64,000 nt of DNA from Idiomarina sp. X4 (GTDB taxonomy: Bacteria > Pseudomonadota > Gammaproteobacteria > Enterobacterales > Alteromonadaceae): positions 1,674,001 to 1,738,000 of the forward strand of contig NZ_CP025000.1 of the NCBI RefSeq assembly GCF_002808045.1. Reading direction: 5' to 3'. The translations under genes and the position numbers were made by a program. Each line of letters opens with the position of its first letter. The stretch's first letter is position 1. Under the pieces are notes generated by a model. The model ran no database searches, was not told where the DNA came from, and saw only the letters and a list, made by a program, of their open reading frames with translations. Positions 1 to 64,000 of this stretch are shown here, piece after piece.

Positions 1-540
1 ATCGATACGGCGGTTGAAATGGCGGACGCCGCGCGTAAAGGTGGATTTTTGGCGTTGGAAGAGGCGGAAATTCCCAACAAGTTTTTTCGTAAAGGTGTCG
101 ACATGCTGGTCGATGGTCACGACGCAGAAGTCGTAAGAACAACGCTGTCGAAAGACATAAAAATGAGTTTTGCGCGCCATGAAGAAGGCGCTCGTGTTTT
201 CAAAATTCTGAGCGATGTCGCACCGGCCATGGGTATGATAGGTACGCTTATTGGCTTGGTGGCTATGCTGTCTAATATGGATGACCCTAAAGCCATTGGC
301 CCGGCCATGGCGGTTGCCTTGTTGACGACACTTTACGGTGCGTTTTTGGCTAACGTTATCGCCATTCCAATCGCTAACAAACTGATGTTGCGTGCCGAGC
401 AGGAAAAACTGAATCAGCAGTTGGTTCTTGATGCCATACTCGGTATACAAGACGGGCAAAACCCACGTGTCATTGAAGGTATTTTGCGTAACTACCTGGC
501 TGAATCAAAGCGCGTTGGTGACGGTGACGAGGAAGAGTAA
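1..540 (+). CDS. pomA: Flagellar motor stator PomA, 3' part (5' end outside window)
   Basis: This is the C-terminal 179 codons of a MotA/PomA-type stator subunit, which with PomB forms the ion channel that powers flagellar rotation. The frame is open from base 1, so the internal ATG at 19 is not the start and the N-terminal membrane helices lie outside the window. The visible part has the cytoplasmic loop and the MotA/TolQ signature, with APAMGMIGTLIGLVAML and a GPAMAVALLTTLYGAFLAN helix. It ends two bases before pomB, so the two are co-transcribed. The sodium type is inferred from the PomB partner, not proved. Confidence 0.9.
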   Translation: MDTAVEMADAARKGGFLALEEAEIPNKFFRKGVDMLVDGHDAEVVRTTLSKDIKMSFARHEEGARVFKILSDVAPAMGMIGTLIGLVAMLSNMDDPKAIGPAMAVALLTTLYGAFLANVIAIPIANKLMLRAEQEKLNQQLVLDAILGIQDGQNPRVIEGILRNYLAESKRVGDGDEEE

Positions 541-542
541 GA

Positions 543-1481
543 ATGGCCTCTGAGACAGTAAGAGACGAAGAAGAAGAGTGCGACTGCCCGCCCATCGGCT
601 TGCCGATGTGGATGGCAACATTCGCCGACTTGATGACGCTGTTGATGTGTTTCTTCGTTTTGCTGTTGGCGTTCTCCGAAATGGACGTGCTGAAGTTTAA
701 ACAGATAGCCGGTTCGATGAAGTACGCCCTGGGCGTGCAAAATAAAATTGAAGTGAAAGACATACCCAAAGGAACCAGTGTTATCGCTCAGGAATTTCGG
801 CCTGGTCGGCCTGAGCCAACCCCAATAGAAACCATTCAGCAGCAAACCGTTGAAATGACTCAACAAATGCTCGAGTTTCAGGAAGGACAGTCCGACTTTG
901 CCGGCGGTCAGCAAACCGAGCGTGGCGGTCAGGAAGCCGATAGTAAAGAAGACGAAAAACAGGCTGAGTCTGAAAATACTGAAGCCATGACTCAGGTTTC
1001 ACAAGAGCTCATGCGCCGTATTGAACAACAGCTCGAGAACGAAATAAAAGCCGGTACTATTGAGCTGGAACAGCACGGTCAGCAAATTATTATTCGCATT
1101 CGTGAACAAGGCTCATTCCCGGAAGGCTCGGCTTTCTTACAGCCGCAATTCCGCCCAATTATTCAGCAAGTCGCGACAGCACTTAAAGAGATTCCGGGCG
1201 AAATTACGATTTCCGGACACAGTGACAATGAGCAAGTTGTGTCAGAGATTTACTCTTCACGCTGGGATCTCTCCAGCAAACGAGCGGTGGCTGTCGCTGA
1301 GGAAATGCTAAAAGTCGATGACTTCAGTGAAGACCGCATGGTGGTTATGGGGTATTCAGACACCAAACCGTTGGTTCCAAATAACTCTGAAGAGAATCGT
1401 CGCCGTAACCGTCGGGTTGAAATATCGGTGATGCAGGGTAAAGCGGCCGAGTCTGAGCAACAGCTTGACGTCATAGACTAA
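543..1481 (+). CDS. pomB: Flagellar motor stator PomB (MotB family)
   Basis: The 312-residue partner of PomA anchors the stator to peptidoglycan and supplies the ion-binding aspartate. A single N-terminal membrane helix (about residues 22-46) contains the motif MATFADLMTLL, with the key aspartate near residue 29. A Gln/Glu-rich linker of about 100 residues follows, then an OmpA-like peptidoglycan-binding domain (about 180-300) with ISGHSDN and SKRAVAVAEEML. GAGGAAGAG just before the ATG is the ribosome binding site and lies in the pomA 3' end. The gene follows pomA after 2 bp. An unusually acidic N-terminus (DEEEECDC) precedes the helix. Confidence 0.93.
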   Translation: MASETVRDEEEECDCPPIGLPMWMATFADLMTLLMCFFVLLLAFSEMDVLKFKQIAGSMKYALGVQNKIEVKDIPKGTSVIAQEFRPGRPEPTPIETIQQQTVEMTQQMLEFQEGQSDFAGGQQTERGGQEADSKEDEKQAESENTEAMTQVSQELMRRIEQQLENEIKAGTIELEQHGQQIIIRIREQGSFPEGSAFLQPQFRPIIQQVATALKEIPGEITISGHSDNEQVVSEIYSSRWDLSSKRAVAVAEEMLKVDDFSEDRMVVMGYSDTKPLVPNNSEENRRRNRRVEISVMQGKAAESEQQLDVID

Positions 1482-1501
1482 GCGCTGGTTTCTGGCGCTT
1501 A
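1479..1501 (+). terminator. Hairpin after pomB (weak terminator candidate)
   Basis: TAAGCGC and GCGCTTA form a perfect 7-bp stem around a 9-nt loop, and the left arm includes the pomB stop codon. No T-run follows, so intrinsic termination is uncertain. Confidence 0.4.
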
Positions 1502-1548
1502 GGACACGTATAATTGCCGACTTTCTCACAAAGCCAAATGATATTGCT

Positions 1549-3003
1549 ATGAAGTTTGTTGTCCGCCTGCACGCCGAAATCACCATTAAAAGCGCATCGG
1601 TCCGAAAACGCCACGGTAAGGTGTTAACCAATAATTTGCGCAAAATTTTGGCACCGATACATTCATCCATTTATGTTAAGTGGCTGTGGGACCGTATTGA
1701 GGTGGCAGCGGAGACCGATAGCAACGACGCGCGCGACGCGATACGCGAGGCACTGAGACATACTCCGGGAATTTCCTGGTTTGCGGAAGTTATTGAGCAG
1801 CCATTAACGACCTTTGACGATATTGCTGAACTCGTCGGTGAGCACTGGAATCGTCGCCTGCAAGGCAAGAGTTTTGCGGTGCGAGTCAAACGTCAGGGCA
1901 AACACGAATTTAATTCTCAGCAACTTGAACGCTACATCGGTGGCTATCTTTTAAAGCATTCAGAAAACGCTCGTGTGCAATTAACCCGGCCGGATGAAGA
2001 AGTACAACTGCAGATTACCAATCAAGTGGTGCATCTTATTGGTGAACGCATTGATGGTATTGGCGGTTTTCCCATTCCGACTCAGGAGACGGTGTTGTCA
2101 CTGCTCAGTGGTGGGTTTGACTCCGGCGTTGCCAGCTATGAGTTTATTCGTCGTGGGGCCCGTACTCATTTCTGCTTTTTCAACTTAGGTGGCGACGCTC
2201 ACGAAGTGGCGGTGCGTCAAATTGCTTATTTCCTTTGGAAAAAATACAGCTCATCACATCCTATTAAGTTTATCAGTGTCGACTTTGCGCCCATCGTTGA
2301 TGACATTCTGACGAATGTTGATAATGGCCAAATGGGGGTTGTGCTTAAGCGTCAAATGCTTCGGGCGGCATCAAAAGTTGCTCATTATGTTAAAGCACAG
2401 GCGCTGGTCACTGGTGAAGCAATGGGTCAAGTCTCCAGCCAAACACTGTCTAATCTGCGAGTGATTGATCAGGCGACACCGGCCTTAGTATTGCGTCCGC
2501 TTATCACCAAAGACAAACAAGAAATTGTCGACGAGGCGAAGAAAATAGGCACTGAACCGTTAGCGAAATCGATTCCTGAGTACTGTGGAGTCATTTCTAA
2601 TAAACCGACAGTGAAAGCCTTGCCTGACGTTATCGAGGCGGAAGAAGCAAAACTGAACCCGGAGCTTTTAGATCAGGTTGTGCGCGCATCCAATGTATTG
2701 AGTATGCAGGACATTGCAGAACAAACTGAAAATGAATTGCAAATGCCGGATACAACAGCGGAACTCAGCAAGCAGAGTGTCATCATAGATATTCGTAACG
2801 ATGATGAAATTGAAGCGGCACCTTTGAGTGTCAGTGCGGATATCATCGAAATTCCATTTTTCAAATTGGCGTCTAAGTTTCCTGAATTAGACCAGAGTCG
2901 CGATTATTTGCTCTATTGTGACCAGGGAATTATGAGTCGTATGCAGGCGTTGCTATTGCACGAAAATGGCTTTAACAACGTATCTGTTTATAAGCCTGAT
3001 TAA
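1549..3003 (+). CDS. thiI: tRNA 4-thiouridine synthase / thiazole sulfurtransferase ThiI
   Basis: ThiI makes 4-thiouridine at position 8 of tRNA and moves sulfur for thiamine thiazole synthesis. The 484 residues have the long proteobacterial layout: an N-terminal ferredoxin-like and THUMP part (about 1-165), a PP-loop ATP-binding motif SGGFDS at about 187-192, an adenylation domain with PEYCGVISNKPTVKA, and a C-terminal rhodanese domain. The rhodanese cysteine that carries the persulfide is present (YCDQGIMSRM, about Cys457), so the sulfur-relay version is complete. The gene stands alone downstream of pomB, and a VanZ-like gene follows after 12 bp. Confidence 0.96.
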   Translation: MKFVVRLHAEITIKSASVRKRHGKVLTNNLRKILAPIHSSIYVKWLWDRIEVAAETDSNDARDAIREALRHTPGISWFAEVIEQPLTTFDDIAELVGEHWNRRLQGKSFAVRVKRQGKHEFNSQQLERYIGGYLLKHSENARVQLTRPDEEVQLQITNQVVHLIGERIDGIGGFPIPTQETVLSLLSGGFDSGVASYEFIRRGARTHFCFFNLGGDAHEVAVRQIAYFLWKKYSSSHPIKFISVDFAPIVDDILTNVDNGQMGVVLKRQMLRAASKVAHYVKAQALVTGEAMGQVSSQTLSNLRVIDQATPALVLRPLITKDKQEIVDEAKKIGTEPLAKSIPEYCGVISNKPTVKALPDVIEAEEAKLNPELLDQVVRASNVLSMQDIAEQTENELQMPDTTAELSKQSVIIDIRNDDEIEAAPLSVSADIIEIPFFKLASKFPELDQSRDYLLYCDQGIMSRMQALLLHENGFNNVSVYKPD

Positions 3004-3015
3004 AGAGACGTATTT

Positions 3016-3348
3016 ATGCTGGCACGATTGCTGTTTTTTCTTCTGTTGAGTATCGCGACGGTTCTGTTTTTGTGGCAATTCCCAAACACCGGCGCGCAGA
3101 GTATTCCTTACCTGGATAAGCTCGTGCATTTTGGAATATTCTTCGTGTTGGCGATGACTTTTCACCGAGCCTTCTCATTGTCAGCGAAGTTGTCTTTATT
3201 GTTTTTGGCCTGCTATGGCTTGGCCATTGAGATTGCACAAAGTTATGCACCTGGACGCGGTGCCGATGTCTATGACTGGATAGCTGACGCCTGTGGCGTT
3301 ATTGCTTACTTTGCTCTCCATCATATACGAAAAAAGTCGCGCTCTTAA
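3016..3348 (+). CDS. VanZ-like family membrane protein
   Basis: A 110-residue protein with three or four hydrophobic segments (about 3-20, 32-47, 55-76 and 88-102) and the VanZ-family pattern in YLDKLVHFGIFFVLAMTF followed by IEIAQSYAPGRGADVYDWIADACG. The namesake confers low-level teicoplanin resistance in enterococci; the role of the short proteobacterial versions is unknown. It starts 12 bp after thiI and is probably read through from it. Its stop codon overlaps that of the convergent helicase gene, inside the loop of a shared terminator hairpin. Confidence 0.8.
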   Translation: MLARLLFFLLLSIATVLFLWQFPNTGAQSIPYLDKLVHFGIFFVLAMTFHRAFSLSAKLSLLFLACYGLAIEIAQSYAPGRGADVYDWIADACGVIAYFALHHIRKKSRS

Positions 3349-3359
3349 CGCGACTTTTT
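3331..3359. terminator. Bidirectional terminator shared by VanZ-like gene and srmB
   Basis: An 11-bp perfect stem (AAAAAGTCGCG at 3331-3341 and CGCGACTTTTT at 3349-3359) encloses a 7-nt loop. T-rich DNA lies on both sides in the proper sense for each strand. The TTAA in the loop carries the TAA stops of both converging genes. Confidence 0.88.
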
Positions 3360-4598
3360 CGGTTTTTTTGGCTTAGCCGATTTTTTCCCTTTTGTCTCTT
3401 TCTTTGCCTTCTTCTTCGGCTTAGATTTCTTCGTCGACGGGAATTTGTACTGAGGGCGCAGCCCTTCAATAACACGTCTATCGAGTTGAGCATCTAAGTA
3501 ACGCTCAATCCGGCCTAGCAACAATGCATCATGCGCTTCGACTAATGAAATAGCCGTACCCTTTTGCCCACCGCGAGCCGTTCGGCCAATACGGTGCACA
3601 TACACATCGGCCTGTTTGGGTAAGTCGTAATTAACAACTAACGAGATATCATCAATATCTAACCCACGCGCGGCCACGTCAGTAGCAACCAGCGTAATGT
3701 CCTGATTCTCTTTCAGTGTATCAATAATTTGCTGGCGCTCATTCTGAGGCATGTCGCCTCTTAGCGTGACAATCTTGCGCGTATCAGTAAATTCACTGCG
3801 CAAGAAGTTAGCGACTATTTCCACCCGCTCACGAGTGCGAACAAAGACAAACTGACGACCTTTAAAGTCCTTTAGGGATGAGATTAAAAGTTTACGCTTG
3901 TGCTCATCGGTGTCAGCCAAATGAATCCACTGAACAATTTTACCGCGTTCGCGCTTGGGTGGTTGCACGTCGATGTATTCGGGCTCATTTAAAAGCTCTT
4001 TGGAGAATTTAATAACCCCAGAGCTGCCCAGTGTTGCAGAGAACAACAGTGACTGCTGTCTGTGTCGGGCCTGCAACGCCATTTCTTTTACTGAAGCGGC
4101 AAAGCCCATATCCAACATTCTGTCAGCTTCATCAATGACCAGCCACTCAACACTTTCTAAGTTGTACTGTTCGGCCTCCAGTAAATCCATCAAGCGGCCA
4201 GGCGTTGCGACCAACAGATCGTGACTTTTTTCTAGTTGAGACAACTGGCTTCCATAGTTAATGCCGCCGGTGACCACCACCGACGACAAACCGGTAGCCT
4301 CAGAGAACAGCGACGCTTGTTGGTGAATCTGTTCAGCCAACTCACGCGTCGGCGCCAACACCAAAATCCGGGCCGGGCCTGGTTGTTTGCGAGGGAAGTC
4401 CAATAAGTGCTGCAGCGCCGGCAATAAAAACGCTAAGGTTTTACCGGTGCCTGTTGGCGCACTCACTAACAAGTCTCGGCCGTCGAGCGCTTGTGGAATA
4501 CTTAACTGTTGAACTTTCGCCGGTTTGTTTAAATCGGCTGCTTTGAGAACGCCAATTAAGCGATCATCCAGTTCTAACTCTTCCCAGTCTGGGACCAT
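3345..4598 (-). CDS. srmB: DEAD-box ATP-dependent RNA helicase, SrmB-like
   Basis: A 417-residue DEAD-box helicase of the kind that remodels rRNA during large-subunit assembly. The motifs appear in order: Q-motif (KVQQLSIPQAL), motif I APTGTGKT, PTRELAEQ, TPGRLMDL, DEAD as VIDEADRMLD, SAT as LLFSATL, then in the second RecA domain VATDVAARGLDID and HRIGRTARGG. The C-terminus is a lysine-rich tail (about 385-417) likely to bind RNA. SrmB is the closest match by start and domain spacing; RhlE is the alternative. AGAGG precedes the ATG. It is the last gene of the sulP-usp-srmB minus-strand run, 22 bp after the stress protein gene. Confidence 0.85.
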   Translation of the reverse strand: MVPDWEELELDDRLIGVLKAADLNKPAKVQQLSIPQALDGRDLLVSAPTGTGKTLAFLLPALQHLLDFPRKQPGPARILVLAPTRELAEQIHQQASLFSEATGLSSVVVTGGINYGSQLSQLEKSHDLLVATPGRLMDLLEAEQYNLESVEWLVIDEADRMLDMGFAASVKEMALQARHRQQSLLFSATLGSSGVIKFSKELLNEPEYIDVQPPKRERGKIVQWIHLADTDEHKRKLLISSLKDFKGRQFVFVRTRERVEIVANFLRSEFTDTRKIVTLRGDMPQNERQQIIDTLKENQDITLVATDVAARGLDIDDISLVVNYDLPKQADVYVHRIGRTARGGQKGTAISLVEAHDALLLGRIERYLDAQLDRRVIEGLRPQYKFPSTKKSKPKKKAKKETKGKKSAKPKKPKKSR

Positions 4599-4620
4599 TG
4601 TTTTTCCTCTTTAAAACAAA

Positions 4621-5472
4621 TTAACGCAACAGCAGCAGAGCTGAGTTGGTTGTTTGTAAAATGCTAGTGGTCGTGCTGCCCACCAAGAACTGGCGAATGC
4701 GCGAATGACCATAGGCCCCCATCACCAGCACATCAATATTGTGTTCATTCTGGTAGGCGTGCAGAGTTGATTCAATCTCTCCTGAGCGCACTTCAAAGCG
4801 CACGTCGTGACCCAGTTCCCGTAAATGGTTAGCCGCTGACTCTATTGCCGCATGGTTGTCGTTAGTGTCGGCGCCAACCATGACCAAGTGTAAAGGCAGA
4901 CCTTTAAAAATCGGGCTTTCAGCAAGTAAGCGTATGCCTTTGCGTGACGAATCGCTGCCATCGTATGCCAACATAACACTTTTCGGTTCGGTGAATTCTT
5001 CAGGTGCCACCAAAATAGGGCGACGCATGGTTCTTACCACGGTTTCCAACTGGCTGCCTATGCGATTAGTGCGGGTCGTGTCTTCACCATGTAAGCCCAT
5101 GACCAGCAAGCGCATAGAGTCTTCAATTTCGTGCAACGATTCGGCTAAGTCACCATGACGCTGTCGCAGGTGTACTTGCTCCACACCGTCTTCCTGAGCG
5201 CGTATTTTGGCGCTTTCCAGCATGTGGTGTCCTTGCTCAAGCGCTAATTTACTGCGCTGTTGGTCGAGTTCAGCCAGCTGTTCCAGTAAGGCTTCGCGAC
5301 TGCCCAAGCCAATATTGCCCGTCATATCCGTTTCGGTCGGGTAGCGCGCTTCATCCAATACGTGGAACAGCGTTAATGGGGTATCTAAACGCAGTGCCGC
5401 CCAGCTGGCGTAGTCACAAACTGACTGTGTCGAGGCAGAACCGTCAATACAAGCAACAACATGTTTCATCAT
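4621..5472 (-). CDS. Tandem universal stress protein (two Usp domains)
   Basis: A 283-residue cytoplasmic protein made of two Usp domains (about 1-145 and 150-283). The first begins MKHVVACIDGSAST and the second SVMLAYDGSDSSRKG. The second ends with the nucleotide-binding G-x2-G-x9-G(S/T) pattern (VMGAYGHSRIRQFLVGSTT), so ATP binding is likely at least there. UspE-type proteins share this layout. It lies 11 bp after sulP, and SulP-Usp pairs are common in marine bacteria, so a link to anion or bicarbonate transport is plausible but inferred. AAGGA precedes the ATGATG start. Confidence 0.87.
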   Translation of the reverse strand: MMKHVVACIDGSASTQSVCDYASWAALRLDTPLTLFHVLDEARYPTETDMTGNIGLGSREALLEQLAELDQQRSKLALEQGHHMLESAKIRAQEDGVEQVHLRQRHGDLAESLHEIEDSMRLLVMGLHGEDTTRTNRIGSQLETVVRTMRRPILVAPEEFTEPKSVMLAYDGSDSSRKGIRLLAESPIFKGLPLHLVMVGADTNDNHAAIESAANHLRELGHDVRFEVRSGEIESTLHAYQNEHNIDVLVMGAYGHSRIRQFLVGSTTTSILQTTNSALLLLR

Positions 5473-5483
5473 CGAATTCCTTT

Positions 5484-6974
5484 TTAGTGACCGCCCATTA
5501 ATTTATCAACCGCTTCGGGTTTGTCGTGAACACCAAACCGATCGACAATCGTAGCGCTGGCTTCGTTAAGTCCAACCACTTCAACATCCGCACCTTCACG
5601 GCGAAACTTCACTACTGCACGGTCAAGTGCTTCAACGGCGGTAATATCCCAGAAATGGGCATTGCTCACGTCAATAACAACCCGTTCAACACCTTCTTTA
5701 AAGTCAAATGCGGCGAGAAACTTCTCAGACGAGCTAAAGAACACCTGGCCGACAACGCGGTATGTGCGTTTAATGCCATCCGCATCAACATCCGATTTAA
5801 TATACAGATAATGCCCGATTTTGTTGGCAAAGAACATGGCAGCCAACAGCACGCCGACTAGAACGCCTAATGCCAAGTTGTGTGTTGCGACAACAACCGC
5901 AACGGTACTCACCATAACGATATTGGTCGACAGTGGGTGTTTCCTCAAGTCTCGAATAGAGCTCCAGCTAAAGGTACCAATAGAGACCATGATCATCACT
6001 GCAACCAACGCTGCCATGGGTATTTGTACCAAAATATTATCCAGCACTAAGACCATAATCAGCAGAAAAATACCCGCAACCAAGGTGGATAGGCGCGTAC
6101 GACCACCCGATTTCACATTAATAATCGACTGGCCAATCATGGCACAACCTGCCATGCCGCCGAGTAAACCCGAGCCGATATTGGCAATGCCCTGACCTTT
6201 ACATTCGCGGTTTTTATCGCTGGAGGTATCGGTTAAGTCATCAACAATGGTTGCCGTCATCAGTGACTCAAGAATACCGACAACCGCCAATGCCGCAGAA
6301 TAAGGGAAAATAATGGCTAAGGTTTCGAAGTTTAACGGAACGTCAGGCCATAAGAATATCGGCAGAGCGTCCGGCAATTCGCCCATATCACCAACGGTGC
6401 GAATGTCTAAGCCTAAGAACACGGCAACAATGGTTAAAGAAACAATACAAACCAATGGAGACGGTAAAATTTTTCCGATAACCGGAATGTAAGGGAATCC
6501 GTAAATAATTGCCAAGCCAGCCGCCGTCATCGCATACACATGCCAGGTGACATTGGTCAGCTCAGGTAACTGAGCCATAAATATCAAAATAGCCAAAGCA
6601 TTCACAAAGCCTGTCACCACCGAGCGTGAGACAAAGCGCATGAGGTCCCCTAACTTGAGATAGCCCGCAATTATTTGCAGCACACCGGTCAATAGGGTGG
6701 CAGCTAGCAGGTATTCAAGCCCGTGGTCTTTGACCAGGGTGACCATTAGCAGTGCCATAGCACCGGTTGCGGCAGATATCATGCCCGGGCGCCCACCCGT
6801 AAAAGCGATAACCACAGCAATACAGAAAGAAGCGTATAAGCCTATTTTTGGATCAACGCCGGCAATGATGGAGAATGCGATGGCTTCAGGAATTAGCGCT
6901 AGAGCAACGACAATACCTGAGAGCAAATCACCACGTATATTAGAAAACCAGTTCTGCTGGATAGACTTCAACAT
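5484..6974 (-). CDS. SulP family anion transporter with STAS domain
   Basis: An inner-membrane anion permease of the SLC26/SulP family, which moves sulfate, bicarbonate or dicarboxylates. Ten to twelve hydrophobic segments fill residues 10-390, with the family motif GLYASF and the [20 protein letters not shown] start. A STAS domain (about 410-490) contains [20 protein letters not shown]. The ATG at 6974 is preferred over the GTG at 7004 because the extra residues precede the conserved family start. The substrate cannot be fixed from sequence; BicA-type bicarbonate uptake is a real alternative to sulfate. It heads the sulP-usp-srmB run behind a structured-looking leader. Confidence 0.88.
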
Positions 6975-7004
6975 AGTTAAATGACACCAAATTTTAAATA
7001 ACAC

Positions 7005-7171
7005 ATATAAAAGCGGCCGGAATGGCCAGAAAAGCAGTGAACAGCCTACTGCGCACCTGTGACAAGGAAGTGACGGCTAGGGTGGCGTAATACGCGTCAG
7101 CACGTAGGTGGCTCCTTATGGTTTGAGGCTGGTCAAAAAAAGAGCGCGAATTTTAGCATAAAACGTGCCAA
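7005..7171 (-). promoter_or_regulatory. Possible structured leader upstream of sulP
   Basis: This 167-bp stretch between arsJ and sulP holds several inverted repeats. GCGTA-A-TACGC lies inside a TGAC/GTCA pair (about 7071-7100). A GGCC-5 nt-GGCC stem (7015-7027) is followed on the minus strand by a T-rich stretch, resembling an attenuator just before sulP. An A-run at 7135-7141 (T-run on the minus strand) lies toward arsJ. It matches no riboswitch that I recognise. Confidence 0.35.
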
Positions 7172-8380
7172 CTACAAGTGCTTTCCTCGCGCCGGTAAAA
7201 AGCTAATCGCCATGGTAGATAGTGCCAATAACAGCGTTGATATGATCAGGCAAGCAACCAGCCCCCATTGCTGATACACCCAACCGGATAAAACCGTACC
7301 TAATAGGCGTCCGGCGGCATTGGCCATATAATAAAAACCAACGTCCAGCGACACCCCGTCAGCGCGTGAATAAGCCACAATTAAATAACTGTGCAGCGAC
7401 GAATTGATGGCGAACAAAATACCGAATAGCCCTAAGCCAATAGTAATGCTGTGAGCAATCGGTAAGTATTGCCAAAGTGCCAGGGCAAGCGCTAGCGGGC
7501 TCAGTGTCAGTAGGGCGTTCCATACCACCGCCTGAGCTTTGGGCACGTCCTGGCTACTTTTTGTGAATTTAGGAGCAACGCTTTGCACAAAGCCGTAGCC
7601 AATCACCCATAACGCCAAAAAGCTACCGACCTGCCAGTGACTCCAGTTGAGTTGACTGGCAAGAAATACAGGCAACGCAACCACAAACCAGACATCGCGG
7701 GCGCCAAAAAGTAAAAAACGCGCGCCCGATAGAATATTAATAGGCCGGCTTTTGGACAAAATGTCTTTAAACTTCGGTTTGAACTTGGCTTTGCCAGACT
7801 CTTTTTTCAGGAAGATCAAACTGCCTGTCCAGACAACAGCGAGCATTATTGCCATAGCCAGTACCGCGCCTTGAAAACCAATTAAGGTAAGGAGAAACCC
7901 GCCCAGGAAAAAGCCAACGCCTTTTAAGGTGTTCTTCGATCCCGTCAGTATCGCTACCCACTTGTACAACTGTCCTTGTTTGTCATCTGGCACCAATAGT
8001 TTAATGGTGCTTTTGGCACTCATTTTATTCAGGTCTTTGGCAATACCGGATAGCGCCTGAGCCGCCATCACCCAAATAACAGTGAGCATCGAACTGGGCA
8101 CCAGCAGCATGGCGAGTGCCACAATTTGTATGCCGAGTCCAATGTTCATGGTGCGATTGAGTCCCCATCGAGCCCCCAGCCAGCCCCCAAACAGGTTGGT
8201 GACTATGCCGAAAAACTCATAGAACAGGAACAACATGGCGACTTCCAGCGCACTGTAGCCCAACTGGTGGAAGTGCAGCACCACCAGCATACGCAGCGCG
8301 CCGTCAGTCAGAGTAAAAGCCCAGTAGTTGCCCGTAACAATTAAGTATTGGCGTATTGCCGGCGACAGCTGGCTCAGCAT
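7172..8380 (-). CDS. arsJ: Organoarsenical efflux MFS transporter ArsJ
   Basis: A 402-residue major facilitator protein with about 12 membrane segments. The N-terminus (RQYLIVTGNYWAFTLTDGALRMLVVLHFHQLGY) is the recognisable ArsJ start. ArsJ exports 1-arseno-3-phosphoglycerate, which breaks down outside the cell to arsenate and 3-phosphoglycerate. The partner that makes this ester, GAPDH, is immediately upstream: its TAA and the arsJ ATG overlap as TAATG, so translation is coupled. That pairing is the strongest support for the call. No arsR, arsB or arsC is nearby. Confidence 0.9.
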   Translation of the reverse strand: MLSQLSPAIRQYLIVTGNYWAFTLTDGALRMLVVLHFHQLGYSALEVAMLFLFYEFFGIVTNLFGGWLGARWGLNRTMNIGLGIQIVALAMLLVPSSMLTVIWVMAAQALSGIAKDLNKMSAKSTIKLLVPDDKQGQLYKWVAILTGSKNTLKGVGFFLGGFLLTLIGFQGAVLAMAIMLAVVWTGSLIFLKKESGKAKFKPKFKDILSKSRPINILSGARFLLFGARDVWFVVALPVFLASQLNWSHWQVGSFLALWVIGYGFVQSVAPKFTKSSQDVPKAQAVVWNALLTLSPLALALALWQYLPIAHSITIGLGLFGILFAINSSLHSYLIVAYSRADGVSLDVGFYYMANAAGRLLGTVLSGWVYQQWGLVACLIISTLLLALSTMAISFLPARGKHL

Positions 8381-9375
8381 TAACCGACCTTTTCGACCAG
8401 CTCAACCGCGCGGTTGGCATAACCCCACTCGTTGTCATACCAGGCGTAAATTTTTACATGCGTACCGTTAATGACTTTGGTGGACAGGGCATCGACAATG
8501 CTTGAGCGCGGATCAGTTTTGTAATCTATCGACACTAACGGGCGCTCTTCGTAACCCAGAATGCCTTTAAGCTCACCTTCTGCGGCTTCTTTCATCCAAT
8601 CGTTAACCTCTTCAACAGAAGTGGCTTTTTCCACTTCGAATACACAGTCGGTTAACGATGCATTGGCTAAAGGAACACGTACCGCATGTCCATCAATTTT
8701 GTCTTTCAGCTCTGGAAAAATCTCCACAATAGCAGTAGCCGAACCGGTGGACGTCGGAATTAAACTCATGCCGCAGGCACGGGCCCGACGTAAGTCTTTG
8801 TGCGGCGCGTCCAGAATGGTCTGCGTGTTGGTTAAGTCGTGAATCGTGGTAATGGACGCGTGCTTAATACCAATTTTGTCTTGTAGTACTTTTACCACAG
8901 GCGCCAGACAGTTGGTGGTGCAGGAAGCCGCGGTGACTATTTGATGCTTTTCCGGGTCATAAAGGTGATCATTAACGCCCATGACAATATTCAAAGCGCC
9001 GGGCTCTTTAACCGGAGCGGATACTACAACTCGCTTAACGCCCTGTGACAGGTAATCGTTGAGCACCTTCACGGTTTTCATCTTGCCGGAGGCTTCTAAA
9101 ACCACATCACAACCGCTCCAGTCGTTGTCAGCAATGGTTTTGTGTTGAGTGAAAGCGATACGTTCAGCGTCAATTTGAATGGCATTGTCCACACCTTCGG
9201 CTTCATAACCCCAGCGACCATGTACCGAATCAAAATTCAGCAAGTGCGCAAAAGTAGCCGCATCGGCACCCGGGTCATTGACCTGAACAATCTCCAGCTC
9301 AGGGTTTTCCCATGCTACACGTAAAGCGAGACGACCAATGCGACCCAAACCGTTAATTCCAACTTTAATTGTCAT
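8380..9375 (-). CDS. ArsJ-associated glyceraldehyde-3-phosphate dehydrogenase
   Basis: A 331-residue type I GAPDH with the Rossmann start [13 protein letters not shown], the catalytic cysteine in [11 protein letters not shown] (about Cys152) and the paired histidine in [10 protein letters not shown] (about His179). In the ArsJ pathway the enzyme uses arsenate in place of phosphate to make 1-arseno-3-phosphoglycerate, the ArsJ substrate. It is co-translated with arsJ, which argues for the resistance role over a purely glycolytic one. The sequence itself does not distinguish phosphate from arsenate use. A good AGGAG lies upstream of the ATG. Confidence 0.92.
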
Positions 9376-9489
9376 AAATGACTCCTTTCTAATACTTTAG
9401 GAGAGGAACTACCTCGAGAGCACTGAAGTAGGAGTAGATAGGGTAGGTTGCTCACTTGTAAGCGTTATGAATGTTGAGCCCCTTGTGTA

Positions 9490-9556
9490 GTAGCCTGATG
9501 CTATTGCATCAGGTGAGATATTTGAGCACCTCACCTGACGTGGAACGTCAGGCTAC
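9490..9556. repeat. REP-like doublet (two inverted palindromes)
   Basis: Unit 1 (9490-9514) reads GTAGCCTGATG, a short loop, then CATCAGGTG. Unit 2 (9530-9556) is its inverted relative, CACCTGACG, loop, CGTCAGGCTAC. Together they form a longer inverted pair with outer arms GTAGCCTGA and TCAGGCTAC. Single copies of the same family occur at about 21270, 40207 and 45733. The layout resembles bacterial interspersed mosaic elements. The rest of the 9376-9618 gap shows nothing else clear. Confidence 0.8.
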
Positions 9557-9618
9557 CTAGTCTCCGTCACAGGGGGCTTAATGTTCAAGCGAAACGAGTG
9601 ACAACCTGCCCCTTTCCC

Positions 9619-11280
9619 CTAAAGCCCCAGCACGTCTTTACCTTGTTTGAAGGTCACGTCAACCGGAATGCCGGCGTCGGCGAGTTTATCTAAGTCAGCT
9701 TTTAACTGTGGGCTGACAACGCCAAGGGTTGCTACCAATTCAGCGACACCGTTGTAGTCTCCGTCGCCTTGCAGCGTCAGAATTTTTTCTGAAAGGCTGT
9801 TCATGGCGGCGCGCATTTTGTCCATATCAATAGCGTACTGGCCTTGTGCATTACGCTTGAATGCGCCTTCATCGGCAAAATAGTTGAATCGAATCATATT
9901 AGCTTTACCGTGGGCACTGGATGCACCAAAACGCACTGAACGGAAAATGCTCGCCATAAAGGTGGTGTAATAATCTTCCAATTCGCCTTCGGCTAAAACG
10001 CCTTGTTCAAACAATTGTGTGACCATGTAAAGCCCCAGAATATCGGCCTTGCCTTCCTCTAGCGCAGAAGCGTGTTCTTTCAATGCTGAACGCACTGTGC
10101 CTTTGTCATTTAGCGTGTTTTTAATGCCCAGGCCATGAGCCACTTCGTGGAACATGGTATTGGCAAAGAAGGCATTAAACGTAATGTTCTCGCGCTGTTC
10201 TGGCACAATCAGCTGTTCGGCAATAGGAACCAGAATTTTATCGAATTTAGCCTGCATGGCGTTTTTGAGCTGTAAGCGGCGGGTGCCTTTTTCCAGCTGA
10301 ACTTCTTCGTCGTTAGGCAGGTTTATCGCAATCGTTTTGCTGCCCGCATTCGAATGACCAGCATAGTAAACCGCATCGTACGCATTTAGCTGGGCATTAG
10401 CGCCCGGCATTTCCGCTTTGTAAGCGTCTTCAACCGGCAAGCCGCGTTGTAATTCAGGCAAGTACTCGGCGTATTTTGCTAAGCGATCACTCCAGGCTTT
10501 GTCTTTAATCAAAACATAAGACTCAAATGCCGTTTTGTAGCCGTACAAGTGATCTTCGTAGTTCTCAATAGGACCAATAACCACATCAATCTCGTTGTCG
10601 GTCATGTCCATCCACGCCATATCAGACGGTTGGTATTCATTACTTAAAAACGCATCGGCACGTAAGCGCAGGTATTCGGCGAAGTCTTTACTTTCCGCGA
10701 GATCCGCCGCCTGGCGCAGTAACTCAGCTGCCTCGGTCAGTGACTCATTGAACGCTTCAGAGTAAGGAACTGTCATTAAGTCGCCGTTTTCATCACGGCG
10801 TAATAACGTGTAAAGACTGTCTTTGTTGGCTAAATCAGCGTTCTCAAACTCAACTTTGGTCATATCCTCCGGGTAGAAGTTGGCGCCGGCAGGCTTGTCG
10901 TCAAAGCCCGTTAAAAAAGGTTGATTGTTGTTGAGGCGATCCCACGGACCGTAGTTTATCACCGTGAACTCTTTAGCGCGTTCTTCTACCTTTGTCAGCA
11001 GCTTCTCTTTGTTTCCGGGGAATGCCTGCTGCCAAAATAGCTCGTCCATTATTTTCGACGCATCAATCAGTAAGCCGATCATTTTTTTCTGGTCGCTGGA
11101 TAAATGCGACAGGTCACTGGTCAATTCATACGGCGTGTAAATATCGAGCCGGTGCTCTTTTCCTTCAATCAATTGGTAGCTTTTTGGAGCCGCGCTTTGG
11201 GTATCTTCAGTTGTTGATTGTTGACCGCAGGCGGCTATAGCAAGCGCTAACGGGGCAATAAAAAAGGCTGATTTTTTCAT
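9619..11280 (-). CDS. Dipeptidyl-peptidase III (M49) family zinc peptidase, lipoprotein
   Basis: A 553-residue predicted zinc metallopeptidase. A lipoprotein signal peptide ends at AIAACGQQ, with the lipid-bearing cysteine near residue 18, so it acts in the periplasm or at a membrane surface. The zinc motif HEVAH is at about 378-382 and the second metal motif EEGKAD at about 408-413, in the right order and spacing for family M49. The canonical M49 motif is the hexapeptide HExxGH; the pentapeptide here resembles short bacterial homologues. Eukaryotic M49 enzymes are longer and release dipeptides from N-termini. The gene is monocistronic, divergent from an HDOD gene. Confidence 0.8.
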   Translation of the reverse strand: MKKSAFFIAPLALAIAACGQQSTTEDTQSAAPKSYQLIEGKEHRLDIYTPYELTSDLSHLSSDQKKMIGLLIDASKIMDELFWQQAFPGNKEKLLTKVEERAKEFTVINYGPWDRLNNNQPFLTGFDDKPAGANFYPEDMTKVEFENADLANKDSLYTLLRRDENGDLMTVPYSEAFNESLTEAAELLRQAADLAESKDFAEYLRLRADAFLSNEYQPSDMAWMDMTDNEIDVVIGPIENYEDHLYGYKTAFESYVLIKDKAWSDRLAKYAEYLPELQRGLPVEDAYKAEMPGANAQLNAYDAVYYAGHSNAGSKTIAINLPNDEEVQLEKGTRRLQLKNAMQAKFDKILVPIAEQLIVPEQRENITFNAFFANTMFHEVAHGLGIKNTLNDKGTVRSALKEHASALEEGKADILGLYMVTQLFEQGVLAEGELEDYYTTFMASIFRSVRFGASSAHGKANMIRFNYFADEGAFKRNAQGQYAIDMDKMRAAMNSLSEKILTLQGDGDYNGVAELVATLGVVSPQLKADLDKLADAGIPVDVTFKQGKDVLGL

Positions 11281-11378
11281 AATGATACTTTTGTCAAATT
11301 GAGTTGTTGGAAAGTTCTGTTAATCTACTGCTATGCCTGATTAGAAGCAATAGAATAACCATAAAAAAGGATCTCTCA

Positions 11379-12227
11379 ATGGCATCGCAGAATGCGCTTT
11401 ATTTACTCATTGATGAACGGTTACAGCGTGATGAACTAACGTTGCCCGGTTTGCCGAAAACGGCTGAGCAAGTGCGTAACGCAACACTTGATCCTGATTG
11501 CAACTTGCACGATTTGGCGCACATCATTCAACAAGATGCCGTATTGTCGGCTCGATTAATACGTCTGGCAAACAGTGCTTATCTGGGGGGCCGCAATAAA
11601 GCTGAAAGCCTGATGCAGGCGCTAACACGTATAGGTATGCGTCGAATTCGCACCTTGGCTTTTGCAATGGCCATGGAGCAGGTATTTGAGCCTGGCAACG
11701 ACATTGTGAAGATGTTCTCAGAACAATATATCAAAGAGAGCAGAGAAATTGCCGCTGCATCGGTGGTTATCACGAAAGATCTTCAGCGCAGAGGAATAGG
11801 GCACCGGTTACACCAGGATGTCTCTTTGCTGGCAGGGATGGTATCCAGAATTGGCGTGACGCCTATTTTAAGAATGGCCAGTGAGTTTGAGGACAGTTTT
11901 GCCAATCCAACGTTTATTAACGAATGCATTTCACAGTTAAGTTCACCGCTGGGTACTAACATTTTGAAATACTGGCAATTCACACCAAATTTAGTGCAGG
12001 TACCGTTACATTTTAATAAAGGGCGCATGAATCTGGATGACGCCATTACTGTGAATTATTGCGATATTGTGCATTTAGCCAGTCTATTAACAGGCAATAA
12101 CGCCAGTAAAAGACACAATGTTACCGTGGTGGAGTATGAATTAAGAGGGATTATAGAAAGCGAGGACTTCTGGCAGCAAGACTCAACTCAAGAGTCTTAC
12201 CACCAGGTATTGGATTTATTTGGCTAA
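11379..12227 (+). CDS. HDOD domain protein
   Basis: A 282-residue protein with an HDOD domain (about 20-220), a degenerate relative of the HD phosphohydrolases often found in signalling proteins. LPGLPKTAEQVRNATLDPDCNLHDLAHIIQQD and LSARLIRLANSAYLGG are typical. The ATG at 11379 is chosen over an upstream one at 11304 because AAGGA sits 7 bp before it and the family start fits. No output domain is attached. The gene is divergent from the M49 peptidase and converges on rdgC, ending 6 bp from it. Confidence 0.85.
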   Translation: MASQNALYLLIDERLQRDELTLPGLPKTAEQVRNATLDPDCNLHDLAHIIQQDAVLSARLIRLANSAYLGGRNKAESLMQALTRIGMRRIRTLAFAMAMEQVFEPGNDIVKMFSEQYIKESREIAAASVVITKDLQRRGIGHRLHQDVSLLAGMVSRIGVTPILRMASEFEDSFANPTFINECISQLSSPLGTNILKYWQFTPNLVQVPLHFNKGRMNLDDAITVNYCDIVHLASLLTGNNASKRHNVTVVEYELRGIIESEDFWQQDSTQESYHQVLDLFG

Positions 12228-12233
12228 TCCGGG

Positions 12234-13124
12234 TTATGCGAACGCTTTTTTCAAGTCATCGAATAACTGACCGGCTTCGCCACTAATTAAAGCGAAGTCG
12301 GCATCGACCTTTTCTTCTGGTGTTGGATCAACTAAATCGTCTTTTGCGTCTAACAACACGTCAGTCGGTTTGACACGTTTCAGCGCCATATCGGACTCAA
12401 TAATGAACTCGAGATTTTCTTGCCAAACTAAGCCTAGTCGAGTCACTTGTTTGCCTGCGGTTAAATGGGCTTGAATGTCGTCACGAGTCAGGTCTTCCTG
12501 CTTACAGCGAATGATGCCACCGTCGGCCTGGGGTGAACGCAGCTCTGCTTCGTCGCCCAGTTCAAAAGGTGCAGGAATCTCTTGTTTTTGTAACCAGTCG
12601 GTCAAGTACACTTCAACGGCTTCAGACGGGCTGAAAGGTCTGACGGGTAAAGAGCCCACCGAGCCACGCAATAAACCGAGAAAGTCTTCCGCTTTATTTG
12701 CTGCAGATTCGTCAACCGCAATAAACTGTCGGTCTAAGTCAATATAGCCCCAGCTAAGACGAAAACGACTAAAGGCCTGTGGCAATAGCTGGTGAATCAA
12801 ATCTTCTTTTAAGTTTTGTTTTTCTTTGCGCGGCACAGAGCGGCCTTCGGCTTCACTAATCTGACGAACTTTTTCATCGAGTTGTGCGTTGACGACCGTG
12901 CTGGGCAATACTTTCTCTTCACGCTTGGCACATAGCAGCCAACAGTTACCAACGCTGTGGGTTAACGTCTCGTTGTCCGGGCCAAAAGGGGAGAACCAGC
13001 CAAAACTGCTTTGTTCAGTTCGCGAACATGGGTGAAATGTATGTTCAGCTAGCTGCTCTGCAAAATCATCGGGTAATGAAAAAGTCTCACTGAAATGGTA
13101 AAAGCGAAGGTTTTTAAACCACAT
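12234..13124 (-). CDS. rdgC: Recombination-associated protein RdgC
   Basis: A 296-residue RdgC, close to the 303 residues of the E. coli protein. RdgC forms a ring-shaped dimer on DNA and restrains RecA. The start MWFKNLRFYHFSE and the stretch SFGWFSPFG are diagnostic, as is LRLSWGYIDLDRQFIAVDESAANKAEDFL in mid-protein. The gene appears monocistronic, between the convergent HDOD gene and the histidine kinase gene on the same strand 60 bp upstream. Confidence 0.96.
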   Translation of the reverse strand: MWFKNLRFYHFSETFSLPDDFAEQLAEHTFHPCSRTEQSSFGWFSPFGPDNETLTHSVGNCWLLCAKREEKVLPSTVVNAQLDEKVRQISEAEGRSVPRKEKQNLKEDLIHQLLPQAFSRFRLSWGYIDLDRQFIAVDESAANKAEDFLGLLRGSVGSLPVRPFSPSEAVEVYLTDWLQKQEIPAPFELGDEAELRSPQADGGIIRCKQEDLTRDDIQAHLTAGKQVTRLGLVWQENLEFIIESDMALKRVKPTDVLLDAKDDLVDPTPEEKVDADFALISGEAGQLFDDLKKAFA

Positions 13125-13184
13125 AAATTAGGGTTCCTGTCCGACATTAGAAACCCTGAATTGTATCGACTAACAACGTTGCTG

Positions 13185-14918
13185 TCAGTTTAAAACCTGT
13201 ACAGGAAACGAAAAGGTGTAAGTTAGGCCGTGACCCGGTTCACTGGTGGCGTCAATATCGCCTTTCAGTGTTTGAGTAACCAAATTACGCACTATATGGG
13301 TACCCAAGCCACTGCCACCATCGTTGAGCTTAGTCGTAAAGAAAGGATCAAACAGCTTGCCGAGGTTCTCTTCAGACAGACCATTACCATTATCTTCGTA
13401 AACAACATGAAGCTCGCTGTCGCGCAGTTCGATATTGATGGTCATGGTACCTTGTTCAATGCCGTCAAAGGCGTGGCGTAACGAATTTAAAATTAAATTA
13501 GTGAATATCTGCGACAACGCGCCGGCAGGGCACCGAATAAATAAGTCATCGGCACAGTTGAGCTCAATTTTATGCAACGTTTTCTTCAAATGGGGCTGCA
13601 ATGACTGAATCAACTCTTCTATGTAGCGCTTCACATTAATATCACGAATGGCGTCAGACGCCTGGTCGACTGCCACTTGCTTAAAGCTGCTGATAAGATC
13701 GGACGCTCTGTGCAAGTTGTTATCGAGTAGGCTTAAGCTTTCTCTGCCTTCCTCGATAAACTTTTGCAGTTGAGGCTGCGTCAGTTCTTTATTGCTTAAC
13801 GCGGTATCCAGTGAATCTAACTTCTCACGCAGATATGAGGCTGCAGTCACACTGATCCCGATGGGTGTGTTCACATCGTGAGTAATGCCCGCGACAAGGC
13901 CCCCCAGTGACGCCATTTTCTCGGATTCAATCAGTTGCTGCTGAGTCTCGCGTAGGTGGTTCAGTGACGACTCGAGTCGCTGGTTAGACTGGCGCAAGGT
14001 ATTTTCCATGGTGCGACGCTGACTAATTTCTCTTTCGAGTTTTTCCTGTCGCATTTCCAGCTCGTTTTTACGCTGCTCAAGGTCGAGCATCACCTGGCTC
14101 AAGCGAGAGGTTTTACGAGCCACTTCCTGCTCTAGAATCGCGTTCTGTTCATCCAGCTGCCGATTCGCTGCTTTCAGTTTATTTTGAGTACGGTCTAAAT
14201 CGGCCTGGTACTCTTCAATATTATCGAGAAGTTGGTTGTAAGCCTGCTCAATCAGTACCAGTTCGTTATTATGCTGGTCTTTTAAGCGGATCCGCGAACG
14301 CTCCAGGTTGTCCAGCCTGAAGCTTTTTATTTGCTGTGTTAAGTCATTGAGAGGGCGGCTTAGCATACGGCTGAAGGCGACCGTAAACAGAATAATTAAG
14401 AAGGTACTTTTTATGAGTGCGTTACCAATAATAAAGCCCAGGCTGACTTTAATCCGGTCAATAGCAATGTCGCGCGTTGAAAACAGGCTAACGTCACCGA
14501 CTTTTGTAGAGTGCCCGGAAAACTCGAAAATAAGTGAACTGTGGTAGCCAAAAACACCATTACGTTCAGGGAGTAAAACGCCCTCACTCGTTTCTTCCGG
14601 TAAGTCAGACATTTCCGAGGTTTCGCCCAGTTGTACCAAAATATTACCGGCGTCATCACGAATTAATACACCGGCAATAGCCGGAATACCAATGAGACCG
14701 TCTGCAATACTGTCAATTTGATCGCTATTAAACTCCCACAGCGAGCGTGTCAGAGAGCCATTAAACGTGCGTTGTTGGTTTTGAAGCTCGGCAATGAGTA
14801 TGCGTTTGGTATCAAAGTATTCCGCACCAATTTGTACTGCGGTAACAATAAATGTCAGTACAAAATAAACGGACAGAACCCGTGTCAGTAGTGATGATGA
14901 AATACTTTTGATGGCCAT
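13185..14918 (-). CDS. Orphan membrane sensor histidine kinase
   Basis: A 577-residue kinase. A first membrane segment (about 9-29), a periplasmic sensor region (30-160) and a second segment (about 163-185) lead into a HAMP-like linker and a long coiled coil (about 235-335). The H-box is GLVAGITHDVNTPIG, then an N-box NLILNSLRHAF and G-boxes DNGNGLSEENLGKLFDPFFTT and GSGLGTHIV. The THDVNTP H-box belongs to the complex hybrid-like class. No response regulator is adjacent. The gene is divergent from the Pho-controlled TonB cluster across a 182-bp shared region, but nothing else ties it to phosphate. Confidence 0.88.
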   Translation of the reverse strand: MAIKSISSSLLTRVLSVYFVLTFIVTAVQIGAEYFDTKRILIAELQNQQRTFNGSLTRSLWEFNSDQIDSIADGLIGIPAIAGVLIRDDAGNILVQLGETSEMSDLPEETSEGVLLPERNGVFGYHSSLIFEFSGHSTKVGDVSLFSTRDIAIDRIKVSLGFIIGNALIKSTFLIILFTVAFSRMLSRPLNDLTQQIKSFRLDNLERSRIRLKDQHNNELVLIEQAYNQLLDNIEEYQADLDRTQNKLKAANRQLDEQNAILEQEVARKTSRLSQVMLDLEQRKNELEMRQEKLEREISQRRTMENTLRQSNQRLESSLNHLRETQQQLIESEKMASLGGLVAGITHDVNTPIGISVTAASYLREKLDSLDTALSNKELTQPQLQKFIEEGRESLSLLDNNLHRASDLISSFKQVAVDQASDAIRDINVKRYIEELIQSLQPHLKKTLHKIELNCADDLFIRCPAGALSQIFTNLILNSLRHAFDGIEQGTMTINIELRDSELHVVYEDNGNGLSEENLGKLFDPFFTTKLNDGGSGLGTHIVRNLVTQTLKGDIDATSEPGHGLTYTFSFPVQVLN

Positions 14919-15012
14919 ATATGAGGTGTGCGTAAGATTTTTGTAAATATAAGCTTAAACTAAATCATTGCTGTTAATAACGCAATAAAGCAAAGCGCTC
15001 CCTCGGAAGCAA

Positions 15013-15068
15013 TTGACACAAAACTGACACACTTTGGTCATCAAGCTGTCACTAAAACTCACTAAAGT
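15013..15068 (+). promoter_or_regulatory. PhoB-dependent promoter with tandem Pho boxes (TonB cluster)
   Basis: Four 7-bp units lie at exact 11-bp spacing: TTGACAC (15013), CTGACAC (15024), TGGTCAT (15035) and CTGTCAC (15046). This makes two Pho boxes back to back. A -10-like hexamer TAAAGT (15063-15068) begins 10 bp after the last unit, the geometry of PhoB-activated promoters that lack a -35. The DUF3450 start codon is 33 bp downstream. Confidence 0.85.
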
Positions 15069-15100
15069 TGCCACAAATTAATTCACAAGGGTCATAACTT

Positions 15101-15901
15101 ATGAAGTTCATTACCTCGGCTGGCGCTTTGGTTTTAAGTTCTGCGCTTTTAGCGCAAGCGCACTCAGCTCCATTACAAGAGCAAGACAAGCTTGAACCGG
15201 TTGTTGAACAAGCCTCTTCAATTAACCAGTCTGCACGTCAATCGCAACTGACCATCGATCAAATCTCAGACAACATGCAAGAGCGCTTGCAGCAGTATAA
15301 ACGCATCATGAAGGAAATTGATGGTTTAAAAGTGTATACCGCGCAGCTCGAACAGCAAATCAATAATCAGCAACAGGAAAAGCAAGACATCAACGACTCA
15401 ATAGACAAAGTCAGTTATGTCGAGCGTCAAATTACTCCACTGATGCTGCGCATGATCGACTCTCTCGAGTCTTTTGTTGAGCTGGACGTTCCCTTCCTGC
15501 AAACCGAGCGTAACGAACGTTTAGCGCAATTAAACGACTTGATGGAGCGCGCCAACGTCGATGTTTCTGAAAAGTTCCGCCGTGTTATGGAAGCGTATCA
15601 AATAGAAGCAGACTACGGCCGCAACATTGAAGCCTACACTGCAGAACATGAGATTAACGGCCAACAGCAAGACGTCACTTTCCTGCGCATTGGTCGGGTC
15701 GCGCTTATTTATAAAACCCGCGACGGTCAGCACCTGGGTATCTGGAACCAACAGGAGCGCAACTGGCAAGAGCTCGATAGTAAGCACTTACCTGCCGTTG
15801 AAGAAGCTATCCGTATAGCCCGAAAACAGTTAGCACCGGACATGCTGATGATGCCTGTCTTCGCTAACAAAGCCGCTACCAACACCGCTGCTGGTCAATA
15901 A
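15101..15901 (+). CDS. DUF3450 periplasmic protein of TonB2-type cluster
   Basis: A 266-residue protein with a Sec signal peptide (cleavage likely after AQAHSA, about residue 23), a coiled-coil region (about 40-115) and a C-terminal DUF3450 part with DVTFLRIGRVALIYKTRDGQHLGIWN. DUF3450 proteins accompany TtpC-ExbB2-ExbD2-TonB2 clusters in vibrios and Alteromonadales; their exact job is not settled, perhaps helping TonB reach the outer membrane. It is first in a six-gene run with gaps of 2-21 bp. Tandem Pho boxes precede it. Confidence 0.85.
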   Translation: MKFITSAGALVLSSALLAQAHSAPLQEQDKLEPVVEQASSINQSARQSQLTIDQISDNMQERLQQYKRIMKEIDGLKVYTAQLEQQINNQQQEKQDINDSIDKVSYVERQITPLMLRMIDSLESFVELDVPFLQTERNERLAQLNDLMERANVDVSEKFRRVMEAYQIEADYGRNIEAYTAEHEINGQQQDVTFLRIGRVALIYKTRDGQHLGIWNQQERNWQELDSKHLPAVEEAIRIARKQLAPDMLMMPVFANKAATNTAAGQ

Positions 15902-15913
15902 GGAGTCACACAC

Positions 15914-17293
15914 ATGAAGCTAACACAACGCATTGTCCAGTGGTTCTCGGTGATTGCGCTGGCAGCGACCTCAAGCGCTGCACTAGCCGCGCCGCTGCCG
16001 CAAGAGCCGATTAACTTAGATCAATTACTACAGCAATTAGAGCAAGGCAAGTTCTCGCAATCAGAGAGTAATAAGCAACGTGAACAGCGTTTCCGCGAAA
16101 AAGAGCAAGAGCAAAAAGCCATGCTCGAAGACGCGATTGCTCAAAGAAACCAGCTGGAGCAACGCGCCGGGCAGCTGGAAACGAACTTTGAACAGAACGA
16201 AGTCGACTTAGGCAACTTAAGCGACACGCTGACCCAGCGCATGGGCTCACTCAAAGAGCTGTTCGGTGTGTTACAGCAGGTGGCGAATGACGCATCAGGC
16301 AAGTTCGACAACTCGGTTATTTCAGCTCAGTATCCGGGTCGCTCCGAAGCGCTTAAGCAGCTGGCAGAAAACATGAGCTCGTCATCGAAACTGGCGTCCA
16401 TTGAAGACATTGAAAGCGTCTGGTTTGCTCTGCAAAAGGAAATGACCGAGTCGGGTAAAGTGGCGGAGTTTACGACAGAGGTAACAGCAGCCAACGGCGA
16501 CAAAGCGGAGCAAGAAGTGGTTCGCGTAGGTGCCTTTAACCTGGTTTCAAACGGCAAATACTTAGAACGTATGAGCTCAACCGGCTCTGTGGCAGAGTTG
16601 GTGCGTCAGCCGTCTGGTCGTTATTTGGACACTGCGGAAGAGATTCAGAAAACCGACAGTGGGGTTGTCACTTTCGGTCTTGATCCGACAGGCGGCTCCA
16701 TCCTTGGTCTATTAGTTCAGGCACCAAGCCTAGGTGAGCGCATCGACCAGGGTGGTACCGTGGGTTATATCATTCTGGCGCTGGGCGCTATTGGCTTGCT
16801 GTTCGCGTTAGAACGTTTCGTGTCACTGATGTTGCTGGGCAACAAAGTGAAGCGTCAGCTTAAGAAAGACAAGCCAAGCCAGGACAACCCGCTTGGTCGA
16901 GTCATGCTGATTAAAGACAAGTACCCGCAAGCCGACACCGAAACGCTGGAGTTGAAGCTTAGTGAAGGTATCTTGCGCGAAGTTCCTAAAATAACGCGCA
17001 ACCTGACGTTCATAAAAATCATTTCTGTGGTCGCTCCGTTGATGGGTCTGTTGGGTACCGTGACCGGTATGATCAATACCTTCCAGGCGATAACGCTGTT
17101 CGGCACAGGTGACCCGAAACTGATGGCAGGTGGTATCTCACAAGCCCTGGTAACAACCGTACTTGGCTTGGTGGTCGCAATACCCATGACCTTACTGTTT
17201 GCCACCTTACACACTCGCAGTAAAAACCTGATTCACATATTGCAGGAGCAGGCGTCCGGCATTATTGCGGAGCGCTCAGAGCGAGGAGAGTAA
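15914..17293 (+). CDS. TtpC-like MotA/TolQ/ExbB proton channel protein with long periplasmic domain
   Basis: A 459-residue ExbB-related protein. It has a signal peptide (1-25), a coiled-coil periplasmic region (about 30-120), a globular part up to about residue 260, and a C-terminal MotA/TolQ/ExbB domain with three membrane helices (about 285, 370 and 415), including VVAPLMGLLGTVTGMINTFQAI and the GISQALVTTVLGLVVAIP helix. The size and layout match TtpC, the fourth component of Vibrio TonB2 systems. AAGGAG precedes the ATG, 12 bp after the DUF3450 gene. Confidence 0.87.
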   Translation: MKLTQRIVQWFSVIALAATSSAALAAPLPQEPINLDQLLQQLEQGKFSQSESNKQREQRFREKEQEQKAMLEDAIAQRNQLEQRAGQLETNFEQNEVDLGNLSDTLTQRMGSLKELFGVLQQVANDASGKFDNSVISAQYPGRSEALKQLAENMSSSSKLASIEDIESVWFALQKEMTESGKVAEFTTEVTAANGDKAEQEVVRVGAFNLVSNGKYLERMSSTGSVAELVRQPSGRYLDTAEEIQKTDSGVVTFGLDPTGGSILGLLVQAPSLGERIDQGGTVGYIILALGAIGLLFALERFVSLMLLGNKVKRQLKKDKPSQDNPLGRVMLIKDKYPQADTETLELKLSEGILREVPKITRNLTFIKIISVVAPLMGLLGTVTGMINTFQAITLFGTGDPKLMAGGISQALVTTVLGLVVAIPMTLLFATLHTRSKNLIHILQEQASGIIAERSERGE

Positions 17294-17295
17294 CC

Positions 17296-17826
17296 GTGTT
17301 ATTTCTCATCGAGTTTAATAATGCGATTAGAGATTTCATCGAGGCCGGCGGGCAAGTCCTGCTGGTCATCGGAATCCTCATTTTTAGTATGTGGTTAATG
17401 ATTATCGAGCGCATTTTTTACTACCTGAAAGGGCATCGTGCGCGCGTTAAAGACACGCTAAAGCGCTGGCAGCAACGTGAAGACAAGTCGTCCTGGAACG
17501 CAGAGCAAATTCGTCAGGCGATGATCTCACGCGTCAGTCTGGCATTGGGCGGCAATTTGCCGGTCATTAAAGCTCTGGTTGCCTTATGTCCTTTATTAGG
17601 GCTCATGGGCACCGTGACCGGCATGATTGAAGTGTTCGACGTTATGGCAGTAACCGGAACTGGCAGCGCCCGCTCGATGGCATCGGGCGTATCAAAAGCC
17701 ACTATCCCGACAATGGCGGGCATGGTTGGCGCACTGTCCGGCGTATTCGCCGCCACCTGGCTACAGCGCACCACCCGTCGCGAGCGCATGAAGCTGGAAG
17801 ACAAAATACTTTTAGAGCGTCACTAA
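17296..17826 (+). CDS. exbB: ExbB-type proton channel protein (TonB2 system)
   Basis: A 176-residue ExbB with three membrane helices (about 18-38, 92-112 and 135-158) and the conserved PLLGLMGTVTGMIEVFDVMAVTG and SGVSKATIPTMAGMVGALSGVFAATW segments. With ExbD it harvests the proton gradient for TonB. The start is GTG, 2 bp after the TtpC-like gene, with GAGGAGAG as ribosome binding site. It is short, as ExbB2 proteins are compared with E. coli ExbB (244 residues). Confidence 0.92.
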   Translation: MLFLIEFNNAIRDFIEAGGQVLLVIGILIFSMWLMIIERIFYYLKGHRARVKDTLKRWQQREDKSSWNAEQIRQAMISRVSLALGGNLPVIKALVALCPLLGLMGTVTGMIEVFDVMAVTGTGSARSMASGVSKATIPTMAGMVGALSGVFAATWLQRTTRRERMKLEDKILLERH

Positions 17827-17847
17827 GGTGGGGCTGAGGAAATAACT

Positions 17848-18255
17848 ATGAAACAGCATTTTGCCAACTTAATTGAAGAAGAAGAGAGCAACATCGACAT
17901 GACGCCCATGCTGGATGTGGTGTTCATTATGCTGATTTTCTTCATTGTTACCGCATCTTTTGTCAAAGAGGCGGGTATCGATGTAAACCGCCCTGACGCA
18001 GCAACAGCGGTGCAAAAAAACCGTGCCAATATTCTGGTTGCCATTAGTGACAACAACGAAATTTGGATAAACAAGCGTCAGGTTGATGTGCGTGCGGTGC
18101 AGGCCAATATCGAGCGCTTATACGCAGAGAACCCGCAAGGTTCTGTGGTGATTCAGGCCGACGAAGAGTCGAACACACGTGTCCTCATTAAAGTAATGGA
18201 CGCAGCGCGAGCCGCTGGTGTTTATGACGTATCTGTTGCAACCGACGAAGAGTAA
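17848..18255 (+). CDS. exbD: ExbD-type biopolymer transport protein
   Basis: A 135-residue ExbD: a short cytoplasmic N-terminus, one membrane helix (about 20-40) carrying the essential aspartate in NIDMTPMLDVVFIMLIFFIVTASF, and a periplasmic domain to the end (VVIQADEESNTRVLIKVMDAARAAGV). It works with ExbB and TonB in proton-driven energy transfer to the outer membrane. The gene follows exbB after 21 bp and precedes tonB after 6 bp. Confidence 0.95.
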   Translation: MKQHFANLIEEEESNIDMTPMLDVVFIMLIFFIVTASFVKEAGIDVNRPDAATAVQKNRANILVAISDNNEIWINKRQVDVRAVQANIERLYAENPQGSVVIQADEESNTRVLIKVMDAARAAGVYDVSVATDEE

Positions 18256-18261
18256 CCCGCA

Positions 18262-18867
18262 ATGAGACTTTTGGCAGCATTATTGGTCGCCGCGTTTGTC
18301 ACTATTGGACTGTTTTACTTAATGCAGTCGCTAATAAGCGGTGGCGAAGGGGCAATGAGCGAGCCGCCGCGAGGCAGTGTGCTGGACTTTGTGCGCACAC
18401 CAGAGCCTGAAGAAGTACAGGAGAAAGAGCGCAAGCCAGAGCGCCCACCAGAGCCTGAACAGCCGCCCGAAGACTTACCGCAACCGCAAGTGGACAACGA
18501 TATTGCCGATGCTGATAGCGGCTCGGGTTATGACTTCTCGGCCAGTATGGATGCCGGCGCTGACATTGGTAATGGCATGTCATTGCAAGCCAGCGACGGT
18601 GAATATCTGCCTATTGTAAAAGTGCAGGCGGCTTACCCTCGACGTGCTTTACAGCGTGGCATCGAAGGTTATGTGGTGGTGGAATTTACTGTGACCAAAC
18701 AAGGTTCAGTGCGCGATCCTGTCGTTGTTGAGGCCGAGCCGGAAGGCATTTTTGATCAGGCCGCCATGGATGCGGTGCTGAAATTCAAATACAAACCACG
18801 GGTCATTGATGGTGAAGCGGTTGAAGTTGACGGAGTCAGAAACCGCATGACCTTTGAAATGAACTAA
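18262..18867 (+). CDS. tonB: TonB (TonB2-like energy transducer)
   Basis: A 201-residue TonB. One N-terminal membrane helix (about 4-24) is followed by a Pro/Glu/Lys-rich spacer (about 45-75) and the TonB C-terminal domain (about 110-201) with YPRRALQRGIEGYVVVEFTV and FKYKPRVIDGEAVE. It is shorter than E. coli TonB (239) and resembles TonB2. TonB spans the periplasm and opens outer-membrane receptors; no TonB-dependent receptor gene is in this window. Confidence 0.93.
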   Translation: MRLLAALLVAAFVTIGLFYLMQSLISGGEGAMSEPPRGSVLDFVRTPEPEEVQEKERKPERPPEPEQPPEDLPQPQVDNDIADADSGSGYDFSASMDAGADIGNGMSLQASDGEYLPIVKVQAAYPRRALQRGIEGYVVVEFTVTKQGSVRDPVVVEAEPEGIFDQAAMDAVLKFKYKPRVIDGEAVEVDGVRNRMTFEMN

Positions 18868-18878
18868 TTGGGTGACTT

Positions 18879-20156
18879 ATGAACATGAAATTTGTGGTTA
18901 TTGCCGCCTTAAGTGGCTGGATAGCATTAACGCAGCCCCTTCTTGCACAACAAAGAGGTGCGCAACAAACCGAACGTGTGCCAGCACTGCGCGAAAAAGT
19001 ATATGGTCAGCTGGCTCGGGCGCAGGAACAAGCCGACAACGGTAATGTTCAGGAAGGGCTCAGCATACTGTCAGACATTGAAGGTAAAGCCGACAGTATG
19101 AACAGTTATGAACGTGCCATGCTCTGGAACTTCTATGGTTTTATGTATTACGAGCAGGATCAAATAAGCCAGGCCATTAACTATTTTGAGAAAGTCGTGA
19201 ATGAATCGCCAATTCCCGAGTCGCTCAAAAAAAGTACCCTGTTCAGCCTGGCTCAGCTGGCGTTAAGCGAAGGTCAGTATCAACGCTCCGTAGAATTTCT
19301 GGGGCGCTGGGAAGCGTTGGCCGAACAAGACGAGCTGGGCAAAGCCTGGGTATTAAAAGCGCAAGCCTTTTATCAGTCGGGAGACTTTACTAAAGCGCTG
19401 CCGCTTATTGATAAAGCCATTGCTAACGCCGACGCCAACAATAAAACGCCCGACGAAAACTGGTTAATACTCAAACGTGCACTGCACTATGAACTGGAGC
19501 AAACTGAACAAGTCGCCAAAGTCATGGAACGCCTGGTCACTGACTACAGTAAACCGGAATACTGGCTGCAACTGGCAGGCGTTTACGCGCAACTGGAGCA
19601 GGACAAAAAACAGTTAGCGGTTTTGGAAGCGGCGAATCAACAAGGATTTATTGAAAAAGCCAGCGACTGGCGTCAGCTCGCACAAGCGTACTACTTTAAT
19701 GAACTGCCGTTTAAAGCAGCTGAGACATTAAGCAACGCCATGCAAAAAGGAACGGTTGAAACGAACGTAGACAACCTGAAGTTTGTGGCACAAGCCTACG
19801 CTCAGGCAAAAGAGTACGAATTGGCCATTCAGGCCTATGAGAAAGCGTCAGAGCAGGTCGACCATGGCGACTTTGCCGCGCAAATTGCACAACTGCATTT
19901 AAACCTGAACAATAATGACCAAGCCATTAAGTACGTTGAACTAAGCCGTAATAAAGGCCAGGTTTCAAACCCGGGACATTTGCATTTAGTAGAAGGAATG
20001 GCGGCGTTAAATTTAAAAGACTACAAACTGGCGCTACAAGCCTTTGAACAGGCAAGCGAATATGAAAAAACAGCAGCAACAGCAAAGCAGTGGTTGAAGT
20101 ACGCAAAGGCACAACACCGACAAAAGGAGCAGTTGGCTTCGTTAATTGACTTATAG
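18879..20156 (+). CDS. TPR-repeat protein of TonB2-type cluster
   Basis: A 425-residue secreted or periplasmic protein with a signal peptide (about 1-24, LLAQQRG) and about eight TPR-like helical pairs, for example QISQAINYFEKVVNESPIP, ALPLIDKAIANADANNK and YELAIQAYEKASEQV. TPR proteins of this kind close the DUF3450-TtpC-ExbB-ExbD-TonB cluster in vibrios and Alteromonadales; the function is unproven, presumably scaffolding. It starts 11 bp after tonB. Its stop codon abuts the Pho box of the porin gene. Confidence 0.85.
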   Translation: MNMKFVVIAALSGWIALTQPLLAQQRGAQQTERVPALREKVYGQLARAQEQADNGNVQEGLSILSDIEGKADSMNSYERAMLWNFYGFMYYEQDQISQAINYFEKVVNESPIPESLKKSTLFSLAQLALSEGQYQRSVEFLGRWEALAEQDELGKAWVLKAQAFYQSGDFTKALPLIDKAIANADANNKTPDENWLILKRALHYELEQTEQVAKVMERLVTDYSKPEYWLQLAGVYAQLEQDKKQLAVLEAANQQGFIEKASDWRQLAQAYYFNELPFKAAETLSNAMQKGTVETNVDNLKFVAQAYAQAKEYELAIQAYEKASEQVDHGDFAAQIAQLHLNLNNNDQAIKYVELSRNKGQVSNPGHLHLVEGMAALNLKDYKLALQAFEQASEYEKTAATAKQWLKYAKAQHRQKEQLASLIDL

Positions 20157-20190
20157 CTGTCATAAAGCTGTAACAAAAAAGACATAGAAT
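20157..20190 (+). promoter_or_regulatory. PhoB-dependent promoter of the porin gene
   Basis: The Pho box 20157-20174 reads CTGTCAT-AAAG-CTGTAAC, nearly the E. coli consensus. A -10-like TAGAAT (20185-20190) begins 10 bp after it. A separate TATAAT at 20234-20239 may belong to a second promoter. The porin ATG is at 20285. Confidence 0.88.
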
Positions 20191-20284
20191 TGACTCATGG
20201 CAGAAAAATAACTGCAATAATTCTTATCGTGTCTATAATGCGGTTAAGAATTGGGCAGTTGGGTTATAAGTTAATGAGGGTTCT

Positions 20285-21250
20285 ATGAAAAAGTCTTTAA
20301 TTGCGTTGTTAATTGCTGGTGCGACTTTCCCGGCGTTTGCGAACGATGACGGTACGTTAACCGTTTACGGTCGAGCTAATGTATCGTTACAAAGCAATGA
20401 TACAGGAAACGGCTCTGACACCGACGTTGTTAGCAACTCGTCGCGCTTTGGTTTTAAAGGCGCGGCTGAACTGAAAAATGATTTAGAAGTTTTTTACCAG
20501 CTTGAGTTTGGTGTTGACTTAGCGGACTCCAGTGATGATAAAGATGCCGTAACTAACCGTAACCAAATCGTCGGTTTACGCGGCAACTTTGGTGAAGTCA
20601 TGATAGGTCGTTACGACACTTTCCTGAAAGACTCGCAAGGCTCTATCGATGCGTTTAAAGATTACGAAGCGGATTTAAAAAGTTTATTCGTTGGTGAGGA
20701 GCGTCCGGACAACACCGTGACCTATTACTCGCCAACCTACAATAACTTCACGTTCGGTGTTACCTATATCGCCTCTGGCAGCGATGCGCAGGAAGACGGC
20801 GTGTCGATGGGGTTACTGTACGGTGACGACAAACTGAAGAAAACGCCGTTTTACGCTGCTATTGCGGTTGACCGTGACGTTGACGGTTACGACACTGAAC
20901 AGTTAAGCGTCCACACTAAATTAGGTGGCTTCAAACTAGGCGCTGCGCTGCAGCAGTTTGAAAGCACCGACGGTCTGGAAGACGGTGACGGTTACTTACT
21001 GAGCGCAACCTACCCAATCGATAACTGGGTATTAAAAGGTCAGTACCAGTCGGTCGATGAAAGTGGTGAAAGCGATGCGTCGTTCTCATTCGGTGCGGAC
21101 TACCACTTTACCGGCGATACTCGTGTATACGCATGGTACACCGGTCGTGAGTGTGACATAGCCACCTACGAAAGCCGCGGCTGCGGTGCAACACCAGGCG
21201 CAGAGCAAGACTTCTTCGCTGTTGGCATTCGCCACGACTTCTCCTGGTAA
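20285..21250 (+). CDS. General porin, probable phosphate-starvation-induced
   Basis: A 321-residue outer-membrane porin of the Gram-negative porin family. A clear signal peptide (MKKSLIALLIAGATFPAFA) is followed by the typical first strand GTLTVYGRANVSLQS and the motif RNQIVGLRGNFGEVMIGRYDTFLKD of loop 3. The C-terminal strand ends in HDFSW, an aromatic terminal residue used by the BAM machinery, though Trp replaces the usual Phe. Near-consensus PhoB control makes a PhoE- or OprP-like role in anion uptake likely, but the fold is of the trimeric OmpC type and selectivity cannot be read from sequence. Confidence 0.88.
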   Translation: MKKSLIALLIAGATFPAFANDDGTLTVYGRANVSLQSNDTGNGSDTDVVSNSSRFGFKGAAELKNDLEVFYQLEFGVDLADSSDDKDAVTNRNQIVGLRGNFGEVMIGRYDTFLKDSQGSIDAFKDYEADLKSLFVGEERPDNTVTYYSPTYNNFTFGVTYIASGSDAQEDGVSMGLLYGDDKLKKTPFYAAIAVDRDVDGYDTEQLSVHTKLGGFKLGAALQQFESTDGLEDGDGYLLSATYPIDNWVLKGQYQSVDESGESDASFSFGADYHFTGDTRVYAWYTGRECDIATYESRGCGATPGAEQDFFAVGIRHDFSW

Positions 21251-21269
21251 GCGTCTAACAAAGACTGAT

Positions 21270-21296
21270 GTAGCCTGATCGTCTCGGTCAGGCTAC
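21270..21296. repeat. GTAGCCTGA-family palindrome
   Basis: GTAGCCTGA (21270-21278) and TCAGGCTAC (21288-21296) form a perfect 9-bp stem around a 9-nt loop. It is the single-unit form of the doublet at 9490-9556. It lies just after the porin stop and may fold in its mRNA, but lacks a T-run. Confidence 0.8.
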
Positions 21297-21330
21297 ACTA
21301 TAGGCGTCACTCTCAACCTCTGTATTTATC

Positions 21331-22242
21331 ATGACCAACCTGGCGGTACTTGGCTTTTACCTACTTATTGGTTTTATTCTAAAACGCTCCGGGAAGTGCC
21401 CCGACAACACGGCCGAAGTTCTCAATTTATACGTTATTTATGCCGCGCTACCCGGCGTTATTTTCAGCAAAGTACCAGGCCTTGAATTTTCCACTGACTT
21501 ACTTATTCCGGTTATTACTCCCTGGGTACTTCTTACGTTCAGCGCAGTGTTTATCTTCCTTATTGGCAGGGCACTGAAATGGCGCAAAGAAATTATCGGC
21601 GCCCTGTTAGTTTGTGTTCCTTTAGGGAATACTTCTTTCTTCGGTTTTCCGATGATAGAAGCTTTTTACGGCAGTGACGCGATAGCCTATGGCTTGCTCT
21701 ATGACCAATTTGGCTCTTTCTTCGGTTTAGCTATTTACTCAACCGTTATTATTGCGCTTTACAAAGACCAGAACGAGACGCCAACCATAACAGGCGTATT
21801 GAAAAAAATTGTGACGTTCCCGCCATTTATTGCGTTAGTGCTGGCGCTCTTGACCAAAAACCTGAATTATCCTGATGTTTTTCAGCGCTTGATTGAGTCA
21901 TTAGCCGTTACGCTAGTGCCGGTCATTATGATAGCCGTGGGTTTTCAGCTGAAGTTCCGTTTACCCAAGGGCAGTAAAACACCATTGGCCATTGGCTTGT
22001 TAACCAAGCTGGTACTCATGCCGGCAGTTGCTATGTTACTGCTGTTCAGTTTTGGGTTTGATAACACATTGATTCAGGTCACCGTTTTTGAAGCTGCCAT
22101 GCCACCAATGATAACCGCAGGAGCGGTCGCTATTATGGCCGGGTTAGCACCGCGGCTGTCAGCTGCTATGGTCGGTTATGGCATATTGTTGGCTTTTATC
22201 ACGCTGCCGTTAACCTATGAATTAATGCAGTATTTGGCCTAA
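21331..22242 (+). CDS. AEC family (auxin efflux carrier-like) transporter
   Basis: A 303-residue inner-membrane protein with about ten hydrophobic segments and the AEC-family pattern: LNLYVIYAALPGVIFSKV near the start, GNTSFFGFPMIEAFYG in the middle, EAAMPPMITAGAVAIMAG near the end. Family members export small organic acids or amino acids in bacteria; the substrate here is unknown. It stands between the porin and phoB, both apparently Pho-controlled, but has no Pho box of its own. Confidence 0.85.
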   Translation: MTNLAVLGFYLLIGFILKRSGKCPDNTAEVLNLYVIYAALPGVIFSKVPGLEFSTDLLIPVITPWVLLTFSAVFIFLIGRALKWRKEIIGALLVCVPLGNTSFFGFPMIEAFYGSDAIAYGLLYDQFGSFFGLAIYSTVIIALYKDQNETPTITGVLKKIVTFPPFIALVLALLTKNLNYPDVFQRLIESLAVTLVPVIMIAVGFQLKFRLPKGSKTPLAIGLLTKLVLMPAVAMLLLFSFGFDNTLIQVTVFEAAMPPMITAGAVAIMAGLAPRLSAAMVGYGILLAFITLPLTYELMQYLA

Positions 22243-22272
22243 AACAATAGAAATTTTACAGCAATGTGTCGC

Positions 22273-22306
22273 TGGTCATAAAAATGTCATATTCTTTAGT
22301 AATAAT
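22273..22306 (+). promoter_or_regulatory. PhoB-autoregulated promoter of phoBR
   Basis: TGGTCAT-AAAA-ATGTCAT (22273-22290) is a weaker Pho box than the others, as expected for autoregulation. An AT-rich -10-like TAATAAT stretch (22300-22306) starts 9-10 bp downstream. The phoB ATG is at 22339. Confidence 0.7.
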
Positions 22307-22338
22307 TGGCTCAACTGATCCAATAAGGGACTAAACAC

Positions 22339-23025
22339 ATGTCGCGTAGAATTCTAATTGTAGAAGATGAAGCACCTATTCGTGAGATGTTGAGCTTTGT
22401 TATGGAGCAACACGGCTATCAAGCAGTCGAAGCTCATGATTTTGACGCCGCTGTCGGTAAAATTGCCGAGCCATACCCCGACATGGTATTGCTTGACTGG
22501 ATGCTTCCCGGTGGCTCAGGCATTCAACTCGCCAAAAAAATTAAAGGCGATGACTTCACCCGCAATATTCCTATTATTATGTTGACCGCTCGTGGTGAAG
22601 AAGAAGATAAAATTAAAGGGCTGGAAGTAGGGGCCGACGACTATATTACTAAGCCGTTCTCGCCAAAAGAGCTCATGGCTCGCATGCGTGCCGTATTTAG
22701 ACGTGTTGCGCCAACAGTATTAGACGAGCCATTGGAAGTTGAAGGGCTTAAGCTGGACCCCGTATCGCACCGCATTTCAGTCGCCGACAACAGCGTCGAC
22801 ATGGGGCCAACTGAATTTAAGCTCCTGCACTTTTTTATGACACACCCAGAGCGGGTGTACAGCCGCGAACAGTTGCTGGACCACGTGTGGGGCACAAACG
22901 TGTACGTTGAAGACAGAACGGTTGATGTCCACATTCGCCGCTTACGCAAAGCTCTGGCTGACCATGGTTACGACCGTTTAATCCAGACCGTTCGTGGAGT
23001 TGGTTATCGTTTCTCAAGTCGCTAA
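22339..23025 (+). CDS. phoB: Phosphate regulon response regulator PhoB
   Basis: A 228-residue OmpR-family regulator, the usual PhoB length. The receiver domain (1-120) starts [18 protein letters not shown], with the phospho-acceptor aspartate in [13 protein letters not shown] and the conserved lysine in [13 protein letters not shown]. The winged-helix domain (about 130-225) ends [12 protein letters not shown] and [10 protein letters not shown]. PhoB binds Pho boxes such as those mapped in this window. phoR follows after 17 bp. Confidence 0.96.
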
Positions 23026-23042
23026 CAGCGGGTCTGCTTGAT

Positions 23043-24338
23043 ATGGACAGAGACTATTCAAACTGGCAGTCGCTGCGTAATCTCGCTCTCTTTTTGCTGC
23101 CGTTTATTTTTGTTGGTTGGCTGTTCGATGTTCTCTGGCCACTGCTGACGTTTGCCTTACTGGGCCTGGTTTGCTGGCATTACTTTTATCAGCAAAAGCT
23201 CATTAAGTGGCTGTGGCAAAGTCGTACGCTCATGCCGCCATCGGCGCCGGGTAGCTGGTCCTATATTTACGACGGCATTTATCGTTCGCAACGGCGCAGT
23301 CAAAAGCGGCGCAAGTCGTTAGCCCGTTTGTTAAGACGCTTCCGGGAGGCGGCAGAAGCATTGCCGGACGCAGCTATTGTGTTTCGTGCAGACGGTGCTC
23401 TGTTGTGGAGCAACAAACTCGCGCAATTTTATTTTGGCCTTCGTTGGCCGGACGACGCAGGACAACGACTTTCCAACCTTATTCGTCATCCGGAATTCTC
23501 GGTATACCTTAGTAAAGGGCAGTTTGACGATGCTTTGACGATACCCTCACCGGTGCGTGACAGTCTCGACATCGAAATTCGCATTATGCCTTACAGCGAA
23601 GACCAGTACCTATTAGTCGCACGCGATGTTACCCAGGTTAAACGCCTGGACTCTATGCGGCGTGAATTTGTTGCTAACGTATCGCACGAATTAAAAACGC
23701 CACTGACTGTGTTGCAGGGTTATCTGGAAATGATGGAAGAGCCGGAGCAAACACCACCGGCGATGCTAAAAAAAGCAGTCGAGAACATGAATGCACAAAG
23801 TGATCGCATGGCCAATCTGGTTGACCAACTACTGGTTCTGTCACGCATGGAAACGCCAAGTGATGATGTGTTTGATCACGAAGTTAACGTACCTGCTTTA
23901 CTGGAACAACTGCAAACAGAAGCTCATCGCCTCAACGAACAGAAGCAGCATAACCTTATATTCAAGGTTGACCCTATTCGTATCTATGGCAAAGAGTCAT
24001 TGCTGCGCAGCGCCATGCAGAACCTGATCACGAACGCCATTCGTTACACGCCGGAGGGCGGCGAAATAGAGGTGTGCTGGAAAGAAACCTCAGGTGGTGT
24101 CGAGTTCAGTGTCACCGATAATGGCAAAGGCATACCCGCGCAGCACCTACCGCGATTGACTGAACGTTTTTATCGTATTGATGAAGACCGTAACAGTGCC
24201 AGTGGTGGAACTGGGCTGGGGTTATCTATTGTGAAACAAGCCATCGAACATCATAACGCTCAACTGGATATTAGCAGTACACCGGGCAAAGGCAGTTGTT
24301 TTGCATTTCAACTGCCGCACGGATTAATTAAGTCATAA
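23043..24338 (+). CDS. phoR: Phosphate regulon sensor histidine kinase PhoR
   Basis: A 431-residue PhoR, matching the E. coli length. Two N-terminal membrane helices with almost no periplasmic loop (about 10-50), a PAS-like sensor (about 95-200), the phospho-accepting histidine in REFVANVSHELKTPLTVLQGYLEMMEE and the ATP-binding N and G boxes (NLITNAIRYTPEGG, DNGKGIPAQHLPRLTERFYR, GGTGLGLSIVKQA). Lack of a periplasmic sensor fits sensing through PstSCAB-PhoU, all encoded just downstream. Confidence 0.96.
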   Translation: MDRDYSNWQSLRNLALFLLPFIFVGWLFDVLWPLLTFALLGLVCWHYFYQQKLIKWLWQSRTLMPPSAPGSWSYIYDGIYRSQRRSQKRRKSLARLLRRFREAAEALPDAAIVFRADGALLWSNKLAQFYFGLRWPDDAGQRLSNLIRHPEFSVYLSKGQFDDALTIPSPVRDSLDIEIRIMPYSEDQYLLVARDVTQVKRLDSMRREFVANVSHELKTPLTVLQGYLEMMEEPEQTPPAMLKKAVENMNAQSDRMANLVDQLLVLSRMETPSDDVFDHEVNVPALLEQLQTEAHRLNEQKQHNLIFKVDPIRIYGKESLLRSAMQNLITNAIRYTPEGGEIEVCWKETSGGVEFSVTDNGKGIPAQHLPRLTERFYRIDEDRNSASGGTGLGLSIVKQAIEHHNAQLDISSTPGKGSCFAFQLPHGLIKS

Positions 24339-24348
24339 ATTTTTCACA

Positions 24349-24382
24349 TTGTCATAAAGCTGTCACAAATCGTTCTTAAACT
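24349..24382 (+). promoter_or_regulatory. PhoB-dependent promoter of pstS
   Basis: TTGTCAT-AAAG-CTGTCAC (24349-24366) is a strong Pho box. TAAACT (24377-24382) begins 10 bp downstream as the -10. The pstS ATG is at 24440. Confidence 0.9.
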
Positions 24383-24439
24383 ACTTATCATCGAAGAACG
24401 ATTCCTTGAATTTAGACAAAACCCACAGAGGTGAAAAAC

Positions 24440-25420
24440 ATGTTTCAATCAACTTTGAACAAGACATTAACTGGTTTAGTCGCAGCGGGCACGTTACTGT
24501 TCAGCTCGCTGGCAGCAGCAATTGACGACCTACCAGAGTACGAAAAAGTCAGCGGTTTATCAGGCAACCTATCGTCAGTGGGCTCTGACACCCTGGCCAA
24601 CATGATGACGTTCTGGGGCGAAGAGTTTAAGCGCATGTACCCAAGCGTTAACATTCAAATTCAAGCGGCAGGCTCTTCAACTGCGCCGCCGGCATTAACC
24701 GAGGGGACGTCAAGCTTTGGCCCAATGAGCCGCGCTATGAAGTCAAAAGAAATTGAAGCGTTTGAGAAGCGTCACGGCTACAAGCCAACCCCAGTGCGAG
24801 TTGCTATCGATGCGTTAGCGGTTTTCGTACATAAAGACAACCCAATTGAAGGTTTATCCATTGCGGAAGTCGACGCAATATTCTCGTCAACTCGTAAATG
24901 TGGTGCGAACCAGCAAGTCAACCGTTGGAGTGATCTGGACTTAGGCGGTGACTGGGCTAACCGCGACTTACAGCTTTACGGCCGTAACTCGGTATCCGGT
25001 ACTTATGGTTACTTTAAAGAAGTGGCACTGTGTGACGGTGACTTCCGTGCAAACGTCAACGAACAACCCGGCTCAGCGTCAGTTGTTCAGTCAGTCTCTA
25101 CATCACTGAATGCGATTGGTTACTCAGGTATTGGTTATGTCACCTCGGGTGTGAAAGCGGTACCGATTGCTAAGGGCGACGGCGACGACTTTATTGAAGC
25201 GTCACGTGAAGCCGCATTGGCAGGCAAATATCCGCTGGCACGTTTCCTCTACGTATACGTGAACAAGCACCCGAACAAACCATTAGGTAAAGCAGAAGCT
25301 GAGTTCATGAAAATGATTCTGTCAAAACAAGGCCAGGACATTGTGAACAAAGACGGCTATATCGGCTTGCCGAAGCAAGTGGTCGAAGCAGAGCTGAAAA
25401 AACTCGGCCTTAGTCACTAA
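24440..25420 (+). CDS. pstS: Phosphate ABC transporter substrate-binding protein PstS
   Basis: A 326-residue periplasmic phosphate-binding protein. The signal peptide ends near SSLAAAIDD. Phosphate-contact motifs are visible: [37 protein letters not shown] and [15 protein letters not shown]. The ATG at 24440 is preferred to the GTG at 24431 because AGAGGTG, its ribosome binding site, covers that GTG. It is the high-affinity front end of the Pst system. A strong hairpin terminator follows, then a second Pho box before pstC, so pstS can be made in excess. Confidence 0.95.
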
Positions 25421-25436
25421 AAAATTACGTCATAAC

Positions 25437-25473
25437 AAAGCCGGTAGTTCTTTGAAACTGCCGGCTTTTTTCT
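25437..25473 (+). terminator. Intrinsic terminator after pstS
   Basis: AAAGCCGGTAGTTC and GAAACTGCCGGCTTT form a long stem with one or two imperfect pairs and a short loop, followed by a T-run. It separates pstS from pstC. Confidence 0.88.
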
Positions 25474-25507
25474 ATTTTGACAGTTTGGTGAAGAAAATAT
25501 GACGGTA

Positions 25508-25541
25508 CTGTAACAGTACTGTCATAAAACTTTACTACACT
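25508..25541 (+). promoter_or_regulatory. PhoB-dependent promoter of pstCAB-phoU
   Basis: CTGTAAC-AGTA-CTGTCAT (25508-25525) is the Pho box, and TACACT (25536-25541) begins 10 bp later as the -10. The pstC ATG is at 25586. Confidence 0.87.
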
Positions 25542-25585
25542 ATCACTCAGTTAAATTTGAAGTCATTTTAGAGTCCGAGGTCACA

Positions 25586-27853
25586 ATGGCAACACAATCT
25601 GCCCAACAGCTGTCGGCCAATCGCATGCGATTGTTCAAAGACCGTTTCGCACGTTATGGCGTAACGGCTGGCGGCGTTATGGTATTGGTCGCACTGCTTT
25701 TGATCTTCTTTTACCTGCTTTATGTGGTGCAGCCGATATTCGAGTCGGTGAGCTTGAAAAAAGTGAACAGTTTTAACTTGCCTGAGGCGGGGCAAGTTGA
25801 AGCGGTTGGTATGGAAGAGCAGGCAGAAATTGGTTATCGCTTTTTACAAAGCGGTGAGCTGCAGTTTTTCTCGCTTATCAACAAAAACGATCGTCGTTCA
25901 GGTGACATATTACTGAGTGAGACCTTTGTGGGCTCAGAAGACATCACCAGCTTTGCTAAGACTCTGCCAGTGAATAAGCAATACGCTTATGGGTTAGCGT
26001 CGGGTGAAGCGCTGGTTGTTGAGCCTAAGTTCTCCGTTACTTTTCCGGAAACGGCGGCAACTTCCGTAACCGATAAAGTGGAACGGCTTATTACGCCAAG
26101 GTTTGAAGTGAAAAACGACGGCGAGCCATTAGTTATTGATGAACAAGGCCGGGCACTTGAGAAACTGGCTTATGAGACCGACGGCGACGGTATGTTATTT
26201 GCTGCCGCCGTTGAAAAAAGCACTTTGTTGATCACGCACTTTGTTGCCGAAGAAAACTTTATGACAGGCGCCGTCACATTGACGCCGAACTACACCGAAG
26301 TTCCTTTAAATACCGCTATTGATGACCTGGTTGTGACGCCAGACTTACGACAGGTTATTGCTCGCCGTGGCAACCGTGTGCATGTATTTGATATCTCGAT
26401 TAGCGGTAACGTTACTGAGCGTGAATTGTTGCCTATGCGTACGCGCGAGCTGGGTAATGCTACCGGCATGTATCTATTGGCTGGCGCGTCATCGGTATTG
26501 TTAACCCACGACTCGGGCAAAGTCTCACAATGGTTTGAAGTACCGGGTGACGACGGACGCCAGTATCAATTTATTCGTAGCTTCGACGCCGGTTCACCGG
26601 TAACTAACGTTGAAGTCGAATATTATCGCCGTACGTTCTACACGTTATCTGAAAACGGTGACATGAACATTTTCCACACCACGGCAGAAGCTGACTTATA
26701 CCGAGGCAAACCCGCCGATGCGGAAGTTCAAGCTGTCATGGTCGATCCGCGAGCCAATTACCTATTAATGAAAACAGCAGACGGTTATGGCCTTTATGAT
26801 GTCGATAACGAACACCCGGAAGTCAGCTGGAGCGGTTTGTGGCAGGAAGTCTGGTACGAAGGTTACCCTGAACCAGACTACACTTGGCAGTCAACGTCAG
26901 GTTCTGACGACTTTGAGTCTAAGTTCAGTTTGGTACCTATTTCGTTCGGTACGATAAAGGCCGCCGCTTACGCGATGCTATTTGCGGTGCCGATTGGCTT
27001 AGCCGCAGCGGTTTACACGGCGTATTTTATGTCGCCATCGGTGCGTAAGTACGTTAAACCGACCGTGGAAATTATGGAGGCATTGCCAACGGTTATTCTT
27101 GGTTTCCTTGCGGGTTTATGGTTGGCCCCTTTAGTGGAGGCCTACCTCCCGGGGTTTGTCGCCGTGCTACTACTGGTGCCACTGGCCGTTATCTTAATGG
27201 CGGCGCTTTGGAGCCAGTTGCCGACTCATATTAAGAGCAAGGTGAATGACGGCCGTGCTGCGGTACTGCTTATTCCTGTTGTTTTGGCGGTGGGCTGGTT
27301 CTCCTTTGAAATAAGCACTTGGGTTGAGCACGTGGTGTTTGACGGTGATGCCCGTCGTTTTATCACCAATGAACTGGGCGTTACCTTCGACCAACGTAAC
27401 TCGCTGGTGGTGGGTATTGCGATGGGCTTTGCGGTTATCCCAACCATTTTCTCCATCGCTGAAGATGCCGTATTCAGCGTACCTAAGCACTTGTCCAACG
27501 GTTCATTAGCACTGGGCGCTACGCCGTGGCAAACGTTGACCAAAGTGGTGTTACTTACTGCCAGTCCGGGAATTTTCTCGGCAGTGATGATGGGGCTTGG
27601 TCGTGCTGTGGGTGAAACCATGATAGTGCTCATGGCCACGGGTAACACGCCTATTATGGACTGGAACATTTTCGAAGGTATGCGCACCTTGTCTGCCAAC
27701 ATTGCGGTTGAAATGCCAGAGTCGGAAGTGGGCAGCTCGCATTACCGTATTTTGTTCCTGGCAGCCTTTGTGTTGTTCATATTCACCTTCTTCTTTAACA
27801 CCATTGCTGAATTTGTGCGCCAACGCTTGCGCGACAAATACAGCTCAATGTAA
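25586..27853 (+). CDS. pstC: Phosphate ABC transporter permease PstC (enlarged)
   Basis: A 755-residue permease, more than twice the E. coli PstC (319). One membrane helix (about 25-50) is followed by a large periplasmic insertion (about 55-445) that looks like a beta-propeller-type domain by its repeated short strands, and then by the permease core (about 450-750), with the inner-membrane-component motif ALGATPWQTLTKVVLLTASPGIFSAVMMGLGRAVGETMIV. Enlarged PstC proteins occur in vibrios and Alteromonadales; the role of the extra domain is unknown. pstA follows after 22 bp. Confidence 0.92.
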   Translation: MATQSAQQLSANRMRLFKDRFARYGVTAGGVMVLVALLLIFFYLLYVVQPIFESVSLKKVNSFNLPEAGQVEAVGMEEQAEIGYRFLQSGELQFFSLINKNDRRSGDILLSETFVGSEDITSFAKTLPVNKQYAYGLASGEALVVEPKFSVTFPETAATSVTDKVERLITPRFEVKNDGEPLVIDEQGRALEKLAYETDGDGMLFAAAVEKSTLLITHFVAEENFMTGAVTLTPNYTEVPLNTAIDDLVVTPDLRQVIARRGNRVHVFDISISGNVTERELLPMRTRELGNATGMYLLAGASSVLLTHDSGKVSQWFEVPGDDGRQYQFIRSFDAGSPVTNVEVEYYRRTFYTLSENGDMNIFHTTAEADLYRGKPADAEVQAVMVDPRANYLLMKTADGYGLYDVDNEHPEVSWSGLWQEVWYEGYPEPDYTWQSTSGSDDFESKFSLVPISFGTIKAAAYAMLFAVPIGLAAAVYTAYFMSPSVRKYVKPTVEIMEALPTVILGFLAGLWLAPLVEAYLPGFVAVLLLVPLAVILMAALWSQLPTHIKSKVNDGRAAVLLIPVVLAVGWFSFEISTWVEHVVFDGDARRFITNELGVTFDQRNSLVVGIAMGFAVIPTIFSIAEDAVFSVPKHLSNGSLALGATPWQTLTKVVLLTASPGIFSAVMMGLGRAVGETMIVLMATGNTPIMDWNIFEGMRTLSANIAVEMPESEVGSSHYRILFLAAFVLFIFTFFFNTIAEFVRQRLRDKYSSM

Positions 27854-27875
27854 TCCGCGGAATTGAGGTTTAACG

Positions 27876-29537
27876 ATGAAAAAGTGGTTTAGAACCGGAA
27901 AACCCTGGATTTGGCTAACGGCTGGCTCGGTCAGCGTCAGTCTAATTGCCGTCATTGGGCTGGTTATCATGATTGGCTGGCGCGGTTTGTCATTCTTCTG
28001 GCCATCCGCCATTCATGAAATGGACATTATGCAGGCCGATGGCAGCACCAAGCACATTATTGGTGAGGTGTACGACTCGGAAGTGGTTCCGACCACTCGC
28101 TTGCCTCAGTCAATGATTGAGCTAGCCGACATAGAGTCAGAAACCGTCACGCGTTACCTCATGAAAATTGGTAACCGCGAATACGTGCCGCTCGACTTTA
28201 CCTGGGTACTGGAGTCACTGGTTACTGAAGACACCACGCCAAAAGACATGGCGGTCATTGAGCGCAGTAAAGACGGTAACTTCTACGGTCGCATTACTGC
28301 CGTGACCGAAAATGGTGACGTTGTTGCGTCGCAAAGTGACGACAACTTTCGTGAAGTCATGTTCGCACGGGTTGAACGAGCGGTCGAGCTGAATGAACAA
28401 GCCATGAGTTTACAGGAAGGCGAAATATCGTCTATTAACTACCAGTTGAATGAGCTCACGCTGGAACGCCGTCGCCTGGAGTTACAGGGCGAATTAACCG
28501 ATCAGGCTATCGCCGAACTGCAGGCACAGCGCGAACAATTAAATGCCGATTATCAGGTTTACGAAAAAGAGCTGTTCGACTTACGTGAGCAGGCACAGCG
28601 CGACGCGTTAGTGGTTAAAGACTTTCGTGGCGAAGACGTCAAAGTGCCAATGTACCGGGTGTTGGACGTTAACTTCCCAAACGACATGGGCTTTTTCGCC
28701 AAGCTGGGGCACTTTTTCCAGCAAATTGGCAAGTTTGTGAGTGAAGATCCACGTGAAGCTAACACCGAAGGCGGTGTATTCCCTGCTATTTTCGGTACCG
28801 TCTTTATGGTGCTGCTAATGTCCATTATTGTCACGCCGTTTGGTGTTGTGGCAGCGGTTTACCTGCACGAATATGCAGGAAAGAACCCAGTCACCAAGCT
28901 CATTCGCATTGCGGTTATTAACCTGGCGGGTGTACCGTCGATTGTTTACGGGGTGTTTGGCCTTGGCTTCTTCGTATACATGGTCGGTGGCAGTTTGGAC
29001 CAAATTTTCTATCCGGAAGCGCTGCCGAACCCAACCTTTGGGACGCCGGGTGTGTTGTGGTCGGCGGTTACCTTGGCAATTTTGACATTGCCGGTAGTTA
29101 TCGTCTCAACCGAAGAAGGTTTGTCACGTATTCCGTCGTCGTTGCGAGAAGGCAGCTTGTCGCTAGGCGCCACTAAGTGGGAAACCATTTGGCGTATTGT
29201 TTTGCCGATGGCGTCACCGGCTATTATGACGGGGCTTATTTTGGCTGTTGCACGAGCCGCGGGTGAAGTCGCACCGCTCATGCTGGTGGGTGTGGTGAAG
29301 TCGGCGCCGATGCTGCCGGTTGATGGCAACTTCCCGTACTTACATTTAGACCGTAAGTTTATGCACTTAGGCTTTCATATTTACGACGTTGGCTTCCAAA
29401 GCCCGAACGTTGAAGCGGCACGGCCGCTGGTTTACGCCACCTCATTTTTACTGATTACCGTCATTGTGGGTCTGAACCTGACGGCCATTGGTGTGCGTAA
29501 CCATTTACGTGAAAAATACCGCTCACTTGAGCACTAA
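27876..29537 (+). CDS. pstA: Phosphate ABC transporter permease PstA (enlarged)
   Basis: A 553-residue permease against 296 in E. coli. A first helix (about 12-35) is followed by a periplasmic insertion of about 240 residues whose second half is a coiled coil (about 165-245, rich in Glu, Gln and Leu). The permease core (about 300-545) contains [13 protein letters not shown] and the EAA-type loop [32 protein letters not shown]. It pairs with PstC, which is enlarged in the same place, so the two extra domains probably face each other or PstS in the periplasm (inference). Confidence 0.92.
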
Positions 29538-29583
29538 AGTTTACAAAGAAGATTTTGATGAATTAGCGAAAGGGTCAGAATTT

Positions 29584-30402
29584 ATGATTTCGGTAAACCC
29601 GAGTACAAGCAACATGGAAAAGCTGGACTTACACAACTTGCCAGCTGAGCAAACCGCGTTGGATATTAAGAACCTGGACTTATATTACGGTGAAGATCAG
29701 GCGTTGCATGATATTTCCATGCGCATTCCAAAAAATCGCGTCACGGCGTTCATCGGGCCGTCAGGTTGCGGTAAATCGACACTGTTGCGGTGCATTAACC
29801 GCATGAACGATCTGGTGGAAATTTGCCGTATTGACGGCGAAATAGAGCTGCACGGCCAGAACATATACGACAAAAACGTTGATGTTGCTGCGCTAAGACG
29901 CCGCGTTGGTATGGTGTTTCAGCGTCCTAACCCGTTTCCTAAGTCCATTTATGAAAACGTGGTCTATGGCTTGCGCTTGCAAGGCGTAAAAGATAAACGT
30001 GTATTAGACGAAGCGGTAGAAACGTCGCTTCGCGGCGCGGCTCTGTGGGACGAGGTTAAAGATCGTCTGAACGCCAGTGCGTTCAGTCTGTCGGGTGGTC
30101 AGCAGCAACGTTTGGTTATCGCGCGCTCTATTGCTATTGAACCTGAAATTTTACTGCTCGACGAGCCAACCTCAGCGCTTGACCCAATTTCTACGTTAAC
30201 GATTGAAGAGCTTATTACCGAGCTGAAAGAAAAATTCACAGTGGTAATTGTTACCCATAACATGCAGCAGGCGGCGCGTGTGTCAGACCAGACCGCATTT
30301 TTGTACATGGGTAAAATGATAGAATACGCAGACACTGACACGTTATTTACGACACCGTCGGAAAAGCAAACCGAAGACTACATTACCGGTCGTTACGGCT
30401 AA
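29584..30402 (+). CDS. pstB: Phosphate ABC transporter ATP-binding protein PstB
   Basis: A 272-residue ABC ATPase that drives phosphate import. Walker A is GPSGCGKST, the signature is LSGGQQQRL, Walker B with the catalytic glutamate is [14 protein letters not shown], and the H-loop is [10 protein letters not shown]. The start at 29584 is chosen because an open frame further upstream overlaps the pstA 3' end without family similarity; an ATG at 29614 is the alternative. The product also transmits phosphate status to PhoR with PhoU. Confidence 0.94.
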
Positions 30403-30412
30403 GGAGAGTGTT

Positions 30413-31135
30413 ATGGATAAAATGAACATGAGTAAGCACATTTCCGGTAAGTTCAATGAAGAGCTTGAGGCTGTGCGTAACCGGGTATTGAGCATGGGCG
30501 GAATGGTCGAGCAGCAAATAAGCGATGCGCTGGAAGCCATTCAAAAAGGCAACGTTGAGCTGGCAGAAAAAGTCCTGAGCAGTGACCACAAAATTAATAA
30601 GCTGGAAGTGCAGATTGATGAAGAGTGTGTGCACATTATTGCGAAACGTCAGCCGGCAGCCAGTGACTTACGTTTGGTCATTGCTATTATCAAAACCATT
30701 GCCGACTTAGAGCGCATTGGTGACGAAGCGGAGCGTATTGCCAAAGTAGCAAAAGAGAGCTTCAACAAAGATCAGCAGCAGTTGTTAGTGAGTCTGGAGA
30801 ACTTAGGTCAGCACATTCTCAGCATGCTGCGCAAAGTGCTCGATGCCTTTGCACGTATGGACCTGGAAGCGGCCTACGACGTACACCAACAGGACGAGCA
30901 GGCCGACCGCCAGTACGAAGCACTGACGCGTCAGCTAATGACTTACATGATGGAAGACTCACGCTCGATACCGAAGATTATGGATGTACTGTGGTCAGCG
31001 CGTTCATTAGAGCGCATGGGTGACCGTTGTCAGAACATTGCCGAGTACATTATCTTCTTTGTAAAAGGCAAAGACGTGCGCCATGTCTCACCGGAGAGCA
31101 TGGAACGCACGGTTTTGGGGAAAAAAGCTGACTAA
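30413..31135 (+). CDS. phoU: Phosphate signalling protein PhoU
   Basis: A 240-residue PhoU made of two similar three-helix bundles, each with the metal-binding E/D pattern (IKTIADLERIGDEAERIAK and LWSARSLERMGDRCQNIAEYIIFF). PhoU keeps PhoR inhibitory when phosphate is plentiful. AAGGAG lies 6 bp before the ATG, and the gene begins 10 bp after pstB. Its TAA overlaps the TAG of the convergent serA by 4 bp (CTAA). No strong terminator is seen there; a CCGGGC/GCCCGG hairpin lies inside serA at about 31144-31163. Confidence 0.95.
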   Translation: MDKMNMSKHISGKFNEELEAVRNRVLSMGGMVEQQISDALEAIQKGNVELAEKVLSSDHKINKLEVQIDEECVHIIAKRQPAASDLRLVIAIIKTIADLERIGDEAERIAKVAKESFNKDQQQLLVSLENLGQHILSMLRKVLDAFARMDLEAAYDVHQQDEQADRQYEALTRQLMTYMMEDSRSIPKIMDVLWSARSLERMGDRCQNIAEYIIFFVKGKDVRHVSPESMERTVLGKKAD

Positions 31136-32358
31136 AACAGACGCCGGGCTCGAATGGTGCCCGGAATGTCTTTCAGTTGTTGCAGGATATCGGCGCCATT
31201 GTCGCTGTCGATATCCATCACAACGTAACCGACCGTCTCGTCGGTTTGTAAATACTGACCCGCCACGTTTATTTGGTTGTCACTAATAATACGGTTAATG
31301 GCATTCAGCATACCTGGCTGGTTTTTGTGAATATGAAGCAACCGCTGTGTGGTCGCGTGTGTGGGTAAACTGACTTCCGGGAAGTTTACTGCAGACAACG
31401 TTGAACCATTATCAGAATAACGCACCAGCTTACCGGCTACTTCCACACCAATGTTTTCCTGCGCTTCCAGGGTTGAACCGCCAATGTGTGGCGTCAGCAG
31501 GCAGTTTTTCAGACCACGCAGCGGCGACACAAACTCATCGTTATTGCCTTTCGGCTCAACCGGGAACACATCAATGGCAGCACCGGCAATATGGCGCGAA
31601 GACAGGGCGTCAGCCAACGCGTCAATATCCACGACTGTGCCGCGCGACGCGTTAATCAATAAACTGCCGGGCTTCATTCGCTCTATTTGACGGCGGCCTA
31701 TCATCCACTGGGTTTGTTCGGTTTCCGGTACATGCAGTGTCACAATGTCTGCTTGCGCTAATAAATCATCGAGCGTGGCCACTGACTGAGCGTTGCCCAT
31801 TGGCAGCTTGTCTTCCACATCGTAGTAGCGAATGTGCATGCCTAATTGCTCGGCAAGCACACTTAACTGACTGCCAATGTGACCATAACCAATAATGCCC
31901 AGTATTTTACCGCGCGCTTCAAAAGACTGTTTCGCCGATTTTAGCCAGCCACCTTCGTGAGCCACTGCGTTCTTTTCAGGAATACCGCGTAGCAGCATAA
32001 TAATTTCAGCCAGCACTAACTCCGCCACACTGCGAGTATTGGAAAACGGCGCGTTAAATACAATAACACCGTGCTTTTTCGCTGCCTCAAGGTCGACCTG
32101 GTTGGTGCCAATGCAAAAACAACCGACCGCGATGAGTTTCTCTGCTGCCGCAAAGACCCGCTCATTTAACTGGCTGCGCGAGCGTATGCCGACAATGTGC
32201 GCGTCTTTAATTTTCTCACACAGTTCGTCTTCGTTAAGTGATGTCTGCAAAATCTCTAAATTGGAATAACCGTGATGCCGAAACAGCTGTATGGCACTGT
32301 CGTGCACACCTTCTAACAATAAAACTTTTATCTTGTCTTTCGACAATGACTTTTGCAT
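31132..32358 (-). CDS. serA: D-3-phosphoglycerate dehydrogenase SerA
   Basis: A 408-residue SerA (E. coli 410), the first enzyme of serine synthesis. It has the NAD-binding motif ILGIIGYGHIGSQLSVLA, catalytic segments SRGTVVDIDAL and LTPHIGGSTLEAQENIG, and a C-terminal ACT domain (about 335-408) through which serine inhibits. The ATG overlaps the rpiA stop as TAATG, so rpiA and serA are translationally coupled, as the two are adjacent in many gammaproteobacteria. Confidence 0.96.
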   Translation of the reverse strand: MQKSLSKDKIKVLLLEGVHDSAIQLFRHHGYSNLEILQTSLNEDELCEKIKDAHIVGIRSRSQLNERVFAAAEKLIAVGCFCIGTNQVDLEAAKKHGVIVFNAPFSNTRSVAELVLAEIIMLLRGIPEKNAVAHEGGWLKSAKQSFEARGKILGIIGYGHIGSQLSVLAEQLGMHIRYYDVEDKLPMGNAQSVATLDDLLAQADIVTLHVPETEQTQWMIGRRQIERMKPGSLLINASRGTVVDIDALADALSSRHIAGAAIDVFPVEPKGNNDEFVSPLRGLKNCLLTPHIGGSTLEAQENIGVEVAGKLVRYSDNGSTLSAVNFPEVSLPTHATTQRLLHIHKNQPGMLNAINRIISDNQINVAGQYLQTDETVGYVVMDIDSDNGADILQQLKDIPGTIRARRLF

Positions 32359-33029
32359 TAGCCTGCTACCTTAAGAGTTTCAACGCCGTCTTCGCGTGCA
32401 ATCAGCGCCACGTCGGCGCCACGCTGCGCGAATAAGCCGTTAGTGACTACGCCGACAATATTGTTCAGGTCAGACTCAAGCTCCATGGGTTTCATAATGT
32501 CCAGGTTGTGGACATCAAGTATCCAGTTGCCGTTGTCAGTGGTAAAGCCCTGACGCCAGACCGGGTCACCGCCTAACTTGACGATTTCCCGCGCCACATA
32601 AGAGCGCGCCATAGGAATCACCTCAACCGGTAACGGGAAACGACCCAGCAAGCCCACACGTTTACTGTCGTCGGCGACACAAACGAACTTGTCCGCCACC
32701 GCCGCAATAATCTTCTCGCGGGTTAATGCTCCACCGCCGCCTTTTATCATTTGGCCGTGCTCGTTAATTTCGTCGGCACCGTCAACGTAAATAGGAATGT
32801 CGGCAACTGAGTTTAAGTCAAATACCTCAATACCATGGGCTTTTAAGCGTTTGGTCGATTCCTCAGAACTTGATACCGCACCTTCAATATCGTCTTTCCG
32901 CTTGGCCAGCTCATCAATAAAGAAATTGACAGTGGAACCGGTACCAACACCGACAACAGTGCCGTTTTCAATGTATTGCATAGCTGCTTCTGCAGCGGCT
33001 TTTTTGAGTGAATCTGCATTGCCTGACAT
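32358..33029 (-). CDS. rpiA: Ribose-5-phosphate isomerase A
   Basis: A 223-residue RpiA (E. coli 219), which interconverts ribose 5-phosphate and ribulose 5-phosphate. Diagnostic motifs are [21 protein letters not shown] and [13 protein letters not shown]. The start at 33029 ([10 protein letters not shown]) is supported by GGGGAG just upstream; a longer frame running to 33200 lacks similarity and overlaps fau. It is 79 bp downstream of fau and coupled to serA. Confidence 0.96.
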
Positions 33030-33108
33030 GGTAAAACTCCCCGTTTGACTTTTAGCGTCAGTATAAGGTTTTTGTTGGTTTTTATCGAACGCTTTACACC
33101 GAAAACCG

Positions 33109-33696
33109 TTAAAATTGCCAGTGTCTCGTTGGCGTAATAATTTCCGGCAAAGGAATATCCCAGGCTTCAACAGGCAACTCATCGACCCGCTGCTCGTCAT
33201 AACTTAGCCCAATTGGGAATAAATGGGGTGTATGTCCGTTATGCCACTGCGCTAATGTTCGGTCGTAGTAACCGCCTCCCATGCCCAGGCGGTTTCCTTT
33301 TGTATCGAAACCGACCAGCGGCAGCAGCAAAATATCAATCTTGCTGAGGGGCACCACGTTGTCTACACGCAGTTCGGGCTCTTCTATACCATATTTATTG
33401 GAGGTCATAGGGGTATCGGGTGCGTAACGTAAAAACAGTAAGTGGCCTTTAGCGAATGGGTGCAACACTGGCAGCACCGTTTGGAAACCGTTTTCCCAAA
33501 GCCGCTCAATAACCCGCTGAGTGGGCAGCTCGCCGGAAAAACTATGGTATACCGCAACCGTCTTTTGTTCAGGTGACAGCCCTTTTAGCCGCTGTGCAAT
33601 GCGCTCTGCCACCGCTTGACCCGCTTTTTCGGCATAGTCCTGGGGTAAGCTGCGGCGAATTTGCTGTAACTTGCGTCGGAGTTCTTGTCGGGTCAT
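33109..33696 (-). CDS. fau: 5-formyltetrahydrofolate cyclo-ligase
   Basis: A 195-residue cyclo-ligase (YgfA/Fau) that recycles 5-formyl-THF to 5,10-methenyl-THF. Motifs include [35 protein letters not shown] and GLSYDEQRV, the last two forming the ATP and folate site. The ATG at 33696 fits the family start (TRQELRRKL); an upstream ATG at 33753 would overlap the divergent amidohydrolase gene. In E. coli fau lies directly behind 6S RNA; here an opposite-strand gene separates the two. Confidence 0.92.
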
Positions 33697-33743
33697 GCTA
33701 AAGTTTGTGTCAGTCAGCCGAACGAATGTGTCGAGGATAACCG

Positions 33744-35330
33744 ATGAAAACAATAAAAACGATAGCTTTCACCTGCGTAGCCTTGTTGCTTGCAGCTTCC
33801 TCTCAGGTGTTTTCTGCCCCGTTAATGCAGGCACCACCTAAAGCACCGGAGCGCGAGCAAGGTGAGGGGCCCTATGACCGCTTAATTTTGCGTGGCGGAA
33901 CCCTCATTACCGGCGAAGGCGCGCCGCCACAAGGTCCTGTCGATATCGTTATTGAAGACGACCGTATTACTCAAATTGTCAGTGTGGGTAACCCCGGCGT
34001 GCCTATTATTGACTCGCGTCGTCCGAAAGCAGGTCGCGGCGACAAAGAAATGGATGTGTCCGGGCATTATGTTCTGCCCGGGTTTATCGACATGCACGCT
34101 CATATCGGCGGCTCAGCAAAAGGTATTCCGGCCGAATACGTTTTGAAACTTTGGCTCGGACACGGCATTACTACCATTCGTGAACCCGGCAGTTTTAACG
34201 GTCTGGACTGGGTGCAGTGGCATCAGGAGCAGGCGCAGGACAACGACATTGCCTCGCCGCGCATTGTGCCTTATGTCGGTTTCGGACAAGGTTGGGAAGA
34301 GCCTATTTACGGTGCTGAGCAAGCGCGAGAATGGGTACGCTACATAAAAGATCAGGGGGCTGCAGGCATTAAGTTCTTTGGCGCGTCACGCAAAGTCATG
34401 GAAGCCGCGCTTGATGAAGCCAACAAACAAGGTCTCGGTACCATGATGCACCACGCTCAGCTCAACGTTATGTCCATGAATGCGCTGGACTCGGCGCGGC
34501 TGGGGCTGACCTCAATGGAGCACTGGTATGGCTTGCCGGAAGCGTTGTTCGAAGATCAGCGCATTCAGGACTATCCGGCGCATTACAATTACAACAATGA
34601 ACAACACCGTTTCGAAGAAGCCGGGCGTTTATGGAAACAAGCGGCGGAACCAGGCTCTGACAAATGGAACGCGGTGCGTGACGAATTGATTGAGCTCGAC
34701 TTTACCATTAACCCAACGCTCACAATTTACGAAGCCTCGCGCGATCTTATGCGTGAGCGCCAAGCCATTTGGCACGACGAATACACACTGCCAAGACTGT
34801 GGGACTTCTTCGAGCCCAGCCGTTATGCACATGGCTCATACTGGTTCGACTGGACCACCGATAATGAGATTGCCTGGAAAAACAACTACGACAAGTGGAT
34901 GGCTTTTCTGAAAGATTATCACGCCAACGGCGGCCGTATTACGTTGGGCTCTGACGCAGGCTATATCTATAAAATTTATGGCTTTGGTTACATTCGCGAA
35001 ATGGAACTGCTCCGTGAGGCTGGTCTAAACGCACTGGAAGTCATCCATGCGGCAACGGTTGCAGGGGCGGAAGCCTTAGGCATGGAAGACGACATTGGCA
35101 GTATTGCGCTGGGCAAAAAAGCCGACATGGTTATTGTTAAGGAAAACCCGCTGGCGAACTTTAAAGTGCTGTATGGCACCGGTCATTTCAAATTAAACGA
35201 CCAGAACAAGCCGATGCGCACAGAAGGCGTTAAATACACCATTAAAGACGGTATTGTTTACGACGCGCAGGCGTTGTTGGACGACGTGAAGCGCCTTGTC
35301 GCAAAAGAAAAAGCAGAACGCGCGGAATAA
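33744..35330 (+). CDS. Secreted amidohydrolase family protein
   Basis: A 528-residue protein with a signal peptide (about 1-25, ending VFSAP), so it is probably periplasmic. It carries an amidohydrolase-superfamily metal centre: HYVLPGFIDMHAHIGG, a possible carboxylated lysine in AAGIKFFG, MMHHAQL, SMEHWYG and the late aspartate in TLGSDAGYIYKIYGFGY. The C-terminus has the family pattern GSIALGKKADMVIVKENPL. The substrate is unknown; imidazolonepropionase- or prolidase-like enzymes are the closest type. It starts between fau (divergent) and ends 12 bp from the 3' end of 6S RNA (convergent). Confidence 0.85.
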   Translation: MKTIKTIAFTCVALLLAASSQVFSAPLMQAPPKAPEREQGEGPYDRLILRGGTLITGEGAPPQGPVDIVIEDDRITQIVSVGNPGVPIIDSRRPKAGRGDKEMDVSGHYVLPGFIDMHAHIGGSAKGIPAEYVLKLWLGHGITTIREPGSFNGLDWVQWHQEQAQDNDIASPRIVPYVGFGQGWEEPIYGAEQAREWVRYIKDQGAAGIKFFGASRKVMEAALDEANKQGLGTMMHHAQLNVMSMNALDSARLGLTSMEHWYGLPEALFEDQRIQDYPAHYNYNNEQHRFEEAGRLWKQAAEPGSDKWNAVRDELIELDFTINPTLTIYEASRDLMRERQAIWHDEYTLPRLWDFFEPSRYAHGSYWFDWTTDNEIAWKNNYDKWMAFLKDYHANGGRITLGSDAGYIYKIYGFGYIREMELLREAGLNALEVIHAATVAGAEALGMEDDIGSIALGKKADMVIVKENPLANFKVLYGTGHFKLNDQNKPMRTEGVKYTIKDGIVYDAQALLDDVKRLVAKEKAERAE

Positions 35331-35341
35331 TGTATGAAGTG

Positions 35342-35528
35342 GTGGTTCCCCAAGGTGCCGCTGCTGGCTGTAGCCCTTGAACCCATTGGTTCAAGGCGGG
35401 GAGCAATTGGTATCCGTCGTAGGCTTCCCGGTGCGTGCCGGGCTTGCTCATGACGGGCCAGTGATCCCCTTTTAATACAAGCATCGGCTCAGGGACATAA
35501 GCCTGCTGGCTAACACCCCAGGGAACCG
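35342..35528 (-). ncRNA. ssrS: 6S RNA
   Basis: On the minus strand the sequence has the 6S RNA landmarks: TCCCTGAGCCGAT near the 5' side and GCCTTGAACCAATGG then GTTCAAGGGCTACAGCC near the 3' side, ending GCGGCACC. The ends pair over 14 bp with three G-U pairs (35514-35527 with 35344-35357), the closing stem of this RNA. The length of about 187 nt matches E. coli (184). 6S RNA binds sigma-70 RNA polymerase in stationary phase. It lies just downstream of zapA, as in E. coli. A TTGACA on the minus strand at 35548-35553 may be promoter-related. Confidence 0.93.
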
Positions 35529-35554
35529 CAGAAAAGGGTTACTGTATTGTCAAA

Positions 35555-35866
35555 TTAGCGATTACGTTGCGAGCGCTGCTCGCTCATCGCCTGTTCAATT
35601 GTCGCCTGAAGCAGTTGAATTTTCTCTTCAAGCTTGGCCGTTTTGGCCGACTGTTCATTTTGGTCTTGTATCCATTCATGACACAAGTTGAGTGCGGTCA
35701 TCACGGCTATTTGTTCGACATTGGTCAGTTGGGTTCGTTCCTTGGTTTCTTCAAGGCGTCTGTTTAGAGCATCTGCCGCTTGCTGCAACGCGCTTTCCTG
35801 ACCCACAGGGCAGGCAACCTTATAGTTACGCTCCAGCAATTTAATATCCATGGTTTTCGCGGCCAT
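35555..35866 (-). CDS. zapA: Cell division protein ZapA
   Basis: A 103-residue ZapA (E. coli 109), which bundles FtsZ filaments at mid-cell. The N-terminal part (LLERNYKVACPVGQESALQQAADALNRRLEE) and the C-terminal coiled coil (about 65-95) are typical. AAGGAG lies 8 bp before the ATG. It is divergent from ygfB across 133 bp and upstream of 6S RNA, the conserved gammaproteobacterial order. Confidence 0.93.
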   Translation of the reverse strand: MAAKTMDIKLLERNYKVACPVGQESALQQAADALNRRLEETKERTQLTNVEQIAVMTALNLCHEWIQDQNEQSAKTAKLEEKIQLLQATIEQAMSEQRSQRNR

Positions 35867-35999
35867 TCAAAAGACTCCTTGCAACTGACTCATCAGCGTG
35901 AATAACTGCATTATGGCACGAGCGGCGGGCGTTTGTCAGCTAGCGATTATGTAAAGCCAGTGTTAGGATTAGGGCAAGATTCACAAAAGGCGAGAATTC

Positions 36000-36569
36000 A
36001 TGTCCACACGCTTTAATTATGACCGTTTAGCCGAACTTTATGCTGGTTACGATATGACGCCAGGCGTTTCTGAAGTACAAGGCATGCTGACCGGCTTAAT
36101 CGCAACAGGCAGCGACGCTCAAAGCGACGAACTCATGGCGATATTGTCAGACTTAGCCTACGACGGCCAAAGTATTCCAACTGAGCTTAAAAACTTATTA
36201 CAGCAACAAGCGGAAGAAATTGAACATTCGCTGGGCGACCACGATTTGGGCTTTCGTTTACTGCTGCCGGAAGACGGCGAGCCATTGCCGGAGCGTCTAA
36301 ATGCCTTAGCTGGCTGGGTGAATGCGTTTCTTGCAGGCTACGGTGTTAATCAACAAAGTATGGCGACCTTAAGCGCTGACTTAAAAGAAGCCATAGAAGA
36401 CATGGTCGAACTGGCAAAAATTGAGTTCACCGAAGAAGGTGGTGGCGAGGAAGAAGAGCGCGCTTACTTTGAAATTGTCGAATATCTGCGTGTATCGGCC
36501 ATGATGTGCTACACCGAGTTAGGCCGCAAAGAGCAGCCAGCCAACCAACCACCGAAAACACTGCATTAA
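36000..36569 (+). CDS. ygfB: UPF0149 family protein YgfB
   Basis: A 189-residue YgfB/YecA-type protein (E. coli YgfB 192) with the family region GFRLLLPEDGEPLPERLNALAGWVNAFLAGYG. It lacks the C-terminal zinc-binding SEC-C motif found in YecA. Its function is not well established; it is the first gene of the ygfB-pepP-ubiH-ubiI run, with 3 bp to pepP. Confidence 0.9.
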   Translation: MSTRFNYDRLAELYAGYDMTPGVSEVQGMLTGLIATGSDAQSDELMAILSDLAYDGQSIPTELKNLLQQQAEEIEHSLGDHDLGFRLLLPEDGEPLPERLNALAGWVNAFLAGYGVNQQSMATLSADLKEAIEDMVELAKIEFTEEGGGEEEERAYFEIVEYLRVSAMMCYTELGRKEQPANQPPKTLH

Positions 36570-36572
36570 TTT

Positions 36573-37895
36573 ATGACCGCCGTAATTTCCGTAGAAGAGT
36601 TTGCACAACGTCGGCAAGCGCTCATGAAGCGTTTGCCACTGGGCACTGTTGCCATTATTGCCGGTAACAGCGAAGTCACGCGCAGTAACGACACCGAGTA
36701 TCCGTTTCGGCAAAACAGTGACTTTTTCTATTTAACCGGCTTTGCCGAACCCGATGCGGTGCTGGTACTTATTAATGACAAGCAACCGCAAAGCCTGCTG
36801 TTTTGCCAGGACAAAGACCCGCAGCAGGAAGTTTGGCATGGTTTGCGGTTGGGCTATGAAAATGCCGAGCAGGCATTGAGTGTGGACGTGGCGGAAGACG
36901 TAAACGCTTTTGAGGAACGACTGCCGGATGTACTGAAAGGTATGGACAGCGTGTTTTACCTTATGAGCGATCAGGCCGAAGTCGGCGAGTTGATTAACGG
37001 TGCCCGTAACCAACTACAGCAAACCGCTCGTCGCAGCGGCGAGTTGCCGCCGCAAAGTCTGCGCGATTTAAGACCGTTATTAGACGACATGCGACTGATA
37101 AAGTCGGACGCTGAAATTGACGTTATGCGTGAGTCGGCGCGTATCAGCAGCAACGCGTTTCGTCGCATTATGCGTTTTGTGGCGCCCGGCAAACACGAGT
37201 ACCAGGTGGGTGCCGAACTGCATCATGAGTTTGCTATGAACGGGGCGCTGTATCCGGCTTATGGAATGATCTGCGGTGGCGGTGCCAATGCCTGCGTACT
37301 GCACTATACCGACAATAAAGACGTACTGAACGATGGCGATTTGATCCTGGTCGATGCCGGCGCCGAGTATCAGGGGTATGCTGCCGACATTACTCGTACT
37401 TTCCCCGTCAATGGCAAATTCAGTGATACGCAGCGCACCTTGTATGAGTTGGTATTAAAAGCACAGTACGCAGCGTTTGAAGAAATAAAGCCCGGCAGTA
37501 ATTTGGTTAATGCCAGTAACGCCGCGGCTCGTGTCATTAACGACGGTTTAGTTGAACTGGGCATTATCGATGGTGATCCGGACACAACCTTTGAAGCCAT
37601 GCGTTGGAAAACGTACTTTATTCACGGCTTAGGACACTGGCTGGGACTCGACGTACACGACATGGGACGCTACAAAGACGACAACGGCAAACCCGTTGCT
37701 TTTGAACCGGGTATGGTGCTGACGGTCGAGCCGGGTATTTATATTCCGGAAGATGCCGATGTCGATGAGAAATGGCGTGGCATTGGCATTCGCATCGAAG
37801 ATGATTTGGTGGTCACCGCCGAAGGTTATGAAAACCTGACCAGCGACGTGCCTAAAACCATAGAAGAGATAGAAGCATGGATGAACGGCAAATAA
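36573..37895 (+). CDS. pepP: Xaa-Pro aminopeptidase PepP
   Basis: A 440-residue PepP (E. coli 441), a dimanganese pita-bread-fold peptidase that removes N-terminal residues before proline. The creatinase-like N-domain (1-170) includes NSDFFYLTGFAEPDAV. The catalytic domain shows the metal ligands in LILVDAGAEYQGYAADITRTFPV, HGLGHWLGLDVHD, VLTVEPGIYIP and GIGIRIEDD. Its 3' end overlaps ubiH by 19 bp. Confidence 0.96.
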   Translation: MTAVISVEEFAQRRQALMKRLPLGTVAIIAGNSEVTRSNDTEYPFRQNSDFFYLTGFAEPDAVLVLINDKQPQSLLFCQDKDPQQEVWHGLRLGYENAEQALSVDVAEDVNAFEERLPDVLKGMDSVFYLMSDQAEVGELINGARNQLQQTARRSGELPPQSLRDLRPLLDDMRLIKSDAEIDVMRESARISSNAFRRIMRFVAPGKHEYQVGAELHHEFAMNGALYPAYGMICGGGANACVLHYTDNKDVLNDGDLILVDAGAEYQGYAADITRTFPVNGKFSDTQRTLYELVLKAQYAAFEEIKPGSNLVNASNAAARVINDGLVELGIIDGDPDTTFEAMRWKTYFIHGLGHWLGLDVHDMGRYKDDNGKPVAFEPGMVLTVEPGIYIPEDADVDEKWRGIGIRIEDDLVVTAEGYENLTSDVPKTIEEIEAWMNGK

Positions 37896-39043
37896 CCTCT
37901 GCCGATGTCGCTATTGTTGGCGGCGGTCTGGTTGGTGCATTAACCGGCATGATGCTGGCGCAACAGCGTCCGGACTGGCGCATTGTTATTTGCGAACCCC
38001 GCAAAGAAGGCCCGCCCAACGACAAACGAATTATTGCACTGGCCGCTGCGTCGGCCCATCGTTTGTCAAAGCTGGGCGTGCTGAAGGATATTACCCACGA
38101 GCCCATAAAGCATATTCATATTTCCGATCGCGGTTTCATTGGCGGTACAGAACTTCATGCGGAGCACGAGGGCGTGGAAGCCTTGGGCAAAGTCGTGGCC
38201 GCGTCTGAGTTGGTAGAACGCTTATATAACAGCTGCCAGACGCTGAATAACGTTATCTGGTTAGGCGGCGTGCGTGCCGAGCGTATTGAGCAAGAACAAT
38301 CACAGGTAAACGTGACACTGGACAACCAACAGCGGGTGAATTGTCGGCTGCTGATTGGCGCCGACGGCCAAAACTCGCTGGTGCGTGAGCAGTTACGACT
38401 GAAGTCAGACGTGACCGATTACGGACAGTACGGTTGTATTGCCACACTGACGCTTGAGCAGCCCCTCAATGGCTGGGCCTACGAACGTTTTACCGAAAAT
38501 GGACCCATTGCCCTTTTACCTATGAAAGGAAACGACGCGTCGTTGGTGTGGAGCTTTACCGAAAAGCAGTTGGCCGAAGCGGAACAATGGACAGACTCAG
38601 AGTTTTTGGAGCGTTGTCAGAAAGCTTTTGGTTATCGAGCCGGGCGTTTTAAATCGGTGTCGCCGCGCGTGTTCTATCCGCTTATTCTGCGCCGGGCAAA
38701 ACGCTCAACGCACCACCGCACGGTGATTATTGGTAATGCCTCCCACGCTTTGCACCCAATCGCCGGGCAAGGGTTTAATCTGGGGCTGCGTGACGTAGAG
38801 CAGCTTTGTGAGGCCTTGAACAATGCGACGGATCCGGGCGCATTCCAGCATCTGACCGACTACGAACAGCAACGCGAGCGCGACTACGAGTCTATTATCC
38901 GCTTAACCGATGGCTTAGTTAGAGGGTTCTCCAATCAGTTTTGGCCAACGATATTAGGACGGAACGGTGTACTCATGTTGTTGCAGCACTGTAGCCCTCT
39001 AAAATCGAGCTTTGCCCGACTGACCATGGGGATGAAACCATGA
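37877..39043 (+). CDS. ubiH: 2-octaprenyl-6-methoxyphenol hydroxylase UbiH
   Basis: A 388-residue FAD monooxygenase of ubiquinone synthesis. It has the Rossmann motif VAIVGGGLVGALTGM, the GD-type motif LLIGADGQNSLVR and the late FAD motif IIGNASHALHPIAGQGFNLGLRDVEQL. It overlaps pepP (19 bp) and the next monooxygenase (ATGA, 4 bp), so the genes are tightly coupled. The order pepP-ubiH-ubiI separates it from its paralogue downstream. Confidence 0.92.
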   Translation: MDERQITSADVAIVGGGLVGALTGMMLAQQRPDWRIVICEPRKEGPPNDKRIIALAAASAHRLSKLGVLKDITHEPIKHIHISDRGFIGGTELHAEHEGVEALGKVVAASELVERLYNSCQTLNNVIWLGGVRAERIEQEQSQVNVTLDNQQRVNCRLLIGADGQNSLVREQLRLKSDVTDYGQYGCIATLTLEQPLNGWAYERFTENGPIALLPMKGNDASLVWSFTEKQLAEAEQWTDSEFLERCQKAFGYRAGRFKSVSPRVFYPLILRRAKRSTHHRTVIIGNASHALHPIAGQGFNLGLRDVEQLCEALNNATDPGAFQHLTDYEQQRERDYESIIRLTDGLVRGFSNQFWPTILGRNGVLMLLQHCSPLKSSFARLTMGMKP

Positions 39044-40212
39044 CACGCAAATACACTGACATTGTTGTTGTTGGCGGCGGCATGATAGGCCTGAGTCTCG
39101 CTACTAAGCTGGCGCAGCAGGGGCGGCAAGTCATTGTCATAGAACGCCACGACCAGCCTGAACTCACTGAAGAGCTGGCATTGCGGGTCAGCGCGTTAAA
39201 CGACCGCAGTCGCAGTGTGCTTGCCGATTGTGGTGCCTGGCAGAAAATACAAGCGCACCGCACCGGACCATACAACAGCATGCAAGTGTGGGACAAAGAC
39301 AGTTCTGCCCATATTGAATTTTCTGCTGAAGAAATTAACGCGGAAGATATTGGCGCCATTGTCGAGAACAATGTGGCCGAGCATTTTCTATGGGAAAGCG
39401 CGGAGCAGGCTGGCGTTGAAATCATTAAAACAGACAGCTGGAAATTAATGAGCGCGGGCAATGACAGCAGCCTGGCAGAAATACAAGTGGGTGAGCAGTT
39501 ACTTTCCGCCAGCCTTATTATTGGCGCGGACGGCGGGCGCTCGCAGGTACGTCATTTTGCTGAGTTACCCATTAGCTTCTGGGACTACGAGCAGCGCGGT
39601 ATTGTCGCCAACATTCGTACTAAACAGCCTCATAATGGCGTGGCGCGACAAGTGTTTTTACCGACAGGACCGCTGGCGCTGCTACCCACGCCCGACCCAC
39701 ATACTGTTTCTATTGTCTGGTCAGCGGACGAGCCGTTAGCAGTGGCGTTACTGAATGAAAGCCCGGAACGATTCGCTAAACAGGTAGAAACTGAGTCAGG
39801 GCGAGTGTTGGGCGCGTGTGAGTGCGTGTCTGACGTAAAAGCTTTTCCCTTAAGAATGCAGTACGCACGGCAGTGGTTTCATCAGCGCATTGTGTTGGCT
39901 GGTGACGCCGCACATACCATACATCCGCTTGCCGGGCAGGGCGCTAACTTAGGCTTTGGTGACGTGAAAGAGCTGTGCGAACAGCTACAGGGCATAGACT
40001 TAAAAGCGCCTAATGATTTAACCAAACGCCTGGGGGCCTATCAGCGTTCCCGCAAAGCTGACACTCAAGTTATGATAGCTGCCATGGAGCTCTTCAAGCG
40101 CGGCTTTGGTACTGCCAATCCGGTGGTCAAAGGACTGCGCGCAATAGCCTTTGGTGTGGCGAATAAATTGACGCTCTTAAAAAGAAAACTTGCCGAAATC
40201 GCCGTCGCCTGA
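39040..40212 (+). CDS. ubiI: Ubiquinone biosynthesis FAD monooxygenase, UbiI/VisC-like
   Basis: A 390-residue paralogue of UbiH with IVVVGGGMIGLSLATKL, LIIGADGGRSQVR and LAGDAAHTIHPLAGQGANLGFGDVKEL. By position after ubiH it corresponds to UbiI (VisC), the C5-hydroxylase of E. coli; UbiF is a close relative and cannot be excluded by eye. The TGA stop at 40210-40212 lies within a GTAGCCTGA-family palindrome, so the repeat supplies the stop and perhaps the last codons. Confidence 0.85.
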   Translation: MTRKYTDIVVVGGGMIGLSLATKLAQQGRQVIVIERHDQPELTEELALRVSALNDRSRSVLADCGAWQKIQAHRTGPYNSMQVWDKDSSAHIEFSAEEINAEDIGAIVENNVAEHFLWESAEQAGVEIIKTDSWKLMSAGNDSSLAEIQVGEQLLSASLIIGADGGRSQVRHFAELPISFWDYEQRGIVANIRTKQPHNGVARQVFLPTGPLALLPTPDPHTVSIVWSADEPLAVALLNESPERFAKQVETESGRVLGACECVSDVKAFPLRMQYARQWFHQRIVLAGDAAHTIHPLAGQGANLGFGDVKELCEQLQGIDLKAPNDLTKRLGAYQRSRKADTQVMIAAMELFKRGFGTANPVVKGLRAIAFGVANKLTLLKRKLAEIAVA

Positions 40213-40229
40213 TGCTATTGCATCAGGTG
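40207..40229. repeat. GTAGCCTGA-family palindrome overlapping ubiI stop
   Basis: GCCTGATG, a 7-nt middle, then CATCAGGTG matches unit 1 of the 9490 doublet base for base over this stretch. Its TGA serves as the ubiI stop codon. Confidence 0.8.
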
Positions 40230-40235
40230 TGATCT

Positions 40236-41078
40236 TTAAATTCGCGCTTTCAGGTAATCGGCTAACTGCGAGGCCGCGCTGGAAGCGCCACCAGCCAGGC
40301 GCATAATGACGTTCACTGACCCGGGTGTTGGTAGGCTTTGCCCATTTGCTAAAGCATCAATGACTGAGACACTCTCGGGCACGGTACTTTTGGCTAAAAC
40401 CGTTATACCCAGTCCACTATTCAACGCCGCGGTGAGTCCGGAGAAGTCTGTATTGGTATAAGTAATTCGATAGGGCTGCCGAATACGCTGTAAACTTTGC
40501 TCAGCCCGACGTCGGTAAATACAGCCATCCGGCGCGACGACTAACGGCAAGCTGGGTTGCTCAACCAATGCCGGGGAACCGACCCAAACCAGCTCCTCCC
40601 GTTGAATTAACACATCGCTTTTATTGGTCTGCTCGCGCAAAGCCAGAATAATATCGAATTGCTGTCCCAGCCGGGAAAGTAAGTCTTTACTCAGTCCCGA
40701 GGTTACCTGCAACGTAACCTGAGGGTATACCTGGGCAAACTGGCCCAGCACTTTCGGCAATAAGCTAGACGCAAATTCACTGGTAATGCCCAAGCGTACT
40801 TTACCGCTGACTTGCTGGGGCTCGAATTGAGCCCAGGCCTGATCGTTTAGTGCCAGCATACGCTGTGCGTAGTCAAACAGAACGTCGCCGTCAGGGGTCA
40901 ACGTAAAGCCATTGCCCTGGCGAACAAGCAACTCGACGCCAAGCTGTTCTTCCAATTTTTTGAGTTGCAGGCTGATAGCGGGCTGGGAGCGCCCCATCCG
41001 TTCACCGGCCAGCGTCATGCTGCCTAACTCGACAACGGCGCTAAAACTGCGTAATGCCTCTAATGATAAATGTTTCAT
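40236..41078 (-). CDS. LysR family transcriptional regulator
   Basis: A 280-residue LysR-type regulator. The N-terminal helix-turn-helix is FSAVVELGSMTLAGERMGRSQPAISLQLKKLEEQLG, followed by a substrate-binding domain (about 90-280). It is divergent from gcvT across 141 bp, so it might regulate gcvTHP, but it does not resemble GcvA and its target is not known. The 3' end lies close behind the palindrome at 40207. Confidence 0.88.
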   Translation of the reverse strand: MKHLSLEALRSFSAVVELGSMTLAGERMGRSQPAISLQLKKLEEQLGVELLVRQGNGFTLTPDGDVLFDYAQRMLALNDQAWAQFEPQQVSGKVRLGITSEFASSLLPKVLGQFAQVYPQVTLQVTSGLSKDLLSRLGQQFDIILALREQTNKSDVLIQREELVWVGSPALVEQPSLPLVVAPDGCIYRRRAEQSLQRIRQPYRITYTNTDFSGLTAALNSGLGITVLAKSTVPESVSVIDALANGQSLPTPGSVNVIMRLAGGASSAASQLADYLKARI

Positions 41079-41219
41079 TGGTTTGCTTTATAAAGTGCTT
41101 ACTTGGTATTTGAAAAATTAATAGCATTATAAGCATTATTGATTTTAAGTTTAAGTCAATCACGCCTATAATTTGCGCCCATAAACACGCACATAAAGTG
41201 AACAGATAAGGAACGCGTT

Positions 41220-42299
41220 ATGGGTAGCAAAACGCCACTGTACGATGCACACGTAAAAGCTGGTGCCAAAATGGTCGACTTTCACGGCTGGGACATGCCG
41301 CTGAACTATGGCTCACAGATTGAAGAGCACCACGCGGTACGCCGTGATTGCGGTGTTTTCGATGTGTCTCACATGACCATTGTTGACGTTGAAGGCGCTC
41401 AGGCTCAGGCGTTTTTACGTTACTTGCTTGCTAATGACGTGGCTAAGCTTAAAACAGAAGGTAAAGCACAATACACCAGCATGCTGAACGAAAACGGCGG
41501 TGTTATTGATGACCTTATCGTGTATCACTTCTCTGAAACGTCTTATCGTATGGTCGTCAACTCAGCCACTCGTGACCGTGACTTAGCATGGATTGAAAAG
41601 GTTGCTGCGGATTTTGACGTAACAACGAAAGAGCGTGACGATATGGGCATGCTTGCGCTGCAAGGTCCTAACGCTGCCGATAAAATTCAGAAAGTACTTT
41701 CAAGCGAACAATACGCTGAAATTGACGGCATGAAACCATTCGTTGGCAAACAAGTAGGTGACTTTTTCATCGCGACCACGGGTTACACCGGCGAAAAAGG
41801 CTATGAAATTGTCGTACCGGCAAGTCAATTAGAAGCACTATGGAACCAGCTGTTAGAAGCGGACGTTGCTCCTTGTGGACTGGGCGCACGCGATACTCTG
41901 CGCTTAGAAGCCGGCATGAACCTGTACGGTCAGGACATGGACGAAAATATCACACCATTAGAAGCTAACATGGGCTGGAGTGTGGCATTTGAGCCAGCAG
42001 ACAGAGATTTTATTGGCCGTAAAGCTTTAGAGCAGAAAAAAGCGGAAGGTCACGACAAGCTGGTAGGCTTGGTGATGGAAGAAAAAGGTGTGCTTCGTCA
42101 CGGTCAAAAAGTGACCGTAGAGGGTGGCGAAGGTGTCATCACTTCTGGTACATTCTCGCCTACGCTTGGTTTCTCAGTCGCAATGGCGCGTGTACCTGCT
42201 TCAGTAGGTGATACTGCGGACGTTGAAATGCGTAAGAAACAAGTACCGGTGAAGGTCGTCAAACCGGGCTTCGTGCGAAACGGTCAATCTGTTTTATAA
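41220..42299 (+). CDS. gcvT: Glycine cleavage system T protein (aminomethyltransferase)
   Basis: A 359-residue GcvT (E. coli 364) that moves the methylene group from the H protein to tetrahydrofolate and releases ammonia. Recognisable stretches are [39 protein letters not shown] and [22 protein letters not shown], part of the folate pocket. It leads gcvT-gcvH-gcvP. No glycine riboswitch is visible in the 141-bp leader. Confidence 0.97.
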
Positions 42300-42344
42300 T
42301 TCTGTTTCATCACAATAAACGATTTTGAACTACAGGAAGTCATT

Positions 42345-42734
42345 ATGAGCAATATTCCAGCCGATCTGAAATACGCGTCAACTCACGAGTGGGTGCGCGA
42401 CGAAGGTGATGGCACCTTTACCGTTGGTATCTCTGAGCACGCGCAAGAGCTGTTAGGAGACATGGTTTTCGTTGAGTTACCAGACGTTGGTGACAAAGTT
42501 GAAACAGGCGACGACATTGCTGTTGCTGAATCCGTAAAAGCGGCATCAGACATTTACGCACCAATGACAGGCGAAATTGTTGCAGTCAACGAAGACTTGG
42601 AAGATGCGCCAGAAACGGTTAATAACGACCCTTATGGCGATGGCTGGTTATTCCGTATTAAAGCGGATGACAGCAGTGAACTTGAAAATTTATTGGACGC
42701 GAACGCATACGAGGCTTCAATAGACGAAGACTAA
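42345..42734 (+). CDS. gcvH: Glycine cleavage system H protein
   Basis: A 129-residue lipoyl carrier protein, the same length as in E. coli. The lipoylated lysine is in [21 protein letters not shown]. The N-terminus [31 protein letters not shown] is diagnostic. It shuttles the aminomethyl group between GcvP, GcvT and lipoamide dehydrogenase. It follows gcvT after 45 bp. Confidence 0.97.
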
Positions 42735-42770
42735 GCCATTGGACTTTGTACCAATGACTAAGCGTCCTGA

Positions 42771-42800
42771 GCCCCGGAAATTAACCGGGGTTCGTTGTTT
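42771..42800 (+). terminator. Hairpin between gcvH and gcvP
   Basis: CCCCGG (42772-42777) and CCGGGG (42785-42790) form a 6-bp GC stem followed by TTCGTTGTTT. A second small hairpin, CATTGG/CCAATG, lies at about 42737-42756. They may partly terminate transcription or tune gcvP expression. Confidence 0.55.
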
Positions 42801-42833
42801 CTTACTATCGATAAATGTACGAGGCTGAGTTAA

Positions 42834-45722
42834 ATGAGCAGTACTACCCTGACGCAATTAGAACACCACGATGAGTTCATCGGTCGCCACATTGGCCCAA
42901 GTGCTGAAGAGCAAAAAGCCATGTTGGCAGAGCTGGGTGTGGATTCTTTAGAAGCTTTAACCAAAGACACGGTGCCTGGCGCAATACTGCGCGAACCGTT
43001 CTTGCAAGTTGGTGAGCCGCAAACGGAACGTGAGGCGTTAGCTCGCCTGAAAACCATTGCTCAGAAAAACGAAATTTTCACCTCGTACATTGGTATGGGT
43101 TATTACGATACGGTCGTGCCAAACGTTATTTTACGTAACGTGTTGGAAAACCCGGGTTGGTACACAGCGTACACACCTTATCAGCCGGAAATTGCGCAAG
43201 GTCGTTTAGAAGCGCTGCTGAACTTCCAGCAAATGACCATGGACTTAACCGGCCTGGATTTAGCCAGCGCATCTTTGCTTGATGAAGCAACAGCAGCAGC
43301 GGAAGCCATGGCGATGGCCAAGCGCGTGTCTAAAAACAAGAAGTCTAACGCCTTCTTTATTGCCGACAATGTTTACCCACAGACCATCGACGTAGTGAAG
43401 ACCCGAGCCGAGTACTATGGCTTTGACATTATTGTTGGTCCTGCACGTGAAGCGTCCGACCATGATGTATTCGGTGCGTTACTGCAATACCCGGACAAAC
43501 AAGGTCAGCTGCACAACATCGAACAATTAATTGGTGAGTTGCAGGAGAAAAAAGCCATTGTTGCCGTCGCTTCTGACTTAATGAGCCTGTTAATGCTTAA
43601 GTCGCCGGGCGAAATGGGCGCTGATATGGTCTTCGGTAACGCTCAGCGTTTCGGTGTGCCGATGGGCTACGGTGGCCCTCACGCGGCGTTTTTTGCAACT
43701 CGCGACAAGTTTAAGCGTTCGTTGCCTGGTCGTATCATTGGCGTTTCTAAAGACTCTCGCGGCCGCCCGGCACTGCGTATGGCCATGCAAACGCGTGAGC
43801 AACACATACGCCGTGAGAAAGCGAACTCGAATATTTGTACCGCGCAGGTGCTGCTGGCGAACATGGCGTCTTTCTACGCTGTGTATCACGGTCCACAAGG
43901 CTTGCGCCGTATTGCCAACCGCATTCACCGCCTGACTGACATTGTTGCCTTAGGTATGCAGGACAAAGGCGTGAAGCTAGTGAACAGCCACTGGTTTGAC
44001 ACCTTAACCTTTGAAATGAAAGACAACGCAACCGACGTGTTAGCGCGTTCAAAAGCGGCGGGTATTAACCTGCGCGTTGATGGCGAAGGCGTATTTGGCG
44101 TTAGCTTAGATGAAGCGAAAACGCGTGACGATGTTGAAACGCTGTTTAATGTGGTGTTTGGTGAGAATCATGGTCTGGACGTTGACGTACTGGACAGCCG
44201 TGTTGCGGGCGGAGATGTTGAGTCGATTCCTGCTGCGTTGGTACGTCAGTCAGACTATTTACAGCACCCGGTATTCAACGAGTATCACTCAGAAACCGAA
44301 ATGCTGCGTTACATTAAGAAACTGGAAAACAAAGACTTAGCGTTGAACCATTCCATGATTTCACTGGGCTCTTGCACCATGAAACTGAATGCGACCGCTG
44401 AAATGATTCCGGTTACCTGGCCTGAGTTTGGTCAGCTACACCCATTCTGCCCGGTAGAGCAGGCACAAGGCTACCAGGAGTTGGTCGGCACTTTGTCTGA
44501 ATGGCTATTGGATATTACCGGTTACGACGCTATGTCGATGCAGCCGAACTCGGGTGCACAAGGTGAATACGCTGGCTTGCTGGCTATTCAGAAGTACCAT
44601 GAGAGCCGCAACGAAGGGCACCGCAATATCTGCTTAATTCCAAGCTCTGCGCACGGTACTAACCCAGCGTCAGCGCAAATGATCAACATGAAAGTGGTGG
44701 TGGTCGACTGTGACAAACACGGCAACGTGGACATGGACGACTTAAAAGCCAAGGCCGAAGAAGCGGGCGATAACTTGTCGTGCATTATGGTGACTTACCC
44801 GTCAACGCACGGTGTTTACGAAGAAGGCATTAAAGACATTTGTGACCTGGTTCACAGCTACGGCGGTCAGGTATACATGGACGGTGCCAACATGAACGCA
44901 CAGGTTGGCGTAACCTCACCGGGTTACATTGGCTCGGACGTATCGCACCTGAACCTGCACAAAACCTTCTGTATTCCGCACGGTGGCGGTGGCCCGGGTA
45001 TGGGTCCTATTGGCGTGAAGCAGCACCTGGCTGAATTCCTGCCGAACCACTCGGTGATTAATATCGACGGCCCTAAAGCGGGCAATGGCGCGGTATCTGC
45101 TGCTCAGTTTGGTAGTGCCAGCATTCTGACCATTTCGTGGATGTACATTGCCATGATGGGCGGACGCGGCTTACGTGAAGCGTCAGAAACCGCTATTTTG
45201 AACGCCAACTACGTTGCTGAGAAGCTGAGTAAGCACTTCAAAATTCTGTACCGTGGCCGCAACAACCGAGTTGCGCACGAGTGCATTATCGACTTGCGTC
45301 CAATGAAAGACGCCGCCGGCATTGCCGAAATTGACGTGGCTAAGCGCCTGCAAGACTACGGTTTCCACTCGCCAACTATGAGCTTTCCGGTAGCCGGTAC
45401 CATTATGGTTGAGCCGACCGAGTCTGAGTCTAAAGCCGAGCTGGACCGCTTTATTGAAGCCTTGGTCAGCATTAAAGCCGAAGCCGATAAAGTAGCATCT
45501 GGTGACTGGCCGAAAGACAACAACCCACTGGTGAATGCACCGCACACACTGGCGGACATTACCGATGCAGAATGGGACCGCCCATACGACCGTCAAACAG
45601 CAACCTACCCGGTTGAAGCCGTTGGTTACGACAAGTTCTGGCCAACCGTAAACCGTATTGATGACGTGTTCGGTGACCGTAACCTGATGTGCTCATGCCC
45701 GAGCATTGAAGAGTATAGGTAA
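42834..45722 (+). CDS. gcvP: Glycine dehydrogenase (decarboxylating) GcvP
   Basis: A 962-residue single-chain P protein (E. coli 957) that decarboxylates glycine with pyridoxal phosphate. N-terminal half: [29 protein letters not shown] and [12 protein letters not shown]-terminal half: the PLP-lysine region [23 protein letters not shown] and [11 protein letters not shown]. The fused form is typical of proteobacteria, against the two-subunit form of Gram-positives. It ends the gcv run, followed by a palindrome and a strong terminator. Confidence 0.97.
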
Positions 45723-45732
45723 GTTTTGTGAT

Positions 45733-45755
45733 GTAGCCTGACGTTCCACGTCAGG
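45733..45755. repeat. GTAGCCTGA-family palindrome after gcvP
   Basis: GTAGCCTGACG, then TTC, then CACGTCAGG: the same unit as 9530-9556 in reverse complement over most of its length. Confidence 0.78.
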
Positions 45756-45781
45756 TTCGATGTATCACTGACATGAATATG

Positions 45782-45806
45782 AAGCCCGCTTTTTAGCGGG
45801 CTTTTT
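45782..45806 (+). terminator. Intrinsic terminator after gcvP
   Basis: AAGCCCGC and GCGGGCTT form an 8-bp stem around a 5-nt T-rich loop, followed by a T-run. Confidence 0.9.
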
Positions 45807-45856
45807 ACTCTTTTTAAAGGCCATACTTAAGTCTCAGTGCTAACTGGAGATTAATC

Positions 45857-46468
45857 ATGGCAGTTCAACAAGCATATCCGTGGAATAAAAATCGAATTAT
45901 AGGACAGAAAAAGCCACTCCAGATATCCCATATCTGGGGCATTCGCATACGCCTTGAACTTGAAGGGAAAGCAAGAGATTTGGCTCTTTTCAATCTAGGG
46001 TTAGATAGCAAGCTTAGGGGTTGTGATTTAGTAAAACTGAAAGTATCGGATGTTTCGTGTGGCCGTTCGCTGCTTACCAGGACTCATGTTGTGCAGCAGA
46101 AGACAGGTTGTCCAGTACAGTTCGAGATAACTCAAGGAACTAGAGATTCGCTATCCGCTTGGATCAGGCAAGCGAATCTATCAGAATCAGATTATTTATT
46201 TAGATCGAGAGTTACTGATGCAGAACATATCTCGACCCACCAGTACAACCGGATATTTCATGGCTGGATCGAGAAACTAGGATTGGACAGTTCGCTGTAC
46301 AGCACTCATTCAATGCGAAGGACCAAGCCATATCTTATCTATAAGAAAACTAAGAACCTCAGAGTTATCCAACTTTTATTAGGCCACAAAAAGTTGGAAA
46401 GCACTGTACGCTACCTCGGAATTGAAGTGGATGACGCGCTTTATATTTCTGAGTCAATTGAGGTCTAA
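45857..46468 (+). CDS. Short solitary tyrosine recombinase/integrase
   Basis: A 203-residue tyrosine recombinase with all core catalytic residues visible: the first arginine in LDSKLRGCDLVKLKV, the H-x-x-R box as STHSMRR, the GH of LLGHKKLES and the nucleophile tyrosine in TVRYLGIEV. A normal N-terminal DNA-core-binding domain is missing; only about 40 residues precede the catalytic domain. No excisionase, relaxase or phage gene adjoins it. It marks the left side of the accessory region, right after the gcv terminator. Whether it is active, and on what site, is unknown. Confidence 0.85.
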   Translation: MAVQQAYPWNKNRIIGQKKPLQISHIWGIRIRLELEGKARDLALFNLGLDSKLRGCDLVKLKVSDVSCGRSLLTRTHVVQQKTGCPVQFEITQGTRDSLSAWIRQANLSESDYLFRSRVTDAEHISTHQYNRIFHGWIEKLGLDSSLYSTHSMRRTKPYLIYKKTKNLRVIQLLLGHKKLESTVRYLGIEVDDALYISESIEV

Positions 46469-46476
46469 CTGTTAGT

Positions 46477-46494
46477 GGGCTGCTACGGCAGCCC
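46477..46494. terminator. UACG-capped hairpin after the integrase
   Basis: GGGCTGC and GCAGCCC pair perfectly around TACG, giving a very stable C(UACG)G tetraloop in RNA. There is no T-run, so its role (terminator, recombination site arm or processing site) is open. Confidence 0.5.
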
Positions 46495-46510
46495 CGTGCC
46501 AAGAGCGGAC
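46487..46510 (-). repeat. Degenerate copy of 24-nt GTCCGCT palindrome
   Basis: Read on the minus strand, AACGTCCGCT-CTTGGCACG aligns with the left half of the copy at 58100. The right arm is replaced by part of the GGGCTGC hairpin. Confidence 0.55.
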
Positions 46511-46575
46511 GTTAGAATCCATGATATTAATCGTTAGGGGGACCAACAGTAAAATACGCTCAATTCTCCAAAGTT

Positions 46576-47955
46576 TCACTTAGGTAACTCTATATGTACT
46601 TCAAGGCCTGTGGTGTAGGCATTGTTGAATGAAATTTTTCCATGGTGCAGTTGCACTATCTTATGTGTAATCGACAGGCCTAAACCAGATCCTGATACAC
46701 CACTATGCTCTTGAAGTCGATAGAAACGCTCTCCCAAGCGCTCAAGTATTTCTTCAGGGACGCCCTTGCCTTCATCAGCAACCTTGATAATGACTCTATT
46801 AGCCGCCTCGGTCGCGACTATCTGTATTTTCGAATTTTTCGGCGAAAATTTCATTGCATTGGACAACAGGTTGGTTAAAGCGCTAACGATAAGAGTTTCG
46901 TCGCAAATTATTCGAATAGAGGAAACATCAATGTGCCACTGGTGATTTTCCACTTTATTAATTGGTAAGTTATTTAGCGCCAAAGAGACCAACTTACTGA
47001 TTTCAACTTCCTCAAACTTTTCAGTAAAGTTTAGGCTATCAAGCCGGTTCAACAACAATAGTTGATTAACGAGGCGTGACATTCGCTCCACGGAGTAAAA
47101 AATTGACTTGCCAGAGTGCTTGGCATCGCCAAGTGAATCAGCTGAAATGACATTTTCGGCGTGTACTTGGATTGCGCTTAACGGTGTGCGCAGTTCGTGA
47201 GAAGCATCAGCGACAAACCGCTTTTCGCGTTCCGAAAACATTTTAATTTGATGCAACAACCGATTTAGTGCTTGCCGGATCGGAACCAACTCATTGGGTA
47301 GCTCGGACTCAACTGGCGACAAGTTATTTAACTCCCTAGCTCTTAGGTCGGCAGCAAAACGGTTTACGGGTTTTAGGACAATATAAACGATGAACAGTAT
47401 TATTAGGCTTATTGGAACCCACATTAATAATAGTGGATAGAGTTGCTCTGAGGCTAAATAGCCACTCAGCTCACCTCGAACATCCTGACGCTGAAAAGTA
47501 TGAACCCATATGTCTTTCGATTCCTCGAAGTAGCTAAAGATAAACCACGTGTTTTTGTCACTCTTTAATGTATGGTAACCGGCTTCTAAACCCTTAAGGC
47601 TCAATGATTGAGGCTGGTTTGTTGAAGCCAGCAAATTACCGTCAACACCATGAATTTGGTAGCCAATCTTAGACTCATATTTATGACCGCTGGGACCTTT
47701 CTCTTCAGTGGAGCTACCCTCACCGACATCATCATATGCGGATATCGGAATTATTTGAGTGACTGACAGTTTATTTTTGGGCGGCGCATAAAATGTCGCG
47801 AGTGACTTTGCGGTTTGAGCCAGTTGCGCATCAAAAACCTCATCCAGCTCATGCAAAATATCTCGGTAGCTAGCCCACGCGGTGGCGGCGAGTACAGTAA
47901 CAACGGCTAAGTTGATGCCAACAACCAATGAACGACGAAGTGACCACAGGCTCAT
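46576..47955 (-). CDS. Sensor histidine kinase (PmrB/QseC-like)
   Basis: A 459-residue kinase with two membrane helices (about 11-30 and 170-195) flanking a periplasmic sensor, then HAMP, the H-box DASHELRTPLSAIQVHAENVI, the N-box NLLSNAMKFSPKNSKI and G-boxes DEGKGVPEEILERLGERFYR and SGLGLSITHKIV. Its start overlaps the response regulator end by 4 bp (ATGA). Next to eptA it most likely senses cationic peptides or metals, as PmrB does, but the PmrB iron motif was not identified. Confidence 0.88.
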   Translation of the reverse strand: MSLWSLRRSLVVGINLAVVTVLAATAWASYRDILHELDEVFDAQLAQTAKSLATFYAPPKNKLSVTQIIPISAYDDVGEGSSTEEKGPSGHKYESKIGYQIHGVDGNLLASTNQPQSLSLKGLEAGYHTLKSDKNTWFIFSYFEESKDIWVHTFQRQDVRGELSGYLASEQLYPLLLMWVPISLIILFIVYIVLKPVNRFAADLRARELNNLSPVESELPNELVPIRQALNRLLHQIKMFSEREKRFVADASHELRTPLSAIQVHAENVISADSLGDAKHSGKSIFYSVERMSRLVNQLLLLNRLDSLNFTEKFEEVEISKLVSLALNNLPINKVENHQWHIDVSSIRIICDETLIVSALTNLLSNAMKFSPKNSKIQIVATEAANRVIIKVADEGKGVPEEILERLGERFYRLQEHSGVSGSGLGLSITHKIVQLHHGKISFNNAYTTGLEVHIELPK

Positions 47956-48617
47956 GATGATCCATCTTGTAAGCGATAACCTAGACCTCTTATAGTTGAG
48001 ATAAGGCTACCATCGATTTTCTTGCGTAAATAGTGGATGTGCACTTCCAACGAATTACTCTCATGATCGCCTTCCCACCCATAGCACGCACTGGCTAATT
48101 GCTCTTTACTCACTATTTTTCCTTTATGCAGCGCTAACTGTTTCAGTAGCAGCCACTCAAGTCGAGTTAAATTAATCGTTTTGTCACGAAAACGGCATTC
48201 CTGTGATGATAGGTTAATAGTCAGCTGCCCACAGGTTATAATATCGTTTAAGTGCTGGTTTGCTTTGCGAACCTGCACTCGAATACGCGCTTCTAATTCG
48301 CGTAATTCAAAAGGCTTAACCACATAGTCGTTGGCGCCTTCGTTTAATGCCAGTACTTTAGTATCAATATCATCCCACGCTGTAAGTACGAGAATCGGGA
48401 TTTCTTGGCCTGCTTTCCTTAACTTTTTAATCAGTGGTACGGCATTTCCATCGGGCAGTCCGAGATCAAATATTGCAAGATCAAATTTATCTGTCCTAAG
48501 GGCGCTCTCAGCTTGAGACAAGTTTGCCGCTAGTTCAACTAAGTATCCCATTCGGCTCAGACCCTTGATTATTCCTTCCGCCAAATGCCTATCATCTTCT
48601 AGTAGTAGCAAACGCAT
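47952..48617 (-). CDS. OmpR-family response regulator (PmrA-like)
   Basis: A 221-residue regulator: the receiver domain (MRLLLLEDDRHLAEGI, phospho-aspartate in DLAIFDLGLPDGNAV, lysine in VVKPFELREL) and winged helix (about 125-220, LEVHIHYLRKKIDG and STIRGLGYRL). The start at 48617 is chosen over an upstream ATG at 48632 because the family begins MRLLLLED. The coding region overlaps the end of eptA by 26 bp, tying regulator and target into one unit. Confidence 0.9.
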   Translation of the reverse strand: MRLLLLEDDRHLAEGIIKGLSRMGYLVELAANLSQAESALRTDKFDLAIFDLGLPDGNAVPLIKKLRKAGQEIPILVLTAWDDIDTKVLALNEGANDYVVKPFELRELEARIRVQVRKANQHLNDIITCGQLTINLSSQECRFRDKTINLTRLEWLLLKQLALHKGKIVSKEQLASACYGWEGDHESNSLEVHIHYLRKKIDGSLISTIRGLGYRLQDGSS

Positions 48618-50181
48618 GTGCGTACCGTCCATCAGGTTTAGTCAAGTCAAGGTGTTCGTTGTAAACAGAGGCTTCAACATTAAAGTAGCCCAGGATCGTG
48701 TGCGAGAAATTATCATGGCTGATAGTAGCGCTCGTTTCGTGTTTACTTACACTGAATATGTCGGACGGCCATACTATCCAGGGTATGTGGCGCTGTTCTT
48801 CTGGAGCTATCCAGTTAGGCAAGCCATGCAGATAGATACCGTTATCACCGAGTGATTCACCATGGTCAGATACATACATCATACTGCTGTCTAGTTCAGT
48901 GTGGCTTTTCAATAACTTTATGACCTGACTTACCAGTTGGTCGGTCACGAGCAAACTGTTGTCATATGCATTAGTGATTTCATCCACAGAACAATTCGAC
49001 AGCTCTTGGCTTTTACATTCGGGTAAAAACCGTTTCATTTCGTTAGGCGACCGTTCGTAATAGGCAGGCCCGTGACTTCCCATTTGATGAAGCACAATAA
49101 TTGAGTCTTGATGCAAATTGCTTAACCAAGATTTGAGTTGTTCGAGCATATCTATATCATAGCATTGCGATTCTTCACATCGGGATTCGCTCATTTTGAC
49201 GGTTTTAATTCGGTTACAGACATCTTTGCAGCCAGAGTTATTTTCTATCCATGTTGCATTAATACCAGCAGTTTCTAAAACATCTAATACATTACTCGAG
49301 TTTCTAGCAACATCCGAGTAATTATCAGCGGTTAAAAAACTGAACATGCACGGCACTGAAATAGCAGTTGCCGTTCCACAAGACGTAGCTTTTTTATAGC
49401 TGAATATTGGCTCTGATGTCATGAGCGCATTCAGTGAAGGCGTTGTCGGTCGAGCATAGTTATTGATTGCAAAATGATCCGCACGCGCTGTCTCACCCAA
49501 AACGATTACCATGACTCTCGGTTTTTCAGACGTACCTACCTGAACGGCATCTTGCCCTAGTCTTATAAATTGAGTTGGGGTTTCTAGTTTTCGTTTCAAA
49601 GCCGAGACGGTTGATGATATGACGTTGAAAGGAGCAACTCTGTACTTCACATCTCGATGGTTGCGAAATAAAGACGCGAAGTCGTCATAACTGGTGTAAG
49701 CGATACCGACCGCTAATATTGAAAAGCAAGTCGCCGCTGCAAGACCTTGTTTTATTTTTGTTGTCGCACTGGAAGTGGGGAGTTTTATATACGCCAGCAA
49801 TAGCGATGGGATAACACCAAGTGTTATGAAGGTTTCAAAAAAACTTCCCGAGAGTTGTTCACGAGCCTCAGCCGTATCGGTCTCAATTGCATTAATTATC
49901 ATATCTGCATCAATGATAATGCCATATTCCGACATGTAAAAAAGTGCAGGAGCAGCAAGAACAAACAACAATATTGCGAATGGCTTAAAAGCATTAACGC
50001 ATCGACTGATGGCGAGCGCAACAGTATAGAAAAAAGCAATGAACACCATCAGTTTGACTTGCGTGAACCCATGAACCCCGTATTCACTCAACGCACTCAC
50101 AAGAGGACCCGAGTATGCTAGAGCAAGCCAAGCCGCAACGAGTATTAATAGAACTGGAAAATTAAGCGTCAGTCGCTGCAT
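48592..50181 (-). CDS. eptA: Phosphoethanolamine-lipid A transferase EptA
   Basis: A 529-residue inner-membrane enzyme with five N-terminal helices (about 10-165) and a periplasmic sulfatase-fold domain. The zinc and catalytic residues are visible: VLGETARADHF, the nucleophile threonine in SCGTATAISVPCMF (about Thr270) and YVSDHGESLG followed by HGLPNW. It moves phosphoethanolamine from phosphatidylethanolamine to lipid A, lowering surface charge and affinity for polymyxin. The ATG at 50181 has AGGTGAG upstream, inside the PAP2 3' end (20-bp overlap). It belongs to the EptA/MCR superfamily; a chromosomal EptA is the fitting call. Confidence 0.93.
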   Translation of the reverse strand: MQRLTLNFPVLLILVAAWLALAYSGPLVSALSEYGVHGFTQVKLMVFIAFFYTVALAISRCVNAFKPFAILLFVLAAPALFYMSEYGIIIDADMIINAIETDTAEAREQLSGSFFETFITLGVIPSLLLAYIKLPTSSATTKIKQGLAAATCFSILAVGIAYTSYDDFASLFRNHRDVKYRVAPFNVISSTVSALKRKLETPTQFIRLGQDAVQVGTSEKPRVMVIVLGETARADHFAINNYARPTTPSLNALMTSEPIFSYKKATSCGTATAISVPCMFSFLTADNYSDVARNSSNVLDVLETAGINATWIENNSGCKDVCNRIKTVKMSESRCEESQCYDIDMLEQLKSWLSNLHQDSIIVLHQMGSHGPAYYERSPNEMKRFLPECKSQELSNCSVDEITNAYDNSLLVTDQLVSQVIKLLKSHTELDSSMMYVSDHGESLGDNGIYLHGLPNWIAPEEQRHIPWIVWPSDIFSVSKHETSATISHDNFSHTILGYFNVEASVYNEHLDLTKPDGRYAHAFATTRR

Positions 50182-50857
50182 ATTGCTCACCTATATGAAA
50201 TATAAATAAAGAAACACTCCAACAGATGAATGCTGTTGTTATGTCATCAATAAAGAAGTGCGCGCCCCGCAGCTGTTGAACAGCTCCAAGTAAAAAGCCG
50301 GAAGAAAGTGCGAGAATTAGCGAAGCTTTCGCAAGAAGAGGCCTGTTTTTACGCCAGAAAAAGTACAGAGCAATCCAGGCAAAGCCAATACTTGAATGTC
50401 CCGAAGGAAAGCACCGACCCGAGCCAAAATGAGTGTCGTTGAACGACCATAAACTGATATATGGTTTGACTCCTCCGTATAACTGCAAATCCCAAGGACA
50501 GTCCATACCAAGCATCGCCTTGAGGTAATTCACTAAACCAAAAGACAACAAAACCGATAAGAGTAACAATACATACCGGCGCCGCTTGCTTTCCCCTTTG
50601 CTTGATAAGAACTGAGCCACGGTTAAGGCTAGGACAAGCACTACAAATGCGAGATTAAGCTTCCGTATACCGTCATGAAGAATCGTTTCAGTGATAAAGT
50701 GGTGCCTTAAAGACCACTGTCCCCCTTCAAGCTGGTATAACGCATTGGCGACTAAAAACTTAAGCTCTAGAAATTCTACGACCAGTAATATAGCGACAAA
50801 AACCGCCAAAACACTTGCCCAACGCCTCCAAACCGTCATGGACTTTAAAGCGGCCAT
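50162..50857 (-). CDS. PAP2 family phosphatase (membrane)
   Basis: A PAP2-superfamily membrane phosphatase of about 231 residues with six hydrophobic segments. The three signature parts are present as KAMLGMDCPWDL (first motif, degenerate), RCFPSGHSSIGFAW and QQLRGAHFFIDDITTA. The start is uncertain: ATG at 50857 is used, 50839 is possible. Between dgkA and eptA it may process undecaprenyl or phosphatidyl phosphates or act on lipid A; mcr-type genes often have a PAP2 neighbour. Confidence 0.85.
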   Translation of the reverse strand: MAALKSMTVWRRWASVLAVFVAILLVVEFLELKFLVANALYQLEGGQWSLRHHFITETILHDGIRKLNLAFVVLVLALTVAQFLSSKGESKRRRYVLLLLSVLLSFGLVNYLKAMLGMDCPWDLQLYGGVKPYISLWSFNDTHFGSGRCFPSGHSSIGFAWIALYFFWRKNRPLLAKASLILALSSGFLLGAVQQLRGAHFFIDDITTAFICWSVSLFIFHIGEQYAATDA

Positions 50858-51207
50858 ACTACAGCTACCCAAACGACGATGAACTGACAGATAGCAATGA
50901 ATACTGCAGCCGAGGCGATGTCCTTTGCTCGACCGCTGAGCTCGTGAAAGTCGGCGCCAATGCGGTCGACAACCGTTTCAATGGCGGAGTTTAGTAGCTC
51001 CGTAATAAGTAAACCAAGCAATGACATGAACATTAGCAACCGCTCTGAAAGCTCAAGCTCTGCTATCACTAAAACTGGCAACAACACCAACAATAAAAGT
51101 ACCTCTTGTCGAAAAGCTGCTTCAAAACACCACGCCGCTCTGAGCCCTTTCATGGAATATTGCGTTGCATCGATGATTCGGGCTATGCCAGTTTTTCCTG
51201 GTTTCAT
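50845..51207 (-). CDS. dgkA: Diacylglycerol kinase DgkA
   Basis: A 120-residue DgkA (E. coli 122) with three membrane helices and the catalytic stretch ELLNSAIETVVDRIGADFHELSGRAKDIASAAVF. It phosphorylates diacylglycerol, the by-product left when EptA takes phosphoethanolamine from phosphatidylethanolamine, so pairing it with eptA recycles the lipid. The start at 51207 (MKPGKTG) has AAGAGG 7 bp upstream. It is first in the operon dgkA-PAP2-eptA-response regulator-kinase, in which every gene overlaps the next. Confidence 0.94.
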   Translation of the reverse strand: MKPGKTGIARIIDATQYSMKGLRAAWCFEAAFRQEVLLLLVLLPVLVIAELELSERLLMFMSLLGLLITELLNSAIETVVDRIGADFHELSGRAKDIASAAVFIAICQFIVVWVAVVWPL

Positions 51208-51316
51208 AGTCACCTCTTGAGAAATAAAAACTGCATAGTAAACAGTCAATATTAAGTTCAGCTTAAGGTTCGTTCTTTAGTATCGCGTTCATTATCAGAG
51301 CTAAGTTGGGCTACTA

Positions 51317-53308
51317 ATGAGCAATACACCTTTATTAAAAGAACTGAAGTCGTCGCTATTCCAATACCGGACGCTTATAGCGGGTTTTTCGCTGGGTCTA
51401 ATTATCCTGAGTGTTAGTCGCTTACTATTATTTATATGGCAGTTTGAACGCGTAACTGAGGCAGGAGAGCTCAGTTACTTGATGTTAATGGGCCTCAGAG
51501 CAGACATCGTTCAGATGGGTTATCTGACGCTACCTTTATTGCTATTCGCGCCATTATTTTTAAATCGCTGGGGTGTGAGGGCTTGGCAAACAGTTCAAAG
51601 CGTTTGGTTGATTATTGCTATCACCTATATCACGTTTATGGAGGTCTCAACGCCCGCCTTTGTTATGCAATACGACTTGCGACCTAACCGTCTGTTTGTT
51701 GAGTATTTAGAGTACCCGAGGGAAGTGTTAAGCACCCTTTGGGGAGGGTTTAAAGTCTGGTTACTTTTGACCGCGGTAGTGTTGGGTATTTGCTTATTCG
51801 GACTCGGTAAGCTTGCTAAGCGACTGAACCAGACAACTTATGGTCATAAACAATACACTGGCAGGGCGCTTATTGTTTGGCCGCTTTTGATGGTAATTGT
51901 TTTTGCCGGTGTGCGGTCAACGTTAGCGCATCGCCCGGCGAACCCAGCATTTTTTGCGGTGACATCGGATGCTTTGGTGAATAGTTTAGTTATCAGTTCG
52001 GCCTATTCGCTTGAATACGCAATTTACAGCATGAGGCACGAGGAAAATGCCTCTCGTATATACGGTGATGCCAGTTTAGAGAAAATTCTTAACATAGTTA
52101 AAAGCCAGCCACACTTAGCAGGCAAGGCATTTCCATCTGACGAATACCCCACAGTGCACTTTAATAAAGCTTCCCGGAGCTTCGACAAACCCAAAAATAT
52201 TGTCGTTATCTTGGAGGAAAGTTTAGGTGCGACTTTTGTTGAAGATCTCGGTGGGATTAATGTCACACCAAACCTAAAGCGACTTAGTAAGGAAGGGTGG
52301 TGGTTTCAGCAGCTTTACGCAACTGGCACTCGGTCAGTTCGTGGTATTGAGGCGGTTATTTCAAGCTTCTTACCCACACCGGGAAGAAGTACCGTGAAAC
52401 TTTCACTGTCTCAGCAAAATTTTTATACCGCTGCTGACCTGTTGTCGCGTGAGGGATACTTCACTGAGTTTATTTATGGTGGTGAAACCCACTTTGACAA
52501 CATGGGAAGTTTTTTCGCAAGTAATGGTTTTCAGTCTATTCTTGGTCAGAGTGACATTGATAACCCCAAGTTTGTCGGTAGCTGGGGAGCGAGCGATGAG
52601 GACCTGTTTAATACCGCTCATAAAAGGTTTGAGATGCTAACTAAAAAGGGAGCTCCCTTCTTTAGCTTGGTGTTTACCTCATCAAACCACGAACCATTTG
52701 AGTTTCCAGACGATGAAGTCGAGCTCTATTCTGCGCCCAAGAACTCGGTAGAAAACGCTGTCAAATATGCTGACTTTGCGCTGGGTAAGTTTATCAACAA
52801 AGCAAAGGCGAGTGATTACTGGGAAAATACGATTTTTTTGATTGTCGCTGATCACGATACGCGCGTCTATGGAAACGAGTTAGTTCCGATCCAAAAGTTT
52901 CGTATTCCAGGACTCATTCTGGGTGGCTCTATTCAACCCAAAGAGATTGATGAAATTACCAGTCAGATTGACTTAATGCCTACGGTTATCTCGCTTGCAG
53001 GCGTTTCAGCTTGGACCCCGGCGATAGGCCAGGACATTTCGAATGATAACGTGCCACCGGCTAATCGTGCCATGATGCAATTTGGTAATAACTACGCGTG
53101 GATGACACCCAAAGGAGTAGCGATTTTAACTCCTGGAGAGGATAAAACCGGTCACTATGACTTCGATGAGAGCGCCTTTGTGGCTGACCAAAACATCAGT
53201 CAGCAGTTGCGTAATGAGGCACTAGCTCATGCATTATTGCCTTCTTGGCTATATCAACACCGAGCATATTTTGTCCCAGAAAGTTTAACTAAGCTTTCTA
53301 ACGAATAG
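51317..53308 (+). CDS. LTA synthase family (sulfatase-fold) protein
   Basis: A 663-residue protein with five N-terminal membrane helices (about 18-210) and a periplasmic sulfatase-like domain (about 280-580). Metal and catalytic residues: VVILEESLGATF, the threonine in LYATGTRSVRGIEAVISSF and FLIVADHDTRVYG. In Gram-positives the family polymerises glycerol phosphate; in Gram-negatives relatives modify periplasmic glucans or lipids. Substrate unknown. It is divergent from the dgkA-eptA operon (109-bp gap), so both arms of the locus code envelope phospho-group transferases. Confidence 0.88.
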   Translation: MSNTPLLKELKSSLFQYRTLIAGFSLGLIILSVSRLLLFIWQFERVTEAGELSYLMLMGLRADIVQMGYLTLPLLLFAPLFLNRWGVRAWQTVQSVWLIIAITYITFMEVSTPAFVMQYDLRPNRLFVEYLEYPREVLSTLWGGFKVWLLLTAVVLGICLFGLGKLAKRLNQTTYGHKQYTGRALIVWPLLMVIVFAGVRSTLAHRPANPAFFAVTSDALVNSLVISSAYSLEYAIYSMRHEENASRIYGDASLEKILNIVKSQPHLAGKAFPSDEYPTVHFNKASRSFDKPKNIVVILEESLGATFVEDLGGINVTPNLKRLSKEGWWFQQLYATGTRSVRGIEAVISSFLPTPGRSTVKLSLSQQNFYTAADLLSREGYFTEFIYGGETHFDNMGSFFASNGFQSILGQSDIDNPKFVGSWGASDEDLFNTAHKRFEMLTKKGAPFFSLVFTSSNHEPFEFPDDEVELYSAPKNSVENAVKYADFALGKFINKAKASDYWENTIFLIVADHDTRVYGNELVPIQKFRIPGLILGGSIQPKEIDEITSQIDLMPTVISLAGVSAWTPAIGQDISNDNVPPANRAMMQFGNNYAWMTPKGVAILTPGEDKTGHYDFDESAFVADQNISQQLRNEALAHALLPSWLYQHRAYFVPESLTKLSNE

Positions 53309-53366
53309 ATCCTAGCTAGAAATTAGTAATTGAGCGAATGCGCGGCTACTACTGGGGCTGTAGTTG

Positions 53367-53390
53367 GTCCGCTTCTCGCTCAGAGCGGAC
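53367..53390. repeat. 24-nt GTCCGCT palindrome, copy at 53.4 kb
   Basis: GTCCGCT (53367-53373) and AGCGGAC (53384-53390) enclose 10 nt. It aligns without gaps over all 24 positions with the copies at 56170 and 58100. Confidence 0.8.
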
Positions 53391-53441
53391 ACTCCTAATA
53401 TTATCTGGCAATTTATTCTTAGTCAGTGCAGTTAAAGTAAA

Positions 53442-53459
53442 GCCAGCAAACACGCTGGC
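53442..53459. terminator. Hairpin between LTA-synthase-like gene and hydrolase
   Basis: GCCAGC and GCTGGC pair around a 6-nt loop between two convergent genes. On the minus strand it is followed by TTTACTTT, so it probably ends the hydrolase transcript. Confidence 0.6.
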
Positions 53460-53465
53460 TTATAC

Positions 53466-54314
53466 TTAGTTACATTCTGAACCCATGACATGTTTTAGAT
53501 GAGTCAAGACAGTATCCATTGTTTCTTTGTTATAACTGTAATGGTCTCCATCCAAATCGATATGCAGCACGGGGTTCTCATAGCTATTATCTGACAACCT
53601 TTGTTCAATTTTATTAGCCATTTCGAATGAAGGCCAAATTTGGTCTTGCCTTGCTGAGACCAGCGTAACCGAGCCTTTGATCTTCTCGACAGGAATTGCA
53701 GCATCGTTGAACTCTTTTGGGGAAGCTTCAGATAAAGCGTCAGTAAAGGCATTTCGGTACTCACCGGTAAAAATTCCGGATAGCATGTCAAAAGATAATA
53801 AAGGGGCCTCAATGTAAGGTAGTGGCTGTCCGTCGATGCTCCAGCTTGAATAGCTCATTGGTGTTTTCACTGCATTCCAGACAACATGACTCGGGTATGC
53901 AGCAACAATGTGATTAACCGTATTAAAATGGCTGCCAAGCAACAAAGATAATTCCGCACCTTTTGAGAAACCGAGAAGTGCAACACACTGACCTTTAATG
54001 CTCGAGTCTTCAGTTATTGCCTTAATACGCGCGTCAATTTCGTTTAAAGACAGCTCAATAGGGCTATCGGGCGTTCCCAACGTATCAAAGTAACCCATTG
54101 ATGCAACAGAGAATCCATAATCGTGATATCTATCCATCAACGGCTTCATATTTGGATTGGCAAAGTAATTACCACCGTCACTTCCTCCTACCAAAATGAC
54201 TAACGGGTGTGCTTCTCCGTCGCTAATGTAATTGGTGTATAAATCAGGTGCTGGTGCGTTTTCGCAGGACGCAAGAGCCCCCACCAGTAAAAATGGTGTT
54301 ATTAATTTTTTCAT
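53466..54314 (-). CDS. Alpha/beta hydrolase lipoprotein (BAAT/acyl-CoA thioester hydrolase type)
   Basis: A 282-residue predicted lipoprotein: the signal peptide ends LVGALASC, with the modified cysteine near residue 17. The catalytic triad of an alpha/beta hydrolase is visible as the nucleophile in LLGFSKGAELSL, an aspartate in VSARQDQIW and a histidine in LDGDHYSYN, in the arrangement of the BAAT C-terminal family. Such enzymes cleave thioesters or transfer acyl groups; a surface location makes a CoA substrate unlikely. It is 29 bp downstream of the LytTR regulator on the same strand. Confidence 0.82.
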   Translation of the reverse strand: MKKLITPFLLVGALASCENAPAPDLYTNYISDGEAHPLVILVGGSDGGNYFANPNMKPLMDRYHDYGFSVASMGYFDTLGTPDSPIELSLNEIDARIKAITEDSSIKGQCVALLGFSKGAELSLLLGSHFNTVNHIVAAYPSHVVWNAVKTPMSYSSWSIDGQPLPYIEAPLLSFDMLSGIFTGEYRNAFTDALSEASPKEFNDAAIPVEKIKGSVTLVSARQDQIWPSFEMANKIEQRLSDNSYENPVLHIDLDGDHYSYNKETMDTVLTHLKHVMGSECN

Positions 54315-54343
54315 TGTTTTTCCTTATTTTTTAGGGTTAAGCA

Positions 54344-55057
54344 CTACATCGTTAAGTGCCTTTTTAGTTGGCGTGCGCCATTTCGGCTGGTTAATACTTC
54401 CAGCTCGGAGTGAATAAATCTTAAGAGCAAGCGCCCATTAAGCCAGCGCTCGGCTTCGCTCAATCGAAGCCGATTAATGATTGCGCCACGATGGACACGG
54501 AGAAAGTGTGCTGGCAGTTGTTGCTCCAGCTCAGTTAATGTCTTGTCTAAAGGGTAAGTCTGCGAACCGCAATGGGCCACTTGCGTCCCGTTGTCGATAA
54601 TAATGGCATCGATATCCTCAATTCCTACGTTTCTCATACGTTGCCCCACCTGACTAATCAATGTTTGTGGCAGCGTTTGGGCTCGTTTTAGTCGCAGCCG
54701 CTCAGCGACTCGTTCAAGTGCGAGCTGAAGTCGTTGTAGGCTAATCGGTTTGAGAACGTAATCAGCGGCGGCACCGTTGAAGGCTTCAACGGCATAACGG
54801 CTGTGTGCCGTTGTGAAGATAACTTCGCTATTGCAGTGTTGCCGGTTTAATTGCGACAGCACATCGATTCCATTCAGTCCTGGCATATTAATGTCGAGTA
54901 AAATGACATCGGGTTGTGACTCTGAAAGATGCTGAAAAAGCTCCTCTCCGGACCTTAGCTCGGCTTCAATACGCCACTCGGGTAATGCACTTATAAGCTG
55001 ATTCAGCTTCAGTCTACTTGCGTATTCATCGTCAACGATAAAAAGAGTATTAATCAT
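54344..55057 (-). CDS. LytTR response regulator
   Basis: A 237-residue regulator with a receiver domain (LFIVDDEYASRLKLNQLI, phospho-aspartate in VILLDINMPGLNG, lysine in YVLKPISLQRL) and a C-terminal LytTR DNA-binding domain (about 140-237, LPAHFLRVHRGAIINRLR). The start at 55057 is chosen as the family start; an upstream frame extends into the kinase gene. It overlaps the kinase gene end by 8 bp. The adjacent lipoprotein hydrolase is a plausible target. Confidence 0.9.
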   Translation of the reverse strand: MINTLFIVDDEYASRLKLNQLISALPEWRIEAELRSGEELFQHLSESQPDVILLDINMPGLNGIDVLSQLNRQHCNSEVIFTTAHSRYAVEAFNGAAADYVLKPISLQRLQLALERVAERLRLKRAQTLPQTLISQVGQRMRNVGIEDIDAIIIDNGTQVAHCGSQTYPLDKTLTELEQQLPAHFLRVHRGAIINRLRLSEAERWLNGRLLLRFIHSELEVLTSRNGARQLKRHLTM

Positions 55058-56057
55058 GATTGGACTCCAAGCTGATGTTGACAACCGCTCCCTTAGACTC
55101 TGGGTCATTCGACAGCTGGATATTGGCATGGCGCATAAGGCCAATCCGTCGGATTGTCGTGCTCAAACCGAGTCCCGAATGCTTTAAGTTTTCAGGTTGA
55201 GTAGCCAGGACTATGTCAGGAAAACCGGGACCATTGTCGCGGATAATAACCTGCAAAGCACTGCCACGAGCTCTACACGCTAACGTTAATTCAATTGGAA
55301 GCCGCGTGGCATGTTTAATTGAGTTTTCCAGTATTGGTTGCAACAAAAATGGGGGAATCTGCACATCTAGAGTTGCTTCATCAATGTCTATATCGATTTT
55401 CAAATCATCACCGAGCCTAGCACGCTCTATATTCAGCCACTTTTGTAGGATCATTAATTCATGTTTGAGGCTGATGGTATCGACATTATTCGTATCTAGG
55501 ATATGTCGCAACACGGATGCTAAATCGTGAGTCAGCAGCTCTGCCTTTTTTGGATTCGACGTAATGAAAGCCGTTAACGTATTAAGGCTGTTAAACAAGA
55601 AATGAGGATGCAAGGAGTGCTTGAGTTGATTCAACTCAGCATGCTGGCGCAGCAAACGTTCGGTTTGTAATGCTTTGTAGGCTCTGTAGGCACGATAAAG
55701 AATATACGTTCCAATAGCCCAGGGAATTGACATGAAAAAGACGTCAAGCCAACCAAATTCAACACCTGGATAAATGCCTGCTAGAGCAAAGCCCCAGATT
55801 CGATAGCCGATATAAAAGCAGCCAAACCATAGAAGCAGCTCATAGAAAATATTGTTGATGCCGAGCCTTTTGATAGCGAATACAGCCGAAGAAATAGGTA
55901 CCCAAAATAGGAAGATAATCGCAACAGCTCCAGCTAACAGAGCGTCATTGGTTCCAACCTGTCCTCGCTGCCACCAGTCGAGAAAGGTAATCGTGGCACT
56001 GATAAAACTTAACCCGAGTAATGCAATAAACAGTTCTTTTTTAGTGATTTCTGGCAT
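55050..56057 (-). CDS. LytS-type membrane sensor histidine kinase
   Basis: A 335-residue kinase of the His_kinase family paired with LytTR regulators. Four hydrophobic segments (about 8-28, 40-60, 70-95 and 100-120) are followed by the H-box LNQLKHSLHPHFLFNSLNTLTAF, the N-box PILENSIKHA and the G-box IRDNGPGFPDIV. It has no extracytoplasmic domain of note and is coupled to the regulator by an 8-bp overlap. Confidence 0.9.
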   Translation of the reverse strand: MPEITKKELFIALLGLSFISATITFLDWWQRGQVGTNDALLAGAVAIIFLFWVPISSAVFAIKRLGINNIFYELLLWFGCFYIGYRIWGFALAGIYPGVEFGWLDVFFMSIPWAIGTYILYRAYRAYKALQTERLLRQHAELNQLKHSLHPHFLFNSLNTLTAFITSNPKKAELLTHDLASVLRHILDTNNVDTISLKHELMILQKWLNIERARLGDDLKIDIDIDEATLDVQIPPFLLQPILENSIKHATRLPIELTLACRARGSALQVIIRDNGPGFPDIVLATQPENLKHSGLGLSTTIRRIGLMRHANIQLSNDPESKGAVVNISLESNHD

Positions 56058-56169
56058 CGGTATGTCCGCTGCTTTTGGTTATGCAGACATTATTAAAGCC
56101 CTGAAGCTGAGTGTCACTGTGTTTCTGACTGAATGGTTAAATTAACGTGTTGAACTGTCGCTAGGGTTC

Positions 56170-56193
56170 GTCCGCTTTGAGCGATTAGTGGAC
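56170..56193. repeat. 24-nt GTCCGCT palindrome, copy at 56.2 kb
   Basis: GTCCGCT (56170-56176) and AGTGGAC (56187-56193), one mismatch in the stem and the same 24-nt length as the other copies. Confidence 0.72.
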
Positions 56194-56244
56194 TTTTCAG
56201 TAGCCTTTTATAAGGCAAATTTGTACGTGAAAATTACAAAGCAA

Positions 56245-56264
56245 AAAGGATCTTCCGATCCTTT
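56245..56264 (-). terminator. Terminator of the DUF262 gene
   Basis: AAAGGATC and GATCCTTT form a perfect 8-bp stem with a TTCC/GGAA loop, followed on the minus strand by a T-run. It lies 20 bp beyond the stop codon. Confidence 0.85.
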
Positions 56265-56283
56265 CTGTTCAGCCAGTGCTACT

Positions 56284-57981
56284 TTAGTTCAAATAGTCAC
56301 TTTTCCATACTTCAGCTGCCAAAGTAGCCATATATTGCTGACGACTTTCAATTTGACTACCGTCCCAGGAAGATGCTGAAATACCAGATAGAATTTGATA
56401 GGAAGACTCTCGATATATATCGATCTTATTTTGGAAGTTTTCATTCCCGACTCTTCTGTTTTCAGCTGGCGTCAATAGGCCGTAATTTCCTAGTCGATAT
56501 ATATACTCATCTTGTTGCTCAAGAGGGACAGCTTCACCCCATTGCTCTGAAGGATTTTCAGGCAATATATGTTCTATAGTTCCAGGATCGTTTTCCCAGT
56601 CAACTAGCGATTGCCGTAAATGACTTTCTAATTTGAAGAGAATGTATCGTGCTATCTTTTTTCGGTTCTTCGTTACTATTTTAGCTTTTTCAAAAGACTG
56701 CAAAAAATCAGTATCATTGACATAAACTTCTCTAACATCATTGAATACGGCTCTTGGCGTAGTAAGTCTTCCATCATGCACGCCAACAGCAGCTCTGCAT
56801 AAGGCAGTTTCTAGATTGTTCGGGTTTAATTTCCCTATAACGCTATATCGAAATAATATAGCTTCTAGTAATTTTAATACTCTACAAAAATCACTTGAGT
56901 TAAACTTCCTCTCGCAAGAAAGAAGAAGTGGATTAATTTGTTTCGAGCCAAATATTTTTATTGCCTTTAGATGTCGGACTGCATCTGTTCTACCATCCCA
57001 ATAATCATTGCTTGGGTCTTTAATTGCCATGTAAACTTCGGATTCAGACTCAATTTCATCTAGGAAATTTTGAGCATCAGTTGCACTACGAACTAGGTTC
57101 TTTATTCTTTTGAATAGTTGATGAGATCTTACAAACCTGCCGGTAGAATTAATGTAGTAACGAAGGAAATCTGGGAGCTCCTCGCTTTTTACATTAAAAC
57201 ATATCCTATCCCATTGACGCTGAATGATTTCCTGATCGGTTTGGGAAATTAATAGTGAAAATAAATAGTTTTTTAGTAGATCTGAGGAGCTTAGTTCTAC
57301 CCCTCTAGCATTGAGAGTTTCAAAAACTGTATATGCTGATAGCTCATCTTCAACCTCGATCTGAATAAATATAAGTTTTCTAGCAACCTGATTGGTTAGG
57401 AAGTCTACGACATTTTCGCCTGTTAAATCAGATGAAAAGTGGTTAACAACTTTATCCTTAAAGTAGTCTTTACACTTAAGTATTAGTTGCGATGAGCTAT
57501 TATAGCCACGAATTCTTCTCGGTGACTCTAATTGAATAAGAAACCTTTCGTAAATATCATTATTATTGTTGTTAAGTCTGAGCTTGCTTGAATAACGTAA
57601 GCTGGAAGCGTCCTCGTCTCCAATGAAACGCCCTCGAATTATTTGGGCTCGTCGACTGTTATTATCTGGTTCGTTGTCATTTTCAATCAGGTTTTCAAGT
57701 ATTGAAAGTATTGAAACAACAAAGATACTTAGAGTTGTAATACGTTGTTGACCATCAATAATTTTAAACCTGTGTTCATGGTGCTCTTGCAAAACGAGAG
57801 AGCCCATATAGTGCTTTGTATCTGTTTCTCCCGAAATTTCTAAAATATCATTCCAGAGGTCTTCCCACTGCTCTTCCCCCCAAGAATAGTCTCGTTGATA
57901 CAATGGTACTTCGAACCTCTTCTCGCCACTGAGTAATTCCGACAAACTTAATGTATTTGTGGCAAGCAGACTTCCCGACAT
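56284..57981 (-). CDS. DUF262/DUF1524 protein (GmrSD-like restriction family)
   Basis: A 565-residue single-chain protein. The N-terminal DUF262 part has VPLYQRDYSWGEEQWEDLWNDI and the nucleotide-associated IIDGQQRITTLS; the C-terminal DUF1524 part has the HNH-type GTIEHILPENPSEQWGE and LGNYGLLTPAENRRVGN. This is the layout of GmrSD-type type IV restriction enzymes that cut modified phage DNA. Base composition is visibly more AT-rich than neighbouring backbone genes, pointing to recent transfer. It is flanked by GTCCGCT palindromes at 56170 and 58100 and is next to hipBA. Confidence 0.88.
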   Translation of the reverse strand: MSGSLLATNTLSLSELLSGEKRFEVPLYQRDYSWGEEQWEDLWNDILEISGETDTKHYMGSLVLQEHHEHRFKIIDGQQRITTLSIFVVSILSILENLIENDNEPDNNSRRAQIIRGRFIGDEDASSLRYSSKLRLNNNNNDIYERFLIQLESPRRIRGYNSSSQLILKCKDYFKDKVVNHFSSDLTGENVVDFLTNQVARKLIFIQIEVEDELSAYTVFETLNARGVELSSSDLLKNYLFSLLISQTDQEIIQRQWDRICFNVKSEELPDFLRYYINSTGRFVRSHQLFKRIKNLVRSATDAQNFLDEIESESEVYMAIKDPSNDYWDGRTDAVRHLKAIKIFGSKQINPLLLSCERKFNSSDFCRVLKLLEAILFRYSVIGKLNPNNLETALCRAAVGVHDGRLTTPRAVFNDVREVYVNDTDFLQSFEKAKIVTKNRKKIARYILFKLESHLRQSLVDWENDPGTIEHILPENPSEQWGEAVPLEQQDEYIYRLGNYGLLTPAENRRVGNENFQNKIDIYRESSYQILSGISASSWDGSQIESRQQYMATLAAEVWKSDYLN

Positions 57982-58099
57982 TACTTATTCCCTATGATTT
58001 TTTATGCTTAATAATAAGGGATAACATAAATATAACAAGAGCGCCATACAACTTATCCGTAGTGATCAACAGTGTGACTTTGTGATTTTAATTCCCAAC

Positions 58100-58123
58100 G
58101 TCCGCTTCTGGCACGAAGCGGAC
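58100..58123. repeat. 24-nt GTCCGCT palindrome, copy at 58.1 kb (best)
   Basis: GTCCGCTTC (58100-58108) and GAAGCGGAC (58115-58123) form a perfect 9-bp stem around TGGCAC. This is the most symmetrical member of the family. Confidence 0.85.
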
Positions 58124-58177
58124 TATCAATTCATACTCAGATCAAGTGTTATTAACAACCCTATTTGAAATTTTTAT

Positions 58178-58233
58178 AGCCCTTATAAAGTATTTTATTT
58201 TAAATTAAACACTTTATAGTCCATGTAAGGGCT
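58178..58233. promoter_or_regulatory. Nested inverted repeats upstream of hipBA, probable operator
   Basis: Outer arms AGCCCTTA (58178-58185) and TAAGGGCT (58226-58233) enclose inner arms TATAAAGT (58184-58191) and ACTTTATA (58211-58218), in very AT-rich DNA 80-136 bp before the hipB ATG. HipB repressors bind paired inverted repeats in their own promoter. Apart from this and the palindrome at 58100, nothing is seen in the 57982-58313 gap. Confidence 0.6.
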
Positions 58234-58313
58234 TTTATATAAATATAATTGCGTGCCTTAAACAGTCTGCTACACTCTATTTATCAGTTTAAAGCCTATT
58301 TAAGGTTCGTTAT

Positions 58314-58634
58314 ATGAATTCAGAACGCGTTTCAACCATCATTGGTCAGCGAGTCAGGCAGTATCGGCTGAACCAGGATTTAACTCAGGAGGACGTAGCG
58401 ACCTTAGCGAATGTCTCCCTTAATGCGGTTAAATCCGCCGAGGGTGGTAAAAGCACCTTACCCACCTATGTCGCAATTCTTCAGGCGTTAGGGCATATCG
58501 ACAATTTATTGGCTGCATTCCCGGACGAGGGCGTTTCTCCTGTGCAACTACTCAAAAGTAGCACCAAACAGAAGAAACGAGCGAGCGGTAAAACGCGTGT
58601 GAAACCTGCTGACAATGAGGAGCTGGACTGGTGA
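58314..58634 (+). CDS. hipB: HipB-like antitoxin, XRE-family repressor
   Basis: A 106-residue DNA-binding antitoxin with a helix-turn-helix (about 8-65): IGQRVRQYRLNQDLTQEDVATLANVSLNAVKSAEGGKSTLP. The C-terminus is basic and Lys-rich. It overlaps hipA (GTGA), the usual toxin-antitoxin coupling, and is expected to repress its own operon through the inverted repeats upstream. Confidence 0.88.
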   Translation: MNSERVSTIIGQRVRQYRLNQDLTQEDVATLANVSLNAVKSAEGGKSTLPTYVAILQALGHIDNLLAAFPDEGVSPVQLLKSSTKQKKRASGKTRVKPADNEELDW

Positions 58635-59956
58635 TTAATACCATTGAAGTTCGCTACAAAGGTGAGCCTGTCGGTGCCTTAAATTATAACAAAGGCGACA
58701 CGGCGGCGCGGTTCGAGTACTTATCTGAATTTGTCGAAAAAAACATTCCGCTAGCGCCTTTAACCATGCCCGCCGAGAAGGGACGAATTTACTCCTTCCC
58801 TGGATTAAATTGGGATACCTTTAGAGGCCTGCCTGGCATGCTCGCGGACTCTTTGCCCGATGACTTTGGTAATGCGGTACTGAACCAGTGGGTTGCGCAA
58901 CAGCCCGATCGCACAGAGCCTCTGAGTCCGCTTGAAAGGCTTCAGTATACCGGCGAGCGGGGCATGGGGGCGCTTGAATATCACCCTGCGCGTAAGAATC
59001 AAACCAACGCCAAAAACAAAGACATTGAGCTTGAGAGCTTAATGAAATTAGCGCAGGACGTGCTCGATGCTCGGACTGGTTTTCGCCAACGCACGCACTT
59101 TGACGACGCGGCAGACAAAGAAATGATGCAGGCCTTATTAGCGGTTGGCACCAGCGCCGGTGGCGCAAGACCAAAAGCGGTACTGGCGTTTAATAAAGAC
59201 TTCAGTCAGGTTCGTTCAGGGCAGGGGCTTATGCCCGAAGGGTTTGAGCATTACCTGCTGAAGTTTGACGGCGTAAAAGAGCGCGACCCGTCTCAGCAAA
59301 CCTTTGGCGACCCGTTAGGTTACGGCGCCATGGAGTATGTGTATTACTTAATGGCGACCCAAGCCGGCATTCATATGATGCCATGCCACCTGCTGGATGA
59401 AGGCGACCGACGCCATTTTGTGACCAAGCGCTTCGACAGAGTCGGCAACGAGAAAAAACATATTCAAACGCTGACCGCTATTAAGCACGTGAATTATCAC
59501 GACATTGGCGCGTTTTCCTATGAAGAGATGTTTCAGGTTGCCCGCCAGCTGAGGCTGCCGCGGGCGGATGCTATGGATTTGTTCCGCCGCATGGTGTTCA
59601 ACCACGTAGCCACCAACCACGACGACCACTCAAAGAACTTTGGTTTTATGCTGGAAGGCACACAGTGGCGATTGAGCCCGGCTTACGATGTGGCCTTTAG
59701 CTTTAAGCCCGGAAACCCCTGGGTAGAGCAGCACTGGATGTCGTTAAATGGCAAGCGCAGCGGCCATACTCGCGCCGACTTTTACGCGCTGGCAGACGTT
59801 CAGCTACCAAAGGTAGAGCGCAAAGAAATTGATGCGATTATTGATGATGTGATAAGCGCGGTGTCTAAGTGGCGGGAGTTAGCTAAAGCGCACGACGTAC
59901 CGAAAACGCTGGCAGATTTCATTAGCAGCCATCTGAAGCTGAAAGACTTTGCCTGA
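58631..59956 (+). CDS. hipA: HipA-type serine/threonine kinase toxin
   Basis: A 441-residue HipA (E. coli 440). The N-terminal couple-HipA domain (VRYKGEPVGALNYNKGDTAARFEY) is followed by the kinase core: GTSAGGARPKAVLAF, YLLKFDG, the catalytic NHDDHSKNFGFML (about 329-340) and LSPAYDVAFSF in place of the DFG motif. E. coli HipA phosphorylates glutamyl-tRNA synthetase and causes growth arrest. The GTG start overlaps the hipB TGA. All kinase motifs look intact. Confidence 0.93.
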   Translation: MINTIEVRYKGEPVGALNYNKGDTAARFEYLSEFVEKNIPLAPLTMPAEKGRIYSFPGLNWDTFRGLPGMLADSLPDDFGNAVLNQWVAQQPDRTEPLSPLERLQYTGERGMGALEYHPARKNQTNAKNKDIELESLMKLAQDVLDARTGFRQRTHFDDAADKEMMQALLAVGTSAGGARPKAVLAFNKDFSQVRSGQGLMPEGFEHYLLKFDGVKERDPSQQTFGDPLGYGAMEYVYYLMATQAGIHMMPCHLLDEGDRRHFVTKRFDRVGNEKKHIQTLTAIKHVNYHDIGAFSYEEMFQVARQLRLPRADAMDLFRRMVFNHVATNHDDHSKNFGFMLEGTQWRLSPAYDVAFSFKPGNPWVEQHWMSLNGKRSGHTRADFYALADVQLPKVERKEIDAIIDDVISAVSKWRELAKAHDVPKTLADFISSHLKLKDFA

Positions 59957-60002
59957 GACGCGTTTATCGGGATAACAATGCGGATTATGTGTCGCAGTTT
60001 AA

Positions 60003-60353
60003 TTATTCCGACCACACTGCGTATTCGTTGCCGCTAGGGCAAGTAAATTGAAAGCGTCGACCACCGGGAAAATCGAATATAGGCTTAATGATTTTACCGC
60101 CTGCGTCTTCAACGCTTTTTAAACTTTGTTCAAGGTCTTTGCTGTATAAAACCACCAACGCGCTGCCAGTCGATGTTTGAGCAACCAAATCAGATTGGTA
60201 AAAGCCGCCATCGAGCCCCGCATTTTGAATAGCAGAGTATTCTGGGCCATAGTCTACAAACTCCCAGCCAAAGGCCTGTTGAAAAAAGCGCTTGGTAGCT
60301 TCAAGACTCCGCGCCGGTAGTTCAATGTAATTAATTTTGGTTGAATTCATCAT
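60003..60353 (-). CDS. VOC family (glyoxalase-like) protein
   Basis: A 116-residue protein with one vicinal-oxygen-chelate fold: NYIELPARSLEATKRFFQQAFGWEFVDYGPEYSAI and DAGGKIIKPIFDFPGGRRFQFTCPSGNEYAVW. Members include glyoxalases, dioxygenases and resistance proteins; no substrate can be assigned. It is downstream of higA on the same strand with an 18-bp gap, but is probably not part of that module. Confidence 0.83.
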   Translation of the reverse strand: MMNSTKINYIELPARSLEATKRFFQQAFGWEFVDYGPEYSAIQNAGLDGGFYQSDLVAQTSTGSALVVLYSKDLEQSLKSVEDAGGKIIKPIFDFPGGRRFQFTCPSGNEYAVWSE

Positions 60354-60371
60354 ATGCCTCGCTTAGGGTTT

Positions 60372-60659
60372 TTATGCGGCAACGAGCTTCTTAACCTTGA
60401 GTTCTTTACGATGTTGCTCGGCATGCCAGAGTTCATACTGGGACTGCTGGTTTAGCCAGCTTTCCGCTGAAGTATTAAATGCGATTGATAGTCTGATAGC
60501 CATTTCAGGGCTAATACCAGCCTTGCCGTTCAGAACAGCACTTAACGTTTTCCGGCTTACGCCCAAAGCGTCCGCTGCAGCGGTTACAGATAAGCCAAGA
60601 GGCTCGAGACAAAGCTCTCGTACAACTTCGCCAGGGTGGGGGGGGTTGTGCATTAGCAT
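60372..60659 (-). CDS. higA: HigA family antitoxin
   Basis: A 95-residue XRE-type antitoxin with the HigA signature [41 protein letters not shown] and INPEM-like [24 protein letters not shown]. It follows higB after 9 bp. An ATG at 60653 is an alternative start. A C8 tract lies just inside the coding strand at the conserved NPPHP. Confidence 0.93.
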
Positions 60660-60668
60660 ACGAATACC

Positions 60669-60947
60669 TCAGTGATAATCTTCATAATTTACTATCTCTG
60701 CATCTCCATCCTCAAATCGGAAGGTCACGCGCCAGTTTCCACTGACCGTCACTGACCAAATTCCAGAGCGGTTACCGGAGAGCTCATGAAGTCGAAGACC
60801 TGGCAAATCCATATCTTTTGTGCCAGATGCCGCATTCAACCTACCGAGAATAAGCCGAAGCCTCTTTGCGTGGCTGGCCTGAATCCCTGCGGCGCTACCG
60901 AACCTGAAAAACTTAGCCAAACCTTTGTGCTTGAAGTTTCGGATCAC
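60669..60947 (-). CDS. higB: HigB family toxin (RelE-fold mRNA interferase)
   Basis: A 92-residue toxin typical of HigB (IRNFKHKGLAKFFRFGSAAGIQASHAKRLRLILGRL and LHELSGNRSGIWSVTVSGNWRVTFRFEDGDAEIVNYEDYH). RelE-fold toxins of this kind cleave mRNA on the ribosome. The toxin-first order is characteristic of higBA. Confidence 0.94.
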   Translation of the reverse strand: MIRNFKHKGLAKFFRFGSAAGIQASHAKRLRLILGRLNAASGTKDMDLPGLRLHELSGNRSGIWSVTVSGNWRVTFRFEDGDAEIVNYEDYH

Positions 60948-61028
60948 GATTAAACTGTACCCTATAACGTATCGGGTGTCAATTTTTCTAGTTTCGGTAT
61001 ATTACGTATGGACATCCTGCTTGGAAAG

Positions 61029-61904
61029 TTATTCATCTTCGAGCTCCTCTCTAACTCGTAAAAAGCTGGCGAAGCGCGGTACGTCATTATTAGTGTAGCC
61101 ATGGTACTTGTAGGTAATGATACCCCCGACAGGTGGCGGGTTAGCGCGTTCTGCATCTGTAAACCCAGTACCAATAGAAAATTCAATGCCTTGTTCATTT
61201 CGAACGCGTAGAGCCCCTAACATATTGGTGTATTTTCCTTTGCCTGGCAAATGGGCGATAACCTTGGCTTCTTCATCGAAATAAGGTTTCAACTTTAATA
61301 AAGCGTCGCTCCTGCCAGACTGATGAGGTGCCGTTGCCAAGTGTAGCATCAGGCCTTCTGCGCCCTTTTCAACCATAGCTTGCAGGTGTTTGCTTAACTC
61401 ATCGTTGGAGGTAAACCTCTGTTGTTTAACCGCTTTGATATGCTTTTTGTTTATTCGCTCAATTAAGTTCGAATAGTTTTTGTATCGTTCTTCGAAAGGC
61501 AGCTGAGTGTCAGGCATATCAAACACCATATACTTCACTTGGCGCCAACGTTTTTCTTCTGGTATTTGCGTTCTGACAATAGAACTCAAGTCCTCAAAGT
61601 TCTGACGTTTTGTCCATAGTTCCCCATCAAGCCAGGCATCAGGTAATGGCGCAGTAAACCACTCAGGAGCTGATATTGGGCTCCCTTGCCGGGTTAACAG
61701 TTGATCGCCGGTCCAAATAGCTCGGATACCGTCATACTTTTCGCTGACTAAGTAGTCGCTAATAGGAATGTTCGTGTTTTCTTCATACACTTTTGCGAGT
61801 TGGGTTTGCGTTGCTGTCTGCAACGCGGCTGCGGGGAAGCTACAAAAGGCAGCGATAAAAAGTGCCGCTAAGTAAATGAAACGAACTTTAGAGAGTGTTG
61901 GCAT
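61029..61904 (-). CDS. Periplasmic ATP-dependent DNA ligase (LigE type)
   Basis: A 291-residue minimal ATP-dependent DNA ligase with a signal peptide (about 1-26, ending PAAALQ). The nucleotidyl-accepting lysine is in VSEKYDGIRA (KxDG), then LDGELW, YMVFDMP, GAEGLMLH and LLKLKPY complete motifs III-V, and an OB-fold domain follows (about 205-285). It lacks any extra DNA-binding domain. LigE proteins in Gram-negatives are thought to act in the periplasm and have been linked to DNA uptake and biofilm DNA. Confidence 0.9.
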   Translation of the reverse strand: MPTLSKVRFIYLAALFIAAFCSFPAAALQTATQTQLAKVYEENTNIPISDYLVSEKYDGIRAIWTGDQLLTRQGSPISAPEWFTAPLPDAWLDGELWTKRQNFEDLSSIVRTQIPEEKRWRQVKYMVFDMPDTQLPFEERYKNYSNLIERINKKHIKAVKQQRFTSNDELSKHLQAMVEKGAEGLMLHLATAPHQSGRSDALLKLKPYFDEEAKVIAHLPGKGKYTNMLGALRVRNEQGIEFSIGTGFTDAERANPPPVGGIITYKYHGYTNNDVPRFASFLRVREELEDE

Positions 61905-62023
61905 CCTTGCCTCTTATTTTTGATTGAGTTGCAGCGCGTTTGCGCCAAGTGTCATACAGAGACTAGCATCGGTTGCTAAAGTTGGCAGCGTGGCGATGTC
62001 GTATTATGAGCTAAGCAAACTGA

Positions 62024-62058
62024 TTTTCGCATTACGTTATAAGTCAAATGTGCGAAAA
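62024..62058. promoter_or_regulatory. Inverted repeat upstream of DCC-family gene
   Basis: TTTTCGCA (62024-62031) and TGCGAAAA (62051-62058) are perfect 8-bp arms 19 nt apart, between the divergent ligase and DCC genes. It could be an operator; no known motif is recognised. Confidence 0.35.
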
Positions 62059-62097
62059 CGGCGTATAAGAAAATGAAGTTTGCAAAAGGTGGTTCTA

Positions 62098-62496
62098 ATG
62101 TCACAACAAAGTTCGAAACTTATTATTTTCTTTGATGGCGGATGTCCGCTATGCGTTAAGGAAATGCGGCATTTAAGGAAGCTTGATGAGAAACGACAAA
62201 TAACGTTCGAGAATATTAATGAGCCGGACTTTAATCAACGATACCCTCAAGTTGACGTTGCTAAGGCTAACCAGTATTTACATGGGCAGACCCGTTCCGG
62301 TGACATGATCTACGGTCTGGATGTCACCTATGCCGCCTGGTCGCTAGTGGGTAAAGGCTGGATGATTGCCCCTCTGCGCTGGCCGGTTATTCGGTGGTTC
62401 GCTGACAAAACGTATTTATTTTTTGCACGTAACCGCAACCGTGTATCCAAGTTATTAACGGGTAAAGAGCGCTGCGCACAGTGTTCAATAGACTGA
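62098..62496 (+). CDS. Thiol-disulfide oxidoreductase DCC family protein (DUF393)
   Basis: A 132-residue DUF393/DCC protein with the CxxC motif in IIFFDGGCPLCVKEMRHLRK and a following WSLVGKGWMIAPLRWPVIRWFADKTYLFFARNR stretch. The family is named for its DxxCxxC pattern; redox function is assumed rather than shown. The start at 62098 has AAAAGGTGG upstream; the earlier start at 62080 does not. The C-terminus carries CAQCS, another cysteine pair. Confidence 0.86.
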   Translation: MSQQSSKLIIFFDGGCPLCVKEMRHLRKLDEKRQITFENINEPDFNQRYPQVDVAKANQYLHGQTRSGDMIYGLDVTYAAWSLVGKGWMIAPLRWPVIRWFADKTYLFFARNRNRVSKLLTGKERCAQCSID

Positions 62497-62535
62497 TAAG
62501 CGCTAACCGAAAATTATAAGCAGAGTACTTTCAAT

Positions 62536-62940
62536 ATGAAAAAGATATCTTTGGCGTTATTGCTAGCACCAGTTTTCACAATGGCAGCCGAAAAGCCCCC
62601 TCAAGTCACTGCGCAGCAATTTGTGAACTTGCAGCAGGGCGAAACTGTTCACGAAGGGTTCCGAAGAGCCCACGCTAAGGGCATTTGCGTGACAGGGGAG
62701 TTTCGTTCTAATGGGCAGTTAGCTGATTACTCCGTAGCTTCTCTATTTGGGCGAGAGGTAACGCCTTTTGTTGGGCGGTTTTCGGTAGCGGGTAACAACC
62801 CAACCGCACCCGACTTAAAAGCACCTGTGCGCCGCTTCGCTTTAAGCTTTGCTATGAGCCCAACCCAGCAGTGGCGCATCGCGATGAATACGCCGCCGGT
62901 TATGCGGAGTCTTACCGACGCAGAGCAAAAGAAGTGTTAA
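62536..62940 (+). pseudogene. Truncated periplasmic catalase-family peroxidase
   Basis: 134 residues remain of a protein normally about 340 long. A signal peptide (about 1-18, TMAAEK) is followed by the start of a SrpA-like catalase domain: GFRRAHAKGICVTGEFRSNGQLADYSVASLF and FALSFAMSPTQQWRIAMNTPPVM. The catalytic histidine region looks altered (RRAHAKG) and everything after the NTPPV motif is lost: the frame runs out within 12 codons. Directly behind it is the C-terminal piece of a cytochrome b561, the usual partner gene, so one deletion probably removed both gene interiors. Confidence 0.8.
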
Positions 62941-62947
62941 TGGGTGA

Positions 62948-63154
62948 GCTGGAGGAGCCGGGCGACCCATTGACGTATTTGGCTGGTTCCGCTTACCGGC
63001 TGCGCTGAATGTCGATATTGAGAACTATGCCGTATTTAGAGAATTGCACGGCTGGTTAGCAATATCCCTTATGGCACTGGTTGCTTTGCATGTCGCAGCT
63101 GCACTACATCATCACTTTATTCGCAAGGACAAGGTGCTGAGAAGCATGCTCTAG
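62948..63154 (+). pseudogene. C-terminal remnant of cytochrome b561
   Basis: An open stretch of 68 codons without a start reads GRPIDVFGWFRLP, ELHGWLAISLMALVALHVAAAL and HHHFIRKDKVLRSML before a TAG. This is the last membrane helix and tail of a cytochrome b561, including heme-ligand-type histidines. The N-terminal three quarters is missing. It begins within a few bases of the truncated catalase. Confidence 0.75.
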
Positions 63155-63179
63155 CTACTGTTTTTATTAATGGGGGAGT

Positions 63180-63205
63180 AAAGATCAGCAGGCGATCTTT
63201 TATTT
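63180..63205 (+). terminator. Hairpin after the cytochrome b561 remnant
   Basis: AAAGATC (63180-63186) and GATCTTT (63194-63200) pair around 7 nt and are followed by TTATTT. Confidence 0.6.
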
Positions 63206-63279
63206 AGGCTTATCTTTACTACACTTAACTATGAAGGTCACAAAATACATCGATACCTTTTGACGGTTAAGGAGTTTGT

Positions 63280-63477
63280 ATGACTGGTCCAATGAAATCG
63301 AAAGTGAGTGAACACGATGAAAACCTGACTGAGGAAGAAAAGCGCAAGCTACAGTCACAGCAGGACAAAGAGAACCAGAGCCGCGAAGATCATCGTCGGC
63401 CAAACTCAACGCATGACACGCACTCTCAGAAAGACAAGCAAATTGCCCCTGAGCAGCGTGGCAAGGACTCTCGCTAA
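63280..63477 (+). CDS. Small hydrophilic hypothetical protein
   Basis: A 65-residue highly charged protein rich in Glu, Lys, Asp, Gln and His, with no hydrophobic segment, so probably disordered. AAGGAG lies 5 bp before the ATG, which supports real translation. No function recognised. It lies 14 bp before the next small gene and may form a pair with it. Confidence 0.7.
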   Translation: MTGPMKSKVSEHDENLTEEEKRKLQSQQDKENQSREDHRRPNSTHDTHSQKDKQIAPEQRGKDSR

Positions 63478-63491
63478 GGAGATAAGTGCTT

Positions 63492-63791
63492 ATGCCTGAC
63501 GTTTGGCGTGATAAAGACGAGCGCATGTATCAGCATATCAAGCAGACGCAGCTGGATGACGGCAAGAGTGAAGACGAAGCCGAGGAAATTGCCAGCCGCA
63601 CCGTGAACAAGCAGCGGCGAGAGGAAGGGGTTACCGATAACACCACCACTCAAGGTACTGGTAACCCTAACACTCGGCTGGAAGAACGTACCAAGGAAGA
63701 ACTTTATAACAGAGCCCAGCAGCTTGATATTGATAATCGTAGCCAAATGAGTAAAGACGAATTGATTGAGGCGATACGGCAAAAGCAGTAG
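63492..63791 (+). CDS. ChaB/Rho_N-type small protein (plasmid-stabilisation-like)
   Basis: A 99-residue hydrophilic protein. The N-terminus (MPDVWRDKDERMYQHIKQTQLDDGKSEDEAEEIASRTVNKQRREEG) matches a family often annotated as plasmid stabilisation or ChaB-like; the C-terminal 35 residues (RTKEELYNRAQQLDIDNRSQMSKDELIEAIRQ) form a Rho_N/SAP-like helical motif that can bind nucleic acid. The ATG at 63492 is preferred to GTG at 63486. Homologues are typically stress-linked; function unproven. Confidence 0.78.
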   Translation: MPDVWRDKDERMYQHIKQTQLDDGKSEDEAEEIASRTVNKQRREEGVTDNTTTQGTGNPNTRLEERTKEELYNRAQQLDIDNRSQMSKDELIEAIRQKQ

Positions 63792-63857
63792 CTGACGATT
63801 GGCGGCTTTGGTGGTTTAATAGGGTCATCAGTAATAAGGACAAGCAGTCAATTTGTC

Positions 63858-64000
63858 ATGGCCGACACACGTTATATAACTCGGAATCGTCTCTCTCAGG
63901 AAGTGAATAAAGCCCGCATTTGGGTCGCTGTTATTGGCGCACCTATTGCGGGCTTTTTAATGTATAACTTGCCAAAATTTTGGTGGATTGTTGGGTTAAT
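63858..64000 (+). CDS. Membrane protein, 5' part (cut by window end)
   Basis: 47 codons are visible: a basic N-terminus (MADTRYITRNRLSQEVNKAR) followed by hydrophobic stretches (IWVAVIGAPIAGFLMYNL and FWWIVGL). It looks like a small inner-membrane protein. Not recognised. The AAGGA at 63836-63840 is rather far from the ATG. Confidence 0.5.
   Translation, partial: MADTRYITRNRLSQEVNKARIWVAVIGAPIAGFLMYNLPKFWWIVGL

Follow-up and report, generated by a model that had tools for sequence, protein, structure and literature searches.

The analysed window is a stretch of 64,000 nucleotides of the Idiomarina sp. X4 genome. At 15101-20156 it contains a complete six-gene TonB2-type operon, encoding TtpB/DUF3450, TtpC, ExbB, ExbD, TonB and TtpD/TPR, with all six genes on the + strand and intergenic gaps of 2-21 nt. 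The first gene, ttpB (15101-15901), encodes a DUF3450 protein (PF11932, 290 bits, E 1e-86), for which solved structures searched by sequence gave no informative relative. It is followed by ttpC (15914-17293), the product of which is an ExbB-type channel protein that combines a MotA_ExbB domain (PF01618) with a long N-terminal half showing a weak, below-cut-off DUF3450-like match to PF11932. The remaining genes are exbB (17296-17826, GTG start, PF01618), exbD (17848-18255, PF02472), tonB (18262-18867, 201 aa) and ttpD (18879-20156), which encodes a 425-aa protein matched by TPR families. The order ttpB-ttpC-exbB-exbD-tonB-ttpD in a single run and the C-terminal domain of TonB (PF03544 TonB_C, 69.9 bits, and TIGR01352, both over cut-off) place the operon among the TtpC-type TonB2 systems. 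A second complete six-gene TonB2 system, without a Pho box, and 23 TonB-dependent receptor genes are present in the genome. Most work on TonB complexes concerns the uptake of iron, heme and cobalamin. The same six components, with DUF3450 first and TPR last, make up the TonB2 system of Vibrio as described in the available text of PMC6957404 (TtpB2-TtpC2-ExbB2-ExbD2-TonB2-TtpD2), a likeness based on the components as described there.

Upstream of ttpB, four 7-bp half-sites on the + strand form a predicted PhoB-binding array (15013-15052), consisting of TTGACAC (15013-15019), CTGACAC (15024-15030), TGGTCAT (15035-15041) and CTGTCAC (15046-15052) in exact 11-bp steps, with a -10-like hexamer TAAAGT (15063-15068, + strand) 10 nt past the last half-site. 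This four-unit array scores 22.1, a value not attained once when 14919-15100 was dinucleotide-shuffled 2000 times, the best shuffle scoring 18.4. The sequence-only reading, which had described both a DUF3450-TtpC-ExbB-ExbD-TonB-TPR cluster and the four PhoB half-sites with a -10 placed 10 bp further on, is thus borne out, by the family searches and gene coordinates for the former and by the shuffles for the latter. In addition, a Pho matrix trained without any promoter of a TtpB, lipoprotein or receptor gene gives 21.0 and 15.2 bits at the ttpB promoter. The training set comprised 21 distinct 18-mers from the window and ten related loci (L001-L010), picked by eye among the best matches at the porin, phoB, pstS and pstC promoters; left out as weak best matches were those of porin in L003, L005 and L008-L010, phoB in L002 and L003, and pstC in L004, L005 and L008-L010. 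In an alignment of 14 Idiomarinaceae promoters the half-sites stand out by their conservation, and ACTAAAG is kept across the nine Idiomarina promoters among them. Direct Pho half-site repeats with 11-bp spacing ahead of a -10, together with cognate PhoB-PhoR genes in the genome (TIGR02154 and TIGR02966 over cut-off), are the features of a member of the Pho regulon, and control of the ttpB operon by PhoB is supported at the level of sequence.

A Fur box before ttpB, which would mark an iron-regulated Vibrio-type TonB2 system, was not found, the best match (11/19) being at the level of shuffled DNA; neither of the two TonB2 operon promoters of this genome, both of which were scored, contains one. 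Whereas the Vibrio operon is described in the available text with a Fur box and siderophores, the X4 cluster has a four-half-site Pho promoter and linkage to phosphate genes (PMC6957404). These differences bear on the alternative that a general or iron-serving TonB2 system, with siderophore or heme receptors as clients, is merely raised by PhoB, for example in phosphorus-iron co-ordination. Such a role would fit the characterised Vibrio homolog, which serves iron, and PhoB control that relieves iron limitation has been reported (PMC11126600, available part). However, the ttpB promoter is without a Fur box, the second six-gene system could serve other receptors, and linkage ties the cluster to pst genes and to a receptor pair with a Pho box of its own (see below), so that we regard this alternative as unlikely. 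Vibrio TonB3, a six-component TtpC-type set, is reported to be inactive in iron transport and therefore offers a precedent for non-iron use of this architecture; it is reportedly induced in human serum or glycerol minimal medium, and the available text of PMC6957404 states no Pho link.

The neighbours of the cluster in the window are a histidine kinase gene, rdgC and genes for a porin, a permease and the pho/pst system. The porin gene (20285-21250, + strand; Porin_4, PF13609) adjoins the cluster in Idiomarinaceae loci, with no match in L014, and is preceded by a Pho box (20157-20174, + strand) of 21.2 bits, a site that belonged to the matrix training set. It is adjoined by the gene of a putative AEC-type permease (21331-22242, + strand), assigned from synteny and a TIGR00946 similarity below the curated cut-off. 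Further along the + strand are phoB (22339-23025) and phoR (23043-24338), with a Pho site at 22273, and pstS, pstC, pstA, pstB and phoU (24431-31135), with Pho sites at 24349 and 25508; the PhoB, PhoR, PstB and PstS-family names are over NCBIfam cut-offs. The matrix matches eight places in the window at 13 bits or more, compared to an average of 0.95 in mononucleotide shuffles: two at the ttpB promoter, two at 13.1 bits, and one each before porin, phoB, pstS and pstC, the scores of these last four not being independent since their promoters were sources of training sites.

This neighbourhood also bears on the idea that the complex powers a process other than import under phosphate starvation, such as signalling or release of a secreted protein, after the manner of exbB2-exbD2-tonB4 of Pseudomonas aeruginosa. 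That energiser set is likewise transcribed under phosphate starvation and PhoB, and is called uncharacterised, in the available text of PMC4971064 and PMC7035377. It differs in that no TtpB, TtpC or TtpD is described there, sigma-VreI is needed, and the genes lie among two-partner secretion genes. Neither sigma/anti-sigma nor two-partner secretion genes are neighbours of the X4 cluster in the window, and the gene linked to it in relatives encodes a plug-plus-barrel receptor, which makes a non-import role very unlikely.

Genome-wide, the loose pattern CTGTCAT-N4-CTGTCAT with three mismatches proved uninformative (117 + 119 matches versus 120 + 94 in the reversed control), and its best match, at 2114315 inside an ORF reading like a PAS/chemotaxis protein, was dropped. 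It was replaced by the matrix and by stricter patterns, which give 8 and 11 matches versus 5 and 8 in the reversed controls, at 14 distinct places. Four of these lie in the Pho region of the window, four others before phoH, an alkaline phosphatase gene, a lipoprotein-receptor gene pair and an Oar-like receptor gene, and one before a chemotaxis receptor gene. The places at 103082, 1299003, 1757506, 1984345 and 2448284 fall within ORFs or at their borders, none of these ORFs having an obvious connection to phosphate, and were taken as chance.

Among relatives, the best 80 of 418 confirmed loci were scored. A Pho box of at least 14 bits precedes TtpB in 47 of the 80, that is in 46/50 outside Pseudoalteromonas and in 1/30 within, versus 22 of 610 control upstreams of other genes (ORFs of at least 150 aa) in the same loci, a control which is conservative because lipoprotein and receptor genes were not excluded. 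The box is conserved in Idiomarinaceae, Alteromonadaceae and Colwelliaceae loci. In Pseudoalteromonas it is chiefly the outer half-sites that match, and 12/30 TtpB upstreams reach at least 10 bits, versus 23/273 controls there; the lipoprotein-receptor pair is close to TtpB in these loci despite the weak box. This split weakens the claim of Pho control in Pseudoalteromonas, but not for the Idiomarina sp. X4 locus. The Pho-linked TtpB proteins form one clade (support 100/100), whose members, Pseudoalteromonas excepted, as a rule have a predicted PhoB promoter. Among 32 upstream regions of paralogous or out-of-family copies, hand-selected from a larger set of matches, only L268 has a Pho box of at least 12 bits; its site is far upstream (-287), and L268 itself falls within the Pho-linked clade. 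Fur-like sites occur in two out-of-family copies (L281, 14/19; L282, 16/19).

Linkage to phoBR/pst is found in two different arrangements, downstream of the cluster in L001-L010 and upstream in eight Alteromonas-type loci, some of which read phoB-phoR-pstS-lipoprotein-receptor-TtpB-TtpC. In a gammaproteobacterium of another order (L333/L328), TtpB, TtpC, ExbB, ExbD, TonB, TPR, receptor and lipoprotein genes form a single run with a Pho box ahead and a phoB-like gene nearby. The conserved box, its absence from paralogous and out-of-family copies and the two linkages argue for the earlier proposal that the machine belongs to the phosphate-starvation regulon, with weak support in Pseudoalteromonas. 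They also bear on the possibility that the Pho boxes are chance matches or leftovers and the cluster constitutive. In its favour, a half-site of 7 bp is short, the 18-bp pattern in its loose form hardly exceeds its reversed control (236 versus 214) and the box is weak in Pseudoalteromonas. Against it, none of 2000 shuffles matches the array, which stands beside a -10-like hexamer and shows conservation confined to one clade, and this renders the possibility highly improbable.

A search of the genome for TonB-dependent receptors with Pho boxes, which the sequence-only reading had put forward as a check, found such receptors, one of which co-occurs with the cluster and is physically linked to it in most relatives that have both. 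In Idiomarina sp. X4 this 903-aa plug-plus-barrel receptor is encoded with a lipoprotein of right-handed beta-helix fold, probably located at the cell surface, and the pair has its own Pho box. A box of at least 14 bits precedes the lipoprotein gene in 15 of 20 relatives fetched, the upstreams of L246 and L247 being shortened by the stretch fetched. Receptor and Pho-type TtpC are both present in 89 of 118 family genomes, are found alone in 1 and 8, respectively, and are both missing from 20 (Fisher p 3e-15, which overstates the association because related genomes are not independent). Receptor and TtpC lie within 30 kb of each other in 67/89 genomes, on the same strand in 67/67. In a control receptor family the distance is within 30 kb in 0/38, although only 12/38 are on the same contig. 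In Idiomarina sp. X4 itself cluster and pair are about 1.16 Mb apart, and in none of the ten loci L001-L010 is the pair within 10 kb of the cluster; the 25 loci without a nearby pair include some short contigs. Solved structures searched by sequence gave no informative relative of the lipoprotein or its receptor, and Foldseek by itself yielded four matches at E <=0.001, all with low TM-scores. Taken together, the pair is the probable partner of the TonB2 cluster.

One TonB protein can serve several receptors. In two genomes (G070 and G102), noted outside any systematic count, an Oar-like Pho-boxed receptor gene lies 15-19 kb from TtpC, and the partner therefore need not be unique. Another receptor gene, next to PhoD (L115), has a box of 10.9 bits in Idiomarina sp. 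X4; over 30 loci including its own, at least 10 bits is reached in 10/30 forward and 1/30 reverse, and at least 14 bits in 3/30, so that its control by Pho is possible. There is also a palindrome in its promoter, and downstream lies a TetR gene of BetI type.

The promoter, clade and linkage data suggest that the six-gene operon is likely to encode a PhoB-controlled TonB complex that imports a phosphorus ligand through the lipoprotein-receptor pair. Under phosphate starvation, PhoR-PhoB would turn on the operon via the four-half-site promoter. All six proteins are required in the homologous TonB2 system of Vibrio; by analogy, TtpC, ExbB and ExbD would draw energy from the proton gradient, and force would be transmitted to the outer membrane by TonB together with TtpB and TtpD. 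The main client would be the beta-helix lipoprotein with its receptor, capturing and taking up a phosphorus-containing ligand whose size or scarcity puts it beyond the reach of the porin, and from this ligand periplasmic phosphatases of the regulon (PhoA-family, perhaps PhoD-like) would release phosphate for PstSCAB. The earlier suggestion of TonB-driven import of phosphorus compounds thereby gains a Pho-boxed, linked receptor, with import and substrate staying at the level of inference.

Related principles are known from other bacteria. In Flavobacterium, clusters of lipoprotein and TonB-transporter genes (PusCD; FI lipoprotein + Tbdt) are induced on phosphate depletion, as reported in the available text of PMC8115612. 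The X4 gene pair with its Pho boxes may be comparable to these phosphate utilisation systems (PUS), which by description likewise combine an outer-membrane receptor and a lipoprotein, the fold of the latter being similar in kind; the phylum is another, and no dedicated TtpC-type energiser is described in that text. In Caulobacter, TonB receptors are under PhoB control (PMC11208175, available part), and the gene of the phosphate-starvation lipoprotein ElpS/Cc0171 lies beside a TonB-dependent receptor gene (PMC11208175, PMC2996285, available parts); ElpS, likened to the X4 lipoprotein by description, differs in being encoded next to type II secretion genes, and the available text does not deal with an energiser. 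None of the literature matches listed described a TtpC-type TonB system under Pho control, subscription papers being mostly outside their scope.

A marine gammaproteobacterial lineage may well have evolved a phosphorus-dedicated TonB complex, with its own PhoB promoter and a beta-helix surface lipoprotein and receptor, as a counterpart of the phosphate utilisation systems of Bacteroidota, importing oligomeric or polymeric phosphorus such as nucleic acid, polyphosphate, phosphorylated glycan or lipid headgroup. If so, a TonB2 clade would be a fixed part of the Pho regulon in Idiomarina, Pseudidiomarina, Alteromonas, Thalassotalea and their relatives, and common marine copiotrophs would use proton-motive force to import phosphorus over the outer membrane. 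Uptake of marine organic phosphorus would thus obtain a concrete receptor, and the Idiomarina sp. X4 genome, with its 23 TonB-dependent receptor genes, would present a case of a single energiser kept for a single nutrient.

In the window, six genes on one strand at 15101-20156, separated by gaps of 2-21 nt, encode a DUF3450 protein, a TtpC-type protein, ExbB, ExbD, TonB and a TPR protein, and the cluster named in the sequence-only reading is present with all its members. The run is a complete six-component TonB2 set, common to the window and to the TonB2 system of Vibrio vulnificus, for which the DUF3450 and TPR proteins are described as TtpB and TtpD, both required (PMC6957404). Among the 418 matches of a TtpC scan, the closest named relative of the window TtpC is that of I. 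piscisalsi (98% identical). The Idiomarina host genome (2,616,716 bases) contains three TonB_C matches and six MotA_ExbB-family matches, the latter located two in each of two TonB2 clusters, one at TolQ and one at the window start. The second six-gene TonB2 system lies at L129:5028-10169 (a locus fetched from the host genome), where neither a Pho box nor a Fur box was found.

The window sequence upstream of TtpB contains four Pho half-sites, starting at 15013, 15024, 15035 and 15046, and a TAAAGT element at 15063-15068. The tandem Pho boxes proposed earlier are borne out by their four-unit score, which dinucleotide shuffling of the intergenic sequence did not reach in any of 2000 trials, and by the 21.0 bits that the site scores with a matrix built from other Pho promoters. 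The best Fur-box match before TtpB is 11/19, the same as in shuffled DNA. A divergent sensor histidine kinase gene (13185-14918, minus strand) shows weak CHASE5/HAMP matches; it adjoins the cluster in the relatives L001-L010, and in L011-L027 and L030 it falls inside the 10-kb flank.

The regions upstream of TtpB were scored on both strands in the best 80 of the 418 TtpC-scan loci. Scores of at least 14 bits were observed in 47/80 on the forward strand versus 4/80 on the reverse strand, and in 22 of 610 other upstream regions of these loci. Within these best 80, the threshold is reached in 46 of 50 loci outside Pseudoalteromonas (the exceptions being L029, L030, L066 and L075) and in 1 of 30 within it; all 27 Idiomarinaceae loci (L001-L027) score at least 14.2 bits. 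The Pseudoalteromonas sites score 5.3-16.4 bits, with matches chiefly in the first and last half-sites, and a four-unit score of at least 17 is found in 30/30 of them versus 32/273 control upstreams. In L031-L032, for example, the four-unit array is retained in an altered form, with strong outer but not inner half-sites.

TonB2 systems in general do not share the Pho box. Of 32 comparison copies hand-chosen from the matches (12 same-family paralogs and 20 from other families of the order), a single one, L268, scores at least 12 bits, and it is also the only one whose TtpB groups with the Pho-type proteins. When the 32 comparison copies were placed in a TtpB tree together with the window protein, its paralog and the proteins of 34 of the 80 loci (68 sequences), all 36 Pho-type rows formed one clade with support 100/100. 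Since the four Pseudoalteromonas rows are nested within this clade, the weak box of that genus looks like a decayed or altered form, not a separate origin.

The porin and Pst neighbourhood noted earlier recurs in L001-L010 as TonB2-porin-AEC permease-phoB-phoR-pstS-pstC. In L011-L027 and L030 the permease is retained, as is the porin except in L014, and no phoB was found within the fetched stretch. Eight Alteromonas-type loci (L045, L051, L057, L067, L068, L072, L078 and L079) carry phoR and/or pstS upstream of TonB2. The link to phosphate genes might be a frozen accident, but its occurrence in two differing arrangements argues against this. The window PstC (755 aa) and PstA (553 aa; 25586-29537, plus strand) are far longer than the Pfam transporter domain in them. 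Elsewhere in the window, a GmrSD-type restriction enzyme gene (56284-57981, minus strand) lies near a HipA-like gene (58631-59956, plus strand).

Two strict Pho patterns mark 14 distinct places in the host genome, recovering phoH, alkaline phosphatase, pstS, pstC, the porin and the window operon as positive controls. The receptor barrel family has 24 matches there (23 genes if two pieces at 1623 kb are one), and the search for Pho-boxed TonB-dependent receptors suggested earlier yielded two loci, L114 and L116. L114 encodes a 535-aa lipoprotein followed by a 903-aa receptor; the promoter of this pair contains inverted half-sites and reaches at least 14 bits forward in 15/20 fetched relatives (reverse, 5). 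L116 encodes an Oar-like receptor preceded by four half-site-like units at 11-bp steps, with at least 14 bits forward in 10/20 relatives (reverse, 2). The Oar-like gene (L116:1247-4454) and another TonB-dependent receptor gene (L125:2379-4440) are each in two frames in the host; matched relatives of the Oar-like gene are mostly in one frame (~1050-1110 aa), and either real decay or assembly error may account for both split genes. At L115:17-4107 (host, ~576.0-580.1 kb) a third receptor gene precedes genes for a PhoD-like phosphatase and a BetI-type TetR protein; its promoter combines a weak Pho site with a palindrome-like stretch (TTTTAATTGAACGGTCAATTAAAA), and 21 of 30 loci of this receptor type have a PhoD-like match within the 1.5-kb flanks. 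A strict-pattern site also lies 105 nt upstream of a methyl-accepting chemotaxis protein gene (L136:1942-3351, minus strand, ~2.25 Mb), through which phosphate taxis is possible.

The distribution of the lipoprotein-receptor pair follows that of the Pho-type TonB2 system. Among 118 family genomes, the receptor (E <=1e-100) occurs in 97 and Pho-type TtpC (E <=1e-135) in 90: both in 89, TtpC alone in 1, the receptor alone in 8 and neither in 20. Receptor and TtpC share a contig in 74 of the 89 and are at most 30 kb apart in 67 (at most 3 kb in 39), on the same strand in 67/67. No member (0/38) of the control family, the PhoD-adjacent receptors, comes within 30 kb of TtpC, with just 12/38 sharing a contig. 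In the best 80 of 418 loci, the pair's receptor lies within the ~10-kb flank upstream in 27 and downstream in 28 (Pseudoalteromonas), and was not found there in 25, including L001-L010. The fullest loci (L067, L068 and L078) read phoB-phoR-pstS-lipoprotein-receptor-TtpB-TtpC-ExbB-ExbD-TonB-TPR; lipoprotein upstreams in the best 80 loci (n=54) reach at least 10 bits in 41 and at least 14 bits in 20. A gammaproteobacterium of another order has TtpB (DUF3450 at 117.7 bits), TtpC, ExbB, ExbD, TonB, TPR, receptor and lipoprotein genes in a single run, with a Pho site of 18.2 bits ~100 nt ahead of the first gene and a phoB-like gene, carrying its own Pho site, two genes off. The pair is likely a partner of the Pho-type system. 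In the gammaproteobacterial locus L334, a second lipoprotein copy (11242-12849) has its own Pho site (17.0 bits); after it come a PhoH-like gene and a weakly PhoD-like gene, the latter on the opposite strand.

Alongside the observed gene content, promoter, clade, linkage and co-occurrence, a mechanism can be proposed in which PhoB would induce the operon, TtpC-ExbB-ExbD-TonB would transfer energy, and the complex would serve the lipoprotein-receptor pair. A phosphorus ligand would thereby be imported and dephosphorylated in the periplasm, and PstSCAB would then take up the product. Precedents exist for single parts: PhoB-controlled TonB receptors are reported in Caulobacter (PMC11208175), a phosphate-starvation lipoprotein adjoining a receptor is described (PMC2996285), Pseudomonas aeruginosa has a PhoB-dependent exbB-exbD-tonB set, given as of unknown role (PMC4971064, PMC7035377), and an expression table of a Bacteroides fragilis phoB study includes an ExbB-family gene (PMC3547664). 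Among the literature matches listed, none concerned a Pho-controlled TtpC-type system. The operon is of the TonB2 kind with an unusual regulator, as the sequence-only reading correctly observed, and its interpretation as Pho-regulated, TonB-driven import of phosphorus compounds is well supported as a hypothesis. Beyond the reach of that reading, the Pho-type TonB2 system probably has a dedicated receptor.
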